Shown here piece by piece: positions 1 to 57,027 of a stretch of 57,027 bases of DNA. The DNA lies in assembly GCA_025774805.1 (NCBI GenBank), contig JALGZR010000082.1, forward strand, positions 1 to 57,027. Reading direction: 5' to 3'. Each line of letters starts with the position of its first letter. The first letter of the stretch is position 1. Origin of the DNA: a bacterium. Its GTDB lineage: Bacteria; ARS69. The position numbers were made by a program, and so were the translations under genes. Below the pieces are notes generated by a model. It saw only the letters and a program-made list of their open reading frames with translations, was not told the DNA's origin and made no database searches.

Positions 1-45
1 CAACACCGATCGGAATCGATCCCCTTCTCGACAAAAGAACATCCC

Positions 46-339
46 TCACATGGCAATGAAGGGGCGTAGAATCACATGAGCCGTGCTCGGCGCGCTCTTA
101 CCCGTGGATCTGGGATAAGCTCTTTCCGATCCCGTCCCCTGATACTGATGAATTCCCTTTTGGAAGAAGCGGCGGCTGGCCTCCTGCGCCAGATCCTCCC
201 AGTCGATCTCCGGAGCTCCCGGGATCGATCTTCCTCCGCACACGTACCGCGCGAGCTCCCGGATCAGTCGCATGATCTCGTCGCTCGCCCAGCTCTGTCC
301 GTTTCGCGCGGACTCGATGACTCCGCCCTTGGAGGACAT
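46..339 (-). pseudogene. Truncated ECF/sigma-70-like factor fragment
   Basis: The ATG at 339 opens a 97-codon frame. Residues about 20-75 resemble region 2 of an ECF-type RNA polymerase sigma factor: an amphipathic helix DEIMRLIRELARYVC, then IDWEDLAQEASRRFF and GSERAY. After GSERAY the expected rest of region 2 and all of region 4 are absent. The frame runs about 20 unrelated residues to a TGA at 46-48, and I could not find a sensible continuation in the other minus-strand frames. The Shine-Dalgarno is weak (GGGTGAG). I infer a decayed or truncated regulator; it could also be a short protein of unknown role that merely resembles a sigma factor. Confidence 0.4.
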
Positions 340-644
340 GGCTCACCCGAGGTACCACAACCGTTCCGAAGATGCCGCCATCGTCAGGGCCGCTGCACCC
401 GTCCCGACCTACGACCCACCCGACACCCGGCCACTGGAGGTCAAACGCTATCGCTCCGAATCCGGGGAATCAACGGGATTCCATTGATTCCCCGGGAAAC
501 TGCGCGATTCCGCCCTCGTCCCGCAGTTCGTCACGTGAGGTGCCCCCGAGGCGAGAGGCGGCCGTGAAGACCGCCTCCGCGCTTGATCATGGCCAGGAAT
601 CGAGGGACGTCGATCGTCGTCTTGTCACCTCCCTTGATCACGGG
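340..644. other. Non-coding interval with a perfect inverted repeat
   Basis: No convincing gene is visible between the sigma-like fragment and the 3' end of the propeller gene. Short open frames here have no recognisable domains or good ribosome sites. The only structure is the inverted repeat at 464-493. Confidence 0.5.
464..493. repeat. Perfect 10-bp inverted repeat (possible 3'-end hairpin)
   Basis: GGGGAATCAA (464-473) and TTGATTCCCC (484-493) are exact reverse complements around a 10-nt loop. It lies about 150 nt past the stop of the minus-strand propeller gene and before the sigma fragment. There is no T-run on either side, so it is not a classical intrinsic terminator; it could be a Rho-assisted terminator or mRNA 3'-end stabiliser, or a palindromic protein-binding site. 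Confidence 0.45.
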
Positions 645-3191
645 TCACCGCAAGTGGACCACCCGGAGCGTCTTGCTGAATCGATCGGCCTCCATACGGG
701 AGAAGTAGACACCCGAGGCCACACGTCTTCCCCGAGCGTCCCGCCCGTCCCACACGACACTGTGTCTCCCGGCGTCCTGGAGCCGACCGTCGACGAGGAC
801 CCGGACCAAACGGCCGGTCACGTCGTAAATACTGAGATTCACTCGATTCGGGACGGGAAGCTCGTAGCGTAGGGTCGTCCTCACGCCGAACGGGTTCAGC
901 GTGTTCGGAAGAAGATCCAATTTCGCCGGGATCGAGAGAGCCAGAGCGACATTCGTGCCTTCAGACCCACAGCTCGTCACCAGGAGGTCGTCGGACGCCC
1001 CCTCGCTATGGTAGGCGACGACGGGCATCTCGCTCGCCAGCGCGAGGGAGACGTACCACGCCGCCCCGACGGGTTTGTCGATGATCTCGATCTGCCAAGC
1101 CGGGTCTTGCTTGAAGGCGTAGTTCAGAGTGTCTGTCGTGTCCGCATAGCACACGTACGGCCGGCCGAACTCGTCCAGGGCGAGTGCGAGATGCGACGTG
1201 GCATCGCCGCCATCGTCCACGGATTCGACCGGGTTCCAGGTATCGCCGGTCTTGGATACGTAGCGGACACGATGGAAGTTGTTCGGGTAGGCGATGTGGG
1301 GATCACCCTGAGCGTCGAGCACAAAGGCCTTGCCCCCCAGCCCCTCGCTGACGACGGGCTCGATAGTCCAGGTGGTCCCGTCCCAGCGCGCATATCGAAC
1401 CTCGAGACCCTCGCTGTAGACGATGTGGGGGAAGTCATTGGCGTCGAGCTCGAGAATCGTCTCGTCGGAAGCGTCGTCCAGCGTGGCGAATTCCCAGGCG
1501 CTCTCGATCTTGCGTGCGTACTTGAGCTTGCGGTTCGTGTGGTCGCGGTAGCTGATGTGGGGATCGCCCTGAGCGTCCAACTCGATTGACGTGAAGGTAC
1601 CGACATTCCCCGTGCTGTCGACGACCTCGATCTGCCAGCTCGCTCCGTCCCAGTGCGCGTACTTCAGATCGCCGACCGAGTTGTCGTAGTAGCTGACGTA
1701 CGGGTTGCCGGATCCGTTCAGCACGAGCGAACCGTACAAGCCCACGTCTCCCACGTTGTCCACGATTTCCGAGTGCCACCCTGTCTCGTTTCGGTAGGTG
1801 TACTTGAGGGCGGTGTTCGTCCGATCGTAGTAGACAATGTGGGGATCCTCGGCCTCGAGGACCAGCGAGACGTGCTCGCCGACGTCCCCGGTCGTGTCGA
1901 CACGTTCGAAAGTCCAAGAGTCACAGGTGATCGAAGCCGGCGGCAGCGGCGAATCCCCGATCACGGCCTCGACCTGCGAAAGTCCGGCCACCGTGGGATC
2001 CAGCACCGAGGTGGCCACCAAGGTGAAGAGATTCGAATCGCCTTCGGCCACGTCGGGGGGTACCTGCACCTCGACGAGTACGAGCTCGCCGGTCGCCGGC
2101 TCGACCGTCTCCACGCAGGTTAAGACCGCCGCCGGCCACGTCTCGGTCTGCAAGAGCCCGAAGTGGTACGCGTCCTTGTGCTCGCCGTCATTCGCGACGA
2201 GAAAGCCGAGCGTGAGCGGGCTGTCGGGCGCCGCCGTCGTGTCGGATGGAGCCTGGACGACCACGGCGAGCGGCCGTTCCACGGGGGGAAGGACCGGAGT
2301 CACCATCTCCGGCACGAACGTACCGTAGACGTCCCAGAGTCCTGTGGGAGAGGACTGACTCCAGGCTACGAAGAAGCTTTGTCCGCGATACGACTGGACG
2401 TCACCCCCTACCTGGGTAACGCTCGGGTTCGATTCCAATTCATCGGTGGCTGCGATCGGAATTGGATCCGGGTCCGAAAAGGCACGGTCCGGCGTGAACC
2501 GGATCCCGTAGATGTTGGCATCCCACCAGTCTTCCCAAAGGACCAGGTACTGCTCGCCGGCGAAGGCCACGTCGACGGTCATGCCCGCCTGCCAGCGATG
2601 CAGCGACGATATGATGAATGGAGCACCGGGCGCACCTGTGCGAGCGTCGACGAAGCGACCGTTGATCAACGATCCCCAGTCGTTGAATTCGTGCCACACG
2701 ACGAGGAAGCTGGTGCCGTCGAACGCGACCGCCGGCAACGAGTGCACGGGATTGTCGGGATCCGGGGCCGCGATGTTCACTACGGGTCCGCCCGCCGCCC
2801 CCGCTGCGGTGATCAACCGGGCACGGATGAGAGTGTTGGCGAGGCCACCGTTCGGGTCGTGGTCCTCCCACGCCACGAGAAACAGACCCGCCCCCGTGTC
2901 GGGATCGTATCCAGCCCCCACGGCGTGATTGCCTTGAGACGGTGGATCGAATGCCGGGGTGAAGAGGCCAGGGGCGACGGCGTTTACGGTCGCGGGTTCG
3001 GTCGAAGCATCCACCACCAGTCCGTTCAGCCAGTGCCCCCCGTTCCCGCCGACGTTCGAGCTCATGAAAACGACGAGGTAGGAGGCATTGACGGCGTCCA
3101 CCGCGGGCAGGTCCTCGCTGAGATTCGGGGTCGCCGTATCGAATAGGGCGAGCTGGCCGCCGTCAGGGTCGCTCCGCACCTGGATCCCCAC
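645..3191 (-). CDS. Secreted beta-propeller protein with C-terminal FlgD-Ig domain (probable C-terminal half of the M36 protease gene)
   Basis: This 848-codon frame starts at a GTG at 3191 and has no signal peptide of its own. The first ~300 residues are repeats of the type PAVAFDGTSFLVVWHE with GRFVDA. A conserved-repeat-like linker follows (~310-400), then about seven 40-50-residue repeats (DPHIVYYDRTN...LKYTYRN, NPYVSYYDNS, DPHISYRDHTN) typical of a propeller. The last ~85 residues are a FlgD-like Ig/sorting module (LNPFGVRTTLRYELP, IYDVTGRLVRVL, DARGRRVASGVYF). It is in the same frame as the upstream M36 protease, separated only by TAA at 3207-3209 and five codons. The repeat unit FLVVGAMMHED before the TAA continues as VVGIQVRSD after it, so one propeller blade is cut in two. 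I infer it is not an independent gene. Confidence 0.8.
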   Translation of the reverse strand: MGIQVRSDPDGGQLALFDTATPNLSEDLPAVDAVNASYLVVFMSSNVGGNGGHWLNGLVVDASTEPATVNAVAPGLFTPAFDPPSQGNHAVGAGYDPDTGAGLFLVAWEDHDPNGGLANTLIRARLITAAGAAGGPVVNIAAPDPDNPVHSLPAVAFDGTSFLVVWHEFNDWGSLINGRFVDARTGAPGAPFIISSLHRWQAGMTVDVAFAGEQYLVLWEDWWDANIYGIRFTPDRAFSDPDPIPIAATDELESNPSVTQVGGDVQSYRGQSFFVAWSQSSPTGLWDVYGTFVPEMVTPVLPPVERPLAVVVQAPSDTTAAPDSPLTLGFLVANDGEHKDAYHFGLLQTETWPAAVLTCVETVEPATGELVLVEVQVPPDVAEGDSNLFTLVATSVLDPTVAGLSQVEAVIGDSPLPPASITCDSWTFERVDTTGDVGEHVSLVLEAEDPHIVYYDRTNTALKYTYRNETGWHSEIVDNVGDVGLYGSLVLNGSGNPYVSYYDNSVGDLKYAHWDGASWQIEVVDSTGNVGTFTSIELDAQGDPHISYRDHTNRKLKYARKIESAWEFATLDDASDETILELDANDFPHIVYSEGLEVRYARWDGTTWTIEPVVSEGLGGKAFVLDAQGDPHIAYPNNFHRVRYVSKTGDTWNPVESVDDGGDATSHLALALDEFGRPYVCYADTTDTLNYAFKQDPAWQIEIIDKPVGAAWYVSLALASEMPVVAYHSEGASDDLLVTSCGSEGTNVALALSIPAKLDLLPNTLNPFGVRTTLRYELPVPNRVNLSIYDVTGRLVRVLVDGRLQDAGRHSVVWDGRDARGRRVASGVYFSRMEADRFSKTLRVVHLR

Positions 3192-3206
3192 GACATCCGA
3201 CTGCTC

Positions 3207-5267
3207 TTACGGATCTTCGTGCATCATCGCACCGACCACCAGGAACGACGGACGCTGGGGCGCGACGGGCTCTACGGGCTGCAGTGGTGCAAAGGCAACA
3301 TCCGGATCATAGATCGCTCCCAAGTTCACGATGTCACCCGCAGGGCCTCCGGAAGCATGCGCTCTCTGCGCGAACGAGTTCACATCGAGCCCGTCATCCG
3401 TCCAGGTGGTCAGGAGGTAACGTCCCATGAGAGGCTCATCCGGGGCCAGCTTCGGGCTTCGCCCAAAGCTCACGGCGGGCTGAAGAAGGTCGGGAGCACT
3501 CCAGATCTCTTCGGCGATCCGGAAGGGAGTCGGCGTGAGAATGCCCCGGGCCTCGAAGATCCCTCGGATCAGCATCTCGTTGGCGCCGCCGTAGACGTCC
3601 TGGTCGGCCTGGATCAGGGCGAGGGCGCCGTCTCGAAACGTCGCCCCCGGCGTGAGGTAGAAGTGTGACTGGACCACGATCGTGTCCGTCTTCTTCCTCC
3701 CGAGAATCCCGCGGATCTCCCACAGGCAGGCGGACCAGATCTCACCGTCGTCGTGCGGCTCGAATACGAGGCTGTCGGGATACGATTTGGCCGAGTCGAG
3801 GCGGCGTCCACCGGGCATGCCGGACCAGAAGGGGCCGTCCCACTTCATGACCCAGTTCTCCAGGTAGGTGCCGATGGAGGCCGCATAGCTTCCGGCCAGA
3901 TAGTCCCCGAAGCCCTCGCCCATGGCGGCACCCTCGTGAAAACGTCCCCATCCCGGTACCTGGGCTTCCTGAATCGCGTGACCGTACTCGTGCGCGATGA
4001 CCCCGGCGTCTTCGCCGTCATCCACTCCTCCCTGGCCGAACGCGAAGGCATCGACCGTCGGCGAGTACATGGAATTGTCAGGGTTGGGCCAACCCGCCAA
4101 CCCGTGCGGATCCGCCGGATCCAGCATGTTGTTCACGTCGTCGAAACCCAAGACTTGCAGCCAGTGCTGGACCAAGGTGATGTGCGCGTAGACCGTGGCC
4201 GCCTCGAATCCCAGCTCGTCGCGCGTCCAGTTGAAGGAGTCGGGGTCGGCACGGTCAAAGCCGGAGGCGGGGGGAGTGTCCACGAACGGTGCTCCATCCG
4301 CTCCCGGGAAGTCGAAGATGGCCGTGTAACGACCCGTGAGTCGGTAGTCGCCGGAAGGTAGGTGCCAGATGTCGAAGAGCGGCAGGCAGATGCGTTCCGA
4401 GTCCAGCTCAGGCGACGTCGAGTCGCCGTTGTCGACATACCCCGGTGTGCCGTACGGAACCTCGCCCGTCGTGATGGGGTCCGGATGAAAGACGAGCCCG
4501 GATCCGTCCGCCTCCGCGTACGCCATGCGGTCTCGCACAGAGAACAGCTCCCCCGTGTGCGCGTCGACGAATACTTCCCAGTCACCGCGCGGATCCGCGA
4601 GGACGAAGGTGACCCGATAGGCCAAACGGTGCGCCCCTTCGCTCGAGTGGACGACGAGTTCCGAGAACGGCCCGAAAGACACCGTTCCGTCCGGGCTCAA
4701 GTGGGCGACTGCGAACTGCTCTGCGGCGTCCGGAGCCAGCGCGGGCACGTTGGTCGCGAGCTCGATCCCCGGCTTGTACTCGGACGTGAGGGCGGTGACG
4801 ACCCCGCGCGCATCGTGGAGACTCACGACGATCTCGGAGCCATAGACAGGGACCCCCTGATACGTCTGCCGAAACTGGACGTGGTGCGTCCCGAGGCCTT
4901 CACGGGTTCTCACCCACTCGATGTCCTCCGGGCCTTCGAAGCGGTCCCGGTCGGCGGAGCTTCCGATGTCGAATGCCGCCTCCCGCAGGTACTCCTGCGC
5001 CATCATTTTCGGAGAGCCGGGCGCGGGCGCGTAGTTGAATCCGAAAAGGCTCCGGACCACGCCGGTTCTCTCGTCGACCCGGCCGCCGGGGACCGCGAGG
5101 GTGGGCTCCGGGTGACGGGGGGCCGTTTCGAGGAGCCGGCTCGCCGCCGGCTGAAGACTCGAGCTCGGGGTGGGAGTCAGGAGTAGGGTGAGGGCGAGCA
5201 GGATGCAGCCAAGCGCCGGAAGCCCGGCGTGTCCGGACCTGAAAGGCCCATGCAATCTGGAGCACAT
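3207..5267 (-). CDS. Secreted M36-family (fungalysin-like) zinc metalloprotease
   Basis: 686 residues from an ATG at 5267 with a strong site GAGGAGGAG just upstream. A signal peptide occupies about residues 15-37 (LGCILLALTLLL). An FTP-type propeptide follows (~125-170, VQFRQTYQGVPVYGSEI), then a PepSY-like propeptide segment (~210-245, WEVFVDAHTGELFSV), and a gluzincin catalytic domain with HEYGH at 426-430 and the third zinc ligand E451 in GEGFGDYLAG. These are the hallmarks of peptidase families M4/M36; the FTP plus late HEYGH arrangement favours M36. It acts outside the cytoplasm and is presumably autoprocessed. The frame ends at TAA 3207-3209 in the middle of a C-terminal repeat; reading through would give a 1540-residue protease-propeller-FlgD-Ig protein. 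Divergent from the CHAT protease gene. Confidence 0.88.
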   Translation of the reverse strand: MCSRLHGPFRSGHAGLPALGCILLALTLLLTPTPSSSLQPAASRLLETAPRHPEPTLAVPGGRVDERTGVVRSLFGFNYAPAPGSPKMMAQEYLREAAFDIGSSADRDRFEGPEDIEWVRTREGLGTHHVQFRQTYQGVPVYGSEIVVSLHDARGVVTALTSEYKPGIELATNVPALAPDAAEQFAVAHLSPDGTVSFGPFSELVVHSSEGAHRLAYRVTFVLADPRGDWEVFVDAHTGELFSVRDRMAYAEADGSGLVFHPDPITTGEVPYGTPGYVDNGDSTSPELDSERICLPLFDIWHLPSGDYRLTGRYTAIFDFPGADGAPFVDTPPASGFDRADPDSFNWTRDELGFEAATVYAHITLVQHWLQVLGFDDVNNMLDPADPHGLAGWPNPDNSMYSPTVDAFAFGQGGVDDGEDAGVIAHEYGHAIQEAQVPGWGRFHEGAAMGEGFGDYLAGSYAASIGTYLENWVMKWDGPFWSGMPGGRRLDSAKSYPDSLVFEPHDDGEIWSACLWEIRGILGRKKTDTIVVQSHFYLTPGATFRDGALALIQADQDVYGGANEMLIRGIFEARGILTPTPFRIAEEIWSAPDLLQPAVSFGRSPKLAPDEPLMGRYLLTTWTDDGLDVNSFAQRAHASGGPAGDIVNLGAIYDPDVAFAPLQPVEPVAPQRPSFLVVGAMMHEDP

Positions 5268-5595
5268 GACAGCTCCTCCTCGGGAGCGATCCTCACCTCG
5301 AGTCCGGGCTCCCGGTTTGAGACGCCACCTCGACGACGGGGTGGGTTTCTTCCCATCTCACAACCCAGATGCCGCCCTCCGGAGAATCGCTGCAGGTGCG
5401 CCCGCGCCCGGGGATGTACGTGCGGCGCAATGCCGGACGCATCCGATCGGCCGTGGATCGACCGGCCGCTGGGACGTCGAGAACCGTCGCGTGGGAACGG
5501 GAGAAATCATCCGCGGATGACGCAGAGGTGTAATATGACGGTCCCGAGGGGAAGCCAATAGCGGAGCCCACACCGGATCGAGGGGGGAGTCTCCG
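5268..5595. other. Divergent intergenic region between the M36 protease and CHAT genes
   Basis: 328 bp holding the ribosome sites of both divergent genes (GAGGAGGAG on minus near 5275; GGGGGGAG on plus near 5585). A TAATAT hexamer at 5531-5536 could be a plus-strand -10 box, but no good -35 sits 17 nt upstream. No small gene is convincing. Confidence 0.4.
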
Positions 5596-8500
5596 ATGGA
5601 CATCTCGATCAGCCGCGAGGGTGTCCTCGCGGATGGAGGACGGACCGATCGCCCGTGGCGCGGGGCTCTGACGAGCTGCCTGGTACTCGGCTTGATCGGC
5701 TGCGCGATTCCCCAGGCCGTGGCGCAGCCCGCCCCGTCGCCCGACTCACCCCACCCGGACCCGTCCGATTCGGTTCCGGCCCTCGACCCCACCGATTCGA
5801 CGAGGGTGGCCGCCCTGACGGAGGAGATCTCGGAACTGCGCCGACAGGGTCGTTATGGGAGACCACCAGCGCGCGCTGGCTGGTAGAGACGCTTCGGCAG
5901 ATTGCCGAGCTGACGCCGGAGGCCCAATCGGCCATGGCCGAGGCGGACCGGGTCGATTCCGAAGTCGATGAGCTTCGGAACGAGGGCAAGTACGATGCGG
6001 CGATCGAGCGACTGCGCCGGCAGCTCCTGCTGCGACGAAGACATCTAGGAGAGACCCACCCGGACGTCGCGGCCAGCATGTCCACTCTCGGGTCGCTCCT
6101 CTGTCTCGAGGCGGAGTACGCGGAAGCGGAGTCCCTCTTTCAGCGAGCACTCGCGATGCAGCGAGAGCTCCTCGGCGATCTGCACCCGACGGTGGCGGTC
6201 ACGCTCAATGAAATGGTCTGCGTGCCGTTCGGTCGGGAGGACTACCTCGGTTCCGAGCGTCTTCTTCGCGACGCCATCGACATCCACCGCGAGCTCCGGC
6301 GCGACGATCATCCCGCCCTGGCCGATGCGCTGGCCAATCTCGGGTGTATGCTTCGAGGCAGCAAGAAACACGGCGAGGCGCTACCCGTTCTGCAGGAAGC
6401 GCTGTCCCTCCAGAGGAGATGCTACGGTGGCCGCCACCCGAAAGTCGCCGCGACCCTGAGCAACCTGGCTCTCCTGTACCGTGAAAGGGGAGAGATCGCG
6501 GCCGCGGAACCCCTCTATCGGGAAGCGATCGCGCTGTGTCGAGGTGACGACGCGAGCAGTTCTGCGTACTTGCACGCCTTCCTGCACAACCTGGGGGTCC
6601 TGCTCCGCGCGAAGGGAGACTATGTGGCGGCGGAGTCCTGTCTGCGCGAGTCGCTTGACCTGCGCCGCAATTTCTTCGGTGAGGAGCATCCCGCCGTGGC
6701 AAGGTCGCTCTCCAGCTTGGGGAGCCTGCTCCAGGACCAAGGTGACTACGCTCAGGCTGAGTCTTGCCTCCGGAGCGCGATGGTCATGCGTCGCAGGCTC
6801 CTCGGAAACGAAAACCCGAGTCTGGCCTTCAGTCTGAACAATCTGGGCTCCCTCCTGGTACTCCGTGAGAAGTATGGGGAGGCCGAGGAACTGCTGCGGG
6901 AGGCGTTGACCATTCGCCGCAAGACCTTGGGCGCTGCACATTCGAGCATTGCCGCGACTTTGCGGAACATCGGAGTGTTGCTCCATCGTCGGGGCGAGCT
7001 CGCGGCGGCGGAGGCCCCTCTCCGCGAGGCCCTGGCGATGGACCGGCGGGTTCTCGGTGAGGATCACCCGCGAGTGGCCGCCGCCCTCTTCGATCTCGCG
7101 CTGCTTCTTGACGACGCCGGAGACAGACACCAAGCCGACCGGCTCCTCGGTGAGGCCCTGTCGATTGCCGAGAGTCACCGCGGAGGCGTGATCGGGGACG
7201 AGCGCGCTCGGGCCGCGTACGCCGGCACCCTCCTGCTCTCGGACATCGCATCGTCTCATGCCCGTGTTCTCTTGGAGCTCGATCGCCCCCGGGAGGCGAT
7301 GCAGGCGGCCGAGCGGGGGCGCGCTCGGGCTCTCCTCGACCTGCTGGCCCGCAGCGACCGCGATCTCGTGGCTCAGGCCCGCACGATCCGATCTCCTGAG
7401 ACTGAGATCACCTTGGAGCGCTACCTCGCGGCGGAGGACAACTGCCGCGTCACGCTCCATGCGAGCGAAAGGAGGCTCCACGCGACACGGCGGCGAGAGG
7501 ATCTGGAGCCCGAGGAGAAGGTTCTTCTGATCGAAGAACATATGGAGGCCGTCGAACGAGCCCGCGGACATCTGCGGGATGCTCGGTCGCTCGTGCTGGC
7601 CGAGCTCAAGGAGTTCTGGCCGGATGCAAACGCGGCCACCGTCGGGGAAATTCAGGCGGCGCTGGAGCCGGGCGAGATCCTCATGTCCTATGTTTGGTCT
7701 CCCCGCGCGGTTGTGCTGTTGGTCACTGCGGCGGGAGAGGACATGACCGTCCAGGGATGGATCCTCGCCGAAGGACAGGCCGAAGTGAAGGACCTGGCCG
7801 ACTCGGTCCAGAATCTCCGCGACCACCTGTCGAGCAACCGCCCGGGATTCCTGTCCGATGCCCAGGCGCTCTTCACCCGTCTCGTTCCCGGGGATCTTCA
7901 TCGCCGGGTCCTGGGCTGCGACCGGATCGTCCTCCTGCCCGATGGGCCCCTCGCCGAGATTCCCTTCGAGGCACTGGCCTTGTCCGGGCCCGACGCGTCC
8001 TCCGAAACGGGAGAATCTCGATACGACTCTCTCGCCACCGCCCGTTTCTGGATGGACGAAGGACCGGAGATCGCGTATGCGCCCTCGGCCAGCCTCTATC
8101 TGAATCGACGAAAGGCCGGGTATGCTCAGCGTGCGATGAAGTCGCCCGACGCTTCGCCGTCCGCCGTCGTGCTCGCCAATCCGACTTTGGATCGAGCGCT
8201 CGCACCTGCCGTCCCGGACACCACAGATGTGGTGCTGGCGACGCTGAACGAACGCGGATCAGACGCCGCAACGGCTCAGGTGAGTGCCCTCGACCAGGTC
8301 CGCCTTCACGGCTGGCGTCTTCTTCCTCTCCCCGGAAGCGAACGAGAGGCTGGACAGATCGCGGCCGAGATCCGGGCGGCCGGGGGAACCTGCCGGGTTC
8401 TCATCGGCGAGGAAGCAACACTGCCGAACCTGATCTCGGGGATCGAAGGAATCCGGTTTCTTCACATCGCGACCCATGGCCTCCTCGGGTCGGTCAGACG

Positions 8501-8909
8501 GCCGTATGACGCCAGTCTCGCACTGACTCAACCGGCAGAGCCGACGTTGGAGGACATCGGTTTTCTTCGCCTGGATGATCTGATTCGCCAGTGGCGCGGC
8601 AGATTGAAGGAATGCGAACTCGTCGTGCTCTCGGCCTGCGATTCAAGACGCGGGGTGAGGAGCGGGGGGAGCATCCTCGCGCTGCCGTGGGGCTTCATGT
8701 ATGCGGGGGCACCATCGGTGGTCGCCAGCCTTTGGCGCGTCGATGACGAGACAACCGCCGAGCTGATGGCCGCCTTCTACCAGGGGATCTTGCGCCGCCC
8801 GGAATCCGAGAAACTCAGTGCCTTCACGGAGGCACGCCGGACAATTCGCCGATCCCACCCACACCCCTACTACTGGGCCCCTTTCGTCTACGTGGGCGAC
8901 CCGAGGTAG
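5596..8909 (+). CDS. Lipoprotein-type TPR-CHAT caspase-like protease, frameshifted near residue 88
   Basis: The ATG at 5596 has a strong site (GGGGGGAG, 5-7 nt away) and encodes a signal peptide ending in a lipobox (LVLGLIGC). That frame dies at 5884, but the downstream frame carries the rest. Restoring one G in the GGG at 5857-5859 joins RRQGRYG to ETTSARWLVETLRQ and gives one 1104-residue protein (3314 + 1 nt is divisible by 3). Residues ~100-600 are about ten 42-residue kinesin-light-chain-type TPRs (ALAMQRELLGDLHPTVA, LRRNFFGEEHPAVA). The C-terminal ~350 residues are a CHAT domain with the catalytic His in HIATHG (His codon 8475-8477) and Cys in LSACDS (codon 8637-8639). CHAT enzymes are caspase-like (clan CD) proteases. 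A GTG at 5655 gives an open start in the second frame but lacks a ribosome site and a sensible N-terminus. Real decay, recoding or a sequence error are all possible. Confidence 0.82.
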
Positions 8910-9223
8910 GAGGGGCGTCCAGGGGACAGCCTCGGATCGGATTCCCGATTCATGCGGCCGCCATCTCGATCGGGGTCGACGGCGGGGAAGGGGAGATCGA
9001 CCTGCGGGCGAGACCGGAGCGAGGGCCGTAGGCCGGACCGAGCTCACTCTCCTCGGCCTCCCCCCCGATGTGACATGATGGCCTTCCCTGCCCGAGGATC
9101 CCGAATCGACGGGCAGTCCGTGCCACGGGACCGTCGGTCACACGTCCCCGTCGAACGGCATACTAACGACACAGTCGGATCCACGCCGACGTTTCCCCGA
9201 CACTTCCACCCCGAGGAGGAGTG
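8910..9223. other. Intergenic region upstream of the spondin-N gene
   Basis: About 310 bp between two plus-strand genes. I see no gene or clear terminator. The GAGGAGG at 9213-9219 is the ribosome site of the following gene. Confidence 0.4.
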
Positions 9224-10198
9224 ATGAACCCGTCGAGCCCCGCCGGTCGCTACATCCTGGTGGCCATCTTACTGGGCGGACTGCTGGATGCCGCCCGGCC
9301 GAGCGTCCTCTCCGCGGAAACAACGGAGTACGAGGTCACCTTCCGGGCCACGTGGAGCGAGGAGACCCACCCCATCGACTTCCCGCCCAGCCCGCACTTC
9401 TCCGGTCTCATTGGCGGGACGCACTCGGATCTGGTCTCGTTCTGGAACGAGGGCGAGCTGGCCAGCCTGGGCATCAAGAGAATGGCGGAGCTGGGCTCCA
9501 AGACCGTGTTGACCCAGGAGGTTCAGGCCGCGATCACCGCGGGAACGGCCGACGCGGTCCTCTCCGGCGGAGGGATCAATCCCTCGCCGGGGTCCGTCGC
9601 GATGACCTTCGACGTCGACGAGGCGTTCCCCCTCGTGACCCTGGTCTGCATGCTCGCTCCGAGCCCCGACTGGTTCGTCGGCGTCTCGGGTCTGAGTCTG
9701 CGCGAGAACGGTGCATGGATTCCCCAGCTCATCGTCGACCTCGTCGTGTACGACGCCGGCACCGACAGCGGGGAGTCCTACGGGTCCCCGAACGAGCCGA
9801 CCGATCCGCCGGTTCCCATCTTCGAGAAGAACGACGGACCCTTTGCCGAGAACAACGTCGTGGGGACCTTCACGTTCGCCCAGAGAGCGGTCGGCGTCCC
9901 GGAAGGGCTTCCCCGGGACGGGAAACACCTCATATCGCTGGGGCCGAATCCGGTCCGCCAGACGACCCGCTTTCAGATCCGGGTTCCGAGTGGTCGCTCC
10001 GGGGACCTCGCGGTCTACGGAGTGGCAGGGCAGCTCGTCCGGGAGCTCTTCCGCGGGCAGACGTGGGGCGAGCCGGCGACCGTGACCTGGAATCGGGGCG
10101 ACGACCGCGGCGCCCTCGTGCCGGCCGGCGTGTACTTCGTGGCTCTCCGCGTCGATGGCGTTCCGCTGGCCACGGATAAGATCGTGGTGACGCGGTAG
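9224..10198 (+). CDS. Secreted spondin-N domain protein with FlgD-Ig C-terminus
   Basis: I chose ATG 9224 because GAGGAGG at 9213-9219 sits four bases away; the adjacent GTG 9221 is too close. Product 324 residues: signal peptide (YILVAILLGGLLDAA), then a spondin N-terminal-type domain (~residues 35-220) recognised by YEVTFRATWSEETHPIDFP, PHFSGLIGGTHSD, SFWNEGELAS and the late WFVGVSGLSL. The C-terminal ~80 residues form a FlgD-like Ig module (LGPNPVRQTTRFQI, VYGVAGQLVREL, LVPAGVYFVALRV). Bacterial spondin-N proteins are extracellular and of unknown role; the C-terminal module suggests the same export or attachment route as the propeller protein at 645-3191. No partner gene is adjacent on this strand. 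Confidence 0.82.
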   Translation: MNPSSPAGRYILVAILLGGLLDAARPSVLSAETTEYEVTFRATWSEETHPIDFPPSPHFSGLIGGTHSDLVSFWNEGELASLGIKRMAELGSKTVLTQEVQAAITAGTADAVLSGGGINPSPGSVAMTFDVDEAFPLVTLVCMLAPSPDWFVGVSGLSLRENGAWIPQLIVDLVVYDAGTDSGESYGSPNEPTDPPVPIFEKNDGPFAENNVVGTFTFAQRAVGVPEGLPRDGKHLISLGPNPVRQTTRFQIRVPSGRSGDLAVYGVAGQLVRELFRGQTWGEPATVTWNRGDDRGALVPAGVYFVALRVDGVPLATDKIVVTR

Positions 10199-10354
10199 AC
10201 GATTCCCGAAGGCGCAGGACCCGCACGGTTCACCGGACGTCCCTCGAGGAATCGCCGTGCTCACCCCGTTCCCGCGCGTGCGCCGACCGCCGGCCCCCCG
10301 CGTCCGTCTCGGGCCCGATCACCGGCACGGGCTGGGTATGGCCGGCGAGACTCT

Positions 10355-11049
10355 CTACGGTGCGGTGTAGACCAAGTAGGCGCCCCCGAGGATGACGAGC
10401 ACTCCGCAGGCCTGTCGAAGGATGACGGCGCCGCGGGAGCCCTCGTGCCAGTGGAGGGTGCGCTGGACGAGCTGGGCCGAGGTGCCGGCCACGACGATCA
10501 CCAGTGGCCGATGCCGTAGGCGAGCAGCAGGGCGACGCCGTAGATCCAGCTCGCCGAGGCGACCTTGAGCGTGACGCCGAGCATCGGGGCCATGTAGGCG
10601 AACGTGCACGGACCGACTCCGAGGCCGAAGAGCAGGCCGAGGAGCAGCGCTCCGAGAAGGCCCTTCCGGTGTGGGCTCGACGGACCTCCTCGGGTCCAGG
10701 GAAGCGGCACCACGCCGAGGAAGTGGAGTCCCAGAAGGAGGAAGATGAGAGCGAGGCCGTAGTTCACGGTGCCGCCGACATCGCCGAGCATTCGCCCGAG
10801 GCCCGCGGTGATTCCCCCGATGATGCCGATGGTGATCAGGATTCCCACGGCGAAGACGAGCGCAATGGTGAATGCCCGTTTCCCGGATGACGGCCCCTGC
10901 TGGCCGATGAAGGCCACCACGAGCGGGATGCTCGCCAGGTGACAGGGACTCAGAAGGATGCTGAGGATGCCCCAGACCACCGCCGCGCTCACGGCGAGGG
11001 GCGCCGAGCCGTGGACGGCTTCGGTGAGAGTCGAGAAGAGACTATCCAT
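10355..11049 (-). pseudogene. CcdA/DsbD-like thiol-redox membrane protein, frameshifted
   Basis: ATG 11049 starts 3 nt after the thioredoxin stop. The first frame gives five to six membrane segments with the CcdA-type cysteines in LLSPCHLASIPL and GVGPCTFAYMAP, then stops at TGA 10500-10498 right after LLLAYGIGHW. The missing end is in another frame: LVIVVAGTSAQLVQRT...LRQACGVLVILGGAYLVY, ending at 10355. Losing one base (or four) at about 10501-10505 explains the break, and the repaired protein would have about 231 residues, normal for CcdA. CcdA-family proteins carry electrons from cytoplasmic thioredoxin across the membrane. The neighbouring membrane-anchored thioredoxin is the likely partner. 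Whether it is inactive in the cell or only damaged in the sequence cannot be told here. Confidence 0.78.
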
Positions 11050-11052
11050 CGA

Positions 11053-11487
11053 TCACGATCCCGCCCCGGGTCCGGAGGGACGGAGCTCGACGCCGAGCTC
11101 CTTCCACTTCCCGAGAATGGCCTCCCGGCCCATGAACCCCTCGTGACGGAAGCGCTCCTCGCCCGAGGCGTCGAGGAAGATCTGGGTGGGAATCACGCGG
11201 ATTCCCCACTTCTGTCCCAGCGCTGGGTCCTTCCGGACATCGAGCACCTCGACGATCAGAGAGCCCCGGTACTCTTTCGAGAGCCCCTCCAATATCGGAG
11301 CCATCTTCTTGCATGGAATGCACTTGTCGGAGCCGAGATCCACGAGCCGGGGAAGGGGCCTCTCGGTCACCGGCGCGGACGCCGGGTCGGTATCCGCTTC
11401 GGAGGTCGCGTTCCGCGACTCCTTCAAGAGGAACGCGGCCACGAAGACGAGGACCGCGCCGGCCCCGATGACGATTCTCCTGGTCAA
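11053..11487 (-). CDS. Membrane-anchored thioredoxin-fold protein (CIPC)
   Basis: 144 residues from a TTG start at 11487, supported by AGAGGAGAA six bases upstream. One N-terminal membrane anchor (VIGAGAVLVFVAAFLL) is followed by a thioredoxin domain with the active-site motif CIPCKKM (~residues 56-62) and the cis-Pro segment RVIPTQIFLD. The domain would lie outside the membrane. The ccdA-like gene follows after 3 nt, so the two are probably translationally coupled and form an electron-relay pair. Substrate unknown. Confidence 0.85.
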   Translation of the reverse strand: MTRRIVIGAGAVLVFVAAFLLKESRNATSEADTDPASAPVTERPLPRLVDLGSDKCIPCKKMAPILEGLSKEYRGSLIVEVLDVRKDPALGQKWGIRVIPTQIFLDASGEERFRHEGFMGREAILGKWKELGVELRPSGPGAGS

Positions 11488-11553
11488 ACGAGTTCTCCTC
11501 TCTCGGCCCCCGGGACGCTCACCGGATGCAGCTTCCTCGGCGGCCGAGCTTGC

Positions 11554-11784
11554 TTAGAGCAGGTTCCGAATCTCTTCGATTGAGAGCAGTCTGCCACTGC
11601 TCTTGAGCTGCCCGTCGATGGCGAGCCCCGGGGTCACCATCACGCCCATGCGGGCCATCTCGTTCAGGTCGCTGATCTTCACGAGCTCGTACTCGATGCC
11701 GAGAGCTTCCGCCGCGGCCTCGGCGTTCTCCGCGAGCTTGGTGCACTTCGGGCAACCGGTGCCCAGGATCTGAATCGTCTTCAT
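11554..11784 (-). CDS. Small redox-active disulfide protein (thioredoxin-like, CPKC)
   Basis: 76 residues, ATG at 11784 with AGGAG six bases upstream. MKTIQILGTGCPKCTKL carries a CxxC at residues 11-14, followed by the thioredoxin-fold signature GVMVTPGLAIDG. Length and motif match the 'redox-active disulfide protein 2' family (TIGR00412/Thioredoxin_3), cytoplasmic proteins often encoded beside DUF318/UPF0718 permeases, as here (9 nt from the permease stop). It may deliver electrons or metal/metalloid to the permease; that is inference. Confidence 0.88.
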   Translation of the reverse strand: MKTIQILGTGCPKCTKLAENAEAAAEALGIEYELVKISDLNEMARMGVMVTPGLAIDGQLKSSGRLLSIEEIRNLL

Positions 11785-11793
11785 CCGGTTCTC

Positions 11794-13095
11794 CTATTCG
11801 ACAAGCCAACCGTAGAGAATCCCGCTCACCGTCGCCATGACGACGACCAGGGAGATGTAGGCCAGGGTCCTCCTCGTCCCGAGAACGCTTCGAATGACGA
11901 GCATGTTGGGCAGACTGAGTGCGGGGCCGGCGAGAAGCAGCGCGAGCGCGGGCCCCTTTCCCATTCCGCTTCCCAGGAGCCCTTGAACGATCGGGACCTC
12001 GGTCAAGGTGGCAAAGTACATGAACGCTCCGGCCACGGAAGCGAAGAGGTTCGCGCGGACGGAGTTCCCGCCCACCGCGGCGCTCACCCACTCGCCCGGA
12101 ACGAGGCCCTCGTGACCCGGGCGCCCCAGGAGGGCGCCCGCCGCGAGAACCCCGAGGAGGAGAAGGGGCAGTATCTGCTTCGCGAAGCCCCAGGACGAGT
12201 CGAACCACTCCCGGAGCTCTCCCTCCGCGCTGCTCGTGAGCACGGAAAGCGCGACGATCGCGCCCGCGAAGGGAACCATCGGAACTCGGGGGAAGAGGAG
12301 CGCCAGCCCCAGAACGAGAGCGGCGGAGGCCGCGACGGGCCACCGGGGCGCACGGAACCAGGCTGCCAGAATGATGCCGAGCCCCGCACCGCAGGCGCCG
12401 GTGAGGATCCAGCGCGCGGAATGGATCGCGCTCCAGAGTCCCGCGGGCTCGGCCGGCGGCGCCCAGTTGGCGAAGATCAGAATGCCGACCATGGACGCGA
12501 AGTAGAGGGCGTCTTGCCCGAGGCTCCGGGACGGCGCGGCGTCCGGGTCGACCCCGGCATCGCCCGCGCACCCATCGGCATCGCCTCGGAAGAGGACGTG
12601 CATGAGAAGCCCGATGACGACACCGAACACCACGGCGCCGAGGGCGCGTGCTACGCCGAGCTCGAAACCCAGAATCCGCGCCGTCAGGATGATGGCGAGA
12701 ACGTTGATGGCCGGACCGGAGTAGAGAAACGCGGTGGCCGGGCCGAGCCCCGCGCCGCGCCGGTAGATGCCTGCGAAGAGCGGAAGCACGGTGCAGGAGC
12801 AGACGGCGAGGATGGTGCCGGAGACCGAGGCGACGCCGTAGGCGAGGACCTTGTGGGCCTTCGCGCCCAGGGACCGCATGACCGACGCCCGGCTCACGAA
12901 CGTCGCGATGGCGCCCGCGATGAAGAAGGCCGGAACGAGGCAGAGAAGGACGTGCTCCCGGGCGTACCACCTCACGAGGTGGAGCGACTCGCGAAGGGCG
13001 CTGTCGAATCGGGCGTTCTCCACCGGAAGCCAGAAGCAGACGAGAAAGACCGCGACGACGGCGACGAGGGGCTTCCATTCGCTCTTCCAGCTCAT
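11794..13095 (-). CDS. UPF0718/DUF318-family permease (ArsP-like)
   Basis: The ATG at 13095 begins MSWKSEWKPLVAVVAVFLV; an upstream in-frame start at 13146 would add a 17-residue tail that lies in a dispersed repeat and is less likely. About 433 residues with 8-10 membrane segments. The diagnostic stretch is AVCSCTVLPLFAGIY followed by GAGLGPATAFLYSGPAIN, and a second related half ends with GPALALLLAGPALSLPNM. Some family members (ArsP) export organoarsenicals; others are of unknown substrate. Position in the ArsR - permease - thioredoxin - CcdA array suggests metal or metalloid efflux coupled to thiol chemistry. Confidence 0.85.
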   Translation of the reverse strand: MSWKSEWKPLVAVVAVFLVCFWLPVENARFDSALRESLHLVRWYAREHVLLCLVPAFFIAGAIATFVSRASVMRSLGAKAHKVLAYGVASVSGTILAVCSCTVLPLFAGIYRRGAGLGPATAFLYSGPAINVLAIILTARILGFELGVARALGAVVFGVVIGLLMHVLFRGDADGCAGDAGVDPDAAPSRSLGQDALYFASMVGILIFANWAPPAEPAGLWSAIHSARWILTGACGAGLGIILAAWFRAPRWPVAASAALVLGLALLFPRVPMVPFAGAIVALSVLTSSAEGELREWFDSSWGFAKQILPLLLLGVLAAGALLGRPGHEGLVPGEWVSAAVGGNSVRANLFASVAGAFMYFATLTEVPIVQGLLGSGMGKGPALALLLAGPALSLPNMLVIRSVLGTRRTLAYISLVVVMATVSGILYGWLVE

Positions 13096-13117
13096 GCCGG
13101 CTCTTGGCTCCCGGCAT

Positions 13118-13160
13118 GCATCTCTCGCCAGCCTCTGCTGCGGCAACGGCTCGCCGCGCC
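13118..13160. repeat. 43-nt dispersed repeat, copy A
   Basis: 39 of 43 positions match the copy at 34577-34619, including the exact core GCCTCTGCTGCGGCA. Copy A lies just upstream of the chosen permease start. No coding role is evident. Confidence 0.5.
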
Positions 13161-13219
13161 GGGTGAGAGACCCAGGCGGGACACGAAGGCCCGTCGCCGG
13201 TGCCGGAGAGGGGCGAGGA

Positions 13220-13540
13220 TCACTTCGTCAACTCCGCCTGCCCCCTCGCACGGGACTCCAGCACGGACTCCACACAGGAGAAGAAGTTCAGCACGCAGGG
13301 GACGAGGAGCGAGTAGAAGACCTGGGAACCACGTTTCTCGTCCCGGACGATGCCGGCGTTCTTGAGAACCGAAAGGTGCTTCGAGATCGTCGAGACGTCC
13401 GCCCCGACCATCTTCGTGAGGTCGAGTACGCACCGCTCCCCCCGGGACAGCTCCTCGACGATGAAGAGCCGGGTGGGGTGGCCCATCGCCTTGATGATCG
13501 CCGCGCGGGCCTCGTATCGGGCTTTCTCCCGTGCCTTCAC
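13220..13540 (-). CDS. ArsR/SmtB-family repressor
   Basis: 106 residues from GTG 13540, with GGAGGA five bases upstream. Winged-helix ArsR domain: MGHPTRLFIVEEL, GERCVLDLTKMVGAD, recognition helix STISKHLSVLKNAGI, wing RGSQVFYSL. Cys residues in GERCVLDL and in the C-terminal CVLNFFSC are placed where ArsR-type sensors bind metal(loid)s or undergo oxidation. First gene of the permease-thioredoxin-CcdA array and probably autoregulated through the palindrome at 13555-13584. Inducer not determinable from sequence; thiophilic metal or redox is the best guess. Confidence 0.9.
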   Translation of the reverse strand: MKAREKARYEARAAIIKAMGHPTRLFIVEELSRGERCVLDLTKMVGADVSTISKHLSVLKNAGIVRDEKRGSQVFYSLLVPCVLNFFSCVESVLESRARGQAELTK

Positions 13541-13554
13541 GTGCTTCCTCCGAT

Positions 13555-13584
13555 CATTTGGCCATTATACCAAATAGCCAAATG
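13555..13584 (-). promoter_or_regulatory. Operator and -10 box of the ArsR operon
   Basis: CATTTGGC (13555-13562) and GCCAAATG (13577-13584) are perfect inverted arms with a 14-nt spacer. On the minus strand the spacer contains a consensus -10 box TATAAT (13569-13564), so a dimer bound to both arms would block polymerase. The -35 is weak (TGGTCG near 13587). The repressor start lies about 20 nt downstream. The AT-rich island stands out in the GC-rich surroundings. Confidence 0.75.
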
Positions 13585-13728
13585 TCCGACCAGACCGGAC
13601 CCGGGCGCGGAGACCGAAGGGAGGTCGGGCGCCCGGAGGAGGCCGGCCGTAAGAAGAGGAGGCCAGCCGGGCGTGGACGGAGAAGGATTGCCGGGCGTGG
13701 AGGGTACGCCGGCACGGACTCGGGGAGC

Positions 13729-14781
13729 TCAGCCGGAGGGTGCTCCCCCGGGGTGGCGGGCGGGTGCGATCCTCCGGCCCACCGCGGCGGCGATCGGTCT
13801 CAGCTCGTCCATCAGCTTCGTGAAACCCTCGAGGAAGAGGCTCTGCTCGCCGTCGCACAGCGCCTTCTCCGGAGCCGGATGGACCTCGATGATGAGCCCG
13901 TCCGCCCCCGCCGCCACGGCCGCTTTCGCCACCGCCGGGATGTAGTCCCGGATACCGGTGGCGTGACTGGGATCGACGATGACCGGCAGGTGACTGCTCT
14001 GCTTGATGACGGGAACGGCCGAGATGTCCAGCGTATTGCGTGTCGCCCTCTCGAAGGTGCGAATTCCCCGCTCGCACAGAATCACTTGATGGTTGCCGTT
14101 CGAGAAGACGTACTCCGCCGACAGAAGAAGCTCCTCGACGGTCGACATCATTCCCCGCTTCAGCAGCACGGGCTTACGAGCCCGGCCGACCGCCTCGAGA
14201 AGGGTGTAGTTCTGCATGTTCCGAGCGCCGACCTGCAGGATGTCCGCATACTCGCAGACCAGGGGGACGAGCTCGGGCGACATGACCTCCGTGACGATCG
14301 CGAGCCCCGTCTCCCGCTTGGCCTCCCGCAAGATCTCCAGGCCTTCCTGACCGAGGCCCTGGAAGCTGTAGGGAGAGGTCCGCGGCTTGAAGGCGCCTCC
14401 CCGCATCACGCGCGCACCGGCGTCGCGGACCGCCCGCGCGGTGGCGATCTGGATCTCGCGCGACTCCACCGAGCACGGCCCGGCCATCACGACGATCTCC
14501 TCACCGCCCACCGACGTACCGTTCACGCGGATCACGGTGGCCTCGGGCTGGAACTCCCGATTCACCAGCTTGAAGGACGTCGAGATGGGAGTGATCTTCT
14601 CGACCCCGGGCAGCTCCGAGATGTGCTCGAGCGGCGCCGTCTGCTTCGCACCGAGGACCCCGATCACCGTCTGCCGTGCTCCGTGGGAAGGACGCGCCTT
14701 GAATCCTCCGGTCTCGATTTCCCGAATCACGCAGCCGATCTCCGAGACCGACGCCCCCCGCTTCATGATCACGATCATCAT
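13729..14781 (-). CDS. aroF: 3-deoxy-7-phosphoheptulonate synthase (DAHP synthase, type I-beta)
   Basis: 350 residues. The first ~70 form a ferredoxin-like regulatory domain ([16 protein letters not shown]), then the barrel: [73 protein letters not shown], which supply the PEP, erythrose-4-phosphate and metal-binding residues. It condenses PEP with erythrose-4-phosphate, the first shikimate step. Last gene of the trp operon; start overlaps the trpA stop by 4 nt (ATGA). The N-terminal domain predicts feedback control, but the effector (Phe, Tyr, Trp or other) is not readable. Confidence 0.94.
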
Positions 14782-15590
14782 GCTCGAACCTCGTTGGACG
14801 GATTGATGGCCAGTTGGATCTCGTCCAGGAATCTCCGCACCTCGGCAACGGGGTTGCCGTCGGCGGCGGACTCCCGGACGATTCGGACCAGGGCGCTGCC
14901 GATGATCACGCCGTCGGCGATGCGCGTGGCCTCCTGGGCGAGCCGGCGACCGGATACCCCGAAGCCGACGTAGAGGGGGAGATCGGCGTGCCGGCGGACC
15001 TCACCGACGAAGGCGTCGAGGTCCGCGGCGCGGGCACTCCCGGCACCCGTCACCCCGGTGATCGAGACGAGGTAGAGAAAACCGCTCGCCTGGCCGGCGA
15101 TGCGGCGCACGCGATCGGTCGGGGACGTGCGGGCCACCAGATCGACGAGTGTCACTCCCTCGGCCGTGAGCGCGCGGCGAGCGTCGGCCGACTCCTCGAG
15201 CGGAACGTCCGGCAAAACGAGACCGGCCACGCCCGCCTTTCCGGCGCGGCGGGCGAATGTCTCCAGGCCCATCCGCAGGATGGGGTTGTAGTACCCCATC
15301 AGCACGATGGCGACATCGTTCTCGGCTTCGGCTCGGGCCGCGAGATCCAGGGTTCTCCCCAGCGTCATGCCGTGGGCCAGCGCGTGCTGCGAGGACTCCT
15401 GAATGGTGGGTCCATCGGCAATCGGGTCGGAGAACGGGACGCCGAGCTCGACGATCTCGCAGCCGGCCGCGCCGGCGGCCGCGATCAGAGACAGAGTCGT
15501 CTCCTCGTCGGGGTACCCCGCCGTGAAGTACGGCACGAGGCTCTTGCGACCGGAGCTCCGGAGGGTTTCGGCGGTTCGGGCGAGTCTCAT
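14778..15590 (-). CDS. trpA: Tryptophan synthase alpha subunit
   Basis: 270 residues, normal length. Motifs: [11 protein letters not shown], catalytic Glu in [18 protein letters not shown], catalytic Asp in [12 protein letters not shown], phosphate-binding [10 protein letters not shown] and [11 protein letters not shown]. Cleaves indole-3-glycerol phosphate to indole and glyceraldehyde-3-phosphate and passes indole to TrpB. The start overlaps the trpB stop by 4 nt, so synthesis is probably coupled to its partner. Confidence 0.96.
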
Positions 15591-16792
15591 GTTTTCGGGA
15601 ACTCCTCGATGCTCTCGACGTCCTTGTCGCCCCGACCGGAGAGATTGATGATCACGATTCCGCCTTCACCCGACTCGCCGCCCACGAGACGACGGGTGAA
15701 CGCGATCGCGTGGCTCGGCTCGAGAGCGGGCAGTATGCCCTCCTCACGGGCCAGGTCGCGGAATCCGGACAGGGCCTCGTGGTCGGGGACCCGCTCGTAC
15801 GAGACCCTGCTCGAGTCCTTCAGGAAGCTGTGCTCGGGCCCGACGCCGGGATAGTCGAGTCCCGGGGCGATGGAGTGGGCGGGGCGGACCTGACCGTCCT
15901 CGTCTTGCAGGAGGTAGCTGAGCGATCCGTGCAGGACTCCCGGAGCTCCCGCACAGAGCGCGGCCGAGTGTCCGGCCGCCGATCCGCCCGCCTCGACCCC
16001 GTACAACTTCACGTCGCGGTCCTTCACGAAGGCCGTGAAGATCCCCAGCGCGTTGGATCCCCCCCCGACGCAGGCCACGACGTGAGTCGGGAGGCGACCT
16101 TCGGCCGACAGGATCTGCCGACGCGCCTCCCGGCCGATGACCGCCTGGAAGTCCCGCACGATCGTCGGATAGGGGTGAGGACCGACCGTCGAGCCGAGCA
16201 CGTAGTGCGTCGTCTTGACGTGGGTGACCCAATCGCGGATCGCGTCGCTGGTCGCGTCCTTGAGAGTGCGGCTGCCCGAGGCGACCGGCCGGACCTCGGC
16301 CCCCAGCAGCTCCATCCGCAAGACGTTGGGGCGCTGCCGGTCGATGTCCAGCTCTCCCATGTACACCGTGCACTCCAGCCGCGCGTGCGCGGCGACCGTC
16401 GCGGTGGCCACCCCGTGCTGTCCTGCGCCGGTCTCGGCCACGAGTCGCCTCTTGCCCATTCGGCGGGCCAGCAGGGCCTGTCCCAGACAGTTGTTGATCT
16501 TGTGCGCGCCGGTATGATTGAGGTCTTCGCGCTTGAGGTAGATTCGGGCCTTCCCGCCGAAGCTCTCACCGAGGTTCGCCGCGAGGTAGAGCGGGGTCGG
16601 CCGACCGGCGTAGTGTTGCAGCAGCGCGTCCAGTTCGGTCCGGAAGACCTCGTCGGTTCGGGCCGCATCGTAGACCTCCTCGAGCTCCAGCAGGCACGGC
16701 ATCAGCGTTTCCGGGACGTACTGGCCTCCGTATTCTCCGAATCGGCCCTTCCGCCGTTCGGTGTCCCGGCTCGTATCATCCGCGATCGTCAC
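15587..16792 (-). CDS. trpB: Tryptophan synthase beta subunit
   Basis: 401 residues. N-terminal [20 protein letters not shown] lysine in [29 protein letters not shown]; phosphate cup [13 protein letters not shown]. These are type-1 TrpB signatures (partner of TrpA), not TrpB2. Condenses indole and serine to tryptophan. The start at 16792 overlaps trpC by 17 nt. Confidence 0.96.
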
Positions 16793-17558
16793 CGAGCAAC
16801 TCCTCGAGTTTGAGCCCCGGATCGGGGGCGTCCAAGAGCGCGCTCCCGATCAAGAAGGCGTCCATTCCGGCCTGCGTAAGCTCCCGGATCGTCTCGCGGC
16901 GGCTGATTCCGCTCTCGGCGACACGGAGAATGTCACCGGGAATCTCCCGCGCGAGCCTCCGGCAGGTGTCGATCGACACCTCCATGCTGTCGAGATTCCG
17001 GTTGTTGATGCCGATGATCCCGGCGCCCGCCGCCACCGCCCTCCGGAGGTCGGTCGCGTCGTGGCACTCGACCAGCGCGGCCGCTCCGAGCTCCCGAGAG
17101 CAGGCGAGCAGGCGGGACAGGTCTCCGTCCGAGAGAATGCGGACGATCAACAGGACGGCGTCCGCCCCCGCCGCGCGCGCCTCGACCAGTTGGTACGGAT
17201 CGACGAAGAAGTCCTTCGCCAGCACCGGCAGATTCACGGCCCGGCGCACGCGGGACACGTCGGCGAGACGCGTACCGAAGTGGGTCTCGTCCGTCACAAC
17301 GGAAATGGCGGCGGCGCCGGCCGCCGCGTACACCTCGGCGAGCTTCTCCGGCGCCGCCTGCTGGCGGAAGGCACCTCTCGAAGGCGACCGGCGCTTGATC
17401 TCCGCGATGATCCGGCCGCCGCCGGCGATGGCGGACGCGAAGTCCCGGACCGGTTGCGCGGCCGCCTCCTCGCGCAAGACGTCGAGGGGGCGCCGGTCCT
17501 TCTTGAGGGCGACTTCGGTTTCCTTCGCCTGCAACATCCGGGGGAGGAAGCCGCTCAT
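16776..17558 (-). CDS. trpC: Indole-3-glycerol-phosphate synthase
   Basis: 260 residues, a single-domain enzyme: [65 protein letters not shown]. Closes the indole ring from CdRP. It is not fused to TrpF, and no separate trpF is present in the operon or window. Start overlaps the trpD stop by 4 nt. Confidence 0.96.
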
Positions 17559-18583
17559 GACGCCTCCCCGGCGCGTCGGCTCGAGGCGCGACGGAGATCC
17601 TCGAGCAGTCGCTGCGCGTCGCCGCTTTCGATGGCCTCTCGCGCCAGGTCGACGCCGTGGGCGACGTCGCCGGCCCGGCCGGCCAGGACGGCCACGAATC
17701 CCGCGTTGAGCAGGACCGCGTCACTTCGGGGCCCTCCGTTGCCGTTCAGGACGTGCAGGATGTGAGCCGCGTTCTCGGCCGACGACCCGCCACCGATCTC
17801 GTCCAAGCCGGCCCGGCGGAGCCCCGCGTCCTCCGGAGTGAACTCGTAGGTGCGAACCCGGCCGTCGGACCACTCGCTGACCACGGTTTCGCCAGCGATG
17901 GAGACCTCGTCGGTGCCGTCCCGGCCGTGCACCACGAAGGCTCGCTCGGCCCCCAAATCGCCGAGCACCCGACACACCGGCTCGGTGAGGTCCGGGGCGA
18001 ACACGCCGAGGAGCTGGCGCTTCACGCCCGCGGGATTCGTCAACGGTCCGAGCAGGTTGAACACGGTCCGGATTCCCAGCTGCTTTCGCACCGGGGCGGC
18101 GTGCTTCATCGCCGGGTGATGCCGGGGCGCGAACAGGAACCCGATGCCGACCTCGTCGATGAGCCCGGCCACCTCTTCCGGTTCGAGCTCGATCCGCACG
18201 CCGAGCGCCTCCAGCACGTCGGCACTGCCGCAGGACGACGAGACCGCGCGATTGCCGTGCTTGGCGACGGGCACTCCCATGGCCGCCGCGACCAGGGCCG
18301 TGGCCGTCGAGATGTTGAAGGTCTGCCGGGAGTCGCCACCCGTGCCGCAGGTGTCGACCAGCCCCTCGCGCCCCGGGGAGATCGGCACCGCCTTTTCCCG
18401 CATGGCGGCGGCGAACCCCGCGATCTCCGTCACGGTTTCCCCCTTCATGCGCAGGGCGACCAGGACGGCGCCGATCTCGGCGCCGCTCAACTCTCCCGCC
18501 ATGATGGCGGACATCAGGTCGTGCGCCTCCGAGTTCTTCAAGTCCTCCCGCCGCAGCAGCTTTCCGAGTGTGGCGGTGGTCAT
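17555..18583 (-). CDS. trpD: Anthranilate phosphoribosyltransferase
   Basis: 342 residues. LSGAEIGAVLVALRMKGET at the N-terminal helical domain; VDTCGTGGDSRQTFNIST (PRPP loop); KHGNRAVSSSCGSADVLEAL; GIGFLFAPRHHPAMKH; LLGPLTNPA. Transfers the phosphoribosyl group from PRPP to anthranilate. Not fused to TrpG, which precedes it with a 4-nt ATGA overlap. Confidence 0.96.
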   Translation of the reverse strand: MTTATLGKLLRREDLKNSEAHDLMSAIMAGELSGAEIGAVLVALRMKGETVTEIAGFAAAMREKAVPISPGREGLVDTCGTGGDSRQTFNISTATALVAAAMGVPVAKHGNRAVSSSCGSADVLEALGVRIELEPEEVAGLIDEVGIGFLFAPRHHPAMKHAAPVRKQLGIRTVFNLLGPLTNPAGVKRQLLGVFAPDLTEPVCRVLGDLGAERAFVVHGRDGTDEVSIAGETVVSEWSDGRVRTYEFTPEDAGLRRAGLDEIGGGSSAENAAHILHVLNGNGGPRSDAVLLNAGFVAVLAGRAGDVAHGVDLAREAIESGDAQRLLEDLRRASSRRAGEAS

Positions 18584-19167
18584 GGTCCGTTTCCGCCGTT
18601 GCGCGTCGAGTCCAGGAAGTTGGCCAGGAGCTTGCCGCCTTCCGGAGTCAGGATCGATTCCGGGTGGAATTGCACGCCCTCCACGAGCCCGGTCTTGGCG
18701 CGAACCCCCATGATCTCACTGTCGGACGTGTAGGCCGAAACCTCGAGAGCATCCGGCAGGTTCTCCTCGCGCACGATCAGGGAGTGGTAGCGGGTGGCCG
18801 AGAACGGATTCGACAGGCCCCCGTAAATCGTCTTCCCGTCGTGATAGATGTTCGAGACCTTGCCGTGCATCACCCGGGGCGAACGGTCGATTCGGCCGCC
18901 GTAGACCTCGACGATGCACTGGTGTCCCAGGCAGATTCCGAGCACGGGGATCTTTTCCAGGAAGAAGGCGAGGACGTCGACGGCGTTCCCGGTTTCCTTC
19001 GGGGTCCCCGGACCGGGCGAGAGGATCAGGGATTCGGGGGCCAGGGCCCTCGCTTCCGCGACCGTGATCTGGTCATTGCGCCGGACCCGGACCTCCGCGC
19101 CGAGCTCTCCCAAGGCCTGCACGACGTTGAACGTGAAGGAATCGTAATTGTCGATCAGAAGGTGCAT
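18580..19167 (-). CDS. trpG: Anthranilate synthase glutamine amidotransferase subunit
   Basis: 195 residues from ATG 19167 (MHLLIDNYDSFTFNVVQ), two bases after the trpE stop. Longer in-frame starts would read into trpE and give a nonsense N-terminus. Class-I amidotransferase signatures: LILSPGPGTPKE, nucleophile Cys in GICLGHQCIVE, ATRYHSLIV, and His/Glu in GVQFHPESIL. Supplies ammonia to TrpE; may also serve p-aminobenzoate synthase, as in organisms with a single amphibolic glutaminase. Confidence 0.95.
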   Translation of the reverse strand: MHLLIDNYDSFTFNVVQALGELGAEVRVRRNDQITVAEARALAPESLILSPGPGTPKETGNAVDVLAFFLEKIPVLGICLGHQCIVEVYGGRIDRSPRVMHGKVSNIYHDGKTIYGGLSNPFSATRYHSLIVREENLPDALEVSAYTSDSEIMGVRAKTGLVEGVQFHPESILTPEGGKLLANFLDSTRNGGNGP

Positions 19168-19169
19168 GG

Positions 19170-20642
19170 TCAGCTCCCCCCCTCGGCAATGGTGACGGCG
19201 CGGATCAGGGCCCGGATCTTGTTGAGTGTCTCTTGATACTCGAAGGCCGGATCGGAGTCGGAGACGATTCCTGCCCCGGCCTGCGCGAAGTAACGAGATC
19301 CCTTCATGATGAGCGTCCGGATGGTGATGCACATGTCCATGTCACCCTGCCGGCCGAAATAGCCGACCGCGCCGGCGTAGGGACCGCGCGTCAGGCCCTC
19401 GAGGTCGCGGATGATCTCCATGGCCCGGATCTTCGGGGCGCCGGTGACGGTGCCGGCCGGAAAGACGGCCCGCAGGAGATCGAACATGTCCAGCTCCGGG
19501 CGCAACCTTCCCGCCAGCCGGGAGACGATGTGCATCACGTGAGAGTACTTCTCGACCTGCATGAACGACTCGGGAGCGACGCTTCCGATCTCGCAGACCC
19601 TTCCCAGGTCGTTCCGGCCGAGATCCACGAGCATGAGGTGCTCGGCGCGCTCCTTCTCGTTCGCGAGCAGCTCCATCTCGAGATTGCCGTCGGCGACCGG
19701 GGTATCGCCGCGCGGCCGGGTACCGGCGATCGGGCAGAGGGTCACCCGGCGATCCTCGAGCTTGACCAGGGCTTCGGGCGAGGATCCGATGGTCTGGAAG
19801 CCGCCGAAGTCGATGTAGAACATGTAGGGTGAGGGATTGAGGATTCGCAGGGCGCGATAGATCTGAAACGGACTCGTGGTCGTCTCGCCGCTCAAGCGCT
19901 GCGACAGAACGATTTGGAAGGCATCCCCGGCGAGGATGTGCTCCTTGGCGCGCGCGACGCGGTCGCAGAACTCCGATTCGGTCAGGTTGGACACCGGAGG
20001 GGAGGCGGTGTCCGTACGGGGACCGCGGGCGGGCTGCGGCAGGGGTCGCGAGAGCGCCTCGAGGATCGTCCCGATCTCGGAGCGTGCCGCCTCGTAGGCC
20101 TCCTCGGGCGGTCCCTCGGGGGGGAGAGTCAGGATCTCGATCTCGCACTTCACGTGATCGATGACGGCGAGCGTGCGCGGGTAGAGGAACTGGTAGTCGG
20201 GCAGGTCGAGGGTGTCCACCCCGGGACGGCGAACGCGCTCGAAATAGCGCACGATGTCATAGGAGATGTAGCCCACGGCGCCGGCGAAGGGACCGGGCAG
20301 CTCTTCGGTCAGCAGATCGTCGCCGTTGGCGAGGGCCGCCCGGACGGGCCCGAACGGATCGGCGGGGTCGACCTCCTCCTCTCGAGCGTCGCCGTTTCGA
20401 TCGACCGTGACTTTCTCATCGTGGAGCCGGACGACCGTGTCGGGAGAGAGGCCGATGAACGAGTAGCGACCGACCTGAATGCCCCGCTCGATGCTCTCGA
20501 GCAGGAAGACGGCCCCGTGCGGTCGAAGTTTCAGGAACGCGGAGACCGGGGTCTCGAGATCGGCCGGGATTCGCTCGCGGAGGGGCGCGCGCCTGCCCTG
20601 ATCGACGACATCCCGGTAGCGTCCCAGCGACGGTGAAGGCAT
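19170..20642 (-). CDS. trpE: Anthranilate synthase component I
   Basis: I place the start at ATG 20642 (MPSPSLGRYRDVV), seven bases after GGAAGGAG; an open frame extends upstream to 20696 but runs into the attenuator T-tract. 490 residues. Tryptophan feedback site LLES in VFLLESIERGIQVGRYSF; chorismate-binding core IGSSPEALVKLEDR, IAGTRPRGDTP, ELLANEKERAEHLMLVDLG, FPAGTVTGAPKIRAME, GPYAGAVGYFG. Makes anthranilate from chorismate with TrpG. Controlled at two levels: the conserved LLES motif predicts inhibition by Trp, and the leader predicts attenuation. Confidence 0.95.
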   Translation of the reverse strand: MPSPSLGRYRDVVDQGRRAPLRERIPADLETPVSAFLKLRPHGAVFLLESIERGIQVGRYSFIGLSPDTVVRLHDEKVTVDRNGDAREEEVDPADPFGPVRAALANGDDLLTEELPGPFAGAVGYISYDIVRYFERVRRPGVDTLDLPDYQFLYPRTLAVIDHVKCEIEILTLPPEGPPEEAYEAARSEIGTILEALSRPLPQPARGPRTDTASPPVSNLTESEFCDRVARAKEHILAGDAFQIVLSQRLSGETTTSPFQIYRALRILNPSPYMFYIDFGGFQTIGSSPEALVKLEDRRVTLCPIAGTRPRGDTPVADGNLEMELLANEKERAEHLMLVDLGRNDLGRVCEIGSVAPESFMQVEKYSHVMHIVSRLAGRLRPELDMFDLLRAVFPAGTVTGAPKIRAMEIIRDLEGLTRGPYAGAVGYFGRQGDMDMCITIRTLIMKGSRYFAQAGAGIVSDSDPAFEYQETLNKIRALIRAVTIAEGGS

Positions 20643-20694
20643 CGGGTGCTCCTTCCGTACCCGAACGGACAAAAAGACGGACAAGAGGACGGAC

Positions 20695-20726
20695 AAAAAA
20701 GACCCGCCATCCGGGGATGGCGGGTC
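20695..20726 (-). terminator. trp attenuator (intrinsic terminator in the trpE leader)
   Basis: On the minus strand, GACCCGCCATC (20726-20716) pairs perfectly with GATGGCGGGTC (20711-20701) around a CCCG loop, followed by six T (20700-20695). It sits 53 nt before the trpE start, so it can only act as a regulated terminator. The 5' arm and loop (CCATCCCCGG, 20720-20711) are also fully complementary to CCGGGGATGG at 20791-20782 in the leader, which provides the competing antiterminator. Confidence 0.88.
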
Positions 20727-20749
20727 TGTCGGCTTGATTCCCCTGCAAA

Positions 20750-20872
20750 CTAACCGGAATCAACGAATCGCCCAGAACCTACCATCCCCGGGTCGACGGA
20801 ATACCATCGCCACCATCGCCACCGCAGGGTCGGGGTGCAGGAGTCGGCAGTCGATTCGCGGTTTTCTGACAA
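20750..20872 (-). CDS. trpL: trp operon leader peptide, Trp-rich (WRWWRW)
   Basis: A short frame ending at TAG 20752-20750 encodes four Trp codons in six (TGG CGA TGG TGG CGA TGG, 20821-20804). The last Trp codon ends 13 nt before the antiterminator strand at 20791-20782, the distance at which a ribosome stalled for charged tRNA-Trp would leave that strand free. The start is uncertain: the frame is open further upstream; TTG 20872 has GAGAAAGG about nine bases before it and would give 40 residues. A segment CACCCCG (20837-20831) just before the Trp codons could pair with the 20782-20791 strand as the protector hairpin. The reading of this as trpL rests on position and Trp codons, not on homology. 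Confidence 0.78.
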   Translation of the reverse strand: MSENRESTADSCTPTLRWRWWRWYSVDPGMVGSGRFVDSG

Positions 20873-20950
20873 AGAAGTCGGCCTTTCTCGAGCCAGACGG
20901 TCTCGTTCGTGACGGCCCGAACCACCTGTGTTCGGGACCAGGATAGAACA

Positions 20951-20980
20951 AGCATATCCGAGTTCGGTCCGAAATGTCAA
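20951..20980 (-). promoter_or_regulatory. trp operon promoter
   Basis: On the minus strand, TTGACA (20980-20975), an 18-nt spacer, and TATGCT (20956-20951). Transcription would start near 20944, about 70 nt before the leader peptide and 300 nt before trpE. It lies in the short gap after the upstream aminotransferase gene. Confidence 0.7.
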
Positions 20981-21015
20981 CTCCATGCTATAGGCCGGGT
21001 CGGCATCTCCGGTTC

Positions 21016-22203
21016 CTACTTCGTGCTCTTGGCCGCCTGGGCCGCGATGGCGGTGACCGCCTCGATGGCCGCCTCGATCTCCTCGGCCGTGTTCGACGGA
21101 CCGACGCTCATTCGCACCGTTCCCCGCGGGGCCGTGCCCATCTGCTCGTGTATCAGCGGGGCGCACTGCAGCCCGGTGCGGGTCGCGATGTCGTGGTCCA
21201 CGTCGAGAAACGTGCCGACGTCGGAGGGGTCGCGACCGTTGATGGTGAAGCCGAGGACCGGCAGGCGGTTCTCGAGGCTGCGCGTTCCGTGGAGGGTGAG
21301 GCCCTGGATTCCGGACAGGCCGGCCTGCAGCCGGGAGAAGAGCTCCATCTCGTGCCGGTAGATCTCGTCGATGCCCCTCTCCTCGAGATACTGCTGCGCG
21401 AAGTGGAGACCGACGATGCCGAGGACGTTCACCGTGCCGACCTCCAGCCGGTACGGATACTCCTCGAGGTGGAAGGGGTGGGCCGATCGCACGCCGGTCC
21501 CGCCGTAGCGCGTGGGTTCGATTACCAGGTCTTCCGCCACGCAGCAGCCTCCGATGCCCGTCGGGCCGAGCAACGACTTGTGCCCGGTAAAGGCCACGGC
21601 GTCGAGGCACATCTCCCGCATGTCGATGGGCACGACACCCGCCGTCTGGGCGACGTCCACGACGAACCGGATGCCCCGCTCCCGGCAGAGCCGCCCGATC
21701 TCGGCGACCGGCTGGATGGTTCCGATGACGTTGGAGCCGTGGTTGACGACCACGAGCGTGGTCTCCGGTCGAAACGCCCGCTCGATCTCCCGGGGGTCGA
21801 CCGTGCCCTGCCCGTCGCACCGCACGTAGTCGACGGTGATCCGCCTCTGCGCCGCCAGGTGGTTCAGGGGTCGGATGACCGAGTTGTGCTCCACCGTGGT
21901 GGAGACGACGTGGTCGCCCTCGCCCACCAAGCCCTGAATCAGGATGTTGAGCGCATCCGAGGCGTTGTACGCGAAGATGAGCCGCCGGGGATCGGGGCCG
22001 CCGAAGAAGCGGGTCAGCTGCTTACGGGTGGTCTCCACGAGATCGCCGCCGACGAGGCAGAGGTCGTACCCCGACCGGCCGGGATTCACGCCGTACTGCT
22101 GGAAGACCTCCAGCATCGGCTCCAGGATCTCCCGCGGCTTCGGATAGACGGTGGCGGCGTTGTCCAGATAGATGATGCGGTCCGGTTTCTGCGGAAGTTC
22201 CAT
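21016..22203 (-). CDS. Class-V PLP aminotransferase / cysteine desulfurase-like enzyme
   Basis: 395 residues from ATG 22203 (MELPQKPDRIIYLDNAATVYPKP); the upstream start at 22254 lacks conserved sequence. PLP lysine in VAFTGHKSLLGPTG, with ASDALNILIQ, TTVEHNSVIRPL and VVNHGSNVIGT as in NifS/SufS folds. The C-terminal RTGLQCAPLIHEQMGT resembles the active Cys loop of the TIGR01977 desulfurase group. It probably removes sulfur from cysteine as a persulfide. The gene just upstream encodes a DsrC-type sulfur carrier, a plausible acceptor. Substrate is inferred from family, not proven; related fold-type I lyases are an alternative. Confidence 0.85.
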   Translation of the reverse strand: MELPQKPDRIIYLDNAATVYPKPREILEPMLEVFQQYGVNPGRSGYDLCLVGGDLVETTRKQLTRFFGGPDPRRLIFAYNASDALNILIQGLVGEGDHVVSTTVEHNSVIRPLNHLAAQRRITVDYVRCDGQGTVDPREIERAFRPETTLVVVNHGSNVIGTIQPVAEIGRLCRERGIRFVVDVAQTAGVVPIDMREMCLDAVAFTGHKSLLGPTGIGGCCVAEDLVIEPTRYGGTGVRSAHPFHLEEYPYRLEVGTVNVLGIVGLHFAQQYLEERGIDEIYRHEMELFSRLQAGLSGIQGLTLHGTRSLENRLPVLGFTINGRDPSDVGTFLDVDHDIATRTGLQCAPLIHEQMGTAPRGTVRMSVGPSNTAEEIEAAIEAVTAIAAQAAKSTK

Positions 22204-22429
22204 GTCGGCTCGACCTCGATCCGGAAAGCTACCGTCCCCGACGACCTGTCGCAAGTGCCCCCGCGTCGGACCCCGGAGGACCCCGATCCGGGGGCGGCTG
22301 AACCCCCGGACCCGCCCCTTCTCGACCGGTTGCCGAGTCCGAGGAGCGCGCGGAGCCGCCGGCGTGCGGATCGAGGATCGCCGCCAGGCAGGCAGTTCGC
22401 CCCCCGAAGTCGCACGCGGTCGACATCAC

Positions 22430-22747
22430 TCAGACACACCCGGCCGCCTTCGGCAGTCCCGCCACCTTGCACGCCCCCATGGCCGGCCCGGACGGGAAGA
22501 GCTCGTAAATCCTCTTCAGGTTGAGCCCGGTCTCTTTCGTCAGCTTCCGGACCATCGGAGCGACGCCGAACCGGAGATAGTGCTCACGAAGATGGTTGAC
22601 GACCTTCCAGTGGTCCTCGGTGAGAGTCTCGACCCCCTCGGTGGTTGCAAGAGCGGCCGCAACCTCCTCGTTCCACTTTTCCGGTTCCTGCATGAATCCG
22701 TTTTCGTCGACGGTGAGCGTGATCGTTCCGTGCGTGAATTCCGGCAC
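22430..22747 (-). CDS. DsrC/TusE-family sulfur carrier with both C-terminal cysteines
   Basis: I start at GTG 22747 because GGAGGAG lies seven bases upstream and gives the family's usual 105 residues; an ATG at 22789 would add a low-complexity tail. DsrC signatures: DENGFMQEPEKWNEEVA, LTEDHWKVVNHLRE, FGVAPMVRKLTKETG, and the C-terminal arm ELFPSGPAMGACKVAGLPK ending GCV. Cys93 and Cys104 match CysA and the penultimate CysB; TusE-type members keep only the last. A two-Cys DsrC can form the trisulfide intermediate of dissimilatory sulfur metabolism, but dsrAB/dsrMK are not in this window. Next to a desulfurase gene, a sulfur-trafficking role is likely. Confidence 0.9.
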   Translation of the reverse strand: MPEFTHGTITLTVDENGFMQEPEKWNEEVAAALATTEGVETLTEDHWKVVNHLREHYLRFGVAPMVRKLTKETGLNLKRIYELFPSGPAMGACKVAGLPKAAGCV

Positions 22748-23025
22748 GTCATCTCTCCTCCGAGGCGGCCGGAGCATCCGCCCCGTCATCGGTCGAAGGG
22801 TCGGGGTCCGTGGGCCGAACCGGTTCCATGGTAGCGGTCTTCAGGGCCCGCGGGAACTGGGGGGTCGGGGAGGACCCGGGGCCTTGGCCGGAGCCGTCTC
22901 CTCGACGCCCTCCTTTGCCTGACCGCGGGCCAGGAGCCCGACGGCGAGATCCTCGTGCCCCGCCGCGCACCTCATCGGCTCGCCCGATCCTACCCGGACG
23001 GGCGGGGGGCACGAGAGCGGGCGGA

Positions 23026-25473
23026 TTACTCGGAGAGCTCCTTCCACGCGGCGGCTTCCGAGGATCGATCCCAGGCGTCGTAGAGGTGGACGAGGCTGGT
23101 GGCCACGAGAGCCACCTCCGGGTGGTCGGCGTCGTAGGCGGCGACCAGATTCGCGTGCGCGTCGAGGAGGGCGCGCTCGGCTTCGTCGTACCGCCCGAGC
23201 GCCGTCAGGCAACGTCCCTGCTTGCGGAGAGTGCTGCCGCAGAGACTGTGGTCGGCTCCCAGAGTCCGCTGGCATCGCTCGAGCGCCTCCGCGATCAGCG
23301 GCTCCGCCTCGTTCGCGCGGTCGAGCGCGATGAGCACCGCGGCCAGGTTTCCGAGCGAGAGAATCGTGCCGTCGTGATCGTCGCCCAGCACGCGGCGCTG
23401 CGTCTCGAGCGTCCTCCGCTGCAGCTCGGCCGCCTCCTCCAGCTGACCGAGGTCCGACCGGAGCATGGCGAGGTTGTTCGTCGACATGAGAGTGGACGGG
23501 TGGTCGTCCCCCAATACCCGCCGCCGGGTCTCGAGGACCCGGACGTAGATCGGCTCGGCCTCTTCGAGCCGACCGTCCTCCCGCATCACGCTTCCCAGCA
23601 GCGAAAGGGTGGAGAGCGTCTCGGGGTGCTCTTCGCCGAGCTCTTTGCGGGTGCCCTCCAAAGCGCGGCGGAGAAAGGATTCCGATTCCTCGAATCGACC
23701 GAGATCCCGAAGCAGGGCCCCCAGGTTGTGAAGCATGGTGAGAACGTACGGATCGTCCTCTCCGAGCTCGGCGATCGCCCGGTCGTGCGCATCTCGATAG
23801 TGGTGCTCGGCCTCATCCAGGCGCCCGAGATGGTGGGCCACCGCCCCCAGGTCGCTCAGCGCCGTGAGCGTGAGCGGGTCGTTCGGTCCGAGGACCCGGC
23901 TCCGGCCCTCGAACGCCCGGCGCAGGAGAGCCTCCGCCTCTTCCCCCTTGCCCTGATAGAAGCGGAGCACTCCGAGCTCATGGACCGTGTCCAGAGTGGA
24001 CGCATGATCCTTCCCCAGGACGGCCTCGCGCAGGGTCACCGCCCGCTCCACTTGGGGCGACGCTTCGTCCAGCAATCCCAGACTGGTGTAAGTGCTTCCG
24101 ATGGTCTCCCGCACCGAGGCCTCGACCTCCGGCTGGTCGGCGAACCGGCCCTCCAGCCGTTCGGCCGCCGTGTCCAGCACCTCGCGCATGCTCACCTCCC
24201 GCCCCTGGCCCTCCGGGGCCACCGCCGCCAGCAGGTCCTCGTTGAGGAACGCGTTGACGGCTTCCGCGATGGCCACTTGGGTCCGCGCCCGCTCCGCCTC
24301 TTCGCGGGCGCGAACCAGTCCGGTCAGCGTCCCGGCGAGACCCGCCACGAGAGCCACCACCACGGCGGCGGAGGCGGCCAGCAGCCCGCGGTGCCGTCGC
24401 ACGAGCTTCCGCAGCCGATAGGCGGCGCCCGGCGGACCCGCCACGACGGGTTCGTCGCGGAGGTACCGGCGGACGTCGGCGGCGAGCTCCCCGACCGACG
24501 GGTAGCGGCGCTCGCGGTCCTTCTCCAGGGCCTTCGCGGTGATCCAGTCGAGCTCGCCGCGGAGGGACTTCGTCAATGCCCACCGGTCCGTGCCCCGGGT
24601 GATCGCGGCACCGTGGGCCTGCTCGCCCAGACCGGCGACGTACCGGCTCGGCAACGGGAGCTCGGCCTCCCGGACGTGTCGGAACAGCTCCACGAGCGCG
24701 GCGGGGGTCGAGTCGCTCCGCGTGAACGGGAGGGATCCGGTGAGCAGCTCGTACAGGAGAACGCCGAGGGAATAGACATCCGAGCGCGTATCGATGTCGA
24801 TGGACTCGACGCCGGCCTGCTCCGGGCTCATGTACTCGGGCGTTCCGACGACGGTGCCGGCTTCCGTCAGGAGCGTTCTCTCCGGGTGCGACTCCTCCAC
24901 GAAGCGTGCGATTCCGAAGTCGATCACCTTCGGGGTGGGACGGCCGCCGAATCGTGTGACGAGCACGTTGGACGGCTTGAGGTCACGGTGAATCACACCC
25001 TTTTGATGGGCGTGCTGCACGGCTTCGAAAACCTCTCCGAACAGCCGGAGCCGTTCCGTCACGGTCATGTGCGCCTCGTCGCAGAACTGCGTGACCGGCG
25101 ATCCTTCGACGAGCTCCATGGAGAAGAACGGGCGCCCGGAGTCGGTCACCCCGGCGTCGTAGACCTGGGCGATCCCCGGATGGTTCATCAGGGCCAGGGT
25201 CTGCCGCTCGGACTCGAAGCGCGTGACGATCCGGGCCGTGTCCGCCCCCGGCCGGATGATCTTCACGGCGACCTTGCGCCGCACGGGCTCCCGCTGTTCC
25301 GCCTCCCAGACATGGCCCATGCCGCCCGATCCGATGGGACGCAGGAGACGGTAGCCGGGAATCGTGTCGGGCGGCGCGTCGTTCTCGACGAGAGAGGCGA
25401 GCTTCGTTCGAAGGCGACCGTCCACGCGCGAAGCATTCTCCGTCCGGGTTTCGTCCGAGCTGGCCTCTTGCAT
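23026..25473 (-). CDS. Transmembrane Ser/Thr protein kinase with kinesin-light-chain-type TPRs
   Basis: 815 residues from ATG 25473 (MQEASSDETRT), 12 nt after the stop of the preceding kinase gene; longer starts overlap that gene. Kinase domain (~40-330): GSGGMGHVWEA loop, VAVKIIRP lysine (K71), HRDLKPSNVLV, IDFGIARF, GTPEYMSPEQA. One membrane segment (LLAASAAVVVALVAGLAGTLTGLV) follows, then about nine 42-residue TPRs (RALEGTRKELGEEHPETLS, LETRRRVLGDDHPSTLM). The kinase faces the cytoplasm and the TPR array the outside. Family precedent suggests TPRs bind peptide or protein ligands. The TPRs are the same type as in the CHAT protease at 5.6 kb. Confidence 0.9.
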   Translation of the reverse strand: MQEASSDETRTENASRVDGRLRTKLASLVENDAPPDTIPGYRLLRPIGSGGMGHVWEAEQREPVRRKVAVKIIRPGADTARIVTRFESERQTLALMNHPGIAQVYDAGVTDSGRPFFSMELVEGSPVTQFCDEAHMTVTERLRLFGEVFEAVQHAHQKGVIHRDLKPSNVLVTRFGGRPTPKVIDFGIARFVEESHPERTLLTEAGTVVGTPEYMSPEQAGVESIDIDTRSDVYSLGVLLYELLTGSLPFTRSDSTPAALVELFRHVREAELPLPSRYVAGLGEQAHGAAITRGTDRWALTKSLRGELDWITAKALEKDRERRYPSVGELAADVRRYLRDEPVVAGPPGAAYRLRKLVRRHRGLLAASAAVVVALVAGLAGTLTGLVRAREEAERARTQVAIAEAVNAFLNEDLLAAVAPEGQGREVSMREVLDTAAERLEGRFADQPEVEASVRETIGSTYTSLGLLDEASPQVERAVTLREAVLGKDHASTLDTVHELGVLRFYQGKGEEAEALLRRAFEGRSRVLGPNDPLTLTALSDLGAVAHHLGRLDEAEHHYRDAHDRAIAELGEDDPYVLTMLHNLGALLRDLGRFEESESFLRRALEGTRKELGEEHPETLSTLSLLGSVMREDGRLEEAEPIYVRVLETRRRVLGDDHPSTLMSTNNLAMLRSDLGQLEEAAELQRRTLETQRRVLGDDHDGTILSLGNLAAVLIALDRANEAEPLIAEALERCQRTLGADHSLCGSTLRKQGRCLTALGRYDEAERALLDAHANLVAAYDADHPEVALVATSLVHLYDAWDRSSEAAAWKELSE

Positions 25474-25484
25474 CGCGCCGCCCT

Positions 25485-28245
25485 CTACTCCTGCCCTTCG
25501 ATCTCCGAGAACCAGTTCTGCACGACGACGAGCCCGCGCTCGATGTCCTTCTCCTGGCCCGGGGGCTGGATCGCGATGAGGAAGCGCTCTCCGTCCGGCG
25601 TGACGTCGTACGCGTCCGGCCATCCGAACGGCAGCACCCCGATTGCGTCGGGGCGTGTGAAGAGCACTTCGGGGGTTCCCAGACGAACGGCCGGTTCGAG
25701 CTCCACGGAGACCACCATCACGTCGTTCCCGTTCACGTAGTAGAGCTCCGTGCCGTCCGCCCTCCACCTCGGCCAGTACCCGCCGTCGACGGAGATCTGC
25801 CACTTCCCGGGCCCGGACGGAAACGGCTTGAGGTAGATCTCCGGATTGCCGGTATCGGTGGAGTGGTACGCCAGGTAACGGCCGTCAGGCGAGATCTGCG
25901 GATGCCAGCTGATGACACTCGTGTCGAGGAAGAGCTCCGGCTCGCCGACCGGAAGGCCGTCCTCCCCGAGACGGTAGTAGTACAGATCCCAGTCGTTGCC
26001 TTCCGCGTGGAGGCAATAGGCGAGGTATCTCTCGTCCGGCGAGAGACACGCCCACCCGCCGGGACCGATCTCGACCGGCTCGCCGGAGCCGTCGGCCAGC
26101 GTCATCCACAGCGTGACGTCGGGGAAGTCCTCGCTGCGCTGGTAGTAGAGACGGTCTCCGTCGCGGGTCCACCGCGGCCAGCCCTCGTTCCCGTCCGAGA
26201 ACGTGAGCCGGGTCTGCGTCTCGCGGATCACGTCGATCAGGTAGATGTCTCGGTCCTCGCCGCGGACCCGAAGCGCCAGCCGCTCGCCGTCGGGCGAGAG
26301 CACGAAGTAGGTGTCCTGGTCCTGCGCCACCCCGACCGTGCGCTCGATGCGCCCGGCCCGGTCGACCCAGGCGAGCTGGTTCGAGTCCGAGAAGTTTCCG
26401 AGCGCCAGCACCATCGTCCCGTTCCGGGAGATCGACGGGAGCGCCGCGTCGGGCACGACGAGAAAGGGATCCCCGGTGACATCGAGGCTCGAGAGCGAGA
26501 ACGGGACGGCCCAGATGCCGGGATTCGTCGGCGACCGGTAGAAGACGATGTGCCCGGACGGCGACCAGGACGGGAAGTTGATTCCCTCACCGTCCATGAA
26601 GACGAGGGTCTTGCGCTCGCCCCCCGCGAGGAGATCGATCTGATCGTAGGTTCCACTCTCGCGGTGGACGACGAGAAGGTATCCCTTTCCGTCCGGCAGC
26701 GCCGACACGTTGTGGAAATCCGTCTCCGTCTCCGGGTCGAGCGCGAGCAGCGTGTCCGGGTCTCCTCCCTGCGCCGACACGCTCCAGAGCTGGCCGCTTC
26801 CGTCCGTGAAGGCGATCCGGCCGTCCGCGGTCCACGCCCCTCCCGCGGCGGGGTTGAAGTCGTTCTCCAGCTCGCACAGGGTGTGCGGGCTGCCGCCCTG
26901 CGCGCGGATCTTGTACAGCTTCGCGTCGTCGCCGTACCCGATCCACTCGCCGTCCGGCGACCAGAAGGGGAGCGTGCCCCCCTCCGTGCCCGCGAGCTCC
27001 CGCGGCTCCAGCTCCGCGAGATCGCGGATCCAGAGGCGGTCCTCGCTCGCGTAGGCGATCCGACTTCCGTCCGGCGAGATCGCGACCGTGGTCCCGCCGA
27101 AGCCGAGGCTCGTGAGCAGGTCCGGAACCGGGATGCGGAACTTGACGAGCGGTAGCTCCGGCGCCGAGGCTCGTGAGCAGGTCCGGAACCGGGATGCGGA
27201 ACTTGACGAGCGGTAGCTCCGGCTCCGCCGGCTGCATCGACCTCTGCACGAAGAGCCCGATCGCCGCTCCGACCACCGCCGCGGCCGCCGCCACCCCGAG
27301 CAGCACGGAGCGTCTCGGGGTGGCCGGAGTCCCCGGAACGGCCGCCACGTCGTGCTCCTCCAGATCCCCGGCCGCCACCTCCTGCAGCGCGATGCGCGCG
27401 TCCCCGATGTCGCGCAGCCGCTGGTCCGGGGCGCGCTCCAGACAACGGCGGAGCAGCCGCCTCACTTTCCCCGGCGTCTCGGGCGGCAGCGAATCCCAGT
27501 CCGGGTCGAGCCGGAGCACCGCCGCGAGCGTGTCGGACACCGTGTCGCCCGTGAACAGCCGCCGGGCCGTCAGCATCTCGAACAGCACGACACCGAACGC
27601 CCAGATGTCCGCGCGCTTGTCGACCGCCTGCCCGCGCGCCTGCTCCGGGCTCATGTAACCGGCCGTCCCGAGAACCACATTCGCCTCGGTCATGGCGCCG
27701 GTGATGGCGGGGGAGATCGTCGGCGACATCGTGGGGGACTGCGTCATCCCCGAGTCTCGCGTGCCTCCCTCCATCGCCTTCGCCAGGCCGAAGTCGAGCA
27801 CCTTCACCTGCCCGTTCTCCGTGAGCTTCACGTTCTCCGGCTTCAGGTCGCGGTGGACGATTCCCTGCTCGTGCGCGACCTCCAGCGCGTGGGCGATCTG
27901 CGTCGCGATCCTCAACGCCTCGTCCATCGGAATGCGCCCGGACCTGATGCGGTCGGCGAGCGTCGGACCCTCGACGAGCTCCAGCACGAGGGCGTGTACC
28001 CCGGAGTCGCCGTCCTCCTCCAGTCCGAAGATCTGTCCGATGTGCGGGTGGTTGAGCGAGGCGAGGACCTGCGCCTCCCGCTGGAATCGCGCCATGCGCT
28101 CGGCGTTTTCGGCGAAGGTGGGGGGGAGGACCTTCAGCGCGACGCTCCGGCGGAGCTTCGTGTCGGCGGCCCGATAGACCTCACCCATGCCGCCCTGACC
28201 GAGCTTGTCCTGGATCTTGTAGTGGGAGAGCGTCTTTCCGACCAT
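25485..28245 (-). pseudogene. Ser/Thr protein kinase with TolB/WD40-like propeller, split by a 61-bp tandem duplication
   Basis: The kinase starts at ATG 28245 (MVGKTLSHYKIQDKLGQGG) after GAAGGA. The kinase domain has [50 protein letters not shown]; one membrane segment follows (LLGVAAAAAVVGAAIGLFV). The frame then fails at VPDLLTSLG because a 61-bp block (27163-27223) is repeated exactly at 27102-27162. Removing one copy leaves 2700 nt, a clean 899-residue frame that continues SLGFGGTTVAISPDGSRIAY into a propeller with repeats such as FPSWSPSGHIVFYRS and ending FSEIEGQE at 25485. As sequenced it makes a truncated kinase plus, at best, an internal start at 26780. The TPR kinase follows 12 nt later, so both were probably one operon. 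Confidence 0.85.
27102..27223. repeat. Perfect 61-bp tandem duplication
   Basis: Units 27102-27162 and 27163-27223 are identical over all 61 bases and begin GCCGAGGCTCGTGAGC. No divergence between copies means the event is very recent or an assembly artefact. 61 is not a multiple of three, so it shifts the kinase-propeller frame exactly at the membrane-to-propeller linker. Confidence 0.95.
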
Positions 28246-29229
28246 CCGGGGATCCTTCGGAAGGGGTCTCGACAGGGATTTCAAGATTCTCGGGAGTGGA
28301 ACCGCTCGGGAACGCCGAACGCCGGCGGGCGCGCCTCCGAGCGCACCGGACATCAGTCTACCCGGAGGGGGCGGCCGCTGCGAGCCTCGGTCCGGTCGTC
28401 CTTCCCGCCTGGCGGTCGAAAGTTACATGAAATGCTCGTACGGTGGACTTACGCGCCGTCGCCGGCGTCGAATCTCACGGTCTCCATGCAATGGGCGGGG
28501 GCCCTGAATTGAATGTCGAGTTTCCCATCAACCACTCACGAACTCGGGTCGCGTGTCGTGCCCCGTCACGACGAGACCGCTCCGAGCCCGGGCGGAGGGG
28601 GAGCCACCATCCGGTCGAACGGGCCGGATCGGTCGCTTGGCGTCCGAGGGGATCCTCTCCGGCATCGGGGGCGGGTGGGGACGGAATGTTCTCCCACGAG
28701 CTTGACATGGGACCGTTCGGTACGTATTTTGCTGCGATCAAGGACCAGAGCGTCGCCGGACATTCCCCGGGCGGTCGGATCGCCCGGCAGGATCCCCCGA
28801 AGCTCCCCCTTCTACTTACTCCGGACGACCACACGATCAACGCTTCCCACCCGCCAGCAGGCCTGCACCGCACCGTGGTCCGGAGGATTGCGACCGATCA
28901 CGGTCCCCGAGCGGGACCCGTGTGCGATCGTGCCGGCTTCGGTTCGATCCACGGCGTGGCGGGCTCCGGTGCCGGGCGTGGTCATACCTAGCCCGGTTCT
29001 CCATCGGCCCGCGAACTGCCGCCGGCAGGAGATCGACGAAGGAAGGAACGAACGAGACGAATCGTAAACCCGGTGGGCCGGAATCGGTCTCCGGACAAAG
29101 CACCCTGGGTATGGGTGCGAACCCCGCGTGGGGGGTGTCCCGCGCAAACGAGTAGTCGGGTCAGTTACGGATGATGCAACACAAGCGCAGCACCGCACTC
29201 CGACGATTCGAAACAGAAGGAGTACGGTA
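28246..29229. other. Long non-coding interval with a strong promoter and the cspA leader
   Basis: Nearly 1 kb without a convincing gene. It holds the upstream region of the minus-strand kinase (28246-28450), a near-consensus plus-strand promoter at 28702-28730, and about 490 nt between it and cspA. A hairpin CCGGGCG/CGCCCGG at 28767-28787 lies 30 nt past the expected start site. I looked for tmRNA, RNase P, SRP and tRNA signatures and saw none. Confidence 0.5.
28702..28730 (+). promoter_or_regulatory. Near-consensus sigma-70-type promoter
   Basis: TTGACA (28702-28707), a 17-nt spacer, TATTTT (28725-28730). Expected start near 28737. The first recognised gene downstream is cspA at 29230, implying a ~490-nt leader, or an independent small RNA. 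Confidence 0.65.
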
Positions 29230-29439
29230 ATGCGTACGACCGGAACCGTGAAATGGTTCAACGATGACAAGGGCTTCGGATTCATCACGCGCGACGACGG
29301 GGAGAAGGACGTCTTCTGCCACCACTCCGCGATCCAGGCCGAAGGCTTCAAGACTCTCGCCGAGGGTGCCAAGGTCGAATTCGACGTGGTCGATGGCCAG
29401 AAGGGCCCCGCGGCGGAAAACGTGGTCGCCATCGTCTGA
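29230..29439 (+). CDS. Cold-shock domain protein (CspA family)
   Basis: 69 residues from ATG 29230, seven bases after AAGGAG. Complete cold-shock fold with RNP1 KGFGFIT and RNP2 DVFCHHSAI, preceded by TVKWFND. Binds single-stranded RNA/DNA and acts as an RNA chaperone in the cytoplasm. The long upstream leader is typical of temperature-regulated csp mRNAs. An upstream in-frame start at 29128 lacks family support. Followed by a strong hairpin. Confidence 0.95.
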
Positions 29440-29460
29440 GGCGGATGGTGATTGCCTGAG

Positions 29461-29511
29461 GTCCGATCGATCCCCGCCGGTGAGAGCCGGCGGGGGCTCG
29501 GTCGATCGGAC
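29461..29511 (+). terminator. Long hairpin after cspA (T-poor terminator)
   Basis: GTCCGATCGA (29461-29470) pairs with TCGATCGGAC (29502-29511), and CCCCGCCGG (29472-29480) with CCGGCGGGG (29487-29495) around TGAGAG. It begins 22 nt after the cspA stop. No T-run follows, so termination would need Rho or the hairpin may protect the mRNA 3' end. Confidence 0.6.
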
Positions 29512-29599
29512 CCGGGGGTGAGGGCAGGCCCGCCGGAAGGTGGAAACGCGCAGACGGCGTGTTCTCGGAATCGGGTGGCTCGAAAAAAGGACGTGTGTC

Positions 29600-29710
29600 G
29601 TGGGAGACAAAGGCAAGAAGGACAAGGACAAAGCCCAGAAGCAGAAGAAGAAGAAACGGCAGGACGCCGATCGCAAGAAGAAGGACAGGCAGCCGACGCC
29701 GAACAGGTAG
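29600..29710 (+). CDS. Lys-rich 36-residue microprotein (MGDKGKKDKDK type)
   Basis: GTG 29600 follows AAAAGGA by eight bases and opens 36 codons to TAG 29708-29710. About half the residues are Lys or Arg (MGDKGKKDKDKAQKQKKKKR...). Similar very basic short proteins starting MGDKxKKDK are widespread and uncharacterised; the charge suggests nucleic-acid binding. The codon bias for AAG and the site support translation, but low complexity makes this tentative. Encoded just past the cspA hairpin. Confidence 0.5.
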   Translation: MGDKGKKDKDKAQKQKKKKRQDADRKKKDRQPTPNR

Positions 29711-29835
29711 CCGGGCGACGCTGCTCCCCGGCCGCATCCCCTCCGGAGCACCCGGACCCGAGTCGGTAATGCGAGGAGGCGGTCATGGAGCCCGTGGACA
29801 CGGGCAGCCCCGGCCGCCGATGTCAGGAGCTCTCC

Positions 29836-30918
29836 ATGAGAACCCCGAGCCGGTCCGTCATCGTCGGAACCGGGAGCCACTTGCCGGCGAGAAGCATCCC
29901 CAACTCCGACTTCCTCGAGCACGAGTTCTACGGTCCGGACGGGACCCCGATCGATCGACCTGCCGCGGAGATCATCGAGAAGTTCGAGAAGATCACCGGC
30001 ATCACGGAGCGGCGGTGGGTCTCGGACGACCTCGTCACGTCCGACATCGCCGCCATCGCCGCGAACGATGCCCTCGAGTCGTCCGGCGTCGATCCCGAGA
30101 GTCTGGACTACGTGATCGTCGCCCACAACTTCGGTGACGTTCATGCCGAAAACCGAAGGTCCGACCTCGTTCCGAGTCTCGCGGCCCGCGTCAAGTCGAT
30201 CCTGAGGATCGCGAATCCACGAGCCGTCTGCTACGACATCCCCTTCGGATGTCCGGGTTGGCTGCAGGGTCTGATTCAAGCGGATTGCTTCCTGACGGCG
30301 GGGCAGGGAAAGAGGGCGCTCGTGATCGGGGCGGAGACCCTCTCCCGTGTCTCGGATCCCCACGATCGTGACAGCATGATCTACGCGGACGGTGCCGGAG
30401 CGGTCGTTCTCGAGTCCATTCCGACCGATGATCCCGTGGGCATCCTCTGTCACGCGGCCCGCTCCGATACCATAGAGCACGCACATCTGCTGAGAATGGG
30501 TCGGTCCTACAATCCCGATTACGGGGACGGCGGACTGTTCCTGAAGATGCGGGGTCACAAGCTCTACGAGTACGCGCTGCGCACTCTGCCCCAGGTCATC
30601 GAGGATGCCCTCGGGAAGGCGGGTGTGGTCCTCGGAGATGTCAAGAAAGTGCTGCTGCACCAGGCCAACGCGAAGATGGACGATGCGATCGTCCGCCGGC
30701 TCTGCAAGCGCTGCGGCGTCGAGACCATCGCATCCGAGATCGTTCCCATGACGGTGTCCTGGCTGGGGAACAGCTCGGTGGCCACGCTCCCGACACTCCT
30801 CGATCTCCTGCAGAAGGGAAGGCTGCCGGGTCAGGCGCTGACCGGCGGTGATCTCGCCGTGTTCGCCTCCGTCGGGGCGGGGATGAACGCGAACGCGATG
30901 ACGTACCGGGTTCCCTGA
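29836..30918 (+). CDS. 3-oxoacyl-ACP synthase III (FabH-like thiolase-fold enzyme)
   Basis: 360 residues from ATG 29836, six bases after AGGAG (an earlier start at 29785 adds a poor N-terminus). Catalytic triad of the KAS III family is present: Cys139 in DIPFGCPGWLQ, His275 in LLHQANAK, Asn312 in WLGNSSVATLP, and the glycine-rich end FASVGAGMNANA. Also ITERRWVSDD and ADGAGAVVLE. FabH starts fatty-acid synthesis from acetyl-CoA and malonyl-ACP; relatives make hydrocarbons or secondary metabolites. No fab genes are adjacent, and an acidic insert after the N-terminus (EFYGPDGTPIDRP) differs from standard FabH, so a specialised role is possible. Confidence 0.87.
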   Translation: MRTPSRSVIVGTGSHLPARSIPNSDFLEHEFYGPDGTPIDRPAAEIIEKFEKITGITERRWVSDDLVTSDIAAIAANDALESSGVDPESLDYVIVAHNFGDVHAENRRSDLVPSLAARVKSILRIANPRAVCYDIPFGCPGWLQGLIQADCFLTAGQGKRALVIGAETLSRVSDPHDRDSMIYADGAGAVVLESIPTDDPVGILCHAARSDTIEHAHLLRMGRSYNPDYGDGGLFLKMRGHKLYEYALRTLPQVIEDALGKAGVVLGDVKKVLLHQANAKMDDAIVRRLCKRCGVETIASEIVPMTVSWLGNSSVATLPTLLDLLQKGRLPGQALTGGDLAVFASVGAGMNANAMTYRVP

Positions 30919-31078
30919 TCGAACAGGCCGCTCCGCGGCGTCGGCGGGCGGAGCGGACGGCGCGGAGCGCGAACAGGGGATCACGTCACGGAAAAGAGAG
31001 GAACCGGAGTCCCCGCGATGGTACGTGTCGCAGGTGGGCCCGTCTCCCCACAGACTCCGGTGGCGGGTTCCCTCAGCT

Positions 31079-31696
31079 CTACCGCGCCCCCTTTCGCACC
31101 GACCGGCCCCTTTCCGTCCAGCGATAGACGCCGTCCCGACGCTCCATGTACCGGCCCATGATGAACTCCCGCCGGATGGTACAGAAGTCGGGGTGGATCT
31201 TCTTGATCAGCTGGTTGAGCCTCGCCTCCTTGAACGAGCTCCGGACGGGCAGACGGCGGAGAATCTCCTCGAAGACGATCTCCTTCTTCCGTCTCTGGGC
31301 CGGGATCGACTTGAGCGTCGGTCCGTCGAAAAAGTTGTTCAAGACCCGTCGTTTCTCCCGATCGACATCGGGTCCGGCTGCAAACTGCTGCACCTTCTCC
31401 TTCTTGAGAAAGGGGAGGATCGCTCCGCGCAGCTTCCGGTAGTCGAGTCTGACGTAGGTGTAGGGCGGACGCCGCTCCTCGGTCAGCAGGCCGAGCCTCC
31501 GGAGCGTCTGCAGGTGGTGAGTGACCGTCCCGGGGGCCAGATTGAGGGTCTCCGCGAGCTCCTGCCCGCAACGCTCCTCTTCGACCAGAAGACCCATGAT
31601 TCGGAGCCGGATCGGGTCGGCGAGAGCCTTGAACAGGTCGACCACGTATTCGACGTCCGGAGCCTCCGATGGAGTCCCGTGCTTGGATCGAGCCAT
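31079..31696 (-). CDS. ArsR-type regulator fused to DUF2087
   Basis: 205 residues from ATG 31696 (MARSKHGTPSEAPDVEYVV). A much longer open frame upstream is antisense to the peptidase gene and is ignored. N-terminal winged helix: LFKALADPIRLRIMGLL, CGQELAETLNLAPGTVTHHL, RRPPYTYVRLDYRKL. The C-terminal ~70 residues match DUF2087: KEIVFEEILRRLPVRSSF, EARLNQLIKKIHPDFCTIRREFI, YMERRDGVYRWT. DUF2087 occurs at the C-terminus of transcription regulators; its ligand is unknown. Divergent from the prolyl oligopeptidase gene and sharing an AT-rich control region with it. Confidence 0.88.
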   Translation of the reverse strand: MARSKHGTPSEAPDVEYVVDLFKALADPIRLRIMGLLVEEERCGQELAETLNLAPGTVTHHLQTLRRLGLLTEERRPPYTYVRLDYRKLRGAILPFLKKEKVQQFAAGPDVDREKRRVLNNFFDGPTLKSIPAQRRKKEIVFEEILRRLPVRSSFKEARLNQLIKKIHPDFCTIRREFIMGRYMERRDGVYRWTERGRSVRKGAR

Positions 31697-31754
31697 CTCG
31701 TATTCCTCGGTGCGGGGGAGCCGATCCCTCGGCCGATGTTCCCATGGTATCGAA

Positions 31755-31783
31755 TTGACGATCACTGGTTCAATAAATATCAA
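31755..31783 (+). promoter_or_regulatory. Putative promoter in the divergent ArsR/peptidase control region
   Basis: TTGACG (31755-31760), 17 nt, TATCAA (31778-31783) on the plus strand, in a notably AT-rich island. The same island offers minus-strand elements (TTGAAC and GATACC 16 nt apart), so divergent promoters probably overlap, letting the ArsR-DUF2087 protein control both directions. Confidence 0.45.
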
Positions 31784-31975
31784 ATCGACCGTCGGTGAAT
31801 CAAGGACGAAGGGGGCGTGGGGATCCGCCGGCCGGGGGGGGCGGGAGCTCCGTCGATGCCTCGATGGCCGGCCGGAGGACGCGGGCGGAGGCATGGAGGA
31901 ACCCGTCCTCCCCCTGATCGTGTAGGATGACCCCTTCGTGGTCCCCCCCGATCCACCCCGCAGGAGTCCCGACCC

Positions 31976-34150
31976 ATGCCGTGTCCCGCCGCCGTCCGGC
32001 CCGCCTACGTCGGGCCCTCCGCCGTCACCTTCCTCCTTCTCCTCGCCGCGCCGGCCGCTCCCGCGCCGGCCGTTCCCGGTCTCGCCGGTCCGCCCCTGGC
32101 CGAGAAGCGACCCGTCGTCGACGAGTACTGGGGAACCGAAATCACCGACGACTACCGCTGGCTGGAGACCCTCGACGATCCGGAGGTGCTCGGGTGGGCC
32201 GAGGAGCAGCACGCCCGCACCCGCGCCGCGCTCGATGCGTGGCCGCATCGCGAGGCGCTGGCCGCGCGCATCCAGGAGCTCGTGCGTCACGAGACGTCGT
32301 GGTACTGGAACCTCGCCGAGCGGGGCGACCGCCTCTTCGCGATGAAGGAGCAACCGCCGAAGCAGCAGCCGTTTCTCGTGCTGCTCTCGTCGTTCCGCCC
32401 CGCGATCGAGGAGAGGACGATCGTCGACCCGAACGTCCTCGATCCGGACGGGGGAACCTCGATCGACTTCTACGAGCCGTCGCCGGATGGCCGGTACGTG
32501 GCGGTCTCTCTGTCCGAGGACGGCACCGAGGACGGCACGCTCTTCCTCTGGAACGTGGTGACGGGAGAGAAGCTGGACGACAGCATCCCCCGCGTGAACG
32601 GGGGAACCGCCGGCGGCAGCGTGGCGTGGACCGCCGCGAGCGACGGTTTTTTCTACTCCCGCTATCCGTACCCCGGCGAGCGACCGGCCGAGGATCTGCC
32701 TTTCTATCAGCAGATTTGGTTCCATCGTCTGGGCGATCCGCTCTCGGCCGATCGCTACGCGCTCGGTGAGACCTTTCCGCGCATCGCCGAGATCGAAATG
32801 GAGACGTCGGACGACGGCCGGTGGATCGTGGCCGAGGTGAGCAACGGCGACGGGGGCGAGTACGAGTACTGGCTGCACGGGCCGGAGGGGAGGTGGCGCA
32901 AGTTCGCCGCCTTCGAGGACTGGGTCCAGTCGGCGCATTTCGGCGCCGATGGCGAGCTCTATCTCCTGTCCCGCAAGGACGCCCCGATGAGGAAGATCCT
33001 GCGGGTCTCCCCGGAGAGTCCCGATCTCGCCGAGGCCGAGGTGGTCGTGCCCGAGTCGGACGGCGTGATCCAGTCGTTCGCGGCGGGCACGTCGCGCCTC
33101 TGGGTGCAGGAGATCTTGGGTGGGCCGAGCCGCCTGCGGGTCGTGCCGTTCGGCGACTCGCCGAGGCGCACCGTGAACACCGGGGAGGTGAGTCGCATCG
33201 GCTGGCTGACGCGACTCGTAGGCGATCGTCTGCTCTACCGGCGCGAGACCTTCACCACGCCCCCGGCCTGGTACGAGCTCGGCCCCGACGATGACACCCC
33301 GTGGAGCACGGCGCTCGTCACGACCTCGGCGGCGGACTATGCGGGCTGCGTCGCCGAGCGGATCTCCGCGACCGCGGACGACGGCACGAAGATCCCGATC
33401 AACCTCATCATGCGGGGCGACACGCCCCGCGACGGCACGGCTCCCTGCCTCCTCTACGCCTACGGCAGCTACGGGTCCAGCCAGACGCCGCGGTTCCGTG
33501 CCCACCGGCTGGCGTGGATCGAGCAGGGTGGCATCTTCGCGGTGGCCAACATCCGGGGCGGAGGAGAGTACGGCGACGACTGGCACCGCGCCGCCAACCT
33601 CGGGCGGAAGAAGACGTCGATGGACGATCTCGGCGCGTGCGCCCGCCACCTCGCGGAGGCCGGCTGGACGGCCGTCGACCGGCTGGCCATCCAGGGCGGC
33701 AGCGCCGGCGGGCTCCTCGTCTACGGAACGGCCGCCCACTACCCCGATCGCATGACCGCCGTCATCTCGAACGTGGGCGTCGCCGACGTCCTCCGCTCCG
33801 AGACGGCGCCGAACGGCGAGTTCAACATCACGGAGTTCGGCACGGTGCACAACGAGCACCAGTTCCCGGGGATGCTCGCCGCCTCGCCCTACCACCAGGT
33901 TCGCGACGGCGTGACGTATCCGGCGGTGCTCTCGACCACCGGTATGAACGATCCCCGGGTGCCCGCGTGGCACCCCTTCAAGATGACCGCCCGGTTCCAG
34001 GCGACCGGAAGTCCGAACCGGATCCTCCTTCGCGTCAGCTTCGACACGGGTCACGGCGGCGGCACGTCGCTCTCCGCCTGGGAGGCGAGACTCGTCGACG
34101 AGTACACGTTCCTCTTCGACCAGCTGGGGATCCGATACCGGGAGAACTGA
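31976..34150 (+). CDS. Secreted prolyl oligopeptidase (S9A)
   Basis: 724 residues, ATG 31976, eight bases after AGGAG. Signal peptide ~10-35 (AVTFLLLLAAPAAPAPA). Seven-bladed propeller in the middle, then an alpha/beta-hydrolase domain with Ser576 in IQGGSAGGLLVYG, Asp659 in GMNDPRVPAW and His693 in DTGHGGGTS, spacing as in prolyl endopeptidases. N-terminal YRWLETLDDPEVLGWAEEQ is diagnostic. Cleaves short peptides after proline, here in the periplasm or outside. Likely scavenges peptides, perhaps those released by M36-type proteases. Confidence 0.95.
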   Translation: MPCPAAVRPAYVGPSAVTFLLLLAAPAAPAPAVPGLAGPPLAEKRPVVDEYWGTEITDDYRWLETLDDPEVLGWAEEQHARTRAALDAWPHREALAARIQELVRHETSWYWNLAERGDRLFAMKEQPPKQQPFLVLLSSFRPAIEERTIVDPNVLDPDGGTSIDFYEPSPDGRYVAVSLSEDGTEDGTLFLWNVVTGEKLDDSIPRVNGGTAGGSVAWTAASDGFFYSRYPYPGERPAEDLPFYQQIWFHRLGDPLSADRYALGETFPRIAEIEMETSDDGRWIVAEVSNGDGGEYEYWLHGPEGRWRKFAAFEDWVQSAHFGADGELYLLSRKDAPMRKILRVSPESPDLAEAEVVVPESDGVIQSFAAGTSRLWVQEILGGPSRLRVVPFGDSPRRTVNTGEVSRIGWLTRLVGDRLLYRRETFTTPPAWYELGPDDDTPWSTALVTTSAADYAGCVAERISATADDGTKIPINLIMRGDTPRDGTAPCLLYAYGSYGSSQTPRFRAHRLAWIEQGGIFAVANIRGGGEYGDDWHRAANLGRKKTSMDDLGACARHLAEAGWTAVDRLAIQGGSAGGLLVYGTAAHYPDRMTAVISNVGVADVLRSETAPNGEFNITEFGTVHNEHQFPGMLAASPYHQVRDGVTYPAVLSTTGMNDPRVPAWHPFKMTARFQATGSPNRILLRVSFDTGHGGGTSLSAWEARLVDEYTFLFDQLGIRYREN

Positions 34151-34275
34151 GCGGCGCGGCCCCCGGCGTCCCGCGGAACGAGGACGCCGGCGAAAAGTCG
34201 GTCGCGCCCCGATCCGGAGGCTCCCGGCGGCCCGGAGAGGGCGGACGGAACGAAACGAGCCGACCGGGGCCGACG

Positions 34276-34479
34276 TCAGTCCGCGAGCCCGATCTTCCGC
34301 AGGAGCGTCTCCCAGCGCGGATCGCCGTGCAGGCTTCGGAGGAACAGTTCGGACTTCATCAGGGCCGTTCCCGCGTCTCGCTGGTCATAGCTTCGTGTCA
34401 GCCACTCGAACGCCGCGTCCACCTCTCCGCGAACATGAGTAGATGCCTCGGTAATCGTGATCTCCTCGGGCCCGTTCAC
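34276..34479 (-). pseudogene. Remnant resembling the C-terminal tail of a TPR kinase/cyclase
   Basis: 67 codons. The last ~50 residues (GEVDAAFEWLTRSYDQRDAG, LFLRSLHGDPRWETLLRKIG) closely resemble the standard C-terminal TPR tail found on many bacterial Ser/Thr kinases and adenylate-cyclase-like proteins. Nothing upstream on this strand encodes the remainder. I infer the last piece of a deleted gene; an independent small protein is less likely. Confidence 0.5.
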
Positions 34480-34576
34480 CGCCGCCGTGCGGACCGAGGT
34501 GCTCGGCGATTCTGGGCGATTCTGGGCGATACCGATGGGTCACTCGACCGCGAGCGACTCTCCGCCGCTCTGGCCG

Positions 34577-34619
34577 GCATCTCTCACGCGCCTCTGCTGC
34601 GGCAGCGGCTCGCCGCGCC
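34577..34619. repeat. 43-nt dispersed repeat, copy B
   Basis: Matches copy A at 13118-13160 in 39 of 43 bases, with an exact 14-base end CGGCTCGCCGCGCC. Lies in non-coding DNA between the kinase-tail remnant and the cytochrome gene. Confidence 0.5.
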
Positions 34620-34789
34620 CGCCGCCGGGCGGGCTCCGGTGGACCCTTTCAACCGCGAGCCCCCGCGCGAGCCGTGCCCCGTTCTTCATGCGACGACGAG
34701 GCGACGACGAGAAACAGAGCCGATAGTTCTGTAGAATGGGAGATGCTTCTCTCCGAATCCCGACCCCCGACACCACACCCGGAGGAATC

Positions 34790-36895
34790 ATGAGCCCCCC
34801 GAACCAAGAAGACCGCACGGAGTCACCGCGAGCCCGGGAGTGGCTCTCGAAGCTGGCGATCCTCGTCTCCGGGCTTCTCCTCTTCGAGACGATCACGGGG
34901 CTCTGGATCTGGCTCCTTCCCTTCACCGTCACGAACCAGTTCCAGGTGCTCGTCCACACCGCGGGCGGCTTGGTCTTCCTGGTCCCGTTTCTCGTCTATC
35001 AGGTGAGCCACTGGCTGAAGTACAGGACGCGCGCCTGGTCCCACTACATGCTCACCGGCTATGTGGCGTTCGTCGTCATCCTGGCGAACGCGATCTCGGG
35101 AGTCGTCCTGACGTGGCAGGCGCTTTTCGGCATCCGGATCGGATACACATGGGACATGGTGCACATCGTGACGACGGTGGCCATTCTGGCCTTCATGATT
35201 CCTCACGTCGTCTTTCTGCTGCTCCGGGACGCGAAGAGCCGGAGCGTCGAATCGCAAGGGGTCCGGAGTGCCCAGAAGCGCTGGGTGGGTGGCGTGCTCA
35301 TCACGACGGTCGTCGGCTATGTCGTCGTGGCCGGTCTCGTGCTGACCCATGACCCCGTGGAGTGGGTGAACGAATTCCCTTCCGACTATCACTACGAGGG
35401 GGCGGAGACCCCGTTCCGGCCGAGCCTCGCGACCACGGTCACCGGAGGCGCGTACGACGACCGATCCCTGACGGGCAGCGAAGGCTGCGGCACGTCGAAC
35501 TGTCACGAGCAGATCTACGATGAGTGGGCGGTGAGCGCTCATCGCTGGTCGTCGATGGATCCGGCCTTCCAGGTGATTCAGGAAGTCATGGCGAAGCAGA
35601 ACGGCCCGGAGTCCACTCGATACTGCGGCGGCTGCCACGATCCCGCCTCGCTCTTCTCGGGGACGAAGAACGTCTTTACGGAGAACCTGTCGAGCATCCG
35701 CGGGTACAACGAGGGCGTCTCCTGCCTCGTGTGTCACTCGATCCGGGAGACCGATCTCCAAGGGAACGCGAATTACGTAATCGATCAGCCCGAGCGATAC
35801 ATCTACGAGTACGGGTCGGAGGTTGGCTCCTCCGGGAAGCTGATCTCCGACTTCCTCATTCGAGCCTATCCGCGCCAACACGTGGATACCTACTCCAAAC
35901 GTCTCTTCAAGACTCCGGAGTACTGTGCCGCCTGCCACAAGCAGTTCATCGACCAGGAAGTGAACAAAGTGGGCTGGGTGCAGCTCCAGAACCAGTACGA
36001 CAATTGGCGGAAGAGCAAGTGGAACCCGGAGGATGACCCGGAGCGGGTCGTCGAGTGCCGGGAATGCCACATGCCTCTCCAGGATTCGCGCGATCCCGCC
36101 TCCGGGGACGACCTCGATTCCTACCGAACGGCCAGCGACTCGAAGCATCGAGATCACCGTTTCATCGGGTCGAACAGCATGATCCCGGCCCTACTCGAGC
36201 TCGACGGCTGGGAGGAGCACGCGAGGCTCACCGAGGCGTGGCTGCAGGGACGCCGCCCGGTGCCCGAGATCGCCTACAAGTGGGCCGAAGGGCCTGCCGT
36301 CGGCATCGAGATCCAGTGTCCGGAAGAGGTCCAGGCGGGAGCCGACGTCGACTTTCGGGTGCTCATCTCCTCGAACAAGGTCGGCCACGACTTCCCGACG
36401 GGTCCGCTCGACATCATCCAGTCGTGGGTCCGGGTGGAGGTGACCGATGACAAGGGCCAGGTCGTGTACTCGAGCGGCACCGTCGGCGAGGACAACTTCA
36501 TCGCGCCCGGTTCCTTCCTCTTCAAGGCGGAGCCGGTCGACCGCTACGGCAACCTCATCGATCGGCACAACCTGTGGGAGATGGTAGGGGTGCGCTACCG
36601 GAGGGCGGTCTTCCCCGGATTCAGCGACGTCGCCAACTACACCTTCAACTGCCCGGCGGAGATGGTGGCCGCTCCGGCAGGAGGCGCGCCGGAGGAGGGA
36701 TCCGCTCTCGTCACGAAGGATGTCTCGATGACGCCGCCGGCGGGAACCGGTACTCTCACGGTGAAGGCGAGTCTGGACTACCGAAAGGTCGATCAGTACC
36801 TCCTGAACTTCATCTTCGGAGAGGACACCGAGCTCACGGCACCGGTCATCCGCATGGCGGAAGACGAGGCGACCATTCGGGTCAAAGGAATCTGA
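34790..36895 (+). CDS. Membrane cytochrome b / pentaheme cytochrome c fusion
   Basis: 701 residues from ATG 34790 (GGAGGA four bases upstream). Residues 20-190 have five membrane helices with His56 and His74 in helix 2 and His125 and His139 in helix 4; the HX13H pair in helix 4 suits a b-type heme. A periplasmic part follows with CX4CH (CGTSNCH, 233-239) and four CXXCH motifs: CGGCH (279), CLVCH (312), CAACH (379), CRECH (423), plus possible distal ligands such as HRDHRF, similar to the cytochrome c554 type. The C-terminal ~250 residues are beta-rich. It probably oxidises or reduces quinol and passes electrons to a periplasmic or external partner. The FG-GAP/TPR gene follows after 13 nt. Confidence 0.85.
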   Translation: MSPPNQEDRTESPRAREWLSKLAILVSGLLLFETITGLWIWLLPFTVTNQFQVLVHTAGGLVFLVPFLVYQVSHWLKYRTRAWSHYMLTGYVAFVVILANAISGVVLTWQALFGIRIGYTWDMVHIVTTVAILAFMIPHVVFLLLRDAKSRSVESQGVRSAQKRWVGGVLITTVVGYVVVAGLVLTHDPVEWVNEFPSDYHYEGAETPFRPSLATTVTGGAYDDRSLTGSEGCGTSNCHEQIYDEWAVSAHRWSSMDPAFQVIQEVMAKQNGPESTRYCGGCHDPASLFSGTKNVFTENLSSIRGYNEGVSCLVCHSIRETDLQGNANYVIDQPERYIYEYGSEVGSSGKLISDFLIRAYPRQHVDTYSKRLFKTPEYCAACHKQFIDQEVNKVGWVQLQNQYDNWRKSKWNPEDDPERVVECRECHMPLQDSRDPASGDDLDSYRTASDSKHRDHRFIGSNSMIPALLELDGWEEHARLTEAWLQGRRPVPEIAYKWAEGPAVGIEIQCPEEVQAGADVDFRVLISSNKVGHDFPTGPLDIIQSWVRVEVTDDKGQVVYSSGTVGEDNFIAPGSFLFKAEPVDRYGNLIDRHNLWEMVGVRYRRAVFPGFSDVANYTFNCPAEMVAAPAGGAPEEGSALVTKDVSMTPPAGTGTLTVKASLDYRKVDQYLLNFIFGEDTELTAPVIRMAEDEATIRVKGI

Positions 36896-36908
36896 TCGAG
36901 GAAGCCGC

Positions 36909-39563
36909 TTGTCCCGTCGCAAGGAGCTCATGAGGAGGACCGTGCTCTGGTGCACGGTCCCCGTCGTATTGGTCGGCGCGTGGGTGATCTACCAGCGATC
37001 GGCGAACGACGCCCCCTACGTCGCCGGCGAGGAGACGGAGGGCATCACCCGCTCGCTCGACCGCGACCTCCGGGCGAGCTCCTCCGGATTCCGCTTCACC
37101 GACGTGACCGAGTCCGCGGGAATCCGCTTCCACCACTTCCCCTTTCGGAGGACTCATCAGCTGCCGGAGGACATGGGGTCGGGGGCGGCCTGGGGAGACT
37201 ACGACGGTGACGGGCTTCCCGATCTGTTCCTCGTGAACTTCGCGGCCCCCGTCGGTGCGTCGGACGACGAGCTGGCCCGATCGGCCGCGACGGACCGGCT
37301 CTTCCGGAATCGCGGCGACGGTACGTTCGGGGACGTGACGAGCTCGGCCGGACTCGGCAAGCCTCACCGCGGCATGGGCGCCGCCTGGGGCGACTATGAC
37401 GCCGACGGAAACCTCGATCTCTTCGTGACCTCCTGGGGCGAAAACCTCCTCTGGCGCAATCGCGGCGACGGTACGTTCGAGGACGTGACGGGCTCGGCGG
37501 GTCTCGGCGGGGAGGGCTTCTGGGCCGGCGCGACCTGGTCGGACTTCGATCTCGACGGGGACCTGGACCTCTACGTCTGCGGCTACGTCGAGTATGTGCC
37601 CGAGGATCCCGACTCCCCGGCGCCCGCCACGGGAGACCCGGCCTTCCCGTTCACGCTCAATCCCTCCTCGTATTCCCCGCACCCCAACCGTCTGCACGTC
37701 AACCGCGGCGACGGAACGTTCGAGGAGCGGGCGGAGGCGGCGGGCGTCCTCGGGGAATCGGGCCGGAGCCTGAGCGCGGCCTGGGTCGACCTGGACGAGG
37801 ACGGCTGGGCGGACCTCTACGTCGCCAACGACGTCTCCGACAACGCACTCTACCGTTCCCTCGGCGACGGGAGCTTCACGAACGTGAGCTACGAGGCCAT
37901 CGTGGCGGACTATCGGGGAGCCATGGGGATCGCCGTCGGCGACTGGGACGGCGACCTCGATTTCGACATCTTCATCACCCACTGGATCGCGCAGGAGAAC
38001 GCTCTTTACTCCAGCCTCTTCGGGGACTTCGCGGACCAAGAGGGGTGGCGTCTCATGTTCGTCGACGAAGCGGACCGCGTCGGACTCGGCCAGATCGCCA
38101 TCGACATGATCGGGTGGGGAACCTCGTTCGTCGATCTCGACAACGACGGGCTCCTCGACCTCTTCGTTGCGAACGGCAGCACCTTTCAGGAGCGCAGCGA
38201 TCCGGACCTCCTGGTCCCGATGCCTCCCCACCTGTACTGGAACCGGGGGGCGACCGAGGGTTTCTTCGAGGTCGGAGAGGAGGCCGGAATCCGGACGGAT
38301 CCGCCGACCGTCGACCGGGGCGCGGCGTTCGCGGACTACGACGCGGACGGCGATCTCGATCTGGTCATCTGCCGTCACGGCGGACCGGCCCGCCTCCTGC
38401 GCAACGATTCGCGCACCGGAAGCCACGTCTCGCTCCGGCTTCGGGGCGAGTCCGGGCACCCGTCCGGACGCGGGGCGCGGATCGTCGCTCACGCCGGCGG
38501 GCGCTCGCACCTGAGGTCGGCGGGAGGCGGTCCGTCCTACCTGTCGCAGGACGCTCCGGACGTCCACGTGGGATTGGGCGACGCCAGCAGGATCGACAGC
38601 CTCGAAGTCCGTTGGCCGGGCGGGAGACGAGACGTCTGGCACGATCTCGAGGTCGGCCGCTCCTGGATCCTGACGGAGGGAGGAGAGGCGCGGGCCCTCG
38701 ACCACTTCGATCGTCCGGGCGGGCCCTCGAGCGCGGACGACGGGCCAAGAGGATTCGAGGGCCGCCGCGTCTCGGACGTGTCCGATCGAGCGATCGTGGC
38801 CGACATGTCCACGACGCTGTCGAGGGAGGAGACCCTCCGCTTCTGGGCGATGAAGCGACAGGTCGATCCGCTCGTGCTGGACGGGCGGTGGGAGGAGAGC
38901 ATCGCGATCCTCGAGGAGATGACCCGGATCGACCCCCGACACGAGGACACCCGGTACGCGCTCGGCAACTGCCATCTCGAGCTCGGGCAGTACTCGGAGG
39001 CGCTTCGGTCCTGGAGAGGCCTGATCGAGGTGAACCCGGCCGCCAGCCGCGCCTTCGTCCAGGTCGGCGTCCTGCACACGATGCCCGAGGCGGGCGAGCA
39101 TTTCGACCTGGGAGCGGCACGGGACGCCTTTCGGCGGGCCCACCTCCTGAACAAGGAGGAGAGCCGCCCGCTGATTCTCTGGGGGGAGGCGGCTCTCGCG
39201 AGCGGAGATCTCGAGGAGGCCGAGGAGGTTCTCACCGCCGCCCGGCGGATGAACGACCAGTCCACCTCCGCTCTCTACCTGTCGGGTTACATCGCCTGGA
39301 AACGCGGGGACGAGGCCCGGGCCCGGGAGCTCCTCGAAAGGGCGCGCAGGAGCGGCGAGGGGCAGAAGCCCGCCCACGGCGCCGTCCTCGAGGGAGACAC
39401 GAAGTCACCCGACATGGCGGCGGCCCGCCGAAGGGCCGCGCGGAGGCGTCTGTTCTCGTCGTGTCTCGAAGCCCTGCGAACCGCGTCCGTCGAGATCGAG
39501 CCGTCCGCCGTCTTCGCGTGGGTGGACGAGGCCCGCGCGTCCCTGCCGGCCTCGAACCCCTGA
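36909..39563 (+). CDS. Membrane-anchored FG-GAP/ASPIC-UnbV propeller protein with TPR tail
   Basis: 884 residues from TTG 36909 (GAGGAA six bases upstream); ATG 36930 is an alternative. One N-terminal anchor (TVLWCTVPVVLVGAWVIY). Then FRFTDVTESAGIRFHHF and seven FG-GAP repeats with Ca-binding loops (DYDGDGLPDLFLVN, DYDADGNLDLFVTSW, DLDGDLDLYV, DEDGWADLYVAND, DNDGLLDLFVANG, DYDADGDLDLVIC). An ASPIC/UnbV domain follows (~490-600, SLRLRGESGHPSGRGARIV, LEVRWPGGRRDVW). The last ~270 residues are TPR helices (RYALGNCHLELGQYSEALRSW). Extracytoplasmic. Its function is unknown; the tight spacing to the cytochrome suggests a shared complex or pathway. Confidence 0.85.
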   Translation: MSRRKELMRRTVLWCTVPVVLVGAWVIYQRSANDAPYVAGEETEGITRSLDRDLRASSSGFRFTDVTESAGIRFHHFPFRRTHQLPEDMGSGAAWGDYDGDGLPDLFLVNFAAPVGASDDELARSAATDRLFRNRGDGTFGDVTSSAGLGKPHRGMGAAWGDYDADGNLDLFVTSWGENLLWRNRGDGTFEDVTGSAGLGGEGFWAGATWSDFDLDGDLDLYVCGYVEYVPEDPDSPAPATGDPAFPFTLNPSSYSPHPNRLHVNRGDGTFEERAEAAGVLGESGRSLSAAWVDLDEDGWADLYVANDVSDNALYRSLGDGSFTNVSYEAIVADYRGAMGIAVGDWDGDLDFDIFITHWIAQENALYSSLFGDFADQEGWRLMFVDEADRVGLGQIAIDMIGWGTSFVDLDNDGLLDLFVANGSTFQERSDPDLLVPMPPHLYWNRGATEGFFEVGEEAGIRTDPPTVDRGAAFADYDADGDLDLVICRHGGPARLLRNDSRTGSHVSLRLRGESGHPSGRGARIVAHAGGRSHLRSAGGGPSYLSQDAPDVHVGLGDASRIDSLEVRWPGGRRDVWHDLEVGRSWILTEGGEARALDHFDRPGGPSSADDGPRGFEGRRVSDVSDRAIVADMSTTLSREETLRFWAMKRQVDPLVLDGRWEESIAILEEMTRIDPRHEDTRYALGNCHLELGQYSEALRSWRGLIEVNPAASRAFVQVGVLHTMPEAGEHFDLGAARDAFRRAHLLNKEESRPLILWGEAALASGDLEEAEEVLTAARRMNDQSTSALYLSGYIAWKRGDEARARELLERARRSGEGQKPAHGAVLEGDTKSPDMAAARRRAARRRLFSSCLEALRTASVEIEPSAVFAWVDEARASLPASNP

Positions 39564-39575
39564 GTGCTCGGGTGA

Positions 39576-40364
39576 TCAGGGCGCGGCCGGCAGATCCCAG
39601 TAAGTCATCCGCCCGTGCCGCTCGAATCCCTGGTTCAGCACGATCGGCGCCGAGGTGTCGACCACCGCGTAGAGTCCGACGTGGGCTATGCCCCGCTCCC
39701 GGGCCCGGCGGATGCGGGCTTCCAGGACGGCGGAGTAGGCTCCGCGGCCGCGGGCCTCGGGGACCGTTCCGCCCGCCCAGAGGAAACCGAAACGAAGCGC
39801 GGGGAAGAGGGTCACGCCGCCCGACGAGAGAGGTTCTCCCGTTGCCTCGTCGTAGGCCACGAAACGGTGGACCCGGGTGTCGGCACGAGTGCACGCCTCG
39901 AGCTGTTGCTCCCGGTCGGCGTCGGTGAAGTGGAGCCCCGGACCGAAGGCACGATCGCTGACCTCGTGGCAGTCACGCAGACGGGCCACCGAGTCGACGG
40001 GGTGCACGACGATCCCCGGAGAGGGACGGGGCCGGTAGGCCTCCACCGCGATCGCGCACGCGTGGTGCTCCACCGCCGGTGAGTAACCGCCTCGCTCCAG
40101 GGCCCGCTCCAGGGGAGCGCGGTCGATATGGGCCGGCACCAGCCAGCGGGAGCCGACGTCGCGGTGGGCATCCACAACCTCCCGCACCAGGGCCCCGAGG
40201 TCGGAAGGCGCGGCCCGGGTGCGGGTCACCTGGTTCAGGATCACCACCCGTCGAGCGCACTTGACGTAGGCGATCTCCGGGCGATCGACGACCGTCACGT
40301 CCTCGGGAACCCAGAAGAAGTCCCACTGCGTGCGCTCGAGGGTCTCGTCCAGGCTCAGCGGCAT
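39576..40364 (-). CDS. GNAT-family N-acetyltransferase
   Basis: 262 residues from ATG 40364 with GGAGG six bases upstream; longer frames have no support. The N-terminal half (EIAYVKCARRVVILNQVTRT) resembles other uncharacterised two-half GNAT proteins. The C-terminal half carries the acetyl-CoA site: FRFVAYDE-type strand VHRFVAYDEATGEP, GGTVPEARGRGAYSAVLEAR (the R/Q-x-x-G-x-G/A loop) and YAVVDTSAPIVLNQGFERHG. Substrate unknown. Convergent with the FG-GAP gene and downstream of the MetY-like gene by 55 nt. Confidence 0.82.
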   Translation of the reverse strand: MPLSLDETLERTQWDFFWVPEDVTVVDRPEIAYVKCARRVVILNQVTRTRAAPSDLGALVREVVDAHRDVGSRWLVPAHIDRAPLERALERGGYSPAVEHHACAIAVEAYRPRPSPGIVVHPVDSVARLRDCHEVSDRAFGPGLHFTDADREQQLEACTRADTRVHRFVAYDEATGEPLSSGGVTLFPALRFGFLWAGGTVPEARGRGAYSAVLEARIRRARERGIAHVGLYAVVDTSAPIVLNQGFERHGRMTYWDLPAAP

Positions 40365-40419
40365 CGACTCCCTCCGACTTCCGAAGGGCCCGGCAGAGAG
40401 AGTCTCTCCGGAACGACCC

Positions 40420-41874
40420 CTATCCACTCCCGGCCATGCTGACGGTCGATCGAGGAGTGAGACGCGCCAGCGCATGATCCAGATCCGCGATGATGTCGTC
40501 CGGGTGCTCACCCCCGACGCACAGGCGGACCAGGTTCGGCGGGATGTGGGCGAGCTTGCGCCCTTCCTCGCCCTGCTGCTGGTGGGTGGAGATCGCGGGG
40601 ATCGTGGCCACGCTCTTGATCCGTCCCAGGTCGGTGGCCCGCCAGATGCGCTGGAGGCCGTCGAAGAAGACCCGCGCCTTCTCGGCGCCGCCCTTGATGC
40701 AGAAGCCCATGAGGTGTCCGTAGCGATTGACCGGCCTCCCGTACTGCTCGTCGTACTCGGCATCCACCAACCACAGGTACCTGCTGGCCAGCTCGTGAAG
40801 GGGATGCTCGGGGAGACCGAGGTACTCCACGCTCTCCACCCTGGGGTGATCGCGCAGGAACTTCGCCACCTTCATCGTGCTTCGACTCATCAGGTCGATC
40901 TTGCTGCGCAGGGTCCGCATGTCGTTGAGCGTCATCACCGCCTGCACGGGGTGCAGGTTCGGCCCCATGTCGCGGTTCGGCAGGAACTTCACGTAGTTGG
41001 CGAAGTTCTCCCTCATCTTCGGGTTGTCGATGTTCGTCGTGATCCCCGCGCGGCTGATCACCGCGCCGGCCATCCCGAAGCCGCTGGAGGTGAGGGTCTT
41101 CGTGGCCGACTGCACGACGATGTCCGCGCCGTGACAGATGGGGCGCAGGAGCGCGGGCGTGGCCACGGTGTTGTCCACGATGAGAGGCAGGTTGTGGCTG
41201 TGGGCCAGATCCGCCACCTGGGCGATGTCGAAGAACCCGAGCTGGGGATTGCTGGGGAGCTCGCCGTAGAGAAACCGTGTGTTCCTGTCGATCTTCCTCG
41301 CCCACTCGTCGATGTCGGTCGGGTCCTCGATCCAGCGGCACTCGATTCCGCGCTCGTCCATGAGCCGGATGCTGAACTGCTGGAACGTGCCCCCGTAGCA
41401 CTGCGCGGTCGCCAGGAAGTTGCGCTCCTCGTGGACGTGCTGCTCGGCGTGAACCAGGAAGGGCTGCACGGCGGTCATGATCGCGGCCATCCCCGAGCTC
41501 GTGGAGCAGCAGGACGTCTCGCCGTCGAATCCGTAACCTTCCAGCAGCGCCAGGACCCACTCGTAATAGTACGTCGAGGGGTTGGCGATTCGCGAATAGC
41601 ACCAGGTCGGGATCAGATAGGCCAGCGCGGCCTCCATCTCGTCGGTGTCGCGATACGCCTGCGACGAGCTCATGAAGACCGGCTCGATGATGGCGCCCTG
41701 ATAGTCCTCGATGGCGTCCTGCACGGTGTAGAGGCCGTGGACGGCGATCGTGTCGAACTTCCACTTCTTGACGACTTCGCGGATGTACTTGGACCGCTGG
41801 GCGAGGTAGGCGTTGTTCTTGTCGACGTAGGCCTGGATACCGGGACTCAAACAGTCTCCATCGTGCCCGGACAT
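40420..41874 (-). CDS. Cys/Met-metabolism PLP enzyme (O-acetylhomoserine sulfhydrylase/MetY-like)
   Basis: 484 residues from ATG 41874, seven bases after AGAGGAGA. PLP lysine in DIVVQSATKTLTSSGFGMAG, IVDNTVATPALLRP, YGELPSNPQLGFFD, CYSRIANPSTYYYEWVLALLEG and SSGMAAIMTA are Cys/Met-metabolism family signatures. Slightly longer than typical (400-430) owing to an N-terminal helix and insertions. Family members either add sulfide or cysteine to activated homoserine or split such products. The divergent homoserine dehydrogenase gene supports a role in homoserine-to-methionine flow. Exact activity (MetY, MetB, MetC, MdeA) not resolved. Confidence 0.85.
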   Translation of the reverse strand: MSGHDGDCLSPGIQAYVDKNNAYLAQRSKYIREVVKKWKFDTIAVHGLYTVQDAIEDYQGAIIEPVFMSSSQAYRDTDEMEAALAYLIPTWCYSRIANPSTYYYEWVLALLEGYGFDGETSCCSTSSGMAAIMTAVQPFLVHAEQHVHEERNFLATAQCYGGTFQQFSIRLMDERGIECRWIEDPTDIDEWARKIDRNTRFLYGELPSNPQLGFFDIAQVADLAHSHNLPLIVDNTVATPALLRPICHGADIVVQSATKTLTSSGFGMAGAVISRAGITTNIDNPKMRENFANYVKFLPNRDMGPNLHPVQAVMTLNDMRTLRSKIDLMSRSTMKVAKFLRDHPRVESVEYLGLPEHPLHELASRYLWLVDAEYDEQYGRPVNRYGHLMGFCIKGGAEKARVFFDGLQRIWRATDLGRIKSVATIPAISTHQQQGEEGRKLAHIPPNLVRLCVGGEHPDDIIADLDHALARLTPRSTVSMAGSG

Positions 41875-42138
41875 GGTCGTCTCCTCTGTGTCATGAACGT
41901 GCTTCATCCTTCTTTGACCCTCCACTCGAAAATACCTCCTAATCCACGAAAAACCAAGGCCTTATCGCCCGCAGTCGAGCCGCGTTTCGCCCCCCGGCAG
42001 GCTTTACAAACCCCCCGATCTGCCGGAAGCTCGGCACCATCGAAGGAAACCGCCACCGGCCGCCGGCCCCGAGGCGGCGGTGCCGCGGCCTCCCTGCGGC
42101 CCCGAGGAAACGGAGCCCCGGGTCACCGGCGGTCGATC

Positions 42139-42172
42139 GGGCGGCCCCTCGGGAGCGTTGCTCCGGCCGCCC
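42139..42172 (+). promoter_or_regulatory. Stable hairpin just upstream of the homoserine dehydrogenase ribosome site
   Basis: GGGCGGCC (42139-42146) pairs with GGCCGCCC (42165-42172), with an inner GGAGC/GCTCC stem. It ends 2-3 nt before the GGAAGGAG of the next gene, so it could modulate translation or be a T-less terminator. I compared the whole 41875-42190 leader with SAM and SAH riboswitch cores and found no match. Confidence 0.4.
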
Positions 42173-42190
42173 ACGGAAGGAGTTCCACCG

Positions 42191-44602
42191 ATGGAATTGC
42201 GATTGGTGCTGGCCGGCTTCGGGACGGTCGGACAGGGGCTCGCCGAGCTCCTGCTCGAGCGAGGACGGATCCCGGAAGGTCTCGAGATCCGGGTCGTGGG
42301 CATCTCCGACAAGCTCAAGGGCAGCCTGCACGCGCCGGGAGGAATCGATCTGGCCGGCGCCCTGGTGCGGGCCGAGGCCGGGAGGCAGATCTCGGAGGCG
42401 GGCGACGCGTTCGACGGCGACGCCCTGCAGCTCATCCACACGGCCGATGCCGACATGCTCGTCGAGGCGACGTACACCGACCTCGAGACCGCGGAGCCGG
42501 CGACCTCCCACGTGCGCGCCGCGCTGGAGAAGGGCATGCACGTGACGACGATGAACAAGGGACCGATCGCGCTCCATTTCCACGAGCTGTCGGCCCTGGC
42601 CCGCGAACGGGGCGTGGGGCTCTTCTACGAAGGAACCGTGATGAGCGGCACGCCGATGCTCAACGTGATCCGGGAGACCCTGCGAGGATCGCGGATCACG
42701 GAGATGCGAGGGATCCTGAACGGCACCACGAACTACATCCTGACGCGGATGGAGGAGGGTCGCGAGTACGCGGACGCCCTCGCCAAGGCGCAGGAGCTGG
42801 GCTACGCAGAAGCGGTACCGGACGCCGACGTCCTCGGCTGGGACGCGCTGGCGAAGGTGACCATCCTCGCGAACGCGGTCTTCGGAGCGAAGGCGAAACC
42901 GAAGGACTTCCCCTGCCGGGGGATCACCGAGATCACCGCCGACGCCATCGCCGACGCGAAGGCCAGGGGCAAGCGGTTCAAGCTGATCGGGCGCGTGTGG
43001 CGCGACGGCGACAGCGTGCGCGGGAGCGTGGAGCCGCAAGAGGTGGATCTCAGCCACCCCCTCGCCGGCGTCATGGGCGCGACGAACGCGATGACCATCA
43101 CCACGGACACCCTGGGAGACGTCACCGTCGTGGGTCCGGGCGCGGGCCGGCGGCGACATCCTTCACGTGGGGGCCAGACGATGAAGATGCTTCTCGACGG
43201 CCGGTGGGTCGACCAGGACCGGAAAATCGAGGTCCGGGATCCGTTCGACGACTCTTTGATCGACACGGTGCCGGGCGCCTCGGCGGAGGACGTGGAGACG
43301 GCTCTCGCGGCCGCGGTGCGCGGCTTCGAGATCACCCGGAGAATGACGGTCCACGAGCGGGCGCAAATCCTCTACCGAACGGCGAACATCCTCGAGGCGG
43401 AGCAGGAGGAGTTTGCCACGATGATCGCGCGGGAAGGCTCCAAGACGATCCGCGAGGCGAGGAAGGAGGCCTCCCGCGCCGTCAACACGATGATCGTCGC
43501 GGCGGAGGAGTCCAAACGCATCCTCGGCGAGACGATTCCGTTCGACTCCTTCCCTGGGGGTGAGAAGCGGCGCGGCTACTACTACCGGTTCCCCATCGGA
43601 GTCGTGCTGGCGATCACGCCGTTCAATGATCCGTTGAACCTCGTCGCCCACAAGCTGGGGCCGGCGTTCGCCGCCGGGAACTCCGTCGTGCTGAAGCCCG
43701 CGACCGTGACGCCGCTCTCGGCCCTCAAGCTCGTGGAGGCGATGATCGAGGCGGGGATGCCGCCGGCCGCCATGCAGGTGATCACGGGAGTGGGCTCCGA
43801 GATCGGCGATCCGCTCGTCGCCGACGAGCGGGTCCGCATGATCTCCTTCACCGGGGGCGTGGACGCCGGGAAGCGCATCGCGAGTCTCGCCGGAATCAAG
43901 AAGATCGGCATGGAGCTGGGCTCCAACTCGCCCGTGATCGTCTGGAAGGACGCGGATCTCTCTCTCGCCGTGGAGTCCTGCGTGTCCGGAGCCTTCTGGG
44001 CCGCGGGGCAGAACTGCATCGGCGTGCAGCGGCTCCTCGTCCACCGCGATCTCTACGACCCGTTCCGGGAGCGGTTCGTGGAGCAGACGAAGGCCTACAA
44101 GATCGGGAACAAGCTCGACGAGGCGACGGACATGGGACCCATGATCACGGAGGCCGAGGCGAGACGCGTCGAGGAGTGGGTGGGGAGGGCGAAGGCCGAT
44201 GGCGCCACCGTGCTGGCCGGAGGGGGGCGGAAGGGTGCTCTCATGGAGCCCACGGTGCTGGAGAACGTCCCGGCGACGACGGTCATCCACTGCGAGGAGG
44301 TCTTCGGACCGACGGTCAACCTCTATCCCGTCGACGACCTGGACGCCGCTATTTCGGAGGCGAACTCGCTCCCTTACGGTCTCCTGACCGCCGTCTTCAC
44401 GAGCAATGTCGAGGTGGCCTTCAAGACCGCCTACGAGCTGGACTGCGGGGGCGTGATGATCAACGACTCCACCGACTACCGGCTCGACTCCATGCCGTTC
44501 GGCGGCGTCAAGTATTCGGGTCTGGGCCGGGAGGGGCTCAAGTTCTCGCTGCAGGAGATGACGGAGCCGAAGGTGGTGTGCTTCAACTTGGCAGGGGTCT
44601 AG
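42191..44602 (+). CDS. Homoserine dehydrogenase in frame with an NAD(P)-dependent aldehyde dehydrogenase
   Basis: A single 803-residue frame from ATG 42191 (GGAAGGAG upstream). Residues 1-~322 are homoserine dehydrogenase: LVLAGFGTVGQGLAELL, TTMNKGPIA, YEGTVMSGTPMLN, GILNGTTNYILT, VPDADVLGWDALAKVTILAN, ending GDVTVVGPGAG. The usual C-terminal ~15 residues are replaced by RRRHPSRGGQT. From ATG 43181 (MKMLLDGRWVDQD) to the end is a full-length aldehyde dehydrogenase: NSVVLKPATVTPLSALK, Glu in IGMELGSNSPVI, catalytic Cys in AGQNCIGVQ, CEEVFGPTVNLYPV. In the alternative frame the first gene would stop at TGA 43182-43184, overlapping ATG 43181 as ATGA. So either a real fusion or two coupled genes joined by a one-base change near 43140-43160. 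The aldehyde dehydrogenase substrate is unknown; aspartate or succinate semialdehyde would fit the context. Confidence 0.8.
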   Translation: MELRLVLAGFGTVGQGLAELLLERGRIPEGLEIRVVGISDKLKGSLHAPGGIDLAGALVRAEAGRQISEAGDAFDGDALQLIHTADADMLVEATYTDLETAEPATSHVRAALEKGMHVTTMNKGPIALHFHELSALARERGVGLFYEGTVMSGTPMLNVIRETLRGSRITEMRGILNGTTNYILTRMEEGREYADALAKAQELGYAEAVPDADVLGWDALAKVTILANAVFGAKAKPKDFPCRGITEITADAIADAKARGKRFKLIGRVWRDGDSVRGSVEPQEVDLSHPLAGVMGATNAMTITTDTLGDVTVVGPGAGRRRHPSRGGQTMKMLLDGRWVDQDRKIEVRDPFDDSLIDTVPGASAEDVETALAAAVRGFEITRRMTVHERAQILYRTANILEAEQEEFATMIAREGSKTIREARKEASRAVNTMIVAAEESKRILGETIPFDSFPGGEKRRGYYYRFPIGVVLAITPFNDPLNLVAHKLGPAFAAGNSVVLKPATVTPLSALKLVEAMIEAGMPPAAMQVITGVGSEIGDPLVADERVRMISFTGGVDAGKRIASLAGIKKIGMELGSNSPVIVWKDADLSLAVESCVSGAFWAAGQNCIGVQRLLVHRDLYDPFRERFVEQTKAYKIGNKLDEATDMGPMITEAEARRVEEWVGRAKADGATVLAGGGRKGALMEPTVLENVPATTVIHCEEVFGPTVNLYPVDDLDAAISEANSLPYGLLTAVFTSNVEVAFKTAYELDCGGVMINDSTDYRLDSMPFGGVKYSGLGREGLKFSLQEMTEPKVVCFNLAGV

Positions 44603-44686
44603 CCCGGGCCAGGGGTACCCGTCTCTCGACCGACGCCCCTCGGAACCTCGAAGCCTCCACGCCACCAGGATGGCGCGCGGCGTAGG

Positions 44687-45244
44687 CTACCGGTACATGC
44701 TCTTGATGCTGCCCCAGTTTTCGCTCTCCACCGCGATCGGAGAGCAGAATGTGGAGGAGGCACCGGGCGAGCTGCCATCGCTCGAATAGCCAATGAAGCC
44801 GTTCGAGTATCCATTGCCGTCGGTACCGATCGTGAGGTTGCGGTCGTTGGCGCCCGATGGGACCAAGCAGAGGCTACCGCCTGCGACGTCGAATACCGTC
44901 ACGATTCCGACCATCGTGGGGCAGGCCGGGGCACGGTCATAAACACCCAGCAGGTCGGTGGGGGCACCGCTGAACAGGTACTGCGGTGCCGAACCGGCAA
45001 CGCTCGAGACGACGATCGTCCCGGAGAGACCGAACTCGGAAGCGGCCGCTCTCGTGATGCCCGAGGAGCACCCGATCCACAGATACAGGGTCCCCGGCCC
45101 CCCCAGGGGCTCGCCGGTGTTCTGCGTGTAGTCGGTCGCGCTGACGCTGATGGTCCAGCCGAACTGGTTCGCGTTGGAGGCGAACGCGTTCGACGCAACG
45201 AGCAGGACCGCAAGGACGGAGACGATGGTCACGAATCGCCTCAT
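44687..45244 (-). CDS. Small secreted protein of unknown function
   Basis: 185 residues from ATG 45244, eight bases after GGAGGTGA. Clear signal peptide FVTIVSVLAVLLVASNAFA. The mature part is acidic-neutral, beta-rich, with several Cys (WIGCSSGITRAA, APACPTM, STFCSPIAVES), WTISVSATDYTQNTGEP near the start and a Ser/Gly-rich C-terminal region. No known domain recognised. It is flanked by convergent ALDH and a long gap, so no operon context. Confidence 0.7.
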   Translation of the reverse strand: MRRFVTIVSVLAVLLVASNAFASNANQFGWTISVSATDYTQNTGEPLGGPGTLYLWIGCSSGITRAAASEFGLSGTIVVSSVAGSAPQYLFSGAPTDLLGVYDRAPACPTMVGIVTVFDVAGGSLCLVPSGANDRNLTIGTDGNGYSNGFIGYSSDGSSPGASSTFCSPIAVESENWGSIKSMYR

Positions 45245-45945
45245 TTCGCACATCACCTCCATTTGAGAACCGATCACGCTCGGGCCATGACGAGCAGCCC
45301 CGCTCGCGCCCCGCACCGCAGCACGATCGAGATCCGGGGTTCACTTCCGGGGCCGAAGGGGGCGAGTCGACGGCATCGGTGCCTTGGGCATGTCCCCTCC
45401 ATATCTCTGTATCGGTGGGGCATCTCGTTGCCTATAGCTGTGAGTTCGGACGGCTGTAACTGGCCTGTTCACCCCGGGAGCGTGGCCGAGCCTACAATTC
45501 TAGACAAATAACCTGCCTTTTCGTTACGAAGCGGTGTGGCCGAATCGAGGAGGCCCGCGACGAGAATGTCCCGTCCGCCACCATGCCTGCGGCAGCCCCT
45601 CCTCCTCGCCGCTCTCCAGCCTGCGATGACTCGCGTTCACGGAGAGAGAGCGATCCCCCCCGGTACGAACGGCTTCCTCCCATGAGGACGTGCCCGTGCG
45701 CCTCGGACCCGGCGAAGCCCCCAGATCCTGCGGAGCGCTTATCATGAGAGGGGGGTCCCCACGGAACCGACAATCCGACCGGCGCCGGGGTTCTGAGGCC
45801 TCGGGCTCCAATCCCGGGAGCTCGAAAGGGCCTCAGGTTCCGGTTTCCCGATTCCGGCCACACGGGCACCGCCTGCGGAAGAACCATCAGGAAGAGCGGG
45901 CGATTCGACCTGCGGGTAGTGGCGACCGTTCATCGAGTCGAGGGA
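45245..45945. other. 700-bp interval without a supported gene
   Basis: Overlapping short frames on both strands have neither ribosome sites nor known motifs. An AT-rich patch at 45495-45535 includes a TAGAAT (minus strand) that could be a -10 box for the secreted protein gene; no good -35 accompanies it. Confidence 0.4.
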
Positions 45946-46935
45946 ATGAAGGCGATCGTTCAGAACAGGTACGGCTCACCGGATGTCTTCGAGCTCGAGG
46001 ACGTCCCCAAGCCGGTGGCCAAGGATGACGATCTGTTGGTGCGCGTTCACGCCGCTGCGCTCCACGCGGGTGACTACTTCATCATGAGAGGCGTGCCGTA
46101 CGCGGTGCGCTTGGTCGCAGGGTGGCCCCGACCGAAGAATCGTGTTCCGGGCTACGACGTGGCGGGATACGTCGAGTCGGCCGGGAAGAACGTCGAGCGG
46201 TTTCAACCGGGGGACGAGGTGTTCGGCACGTGCGAGGGCACCTGCGCCGAGTACGTGTGCGCCGGAGCGAGCAACTTCGAGTCGAGGCCGTCCAACCTCA
46301 CGCTCGAGCAAGCCGCGGCCGTACCGACGTCTGCACTCACTGCCCTCATCGGTCTTCGTGACGCGGGAGGGGTGAAGCCGGGGCAGAAGGTCTTGATCAA
46401 CGGTGCGTCGGGAGGCGTGGGTACGTTCGCCGTGCAGATCGCCAAGGAGCTCGGAGTGGAGGTGACCGGCGTATGCAGCACGAGGAACGTGGACCTGATC
46501 CGATCGATCGGCGCGGATCATGTCATCGATTACACGCAGGAGGATTTCACGCGAAGTGGGCTGCGCTACGATCTCATCCTCGATCAAGTGGCGAACCACT
46601 CGCCGGCGGACTGTCGACGCGCCCTCACCCCCCGGGGGATCCACATACCGAACAGCGGCAACAGAGGGCTGGGCTACATCGCGAAGGCGCTCGTGTCGTC
46701 GATGTTCGTGCGCCAGCGGGTGCGTCTGTTCGTCGCGAATCCGAAGAAAGGGGACCTGCTCGCTCTAAAGGAGCTCATCGAGGCCGGCAAGGTGACTCCG
46801 GTCATCGACAGGACGTACCCGCTGAGCGAGACCCCGGAGGCCTTCCGGTATCTGAGTGAAGGTCACGCCCGAGGAAAAGTAGTCATCACGGTCGAAGGTG
46901 ACTCCGCCGGCCCGCGAGGGCCCCGGGCCGTCTAA
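45946..46935 (+). CDS. Quinone-oxidoreductase-like MDR enzyme
   Basis: 329 residues from ATG 45946 (MKAIVQNRYGSPDVFELEDV); a GTG at 45919 would add nine residues. Zinc-free medium-chain dehydrogenase: GYDVAGYVESAGKNV, AAAVPTSALTALIGL, nucleotide-binding LINGASGGVGTFAVQIAKELG, IGADHVIDYTQEDF, ARGKVVITV. Probably an NADPH-dependent reductase of quinones or alpha,beta-unsaturated carbonyls. Its TAA overlaps the stop of the convergent kinase gene by 4 nt. Confidence 0.9.
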   Translation: MKAIVQNRYGSPDVFELEDVPKPVAKDDDLLVRVHAAALHAGDYFIMRGVPYAVRLVAGWPRPKNRVPGYDVAGYVESAGKNVERFQPGDEVFGTCEGTCAEYVCAGASNFESRPSNLTLEQAAAVPTSALTALIGLRDAGGVKPGQKVLINGASGGVGTFAVQIAKELGVEVTGVCSTRNVDLIRSIGADHVIDYTQEDFTRSGLRYDLILDQVANHSPADCRRALTPRGIHIPNSGNRGLGYIAKALVSSMFVRQRVRLFVANPKKGDLLALKELIEAGKVTPVIDRTYPLSETPEAFRYLSEGHARGKVVITVEGDSAGPRGPRAV

Positions 46936-49796
46936 CGGAAGCCCTGGAACTGGAGGACGTCGCGGCTGATGTTGCCCTGGGCGAAGACGACCTCCCGATC
47001 GTCCTCGCTCCACACGGCGTCGAAAACGAGGCCGGTCCGAAAATCCGTCAGCACGATCGGATTGCTTCCGTCGGCGTTCAAACGCCAAATGTTCTCGGTC
47101 TGGCCGACCCTCCGTTCGACGAGCAGGTGCCTTCCGTCGTGCGACCACTCATGGTTGGTGACGTCGCCCTCGTCAAAGCGGGTGAGCGGAACTGGCTCGG
47201 GACCGTCCAGCGACATCTTCCAGACGTTGCCGATACCGTCGACGTCGGCGACGAACGTGAAACCCCGGCCGTCGGGGGCCCAGTGGAAGTCTTCACCGGC
47301 GGGAGGCATGACGACGGCTGCTATCGGGTCCCCGCCTGCGGCGGGAATGACGACCAAGTGGCTGCGACTGCGAGCGCGGCCGCCGGTATGCCGGAAGGCC
47401 ATGTACCTCACAAGTTGCCCGTCGGGGGAGAAATCGGCGATGCCCCAGATGGGCTCGGTGACGATCTGCCGGGGCTCGCCGCCGTCCACGCCGACCGACC
47501 AGAGTCCAGGGGTATCAATGCGCGAGAACAGGAGCGACCGGCCGTCGGGTGAAATCTGATGTAGCCACTCGCCGGGGCCGTCCGTGAGCTGCGTAGGACC
47601 GTCCCCGCCGGCGTCCGTGCGAAACACGTGCTCCGTCGGCCCTTCCGCCCTGCCGCTGAAAAGGATCCCGTCCCGTCCCGGGATGTTCCGAGGACTCCAG
47701 ACCATGACGTTGCCGGACGTGATCTGCCGACGTCCCTCCCCGTCGCTCTCAATCGTCCACAGTTGCCGGCGCCGATTCCGGAGGGCCGTGTAGGCGATCG
47801 AGCCATCCGGCAGAGGGTCCATCTCGTAGACGGCGTCCGACCGCCCGGAGCTGTACGTGAGCTGTCGAGGCTCCCCGGTCCCGTCGGTCGGCGCCACCCA
47901 GAGGTCGCTCTGGCGGGCGTATCGAGTGGCGGCGATGGCGTCCTGTGACACGCTGACGCCGTAGTAATCGTCGAGATCGTTCGTGATCCTTCGCACGCTC
48001 CCGTCGGCCAGCGACAGGAGCCACACTTGCGAATTCAGGCTCGCCGAACTCTCCCCCGTCAGAACGAGACTCTCGCCTTCGGGAAGCCACGCGAGGCTCT
48101 CGATCAGGGTCCACTTCCCCGACGCGATCGTCTCCCGCTCCCCGGAACTCGCGTCGAAGACGACGACCGCTTGCCCGGGCTCCCGGATGCTCGGCACGAC
48201 GGCCGCGATGCGCTCTCCGTGCGGAGCCCAGACTGGACCGTAGAGCCACTCCGGCCGCTCGATCCGGGCCGCCGTTCGCTCTTCCCGAGTGTCGAGGTCG
48301 GCCACGATCAGCTCGTCGTGCCAGACTCCGTCCGCCAAGACTCCTCGCCAGAAGCAGACCCGCCGTCCATCGGGCGCGAAGCTGACCGGCGAGTCCACGT
48401 CGAAGAGACGCTTGCGAGGAGTTCCGCCGAGCGAGGGCACCTCGAACAGCGCCGAGTAGTGTGGTGTCTCCGGATCGGAGCTCAAGTAGTAGATGTAGGC
48501 ACCGTCGGGCGAGAAGCTGACCGACCAGAGGGACTCCTGGGGTGGGAGGACACGCACGTCGCTCCCGGTGGCCACTTGCCTGACCCAGAGCGTCCGCTCA
48601 TCGGAGGGGCCGGTGCCGTACGCGAGGTATCGTCCGTCGGCGGAGAGCACGGCACTCGTGATATCCGTTCCGCTCAAGAGCGTCGTCATGCGCATCGACT
48701 GGAAAGGGTCCGCCCCGGGGCCGGGGGCCCGGCCGCCGAACAGCCCCCACATCCCCAGGCCGATCCCGACGACGCCGATCACGACGGCGGCGACGATTCC
48801 CGCCCGGGCCGCGGGACCGCGAGTGGATCTCGCCGCGAGCGCCTGCGCCGTCGCGCTCCCCGAGCCCGACGGTGACAGCGAGTCGTACTCGTCCACGATC
48901 TCCTGGAGCTCGATCGCGAGATCCTTCATGGACTGGAACCGCTGATCGGGATTCTTCGGGAGGCAGCGGCGGATCAAGCGACACAGCGCTGCGGGGGTCT
49001 CCGGATTCAGGTCTTCCACGGGTGTCGGGATGTCGTGCAGGATTTGATGCAGCGTCTCGACGTCCGAATCCGCGAGGAACGGCCGCCGTCGCGTCGCGGC
49101 TTCGTACAGAATGCAGCCGAACGAGAAGATGTCCGATCGGTGGTCGACCGGCTTTCCCTGCACCTGCTCCGGAGACATGTACCCGATCGTACCGACCACG
49201 ACCCCTTCGTCCGTCTCGTCCAAAGCCCGCGTCGTCGCCTGGGTCATGTCTCCCCTGGAGGCCTCCCGCTCGGTGAGCTTCGCGAGTCCGAAGTCGAGGA
49301 CCTTCGCGTAGCCGTCCCGGGAGACCATGATGTTGCTGGGCTTCAGATCCCTGTGAACGATTCCCACGGCGTGCGCCTTCGCGAGTCCTTCCGCCGCCTG
49401 AGCGAGGTGGCCGACAAGCGTTCGCAGGTCCATCTTCTCGACGTGGATCTTGTTCTTGAGCGTCTCGCCCGTAACGAGTTCCATCGAGATGAAGTGAACG
49501 GGATCGGAAGGCGCCTCCTCGCCGGCGGCGTCACCGCAACGCACGCGATCCCGGCCGATCTCGTAGATGGTGACGATGTGCGGGTGGCTGAGCGAGGAAG
49601 CAGACTTCGCCTCCTTGACGAAACGTCGGACGCGCTCCTCGTTGCGAACGAGATCGGGAGGAAGGACCTTCAGTGCGACGCTGCGTTCGAGGGACTCGTC
49701 CTGGGCAACGTAGACTTCACCCATCCCTCCGGCCCCCAGGGGCCTGACGACACGGTAGTGGGCGATCTGGTCATGAGGTCGGAGGGTTCGGACCAT
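46932..49796 (-). CDS. Transmembrane Ser/Thr protein kinase with TolB-like propeller
   Basis: 954 residues, ATG 49796. Kinase domain (~12-290): [53 protein letters not shown], with an insert in the N-lobe (DRVRCGDAAGEEAPSDP). One membrane helix (AGIVAAVVIGVVGIGLGMWGLF, ~335). The outer part is a six- or seven-bladed TolB/PD40 propeller (YIYYLSSDPETP, VSFAPDGRRVCFWR, GRSLLFSRIDTPGLWSV). Same architecture as the damaged kinase at 25.5-28.2 kb; this one is intact. Presumably senses an external signal through the propeller. Stop codon overlaps that of the convergent MDR gene. Confidence 0.92.
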   Translation of the reverse strand: MVRTLRPHDQIAHYRVVRPLGAGGMGEVYVAQDESLERSVALKVLPPDLVRNEERVRRFVKEAKSASSLSHPHIVTIYEIGRDRVRCGDAAGEEAPSDPVHFISMELVTGETLKNKIHVEKMDLRTLVGHLAQAAEGLAKAHAVGIVHRDLKPSNIMVSRDGYAKVLDFGLAKLTEREASRGDMTQATTRALDETDEGVVVGTIGYMSPEQVQGKPVDHRSDIFSFGCILYEAATRRRPFLADSDVETLHQILHDIPTPVEDLNPETPAALCRLIRRCLPKNPDQRFQSMKDLAIELQEIVDEYDSLSPSGSGSATAQALAARSTRGPAARAGIVAAVVIGVVGIGLGMWGLFGGRAPGPGADPFQSMRMTTLLSGTDITSAVLSADGRYLAYGTGPSDERTLWVRQVATGSDVRVLPPQESLWSVSFSPDGAYIYYLSSDPETPHYSALFEVPSLGGTPRKRLFDVDSPVSFAPDGRRVCFWRGVLADGVWHDELIVADLDTREERTAARIERPEWLYGPVWAPHGERIAAVVPSIREPGQAVVVFDASSGERETIASGKWTLIESLAWLPEGESLVLTGESSASLNSQVWLLSLADGSVRRITNDLDDYYGVSVSQDAIAATRYARQSDLWVAPTDGTGEPRQLTYSSGRSDAVYEMDPLPDGSIAYTALRNRRRQLWTIESDGEGRRQITSGNVMVWSPRNIPGRDGILFSGRAEGPTEHVFRTDAGGDGPTQLTDGPGEWLHQISPDGRSLLFSRIDTPGLWSVGVDGGEPRQIVTEPIWGIADFSPDGQLVRYMAFRHTGGRARSRSHLVVIPAAGGDPIAAVVMPPAGEDFHWAPDGRGFTFVADVDGIGNVWKMSLDGPEPVPLTRFDEGDVTNHEWSHDGRHLLVERRVGQTENIWRLNADGSNPIVLTDFRTGLVFDAVWSEDDREVVFAQGNISRDVLQFQGFR

Positions 49797-49966
49797 GTGC
49801 CTCGCTCCGCCGAAGGTAGATGAACCCTACGCTTGGTCGGTGGCTCGTGTCCACGGACCGGCCTCGGGAAGGGGGCCGGGAGGGCGTACGGAGCACTCGC
49901 CTCGACGACACCCTCTCGAAGTGGCCCGGTGACCGGGATCAAGACGGGTGGCGCGGAGAATCGAAT

Positions 49967-49993
49967 GGCCCGGAAGTCCTTGACTCCCGGGCC
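49967..49993 (-). terminator. Hairpin downstream of the tRNA fragment
   Basis: GGCCCGG (49967-49973) pairs with CCGGGCC (49987-49993), with an inner AGTC/GACT extension. On the minus strand it lies eight bases after the tRNA-like 3' end, as a tRNA terminator would. Confidence 0.45.
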
Positions 49994-50001
49994 CTTAAGA
50001 C

Positions 50002-50026
50002 TGGTAGCGGGGGCAGGATTTGAACC
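50002..50026 (-). pseudogene. 3'-terminal 25 nt of a tRNA(fMet)-type gene (possible att scar)
   Basis: On the minus strand 50026-50002 reads GGTTCAAATCC (T-loop and half its stem), then CCCCCGC and discriminator plus ACCA, matching the end of common bacterial initiator tRNA genes with encoded CCA. The 5' half of the T-stem should be GCAGG or GTCGG and the rest of the tRNA is missing: similarity stops at 50026-50027. Integrative elements often leave such 3' ends. Identification as fMet is from memory of the consensus. Confidence 0.6.
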
Positions 50027-50395
50027 GAGGAGGGGCGGTGGCGCAAGTGATTAGGAGAAAAGGATTTGCGCGCCTAACCGTTTGACCCGTCGGAAGTTGC
50101 GAGTCCCCTGGAGTCGACCTCGTCTGAGGCGGCTCCAGGTCGTCCAATGGGACCCCGAGATCCGGGATGCGCCAGCGGAGGGAGATCGCCAAGGGAGGGC
50201 GGGGTAAGGATCGACATTCAAGTCATTTGGACGAAGAAGAAGCGATTGAACGCCTTGAAGGCGAAGGCCGTTTGATATGCCTGCTCGGATTTGCTGCCCT
50301 GAGTTCCGAAGCAACGCAGACGACTCAATCGGCAGGTCTGAGTCCGGATCGACCTCTTCCCCAAGAGCCGCCGCTTCTGGCATGCTTGGCGAGTC

Positions 50396-53110
50396 ATGCG
50401 ATGTCTGTCATGCTCCGCGGAGGTTCCAGACGGGAATCGCTTTTGTGGTTCCTGCGGGGCCGCGTTGCCCAGGTCCACCAAACCATCCTCTACGATCAGG
50501 GTCCGCTCCGAGCCTTCAGCCGTCTTCCCTCCGCCCCCAGATCAGGTCCGGTTCTTGCCGGGCTCGGTTCTGGCCAAACGGTACCGGATCATCTCGTTGC
50601 TGGGCCGTGGCGCCATGGGGGAGGTCTACCGAGCCGACGACATCAAGCTCGGCCAGCCGGTCGCGTTGAAGTTCCTGCCCGACGCCGTCCAAGGCGACCA
50701 CACGCAACTTAGCCGTTTTGTCAACGAGGTCAAGATCGCCCTGAGGGTCACGCATCCAAACGTCTGTCGCGTGTACGACATCGGTGAGGTGGGGGGGCAA
50801 CATTACCTGTCGATGGAATACGTGGACGGAGAGGATCTCGATTCGTTACTGCGGCGGATCGGTCGGCTTCCCCAGAAAAAGGCGGTGCAGATTGCACACC
50901 AGCTATGCGCGGGGTTGGCCGCCGCGCACGAGCAGGGGGTACTGCACCGCGACCTCAAGCCGGCGAACGTCATGATCGACGGTCGTGGCCGGGCGAAGAT
51001 CACCGACTTCGGGGTGGCGAGCCTCGCGAAGGGGATCGGACCGCGAGAGGTATGCGGAACGCCGGGCTACATGGCTCCGGAGCAGCTGGCCGGCGAAGAG
51101 GTTACGGTCAGGAGCGATCTGTATTCGCTGGGCTCGGTGCTGTACGAGCTCTTCACCGGCACCAGCGCGTTTCAGGCCGCCACTCTGGAAGGGTTCCTGC
51201 GACTTCAGCGGGAGTCGACGCCTACGAATCCGTCCACGTATGTGGAGGCTTTGGATCCGGCGGTTGAGCGGACAATCATGTGCTGCCTCGAGAGAGATCC
51301 ACGGGACAGACCGACGACGGCGCTGGGGGTCTCCGCAGCGCTGCCGAGTGACGATCCCCTGGCCGCGGCGCTGGCTGCTGGCGAGACGCCCTCGCCCGAG
51401 ATGGTCGCGGCTTCCGGGGGCGTCGGCGCGCTAAAGCCGGCGGTCGCTGTCCTGTTGCTCGTTCTTCTGATCGTCGGCATGCCTCTCAGTGTACCTTTCA
51501 GGCAGGCCGTGTTTCCGTCCGGTCAAGTTCGTCTGGATAAGCCACCGGAGGCGCTTGTCGTCGAGGCCATGGAGATCATCCGATTGGGCGGCCACGAAGC
51601 TCCCGGGAGGGATGGCGTTTACTGGTTCACGATCGATCCGGATTATTACGGGTGGGAAAAGGGCAAAGGCGCGCCACGCGAGTCCTCATCCGCGCTCAGT
51701 GAAATCCGGCCCCCACCAATTCACTTCTGGTATCGACAAAGCCCTCGCTATCTTTCGACCAAGGATCTCCGGGTGGCCCGTGATGATCCGGCACCCATTG
51801 ATCCCGGCATGGCAAGCGTCACTCTCGACCCCGCGGGGCGGCTCCTCCGATTCCGAGTGGTCCCACCGGCTCTGGTCGATTCGGAGAGTCTCGGAGAAGG
51901 ATTCGAGTGGAGCAGATATTTCAACAGAGCCGGGCTCCACCTGGGCTCGTTCACGGCGACGGAGCCGATCTGGAACCCGTTACTGGACTGCGACTATCGC
52001 GCGGCCTGGCTCGGCTCCTACCCGGACCGGCCCGAGATCCCCATGCGGGTCGAGGTCGGAGCGTACCGCGGGACACCGGTTTACTTCGAGGTCATTCCGC
52101 CTTGGCGCACATCCCGACGAACCATGGAGGCCGGCGGCGCGGAATCCGTGGCGAGCGCCACGCCCCCCAAGGGAATCTGGATTGCGCTCTCGATCCTCGG
52201 AATCGTGAGCGCTCCGCTGGCCCTTCGCAATCTACGCCGGGGCCGCGGGGACCGCAGGGGCGCTTTCCGACTGGCCGCGTTTGTCTTTCTGGTCAAGGCC
52301 CTTTCCGAGGTTTTGCTTGGTCATCACATCCCGGCCGTGGACGAAGCTGCCCGGCTCCTCTACAGCCTGGCTCTGACGTTGCTGGTGTCGGCGGTTTTTT
52401 GGATGAGCTACATCGCTCTCGAGCCGTATGTCCGCCGACTTTGGCCGGAAGTCCTGATCTCTTGGAGTCGGCTGCTGGCCGGGCGAATCCGCGATCCCCG
52501 GATCGGTAGGGACATTCTCATCGGTGGGGTCTACGGCGTGTCCATGGGGGTACTCGGCTTCGTCTTCCTCAGACTACTTCCGAGCTGGCTCGGCTTGCCT
52601 GGTCAGGGAGGGGTCTCAGAAATCCTCGTTTCGCTCGTCGGCGTGCGCCATGCCGCCGGTGCATTCCTGATGCACATCTTCGTTTCGCTTTTTCTGGGAA
52701 TCCTGAATCTCATGGCGATCCTCGTGCTTCGCCTTTCCCTGCACAAGATGTGGGCTGCGACGATCGGATTCCTGCTCATCTTCATGCTCCTGTTCACGTT
52801 TGTGGCCTTTCCGAGGGCTGTCTTCCCGATCCCGATTGCCGCGGTACTTCTCATAAACCTCGGGATCACGCTGTTCGTCCTAATCCGCTTCGGATTGCTG
52901 GCCGTGGTCATGGGCACTCTCATCGCGATTCAAGGGCGTTTCGTCCTGACCATCGATATATCGTCCTGGTACTTCGGGCGATCCCTGTTTGTTCTTCTCG
53001 CATTCGCGGCGCTCATTGTCTACGGCTTCTACATATCCCTCGCCGGTCGGCCGATGTTCAAGGGACCGATCCCCGAGTACTCTCACACCTACCGGAATCG
53101 AGCGGGTTGA
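50396..53110 (+). CDS. Zinc-ribbon Ser/Thr kinase with large polytopic membrane domain
   Basis: 904 residues, ATG 50396. N-terminal double-CxxC ribbon (MRCLSCSAEVPDGNRFCGSC, residues 1-20). Kinase domain ~60-325: GRGAMGEVYRA, VALKFLPDAV, HRDLKPANVMI, TDFGVASL, CGTPGYMAPEQL. First membrane helix ~345-366 (KPAVAVLLLVLLIVGMPL), an outer domain of ~230 residues (WFTIDPDYYGWEKGKG, IHFWYRQSPRYLSTKDLRV), then about eight helices to the end (GIWIALSILGIVSAPLAL, KMWAATIGFLLIFMLLFTFV). Not a propeller or TPR receptor; the membrane module is unrecognised. It may be a sensor for a membrane or lipid cue. Likely on accessory DNA, given the tRNA scar upstream. Confidence 0.87.
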   Translation: MRCLSCSAEVPDGNRFCGSCGAALPRSTKPSSTIRVRSEPSAVFPPPPDQVRFLPGSVLAKRYRIISLLGRGAMGEVYRADDIKLGQPVALKFLPDAVQGDHTQLSRFVNEVKIALRVTHPNVCRVYDIGEVGGQHYLSMEYVDGEDLDSLLRRIGRLPQKKAVQIAHQLCAGLAAAHEQGVLHRDLKPANVMIDGRGRAKITDFGVASLAKGIGPREVCGTPGYMAPEQLAGEEVTVRSDLYSLGSVLYELFTGTSAFQAATLEGFLRLQRESTPTNPSTYVEALDPAVERTIMCCLERDPRDRPTTALGVSAALPSDDPLAAALAAGETPSPEMVAASGGVGALKPAVAVLLLVLLIVGMPLSVPFRQAVFPSGQVRLDKPPEALVVEAMEIIRLGGHEAPGRDGVYWFTIDPDYYGWEKGKGAPRESSSALSEIRPPPIHFWYRQSPRYLSTKDLRVARDDPAPIDPGMASVTLDPAGRLLRFRVVPPALVDSESLGEGFEWSRYFNRAGLHLGSFTATEPIWNPLLDCDYRAAWLGSYPDRPEIPMRVEVGAYRGTPVYFEVIPPWRTSRRTMEAGGAESVASATPPKGIWIALSILGIVSAPLALRNLRRGRGDRRGAFRLAAFVFLVKALSEVLLGHHIPAVDEAARLLYSLALTLLVSAVFWMSYIALEPYVRRLWPEVLISWSRLLAGRIRDPRIGRDILIGGVYGVSMGVLGFVFLRLLPSWLGLPGQGGVSEILVSLVGVRHAAGAFLMHIFVSLFLGILNLMAILVLRLSLHKMWAATIGFLLIFMLLFTFVAFPRAVFPIPIAAVLLINLGITLFVLIRFGLLAVVMGTLIAIQGRFVLTIDISSWYFGRSLFVLLAFAALIVYGFYISLAGRPMFKGPIPEYSHTYRNRAG

Positions 53111-53805
53111 CCCATTCGCGCTTGCGAGACTTCCCTGTCCGATCTGACTCCCCCTGCCCTCCGGAGAACTCCGGCGGCTGTGGACTGAAAGGGGCGTTGC
53201 CCGTAGCGTGCGGGGCAGTGAGCCTGGAGGACGAACGCTGGGGAAGGATCAAGGGACTGTACTGGGGAGAATCTGATTGAAGACCCCTCCCGACACTGCC
53301 GGCGTGGCGCAGACGCCGACGTTGTGACCCTCGCTCCTGATGACTCCGGCGGTGCCGGAGTATGCCCGCGGCCGGGCGGTCGTCCACTCCGGGGGACGAA
53401 GACGACACCGCCGGCATACACAGGTATCGGCCGTGGTGTTTCCAATTCGCCTCGGCTCGACGAACCGAGTTCACAGTCCCACGCCGGCAATGGCGATCGC
53501 GTTTCGGAGGCGCCTCCCGATCGCGGTTTTCGGCAAGTGTCGCGGAGGCCCTCCTATTCCTCATCCGCGACATCGAGCAACCGGGCTCTTGCCGGTAGCC
53601 GGCACACGAGCCAAGCCCTCCACGCGAGCCAAGATCCGCGTCCTGGGGCGCTGCCGGTCCGAGTCCAGGCCGCTCCGCCGCGGCCTTGTGCGTCTCCGCA
53701 CAGTCTATTAGGATCACATTGGCTTCTCGTGCACGGGCGTGGACTCCCACCAGTCATCCGTGTGCGGAGTCCTTCGAAGCACCTCCGACCTCAAGGGCGC
53801 GCGAT
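53111..53805. other. 695-bp interval without a supported gene
   Basis: Open frames occur in several phases but none has a ribosome site, domain or signal peptide. TATTAG at about 53704 may be a -10 for the transporter. The DNA could hold decayed genes; nothing specific is recognisable. Confidence 0.4.
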
Positions 53806-56202
53806 GTGAACCGTTCCTTCGGCTTACGGATCCGGGAACCGGTGAGCTTTCTTGCGGTGTTCTACCTTCTCGCATGCGGTTCGTCTTTCGCGGAATCACC
53901 CCGTACGCCCCAGCGGACCGCGGAGCGGGCACTGTCCTCGCCGGGGACAGAAGCCACCGGTCGGGAGGCGATGCTCGGCCACGTGGAACCCACAGTATTG
54001 TTGGAGGAGACGACCTTCATCATGGGCACCCATGGGTCCTTCCGAGTTTCGCTACGGCTCTCTGATCCATCAATGCACTGGGACGGCCGCGCGTCGCTTC
54101 CTTCCGTCCGGGTTTCGGTGCCGCCGGCGAGCGGCATCACTCTCGATCCCGAGACGGCGCCCTCCACGGAGGCCGAGCACGTACTGGGGATCAGTGGCGC
54201 GGACAGCGTAGCCTCAGCGACCTTTGACTACGCGGTCTCGTCTCGGGGCCGGGCAAAGAGCCACACGATGAACATTGACATCGTGGCGCCTCTCCACTCG
54301 GAGTCGGGAACGCACTTCGTGGACCACGGACGGTCGGTGAAGCGGATTCGCGTGGACACGCCGCTCCGAACGAAGCTGACGGTCTTGGCCGTCATAGCCG
54401 TGGCCGTCTTCCTGTTTATCGTCGAGTGGGTGCGGGTCGACGTGGTGGCAGTGGCGATCATGGTGTCGCTGCCGCTGCTGAACCTGATTGATTCGAGGGC
54501 CACCTTCTCGGGACTGAGCAGCAACGCCGTCATCGCCATCGTCGGCGTGATGATCATCAGCGCGGGCCTGAACCGGGCGGGCCTGGTCGTGCGAATATTG
54601 AGGCCGGTGCTTCGCGTAGCCGGCGCCAGCGAGAAACGTCTGATGATTTGCCTGTCGGTACTGATCGCGGCCATCTCCAGCGTGATGCAGAACACGGGCG
54701 CGGCGGTTCTCTTTCTGCCCGGAGTCCGTCAGGCCTGCCGCGTGAACGGCTTCCCCATTTCCCGCATTCTGATGCCGATCGGGATGTGCGCCATCCTGGG
54801 TGGAACGATGACGATGATCGGCACGAGCCCTTTGATCCTGCTGAATGACATTCTCCCGGACGGGATGAAGAAGTTCGGGCTCCTGGAGCTGACGCCAATC
54901 GGGGCGGCCATGGTCGTCGGGGGCATTGCCTACTTCTCCACGGGCGGAGCGTTCTTCCTGAGGAAGGTCGTCGCCCGACAGATGCGCGAGGCCCGGACGC
55001 TGACGGAGGAGGAGCCGTCGCTCGAGCAGCTGAATCACGTCGTGCCAGGCCCCTTCGAGATCCACGTTCCCGACGATTGGGAGCCCGAGGAGGAGCTGAA
55101 CGTCATCGACGTTCGTCGCCGGCACCTGGTCAACGTTGTCGCCCTCGCGCGACGGGGAGAGCTGGGGGCGATTCCGCCGGAGCGAACCGATCGGATCCGT
55201 CCGGGGCACGTATTCTGTGCCTACGGTCTCCGGGAACACGTCGAGAGGTTCACGGGGAAGTACGGTTTCGAGCTGCTCGAGAAACGGTTGTGCTTCAGGG
55301 ACCAGCTCGATCCGTCCGTCGTCGGCACAATCGAAGCGGTCGTGGCGCCCCAATCCCAACTCGTCGATCAGACCATCTACGACATTCACTTCCGAAGAAC
55401 GTTCGACGTCACAACGCTGGCGCTCTATCGGGAGGGAAAGGTCTACTACAGGGAGAAATCCGACATCCCGCTCCGCCCCGGGGATTCCATTCTGCTTCAC
55501 GGGACGTGGGCGGACCTGGGCTCTCTCAACGCGAAACACCGAAACTTCTTCTTCACCGCTCCCCTGAGGTCGGAGGTCCAAGCGCCCTCGACCGCCAGGG
55601 TCGCGGTCCTCTGGTTCTTGCTGGCGCTGGCGTTGATGCTCGTCTCGAGCTTCCATTTCCGGGAGTTGTCCTACAACCCGATCCCCCTCTCCGTGTGCCT
55701 CATGCTGGGGGCCGTGGGGATGGTCACCACCGGCGTGCTGAGCATGCACGAGGCCTACCTGTCTGTGGATTGGCGAACGGTCTTCCTTCTGGGGGGACTG
55801 ATCCCTCTCGGCATGGCGGTGGATCGCACCGGCACTGCCGAATGGATCGCGAGGGGCGTGGTGGGCACCCTGGGAGACAGCGTGACGCCTCTCGTGCTCC
55901 TCACTGTGCTGGCCGTGATGAGCGGCACTTTCTGCCTGGTGATCTCCAACGTGGGCGCCTGCACGCTGCTCGTGCCGCTGGGAGCGTCGATGGCCGAGCA
56001 GATCGGTATCGACCCGCGGGTCGCCGCGATCGTCGTCGGCCTGGGGGTTTCGAACTCGTTCCTGCTGCCCACTCACCAGGTGAACGCACTCTACATGGGC
56101 CCGGGCGGCTACCGCACGAAGGACTACATGAGAGTCGGAGGCGTCATGAGCGTGATCTACGTCGTCATCCTCGTCGCCATGACCTATCTGTTCTACCTGT
56201 AG
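53806..56202 (+). CDS. SLC13/DASS-type transporter with two RCK (TrkA-C) domains and an extra N-terminal exported domain
   Basis: I start at GTG 53806 because it gives a signal peptide (FLAVFYLLACGSSFA) and has AAGGG eight bases upstream; the longer start at 53686 does not. 798 residues. A ~160-residue beta-rich outer domain (~35-190, FIMGTHGSFRVSLRLSD) precedes the transporter. The membrane part has SLC13/TRAP-like signatures SVMQNTGAAVLFLPG and GGTMTMIGTSPLILL, two TrkA-C-like cytoplasmic domains (~430-600; the second is clear: LVDQTIYDIHFRRTFDVTTL, IPLRPGDSILLHG), then the second half with VISNVGACTLLVPL and NSFLLPTHQVNALYMGPGG. Relatives carry sulfate, phosphate or dicarboxylates with Na+ or H+. 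The exported N-terminal domain is unusual for this family. Confidence 0.88.
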   Translation: MNRSFGLRIREPVSFLAVFYLLACGSSFAESPRTPQRTAERALSSPGTEATGREAMLGHVEPTVLLEETTFIMGTHGSFRVSLRLSDPSMHWDGRASLPSVRVSVPPASGITLDPETAPSTEAEHVLGISGADSVASATFDYAVSSRGRAKSHTMNIDIVAPLHSESGTHFVDHGRSVKRIRVDTPLRTKLTVLAVIAVAVFLFIVEWVRVDVVAVAIMVSLPLLNLIDSRATFSGLSSNAVIAIVGVMIISAGLNRAGLVVRILRPVLRVAGASEKRLMICLSVLIAAISSVMQNTGAAVLFLPGVRQACRVNGFPISRILMPIGMCAILGGTMTMIGTSPLILLNDILPDGMKKFGLLELTPIGAAMVVGGIAYFSTGGAFFLRKVVARQMREARTLTEEEPSLEQLNHVVPGPFEIHVPDDWEPEEELNVIDVRRRHLVNVVALARRGELGAIPPERTDRIRPGHVFCAYGLREHVERFTGKYGFELLEKRLCFRDQLDPSVVGTIEAVVAPQSQLVDQTIYDIHFRRTFDVTTLALYREGKVYYREKSDIPLRPGDSILLHGTWADLGSLNAKHRNFFFTAPLRSEVQAPSTARVAVLWFLLALALMLVSSFHFRELSYNPIPLSVCLMLGAVGMVTTGVLSMHEAYLSVDWRTVFLLGGLIPLGMAVDRTGTAEWIARGVVGTLGDSVTPLVLLTVLAVMSGTFCLVISNVGACTLLVPLGASMAEQIGIDPRVAAIVVGLGVSNSFLLPTHQVNALYMGPGGYRTKDYMRVGGVMSVIYVVILVAMTYLFYL

Positions 56203-56372
56203 TGAGCGTTCTCATCCTGCCAAGTGCACCGTGGTGAGGAACTTTGTCCGTATTCACCTCGAATCCGCGCTTGCGCAGCAGCACACGGCGAACCGTGAGG
56301 CCACTTTCGTCGAAGCTCGAAACGGAGTGCAAGACAGGCAGCGTGTCGGTCGTGACAGACCTCGTCCGGAGT

Positions 56373-57002
56373 TCAACCTTGGAGTGCGTCGCTTGGACGG
56401 TCTCGATTGTGCCAGCGGGCGAACGGCGACCATGTGGTCCAGAAGCCCGAGCAAATCGGAACTGTGGTCAGATCGACCTGCCAAGCGTGGTTGGGTCTCT
56501 TCGCCGTGACAATGCGAGTCACCGACTGCGCGACTGGCGCTGGTGCCCAGGTCGGCGGCTTGGCCAGCATCCGGGCCACCGTGGCCGAGTTGAGATGGAG
56601 ACCCGCTCGGCAGAGCACCTGCGCGATCTTGACCTTCCCCATCGACGCGCAAAGCACGCTGAGCCGTTGCACGAGGTAACGCACGAAATCGGGAAACCTG
56701 GTTACAGGTGTTTGGGTTTGGGCGAGGGCCCTCGGTTCTTCCTCATCCAGACGACTCATCCAGCGGACAACGGTTGCCGGTGTGACCAGGAACGGCTTCG
56801 CGGTCTGCGACAGCGACTATCCCCGGGCTGCACGAAGCTCGATGATGGCAAGTCTTTCGACCGGTGGGTAATGCGGGCGTTGAAGCTGTTCGCAGCCCAG
56901 CCGCGGGTTTGTGTCAGAGCGACGGGCGCCAGAGAGATCGTGTGAACGACCTGCTGCGATCGCGGATCCGCACCACCGGACGGGCGTCCTCGCGTCTCGC
57001 AC
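56373..57002 (-). pseudogene. IS transposase (HTH plus start of DDE core), nonsense-mutated and truncated
   Basis: Reading minus: a helix-turn-helix LAIIELRAARG, then TAG (56819-56817) where TGG (Trp) is expected, then SLSQTAKPFLVTPATVVRWM and SRLDEEEPRAL in the same frame. Next comes KVKIAQVLCRAGLHLNSATVARML and the DDE-core opening AKRPNHAWQVDLTTVPI (first Asp). The core breaks up after FWTTWSPFAR and stops at 56373. The left part may continue past the window edge. Inverted terminal repeats are not visible. This is a dead insertion sequence, marking accessory DNA. Confidence 0.75.
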
Positions 57003-57027
57003 CCTGCGACGTATCGTTCAGATACGA

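Follow-up and report, generated by a model that had tools for sequence, protein, structure and literature searches.

A trp operon preceded by a candidate attenuator

The window, i.e., the whole 57,027-nucleotide stretch of DNA analyzed here, carries a trpE-G-D-C-B-A-aroF operon on its minus strand. The operon starts with trpE, encoding anthranilate synthase component I (19170 to 20642, the latter position being the A of its ATG; Pfam PF00425 and PF04715). This is followed by trpG, the glutamine amidotransferase component (18580 to 19167; PF00117, with the start codon inferred from sequence), trpD (17555 to 18583; PF00591 and PF02885), trpC (16776 to 17558; PF00218), and trpB (15587 to 16792; PF00291, a PALP family gene whose role is assigned by its position in the operon). 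Last come trpA (14778 to 15590; NCBIfam TIGR00262) and an aroF-like DAHP synthase gene (13729 to 14781; NCBIfam TIGR01361 and NF006421). The ends of most genes in this run overlap. Upstream of trpE, the parts of a putative attenuator lie in order on the same strand. A preliminary description, made from the sequence alone, had placed these ordered parts at 20642 to 20980, and the coordinates were correct, with the promoter, the Trp codon cluster, strand 2, and the terminator all located there.

The leader has a sigma-70-like promoter, TTGACA-18-TATGCT (20951 to 20980, minus strand), which scores 10/12; our search found this one promoter in the leader versus 0.2 expected in shuffles. A Shine-Dalgarno-like GAGAAAGG (20882 to 20889, minus strand) may serve the leader peptide ORF, which runs for 40 codons on the minus strand from TTG at 20872 to TAG at 20750 and ends in LRWRWWRWYSVDPGMVGSGRFVDSG before the stop codon. 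TTG is the only usable start of this ORF, a point absent from the preliminary description. The ORF contains the predicted WRWWRW cluster, with four Trp in six codons, encoded by TGG CGA TGG TGG CGA TGG (20821 to 20804); such a density of Trp occurs at only two spots in the six frames of the window, one of which is the leader. We infer that the leader ORF is translated and that the leader is controlled by the level of Trp.

The candidate strands follow on the minus strand. Strand 2, the antiterminator CCGGGGATGG (20791 to 20782), starts 13 nt beyond the Trp cluster. It is perfectly complementary over 10 nt to the core of strand 3, CCATCCCCGG (20720 to 20711), which comprises the 5' arm of the terminator, its loop, and the first base of the 3' arm. 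The full complementarity claimed for this 10-nt antiterminator strand was thus borne out. The intrinsic terminator formed by strands 3 and 4 (20695 to 20727) is a hairpin, AGACCCGCCATC-CCCG-GATGGCGGGTCT (20727 to 20700), followed by a T run. It is strong, with a stem of 12 bp where the preliminary description had reported 11. The leader stop codon, whose position was not part of that description, comes after the antiterminator strand, at a distance of 54 nt from the last Trp codon. A tentative strand 1, CCTGCACCCCGACC (20828 to 20841, minus strand), is the predicted partner of strand 2 when the leader is folded at full length. Calling the attenuator complete was therefore slightly too strong: the promoter, leader, 2:3 pairing, and terminator are in place, while the 1:2 pairing is poorly supported in the window.

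The leader is conserved in a Krumholzibacteriota TrpE clade

TrpE searches found close relatives (about 57 to 71% identity) in the phylum of genome G029, Candidatus Krumholzibacteriota, and in public metagenome-assembled genomes (MAGs). In the TrpE tree, the window falls in a clade of 27 rows (SH-aLRT 98), and its sister there is G133 (97), whose leader ends in MSYRWWRWCAYHPRMVGSGRIADSG before the stop codon, nearly identical to the tail of the window leader. We compared 27 distinct leaders, i.e., the window and 26 loci with enough upstream sequence, all from Candidatus Krumholzibacteriota or unplaced MAGs; the leader ORF of L119 and the terminator of L117 were set by eye before the final pairing test.

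A Trp codon cluster and a terminator are present in all 27 leaders. The preliminary description had held that relatives lacking Trp codons or compensatory changes would speak against attenuation. In fact, 25 of the 27 leaders have at least three Trp in eight codons and the other two (L118 and L121) have two, and compensatory changes between strands 2 and 3 are present. Terminator energies range from -12.7 to -28.4 kcal/mol, and a promoter scoring at least 9/12 lies upstream of 25/27 leaders versus 4% of shuffled sequences. In most leaders, strand 2 begins 12 to 20 nt downstream of the final Trp codon, a distance that would just clear the footprint of a stalled ribosome. The stop codon is typically found beyond strand 2, 45 to 60 nt from that Trp codon and 21 to 41 nt before the terminator. 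In L115, L117, and L129, it is inside or adjoining strand 2, as in E. coli. Among trpE loci of other lineages chosen as near relatives by genome (L005 to L032), only 1 of 28 has a leader candidate, a weak one.

Strands 2 and 3 co-evolve

For the pairing tests, a stretch of 37 nt starting 3 nt after the Trp codons represented strand 2, and the 5' arm and loop of the terminator represented strand 3. The mean energy of native 2:3 duplexes is -20.35 kcal/mol versus -16.39 kcal/mol when strands are swapped between loci, and 0/50,000 permutations reach the native mean; additive composition effects cancel in this test, and the permutations are not fully independent since the loci are related. An equally long control region preceding the Trp codons shows no such effect (p = 0.96). 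In the window itself, the 2:3 duplex reaches -28.6 kcal/mol, matched by 0/100 dinucleotide shuffles of the strand 2 region.

The pairing is kept while its letters vary widely among loci, e.g., GGATGG/CCATCC, GGATAG/CTATCC, GGTGG/CCACC, and GACAGCGG/CCGCTGTC. Curated 2:3 cores, picked by eye to show the pairing, contain 178 Watson-Crick pairs, 5 G-U pairs, and 2 mismatches. One leader, L117, combines a perfect 10-bp 2:3 match with an interrupted terminator stem, which argues that 2:3 is maintained apart from 3:4, under its own selection. At the level of sequence, then, strands 2 and 3 co-evolve through many compensatory changes, and the parts of the leader, their order, and their conservation are likewise established.

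A predicted ribosome-mediated attenuator

We are highly confident that this leader controls the trp operon by ribosome-mediated attenuation of transcription. In the proposed mechanism, RNA polymerase would start at the promoter at 20951 to 20980, and a ribosome would translate the 40-codon leader. With charged Trp-tRNA scarce, the ribosome would stall on the WRWWRW codons and leave strand 2 free to pair with strand 3; the terminator could then not form, and trpEGDCBA-aroF would be transcribed. With plentiful Trp, the ribosome would pass over strand 2 to the stop codon, so that strand 2 would be either masked by it or engaged with strand 1. Strands 3 and 4 would then pair, and transcription would end upstream of trpE.

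When the stalled state is modeled by masking strand 1 and leaving out strand 4, as before its synthesis, 24/27 leaders are predicted to form 6 bp or more of 2:3. The window leader then forms 16 2:3 pairs enclosing a hairpin, TTGATTCC...GGAATCAA (20734 to 20763, minus strand), which lies within the antiterminator loop and has the stop codon in its own loop. The full-length window leader folds into the 12-bp terminator and a 1:2 structure, with no 2:3 pairs. The full-length fold favors 2:3 over the terminator in 8/27 leaders, in a static calculation that ignores kinetics.

What keeps strand 2 off strand 3 when Trp is plentiful is the step that we infer rather than read from the sequence. Instead of a 1:2 hairpin like that of E. 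coli, the block might come mainly from the ribosome itself, which would occupy strand 2 as well as the stretch leading up to the terminator, an explanation that we find plausible, if on balance somewhat doubtful. The ORF includes strand 2, and most leaders place the stop codon well beyond this strand, as described above. In addition, 2:3 beats 1:2 in many folds: even when strand 1 is free, 17/27 leaders, the window included, favor 2:3 as long as strand 4 has yet to be transcribed. This suggests that many loci have a weak 1:2 arm and that the block may rest more on ribosome occupancy; an untranslated leader with such a weak arm might read through. However, 1:2 duplexes are more stable natively than after swapping between loci (-32.7 versus -29.6 kcal/mol, 0/50,000 permutations), and the three leaders with a stop codon at strand 2 resemble E. 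coli. The 1:2 pairing is weak in folds of the window and of many relatives, though natively better across the set overall.

Returning to the attenuator as a whole, a different trp switch could in principle act on the same terminator, i.e., a T-box, binding of a TRAP-like protein, or a metabolite riboswitch. T-box and TRAP are used by trp operons of Bacillota, and our scan for Trp runs flagged putative T-box cores like TGGTGGTACCGCGG in trpE loci of Bacillaceae. However, Rfam, RF00513 (Trp_leader) and T-box included, gave no match in the whole window at the gathering score and none in 14 related loci at E values up to 1; a permissive search of the window leader returned only chance-level matches to unrelated families. 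Neither the T-box that the preliminary description had named as an alternative nor any other Rfam family was found. Furthermore, the Trp codons are kept as codons while the flanking RNA is not conserved, and these codons together with the paired changes favor sensing by a ribosome over TRAP. We consider another switch very improbable. The same holds for a constitutive or simple intrinsic terminator preceded by a chance Trp-rich ORF: intrinsic terminators are common and the window ORF starts with TTG, but a Trp cluster, a terminator, and co-varying 2:3 strands occur together in 27/27 leaders and the leader is nearly absent from other trpE loci.

As a side observation, TGGTGGTACCGCGG reads WWYRG when taken as a peptide motif, and such putative T-box cores appear as false Trp leaders at Bacillaceae trpE loci L055, L064, L069, and L081.

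Relation to known attenuators

The leader peptide of E. coli trpL has 14 codons; that of the window has 40. Both leaders have, before trpE, a promoter, a short Trp-codon ORF, and a mutually exclusive antiterminator and terminator that share strand 3. In contrast to the enteric trpL (RF00513), the window does not match the RF00513 model, its stop codon is downstream of strand 2, strands 2 and 3 are separated by 61 nt with a hairpin inside, and the evidence for 1:2 is weak. In 2005, trp attenuators were predicted upstream of trp operons in Actinobacteria (Corynebacterium and Streptomyces), which represent the same mechanism outside the Proteobacteria in a lineage unrelated to ours, likened by mechanism and not by sequence (PMC1262725). 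A 2010 paper noted that, before its own case in Bacillota, leader peptide systems had not been shown beyond Proteobacteria and Actinobacteria (PMC2965389). That case, His leader peptides before hisS identified comparatively, is likewise outside the classical phyla and differs from ours in amino acid, gene, and phylum (PMC2965389).

The open papers that we searched contained nothing relevant on attenuation in Krumholzibacteriota or Bacteroidetes. Very probably, then, the window represents a known mechanism in a lineage for which we found no earlier description, with some differences in layout. This places ribosome-mediated attenuation, with strong comparative support, in a candidate phylum of uncultured bacteria, and bears on whether attenuation is old or arose several times. 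It would also imply tight coupling of transcription and translation in Krumholzibacteriota-type bacteria. Separately, some trpE loci of Desulfofervidaceae, Desulfurellaceae, and a deltaproteobacterial MAG (L039, L047, L057, and L076) also have upstream ORFs for WWW leaders with a terminator.

Origin of the trp operon in the host genome

The preliminary description had spoken of an FCB-like candidate lineage, which calls for refinement: the operon belongs to the Krumholzibacteriota TrpE clade, whereas the host genome belongs to a different small phylum, in whose other members the leader is absent. The rpoB of the host is 82 to 88% identical to those of its own family (G002 to G004) and about 64% identical to those of Krumholzibacteriota. 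Its TrpE is only 45 to 46% identical to the TrpE of its family, which branch elsewhere in the tree. In G002 and G004, trpE is directly behind another reading frame and has no leader; a family search found no second full trpE in the host. A cysteine desulfurase-like gene adjoining the leader is also nearer Krumholzibacteriota (53% versus 34% identity). Overall, the region from 13729 to 22254, which holds the trp operon and this gene, is probably derived from Krumholzibacteriota, by horizontal transfer or in a chimeric contig.

The host assembly has an estimated contamination of 5.06%. A misbinned contig as the whole answer was ruled out: the same contig carries, at a distance of 9 kb, a KAS III gene that shares 78% identity with that of G004, and positions 40479 to 44590 are matched by neighboring stretches of G002 (contig C2, 161429 to 165230). 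With these matches to the host family, only the trp region of the contig looks foreign. Since trpE in the host family is of another type and lacks a leader, the operon and its switch were probably acquired together, and the simplest reading of the sequences is transfer from a Krumholzibacteriota-like donor. A chimeric contig or misassembly is a possible source of the trp region. Under horizontal transfer, the regulator is self-contained and apparently moved with the operon, so that no regulatory protein would be needed in the new host.

His-rich leaders in Krumholzibacteriota

Attenuation is probably not confined to trp in Krumholzibacteriota, as suggested by hisG loci of the phylum. Four of five (L143, L144, L145, and L146, in four genomes) have a His-rich leader, HHHGHHHH and similar, and a terminator-like hairpin before the operon; one example is MSFRSQHHHGHHHHPRSGVGSLV, followed by the stop codon. 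The readable sequence of the fifth shows no His leader. A his attenuator upstream of hisG is thus probable in this phylum. In its broadest form, our interpretation is that leader peptide attenuation arose, or was retained, as a general control for amino acid operons of Krumholzibacteriota (trp and his), with the stop codon downstream of the antiterminator, and that a complete trp operon crossed phyla into the host genome together with its attenuator, as a single self-regulating cassette; we regard this combined claim as tentative, at slightly under even chances. A search for hisG (TIGR00070) found it in only 5 of 78 genomes in the phylum, so that His synthesis may have been lost widely or the enzyme may be divergent. 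Loci of leuA were few in the phylum.

Elsewhere, the window encodes a secreted protein with a weak tail resembling a type IX secretion sorting signal and two large Ser/Thr protein kinases (645 to 3191, minus strand; 46932 to 49796, minus strand; and 50396 to 53110, plus strand).
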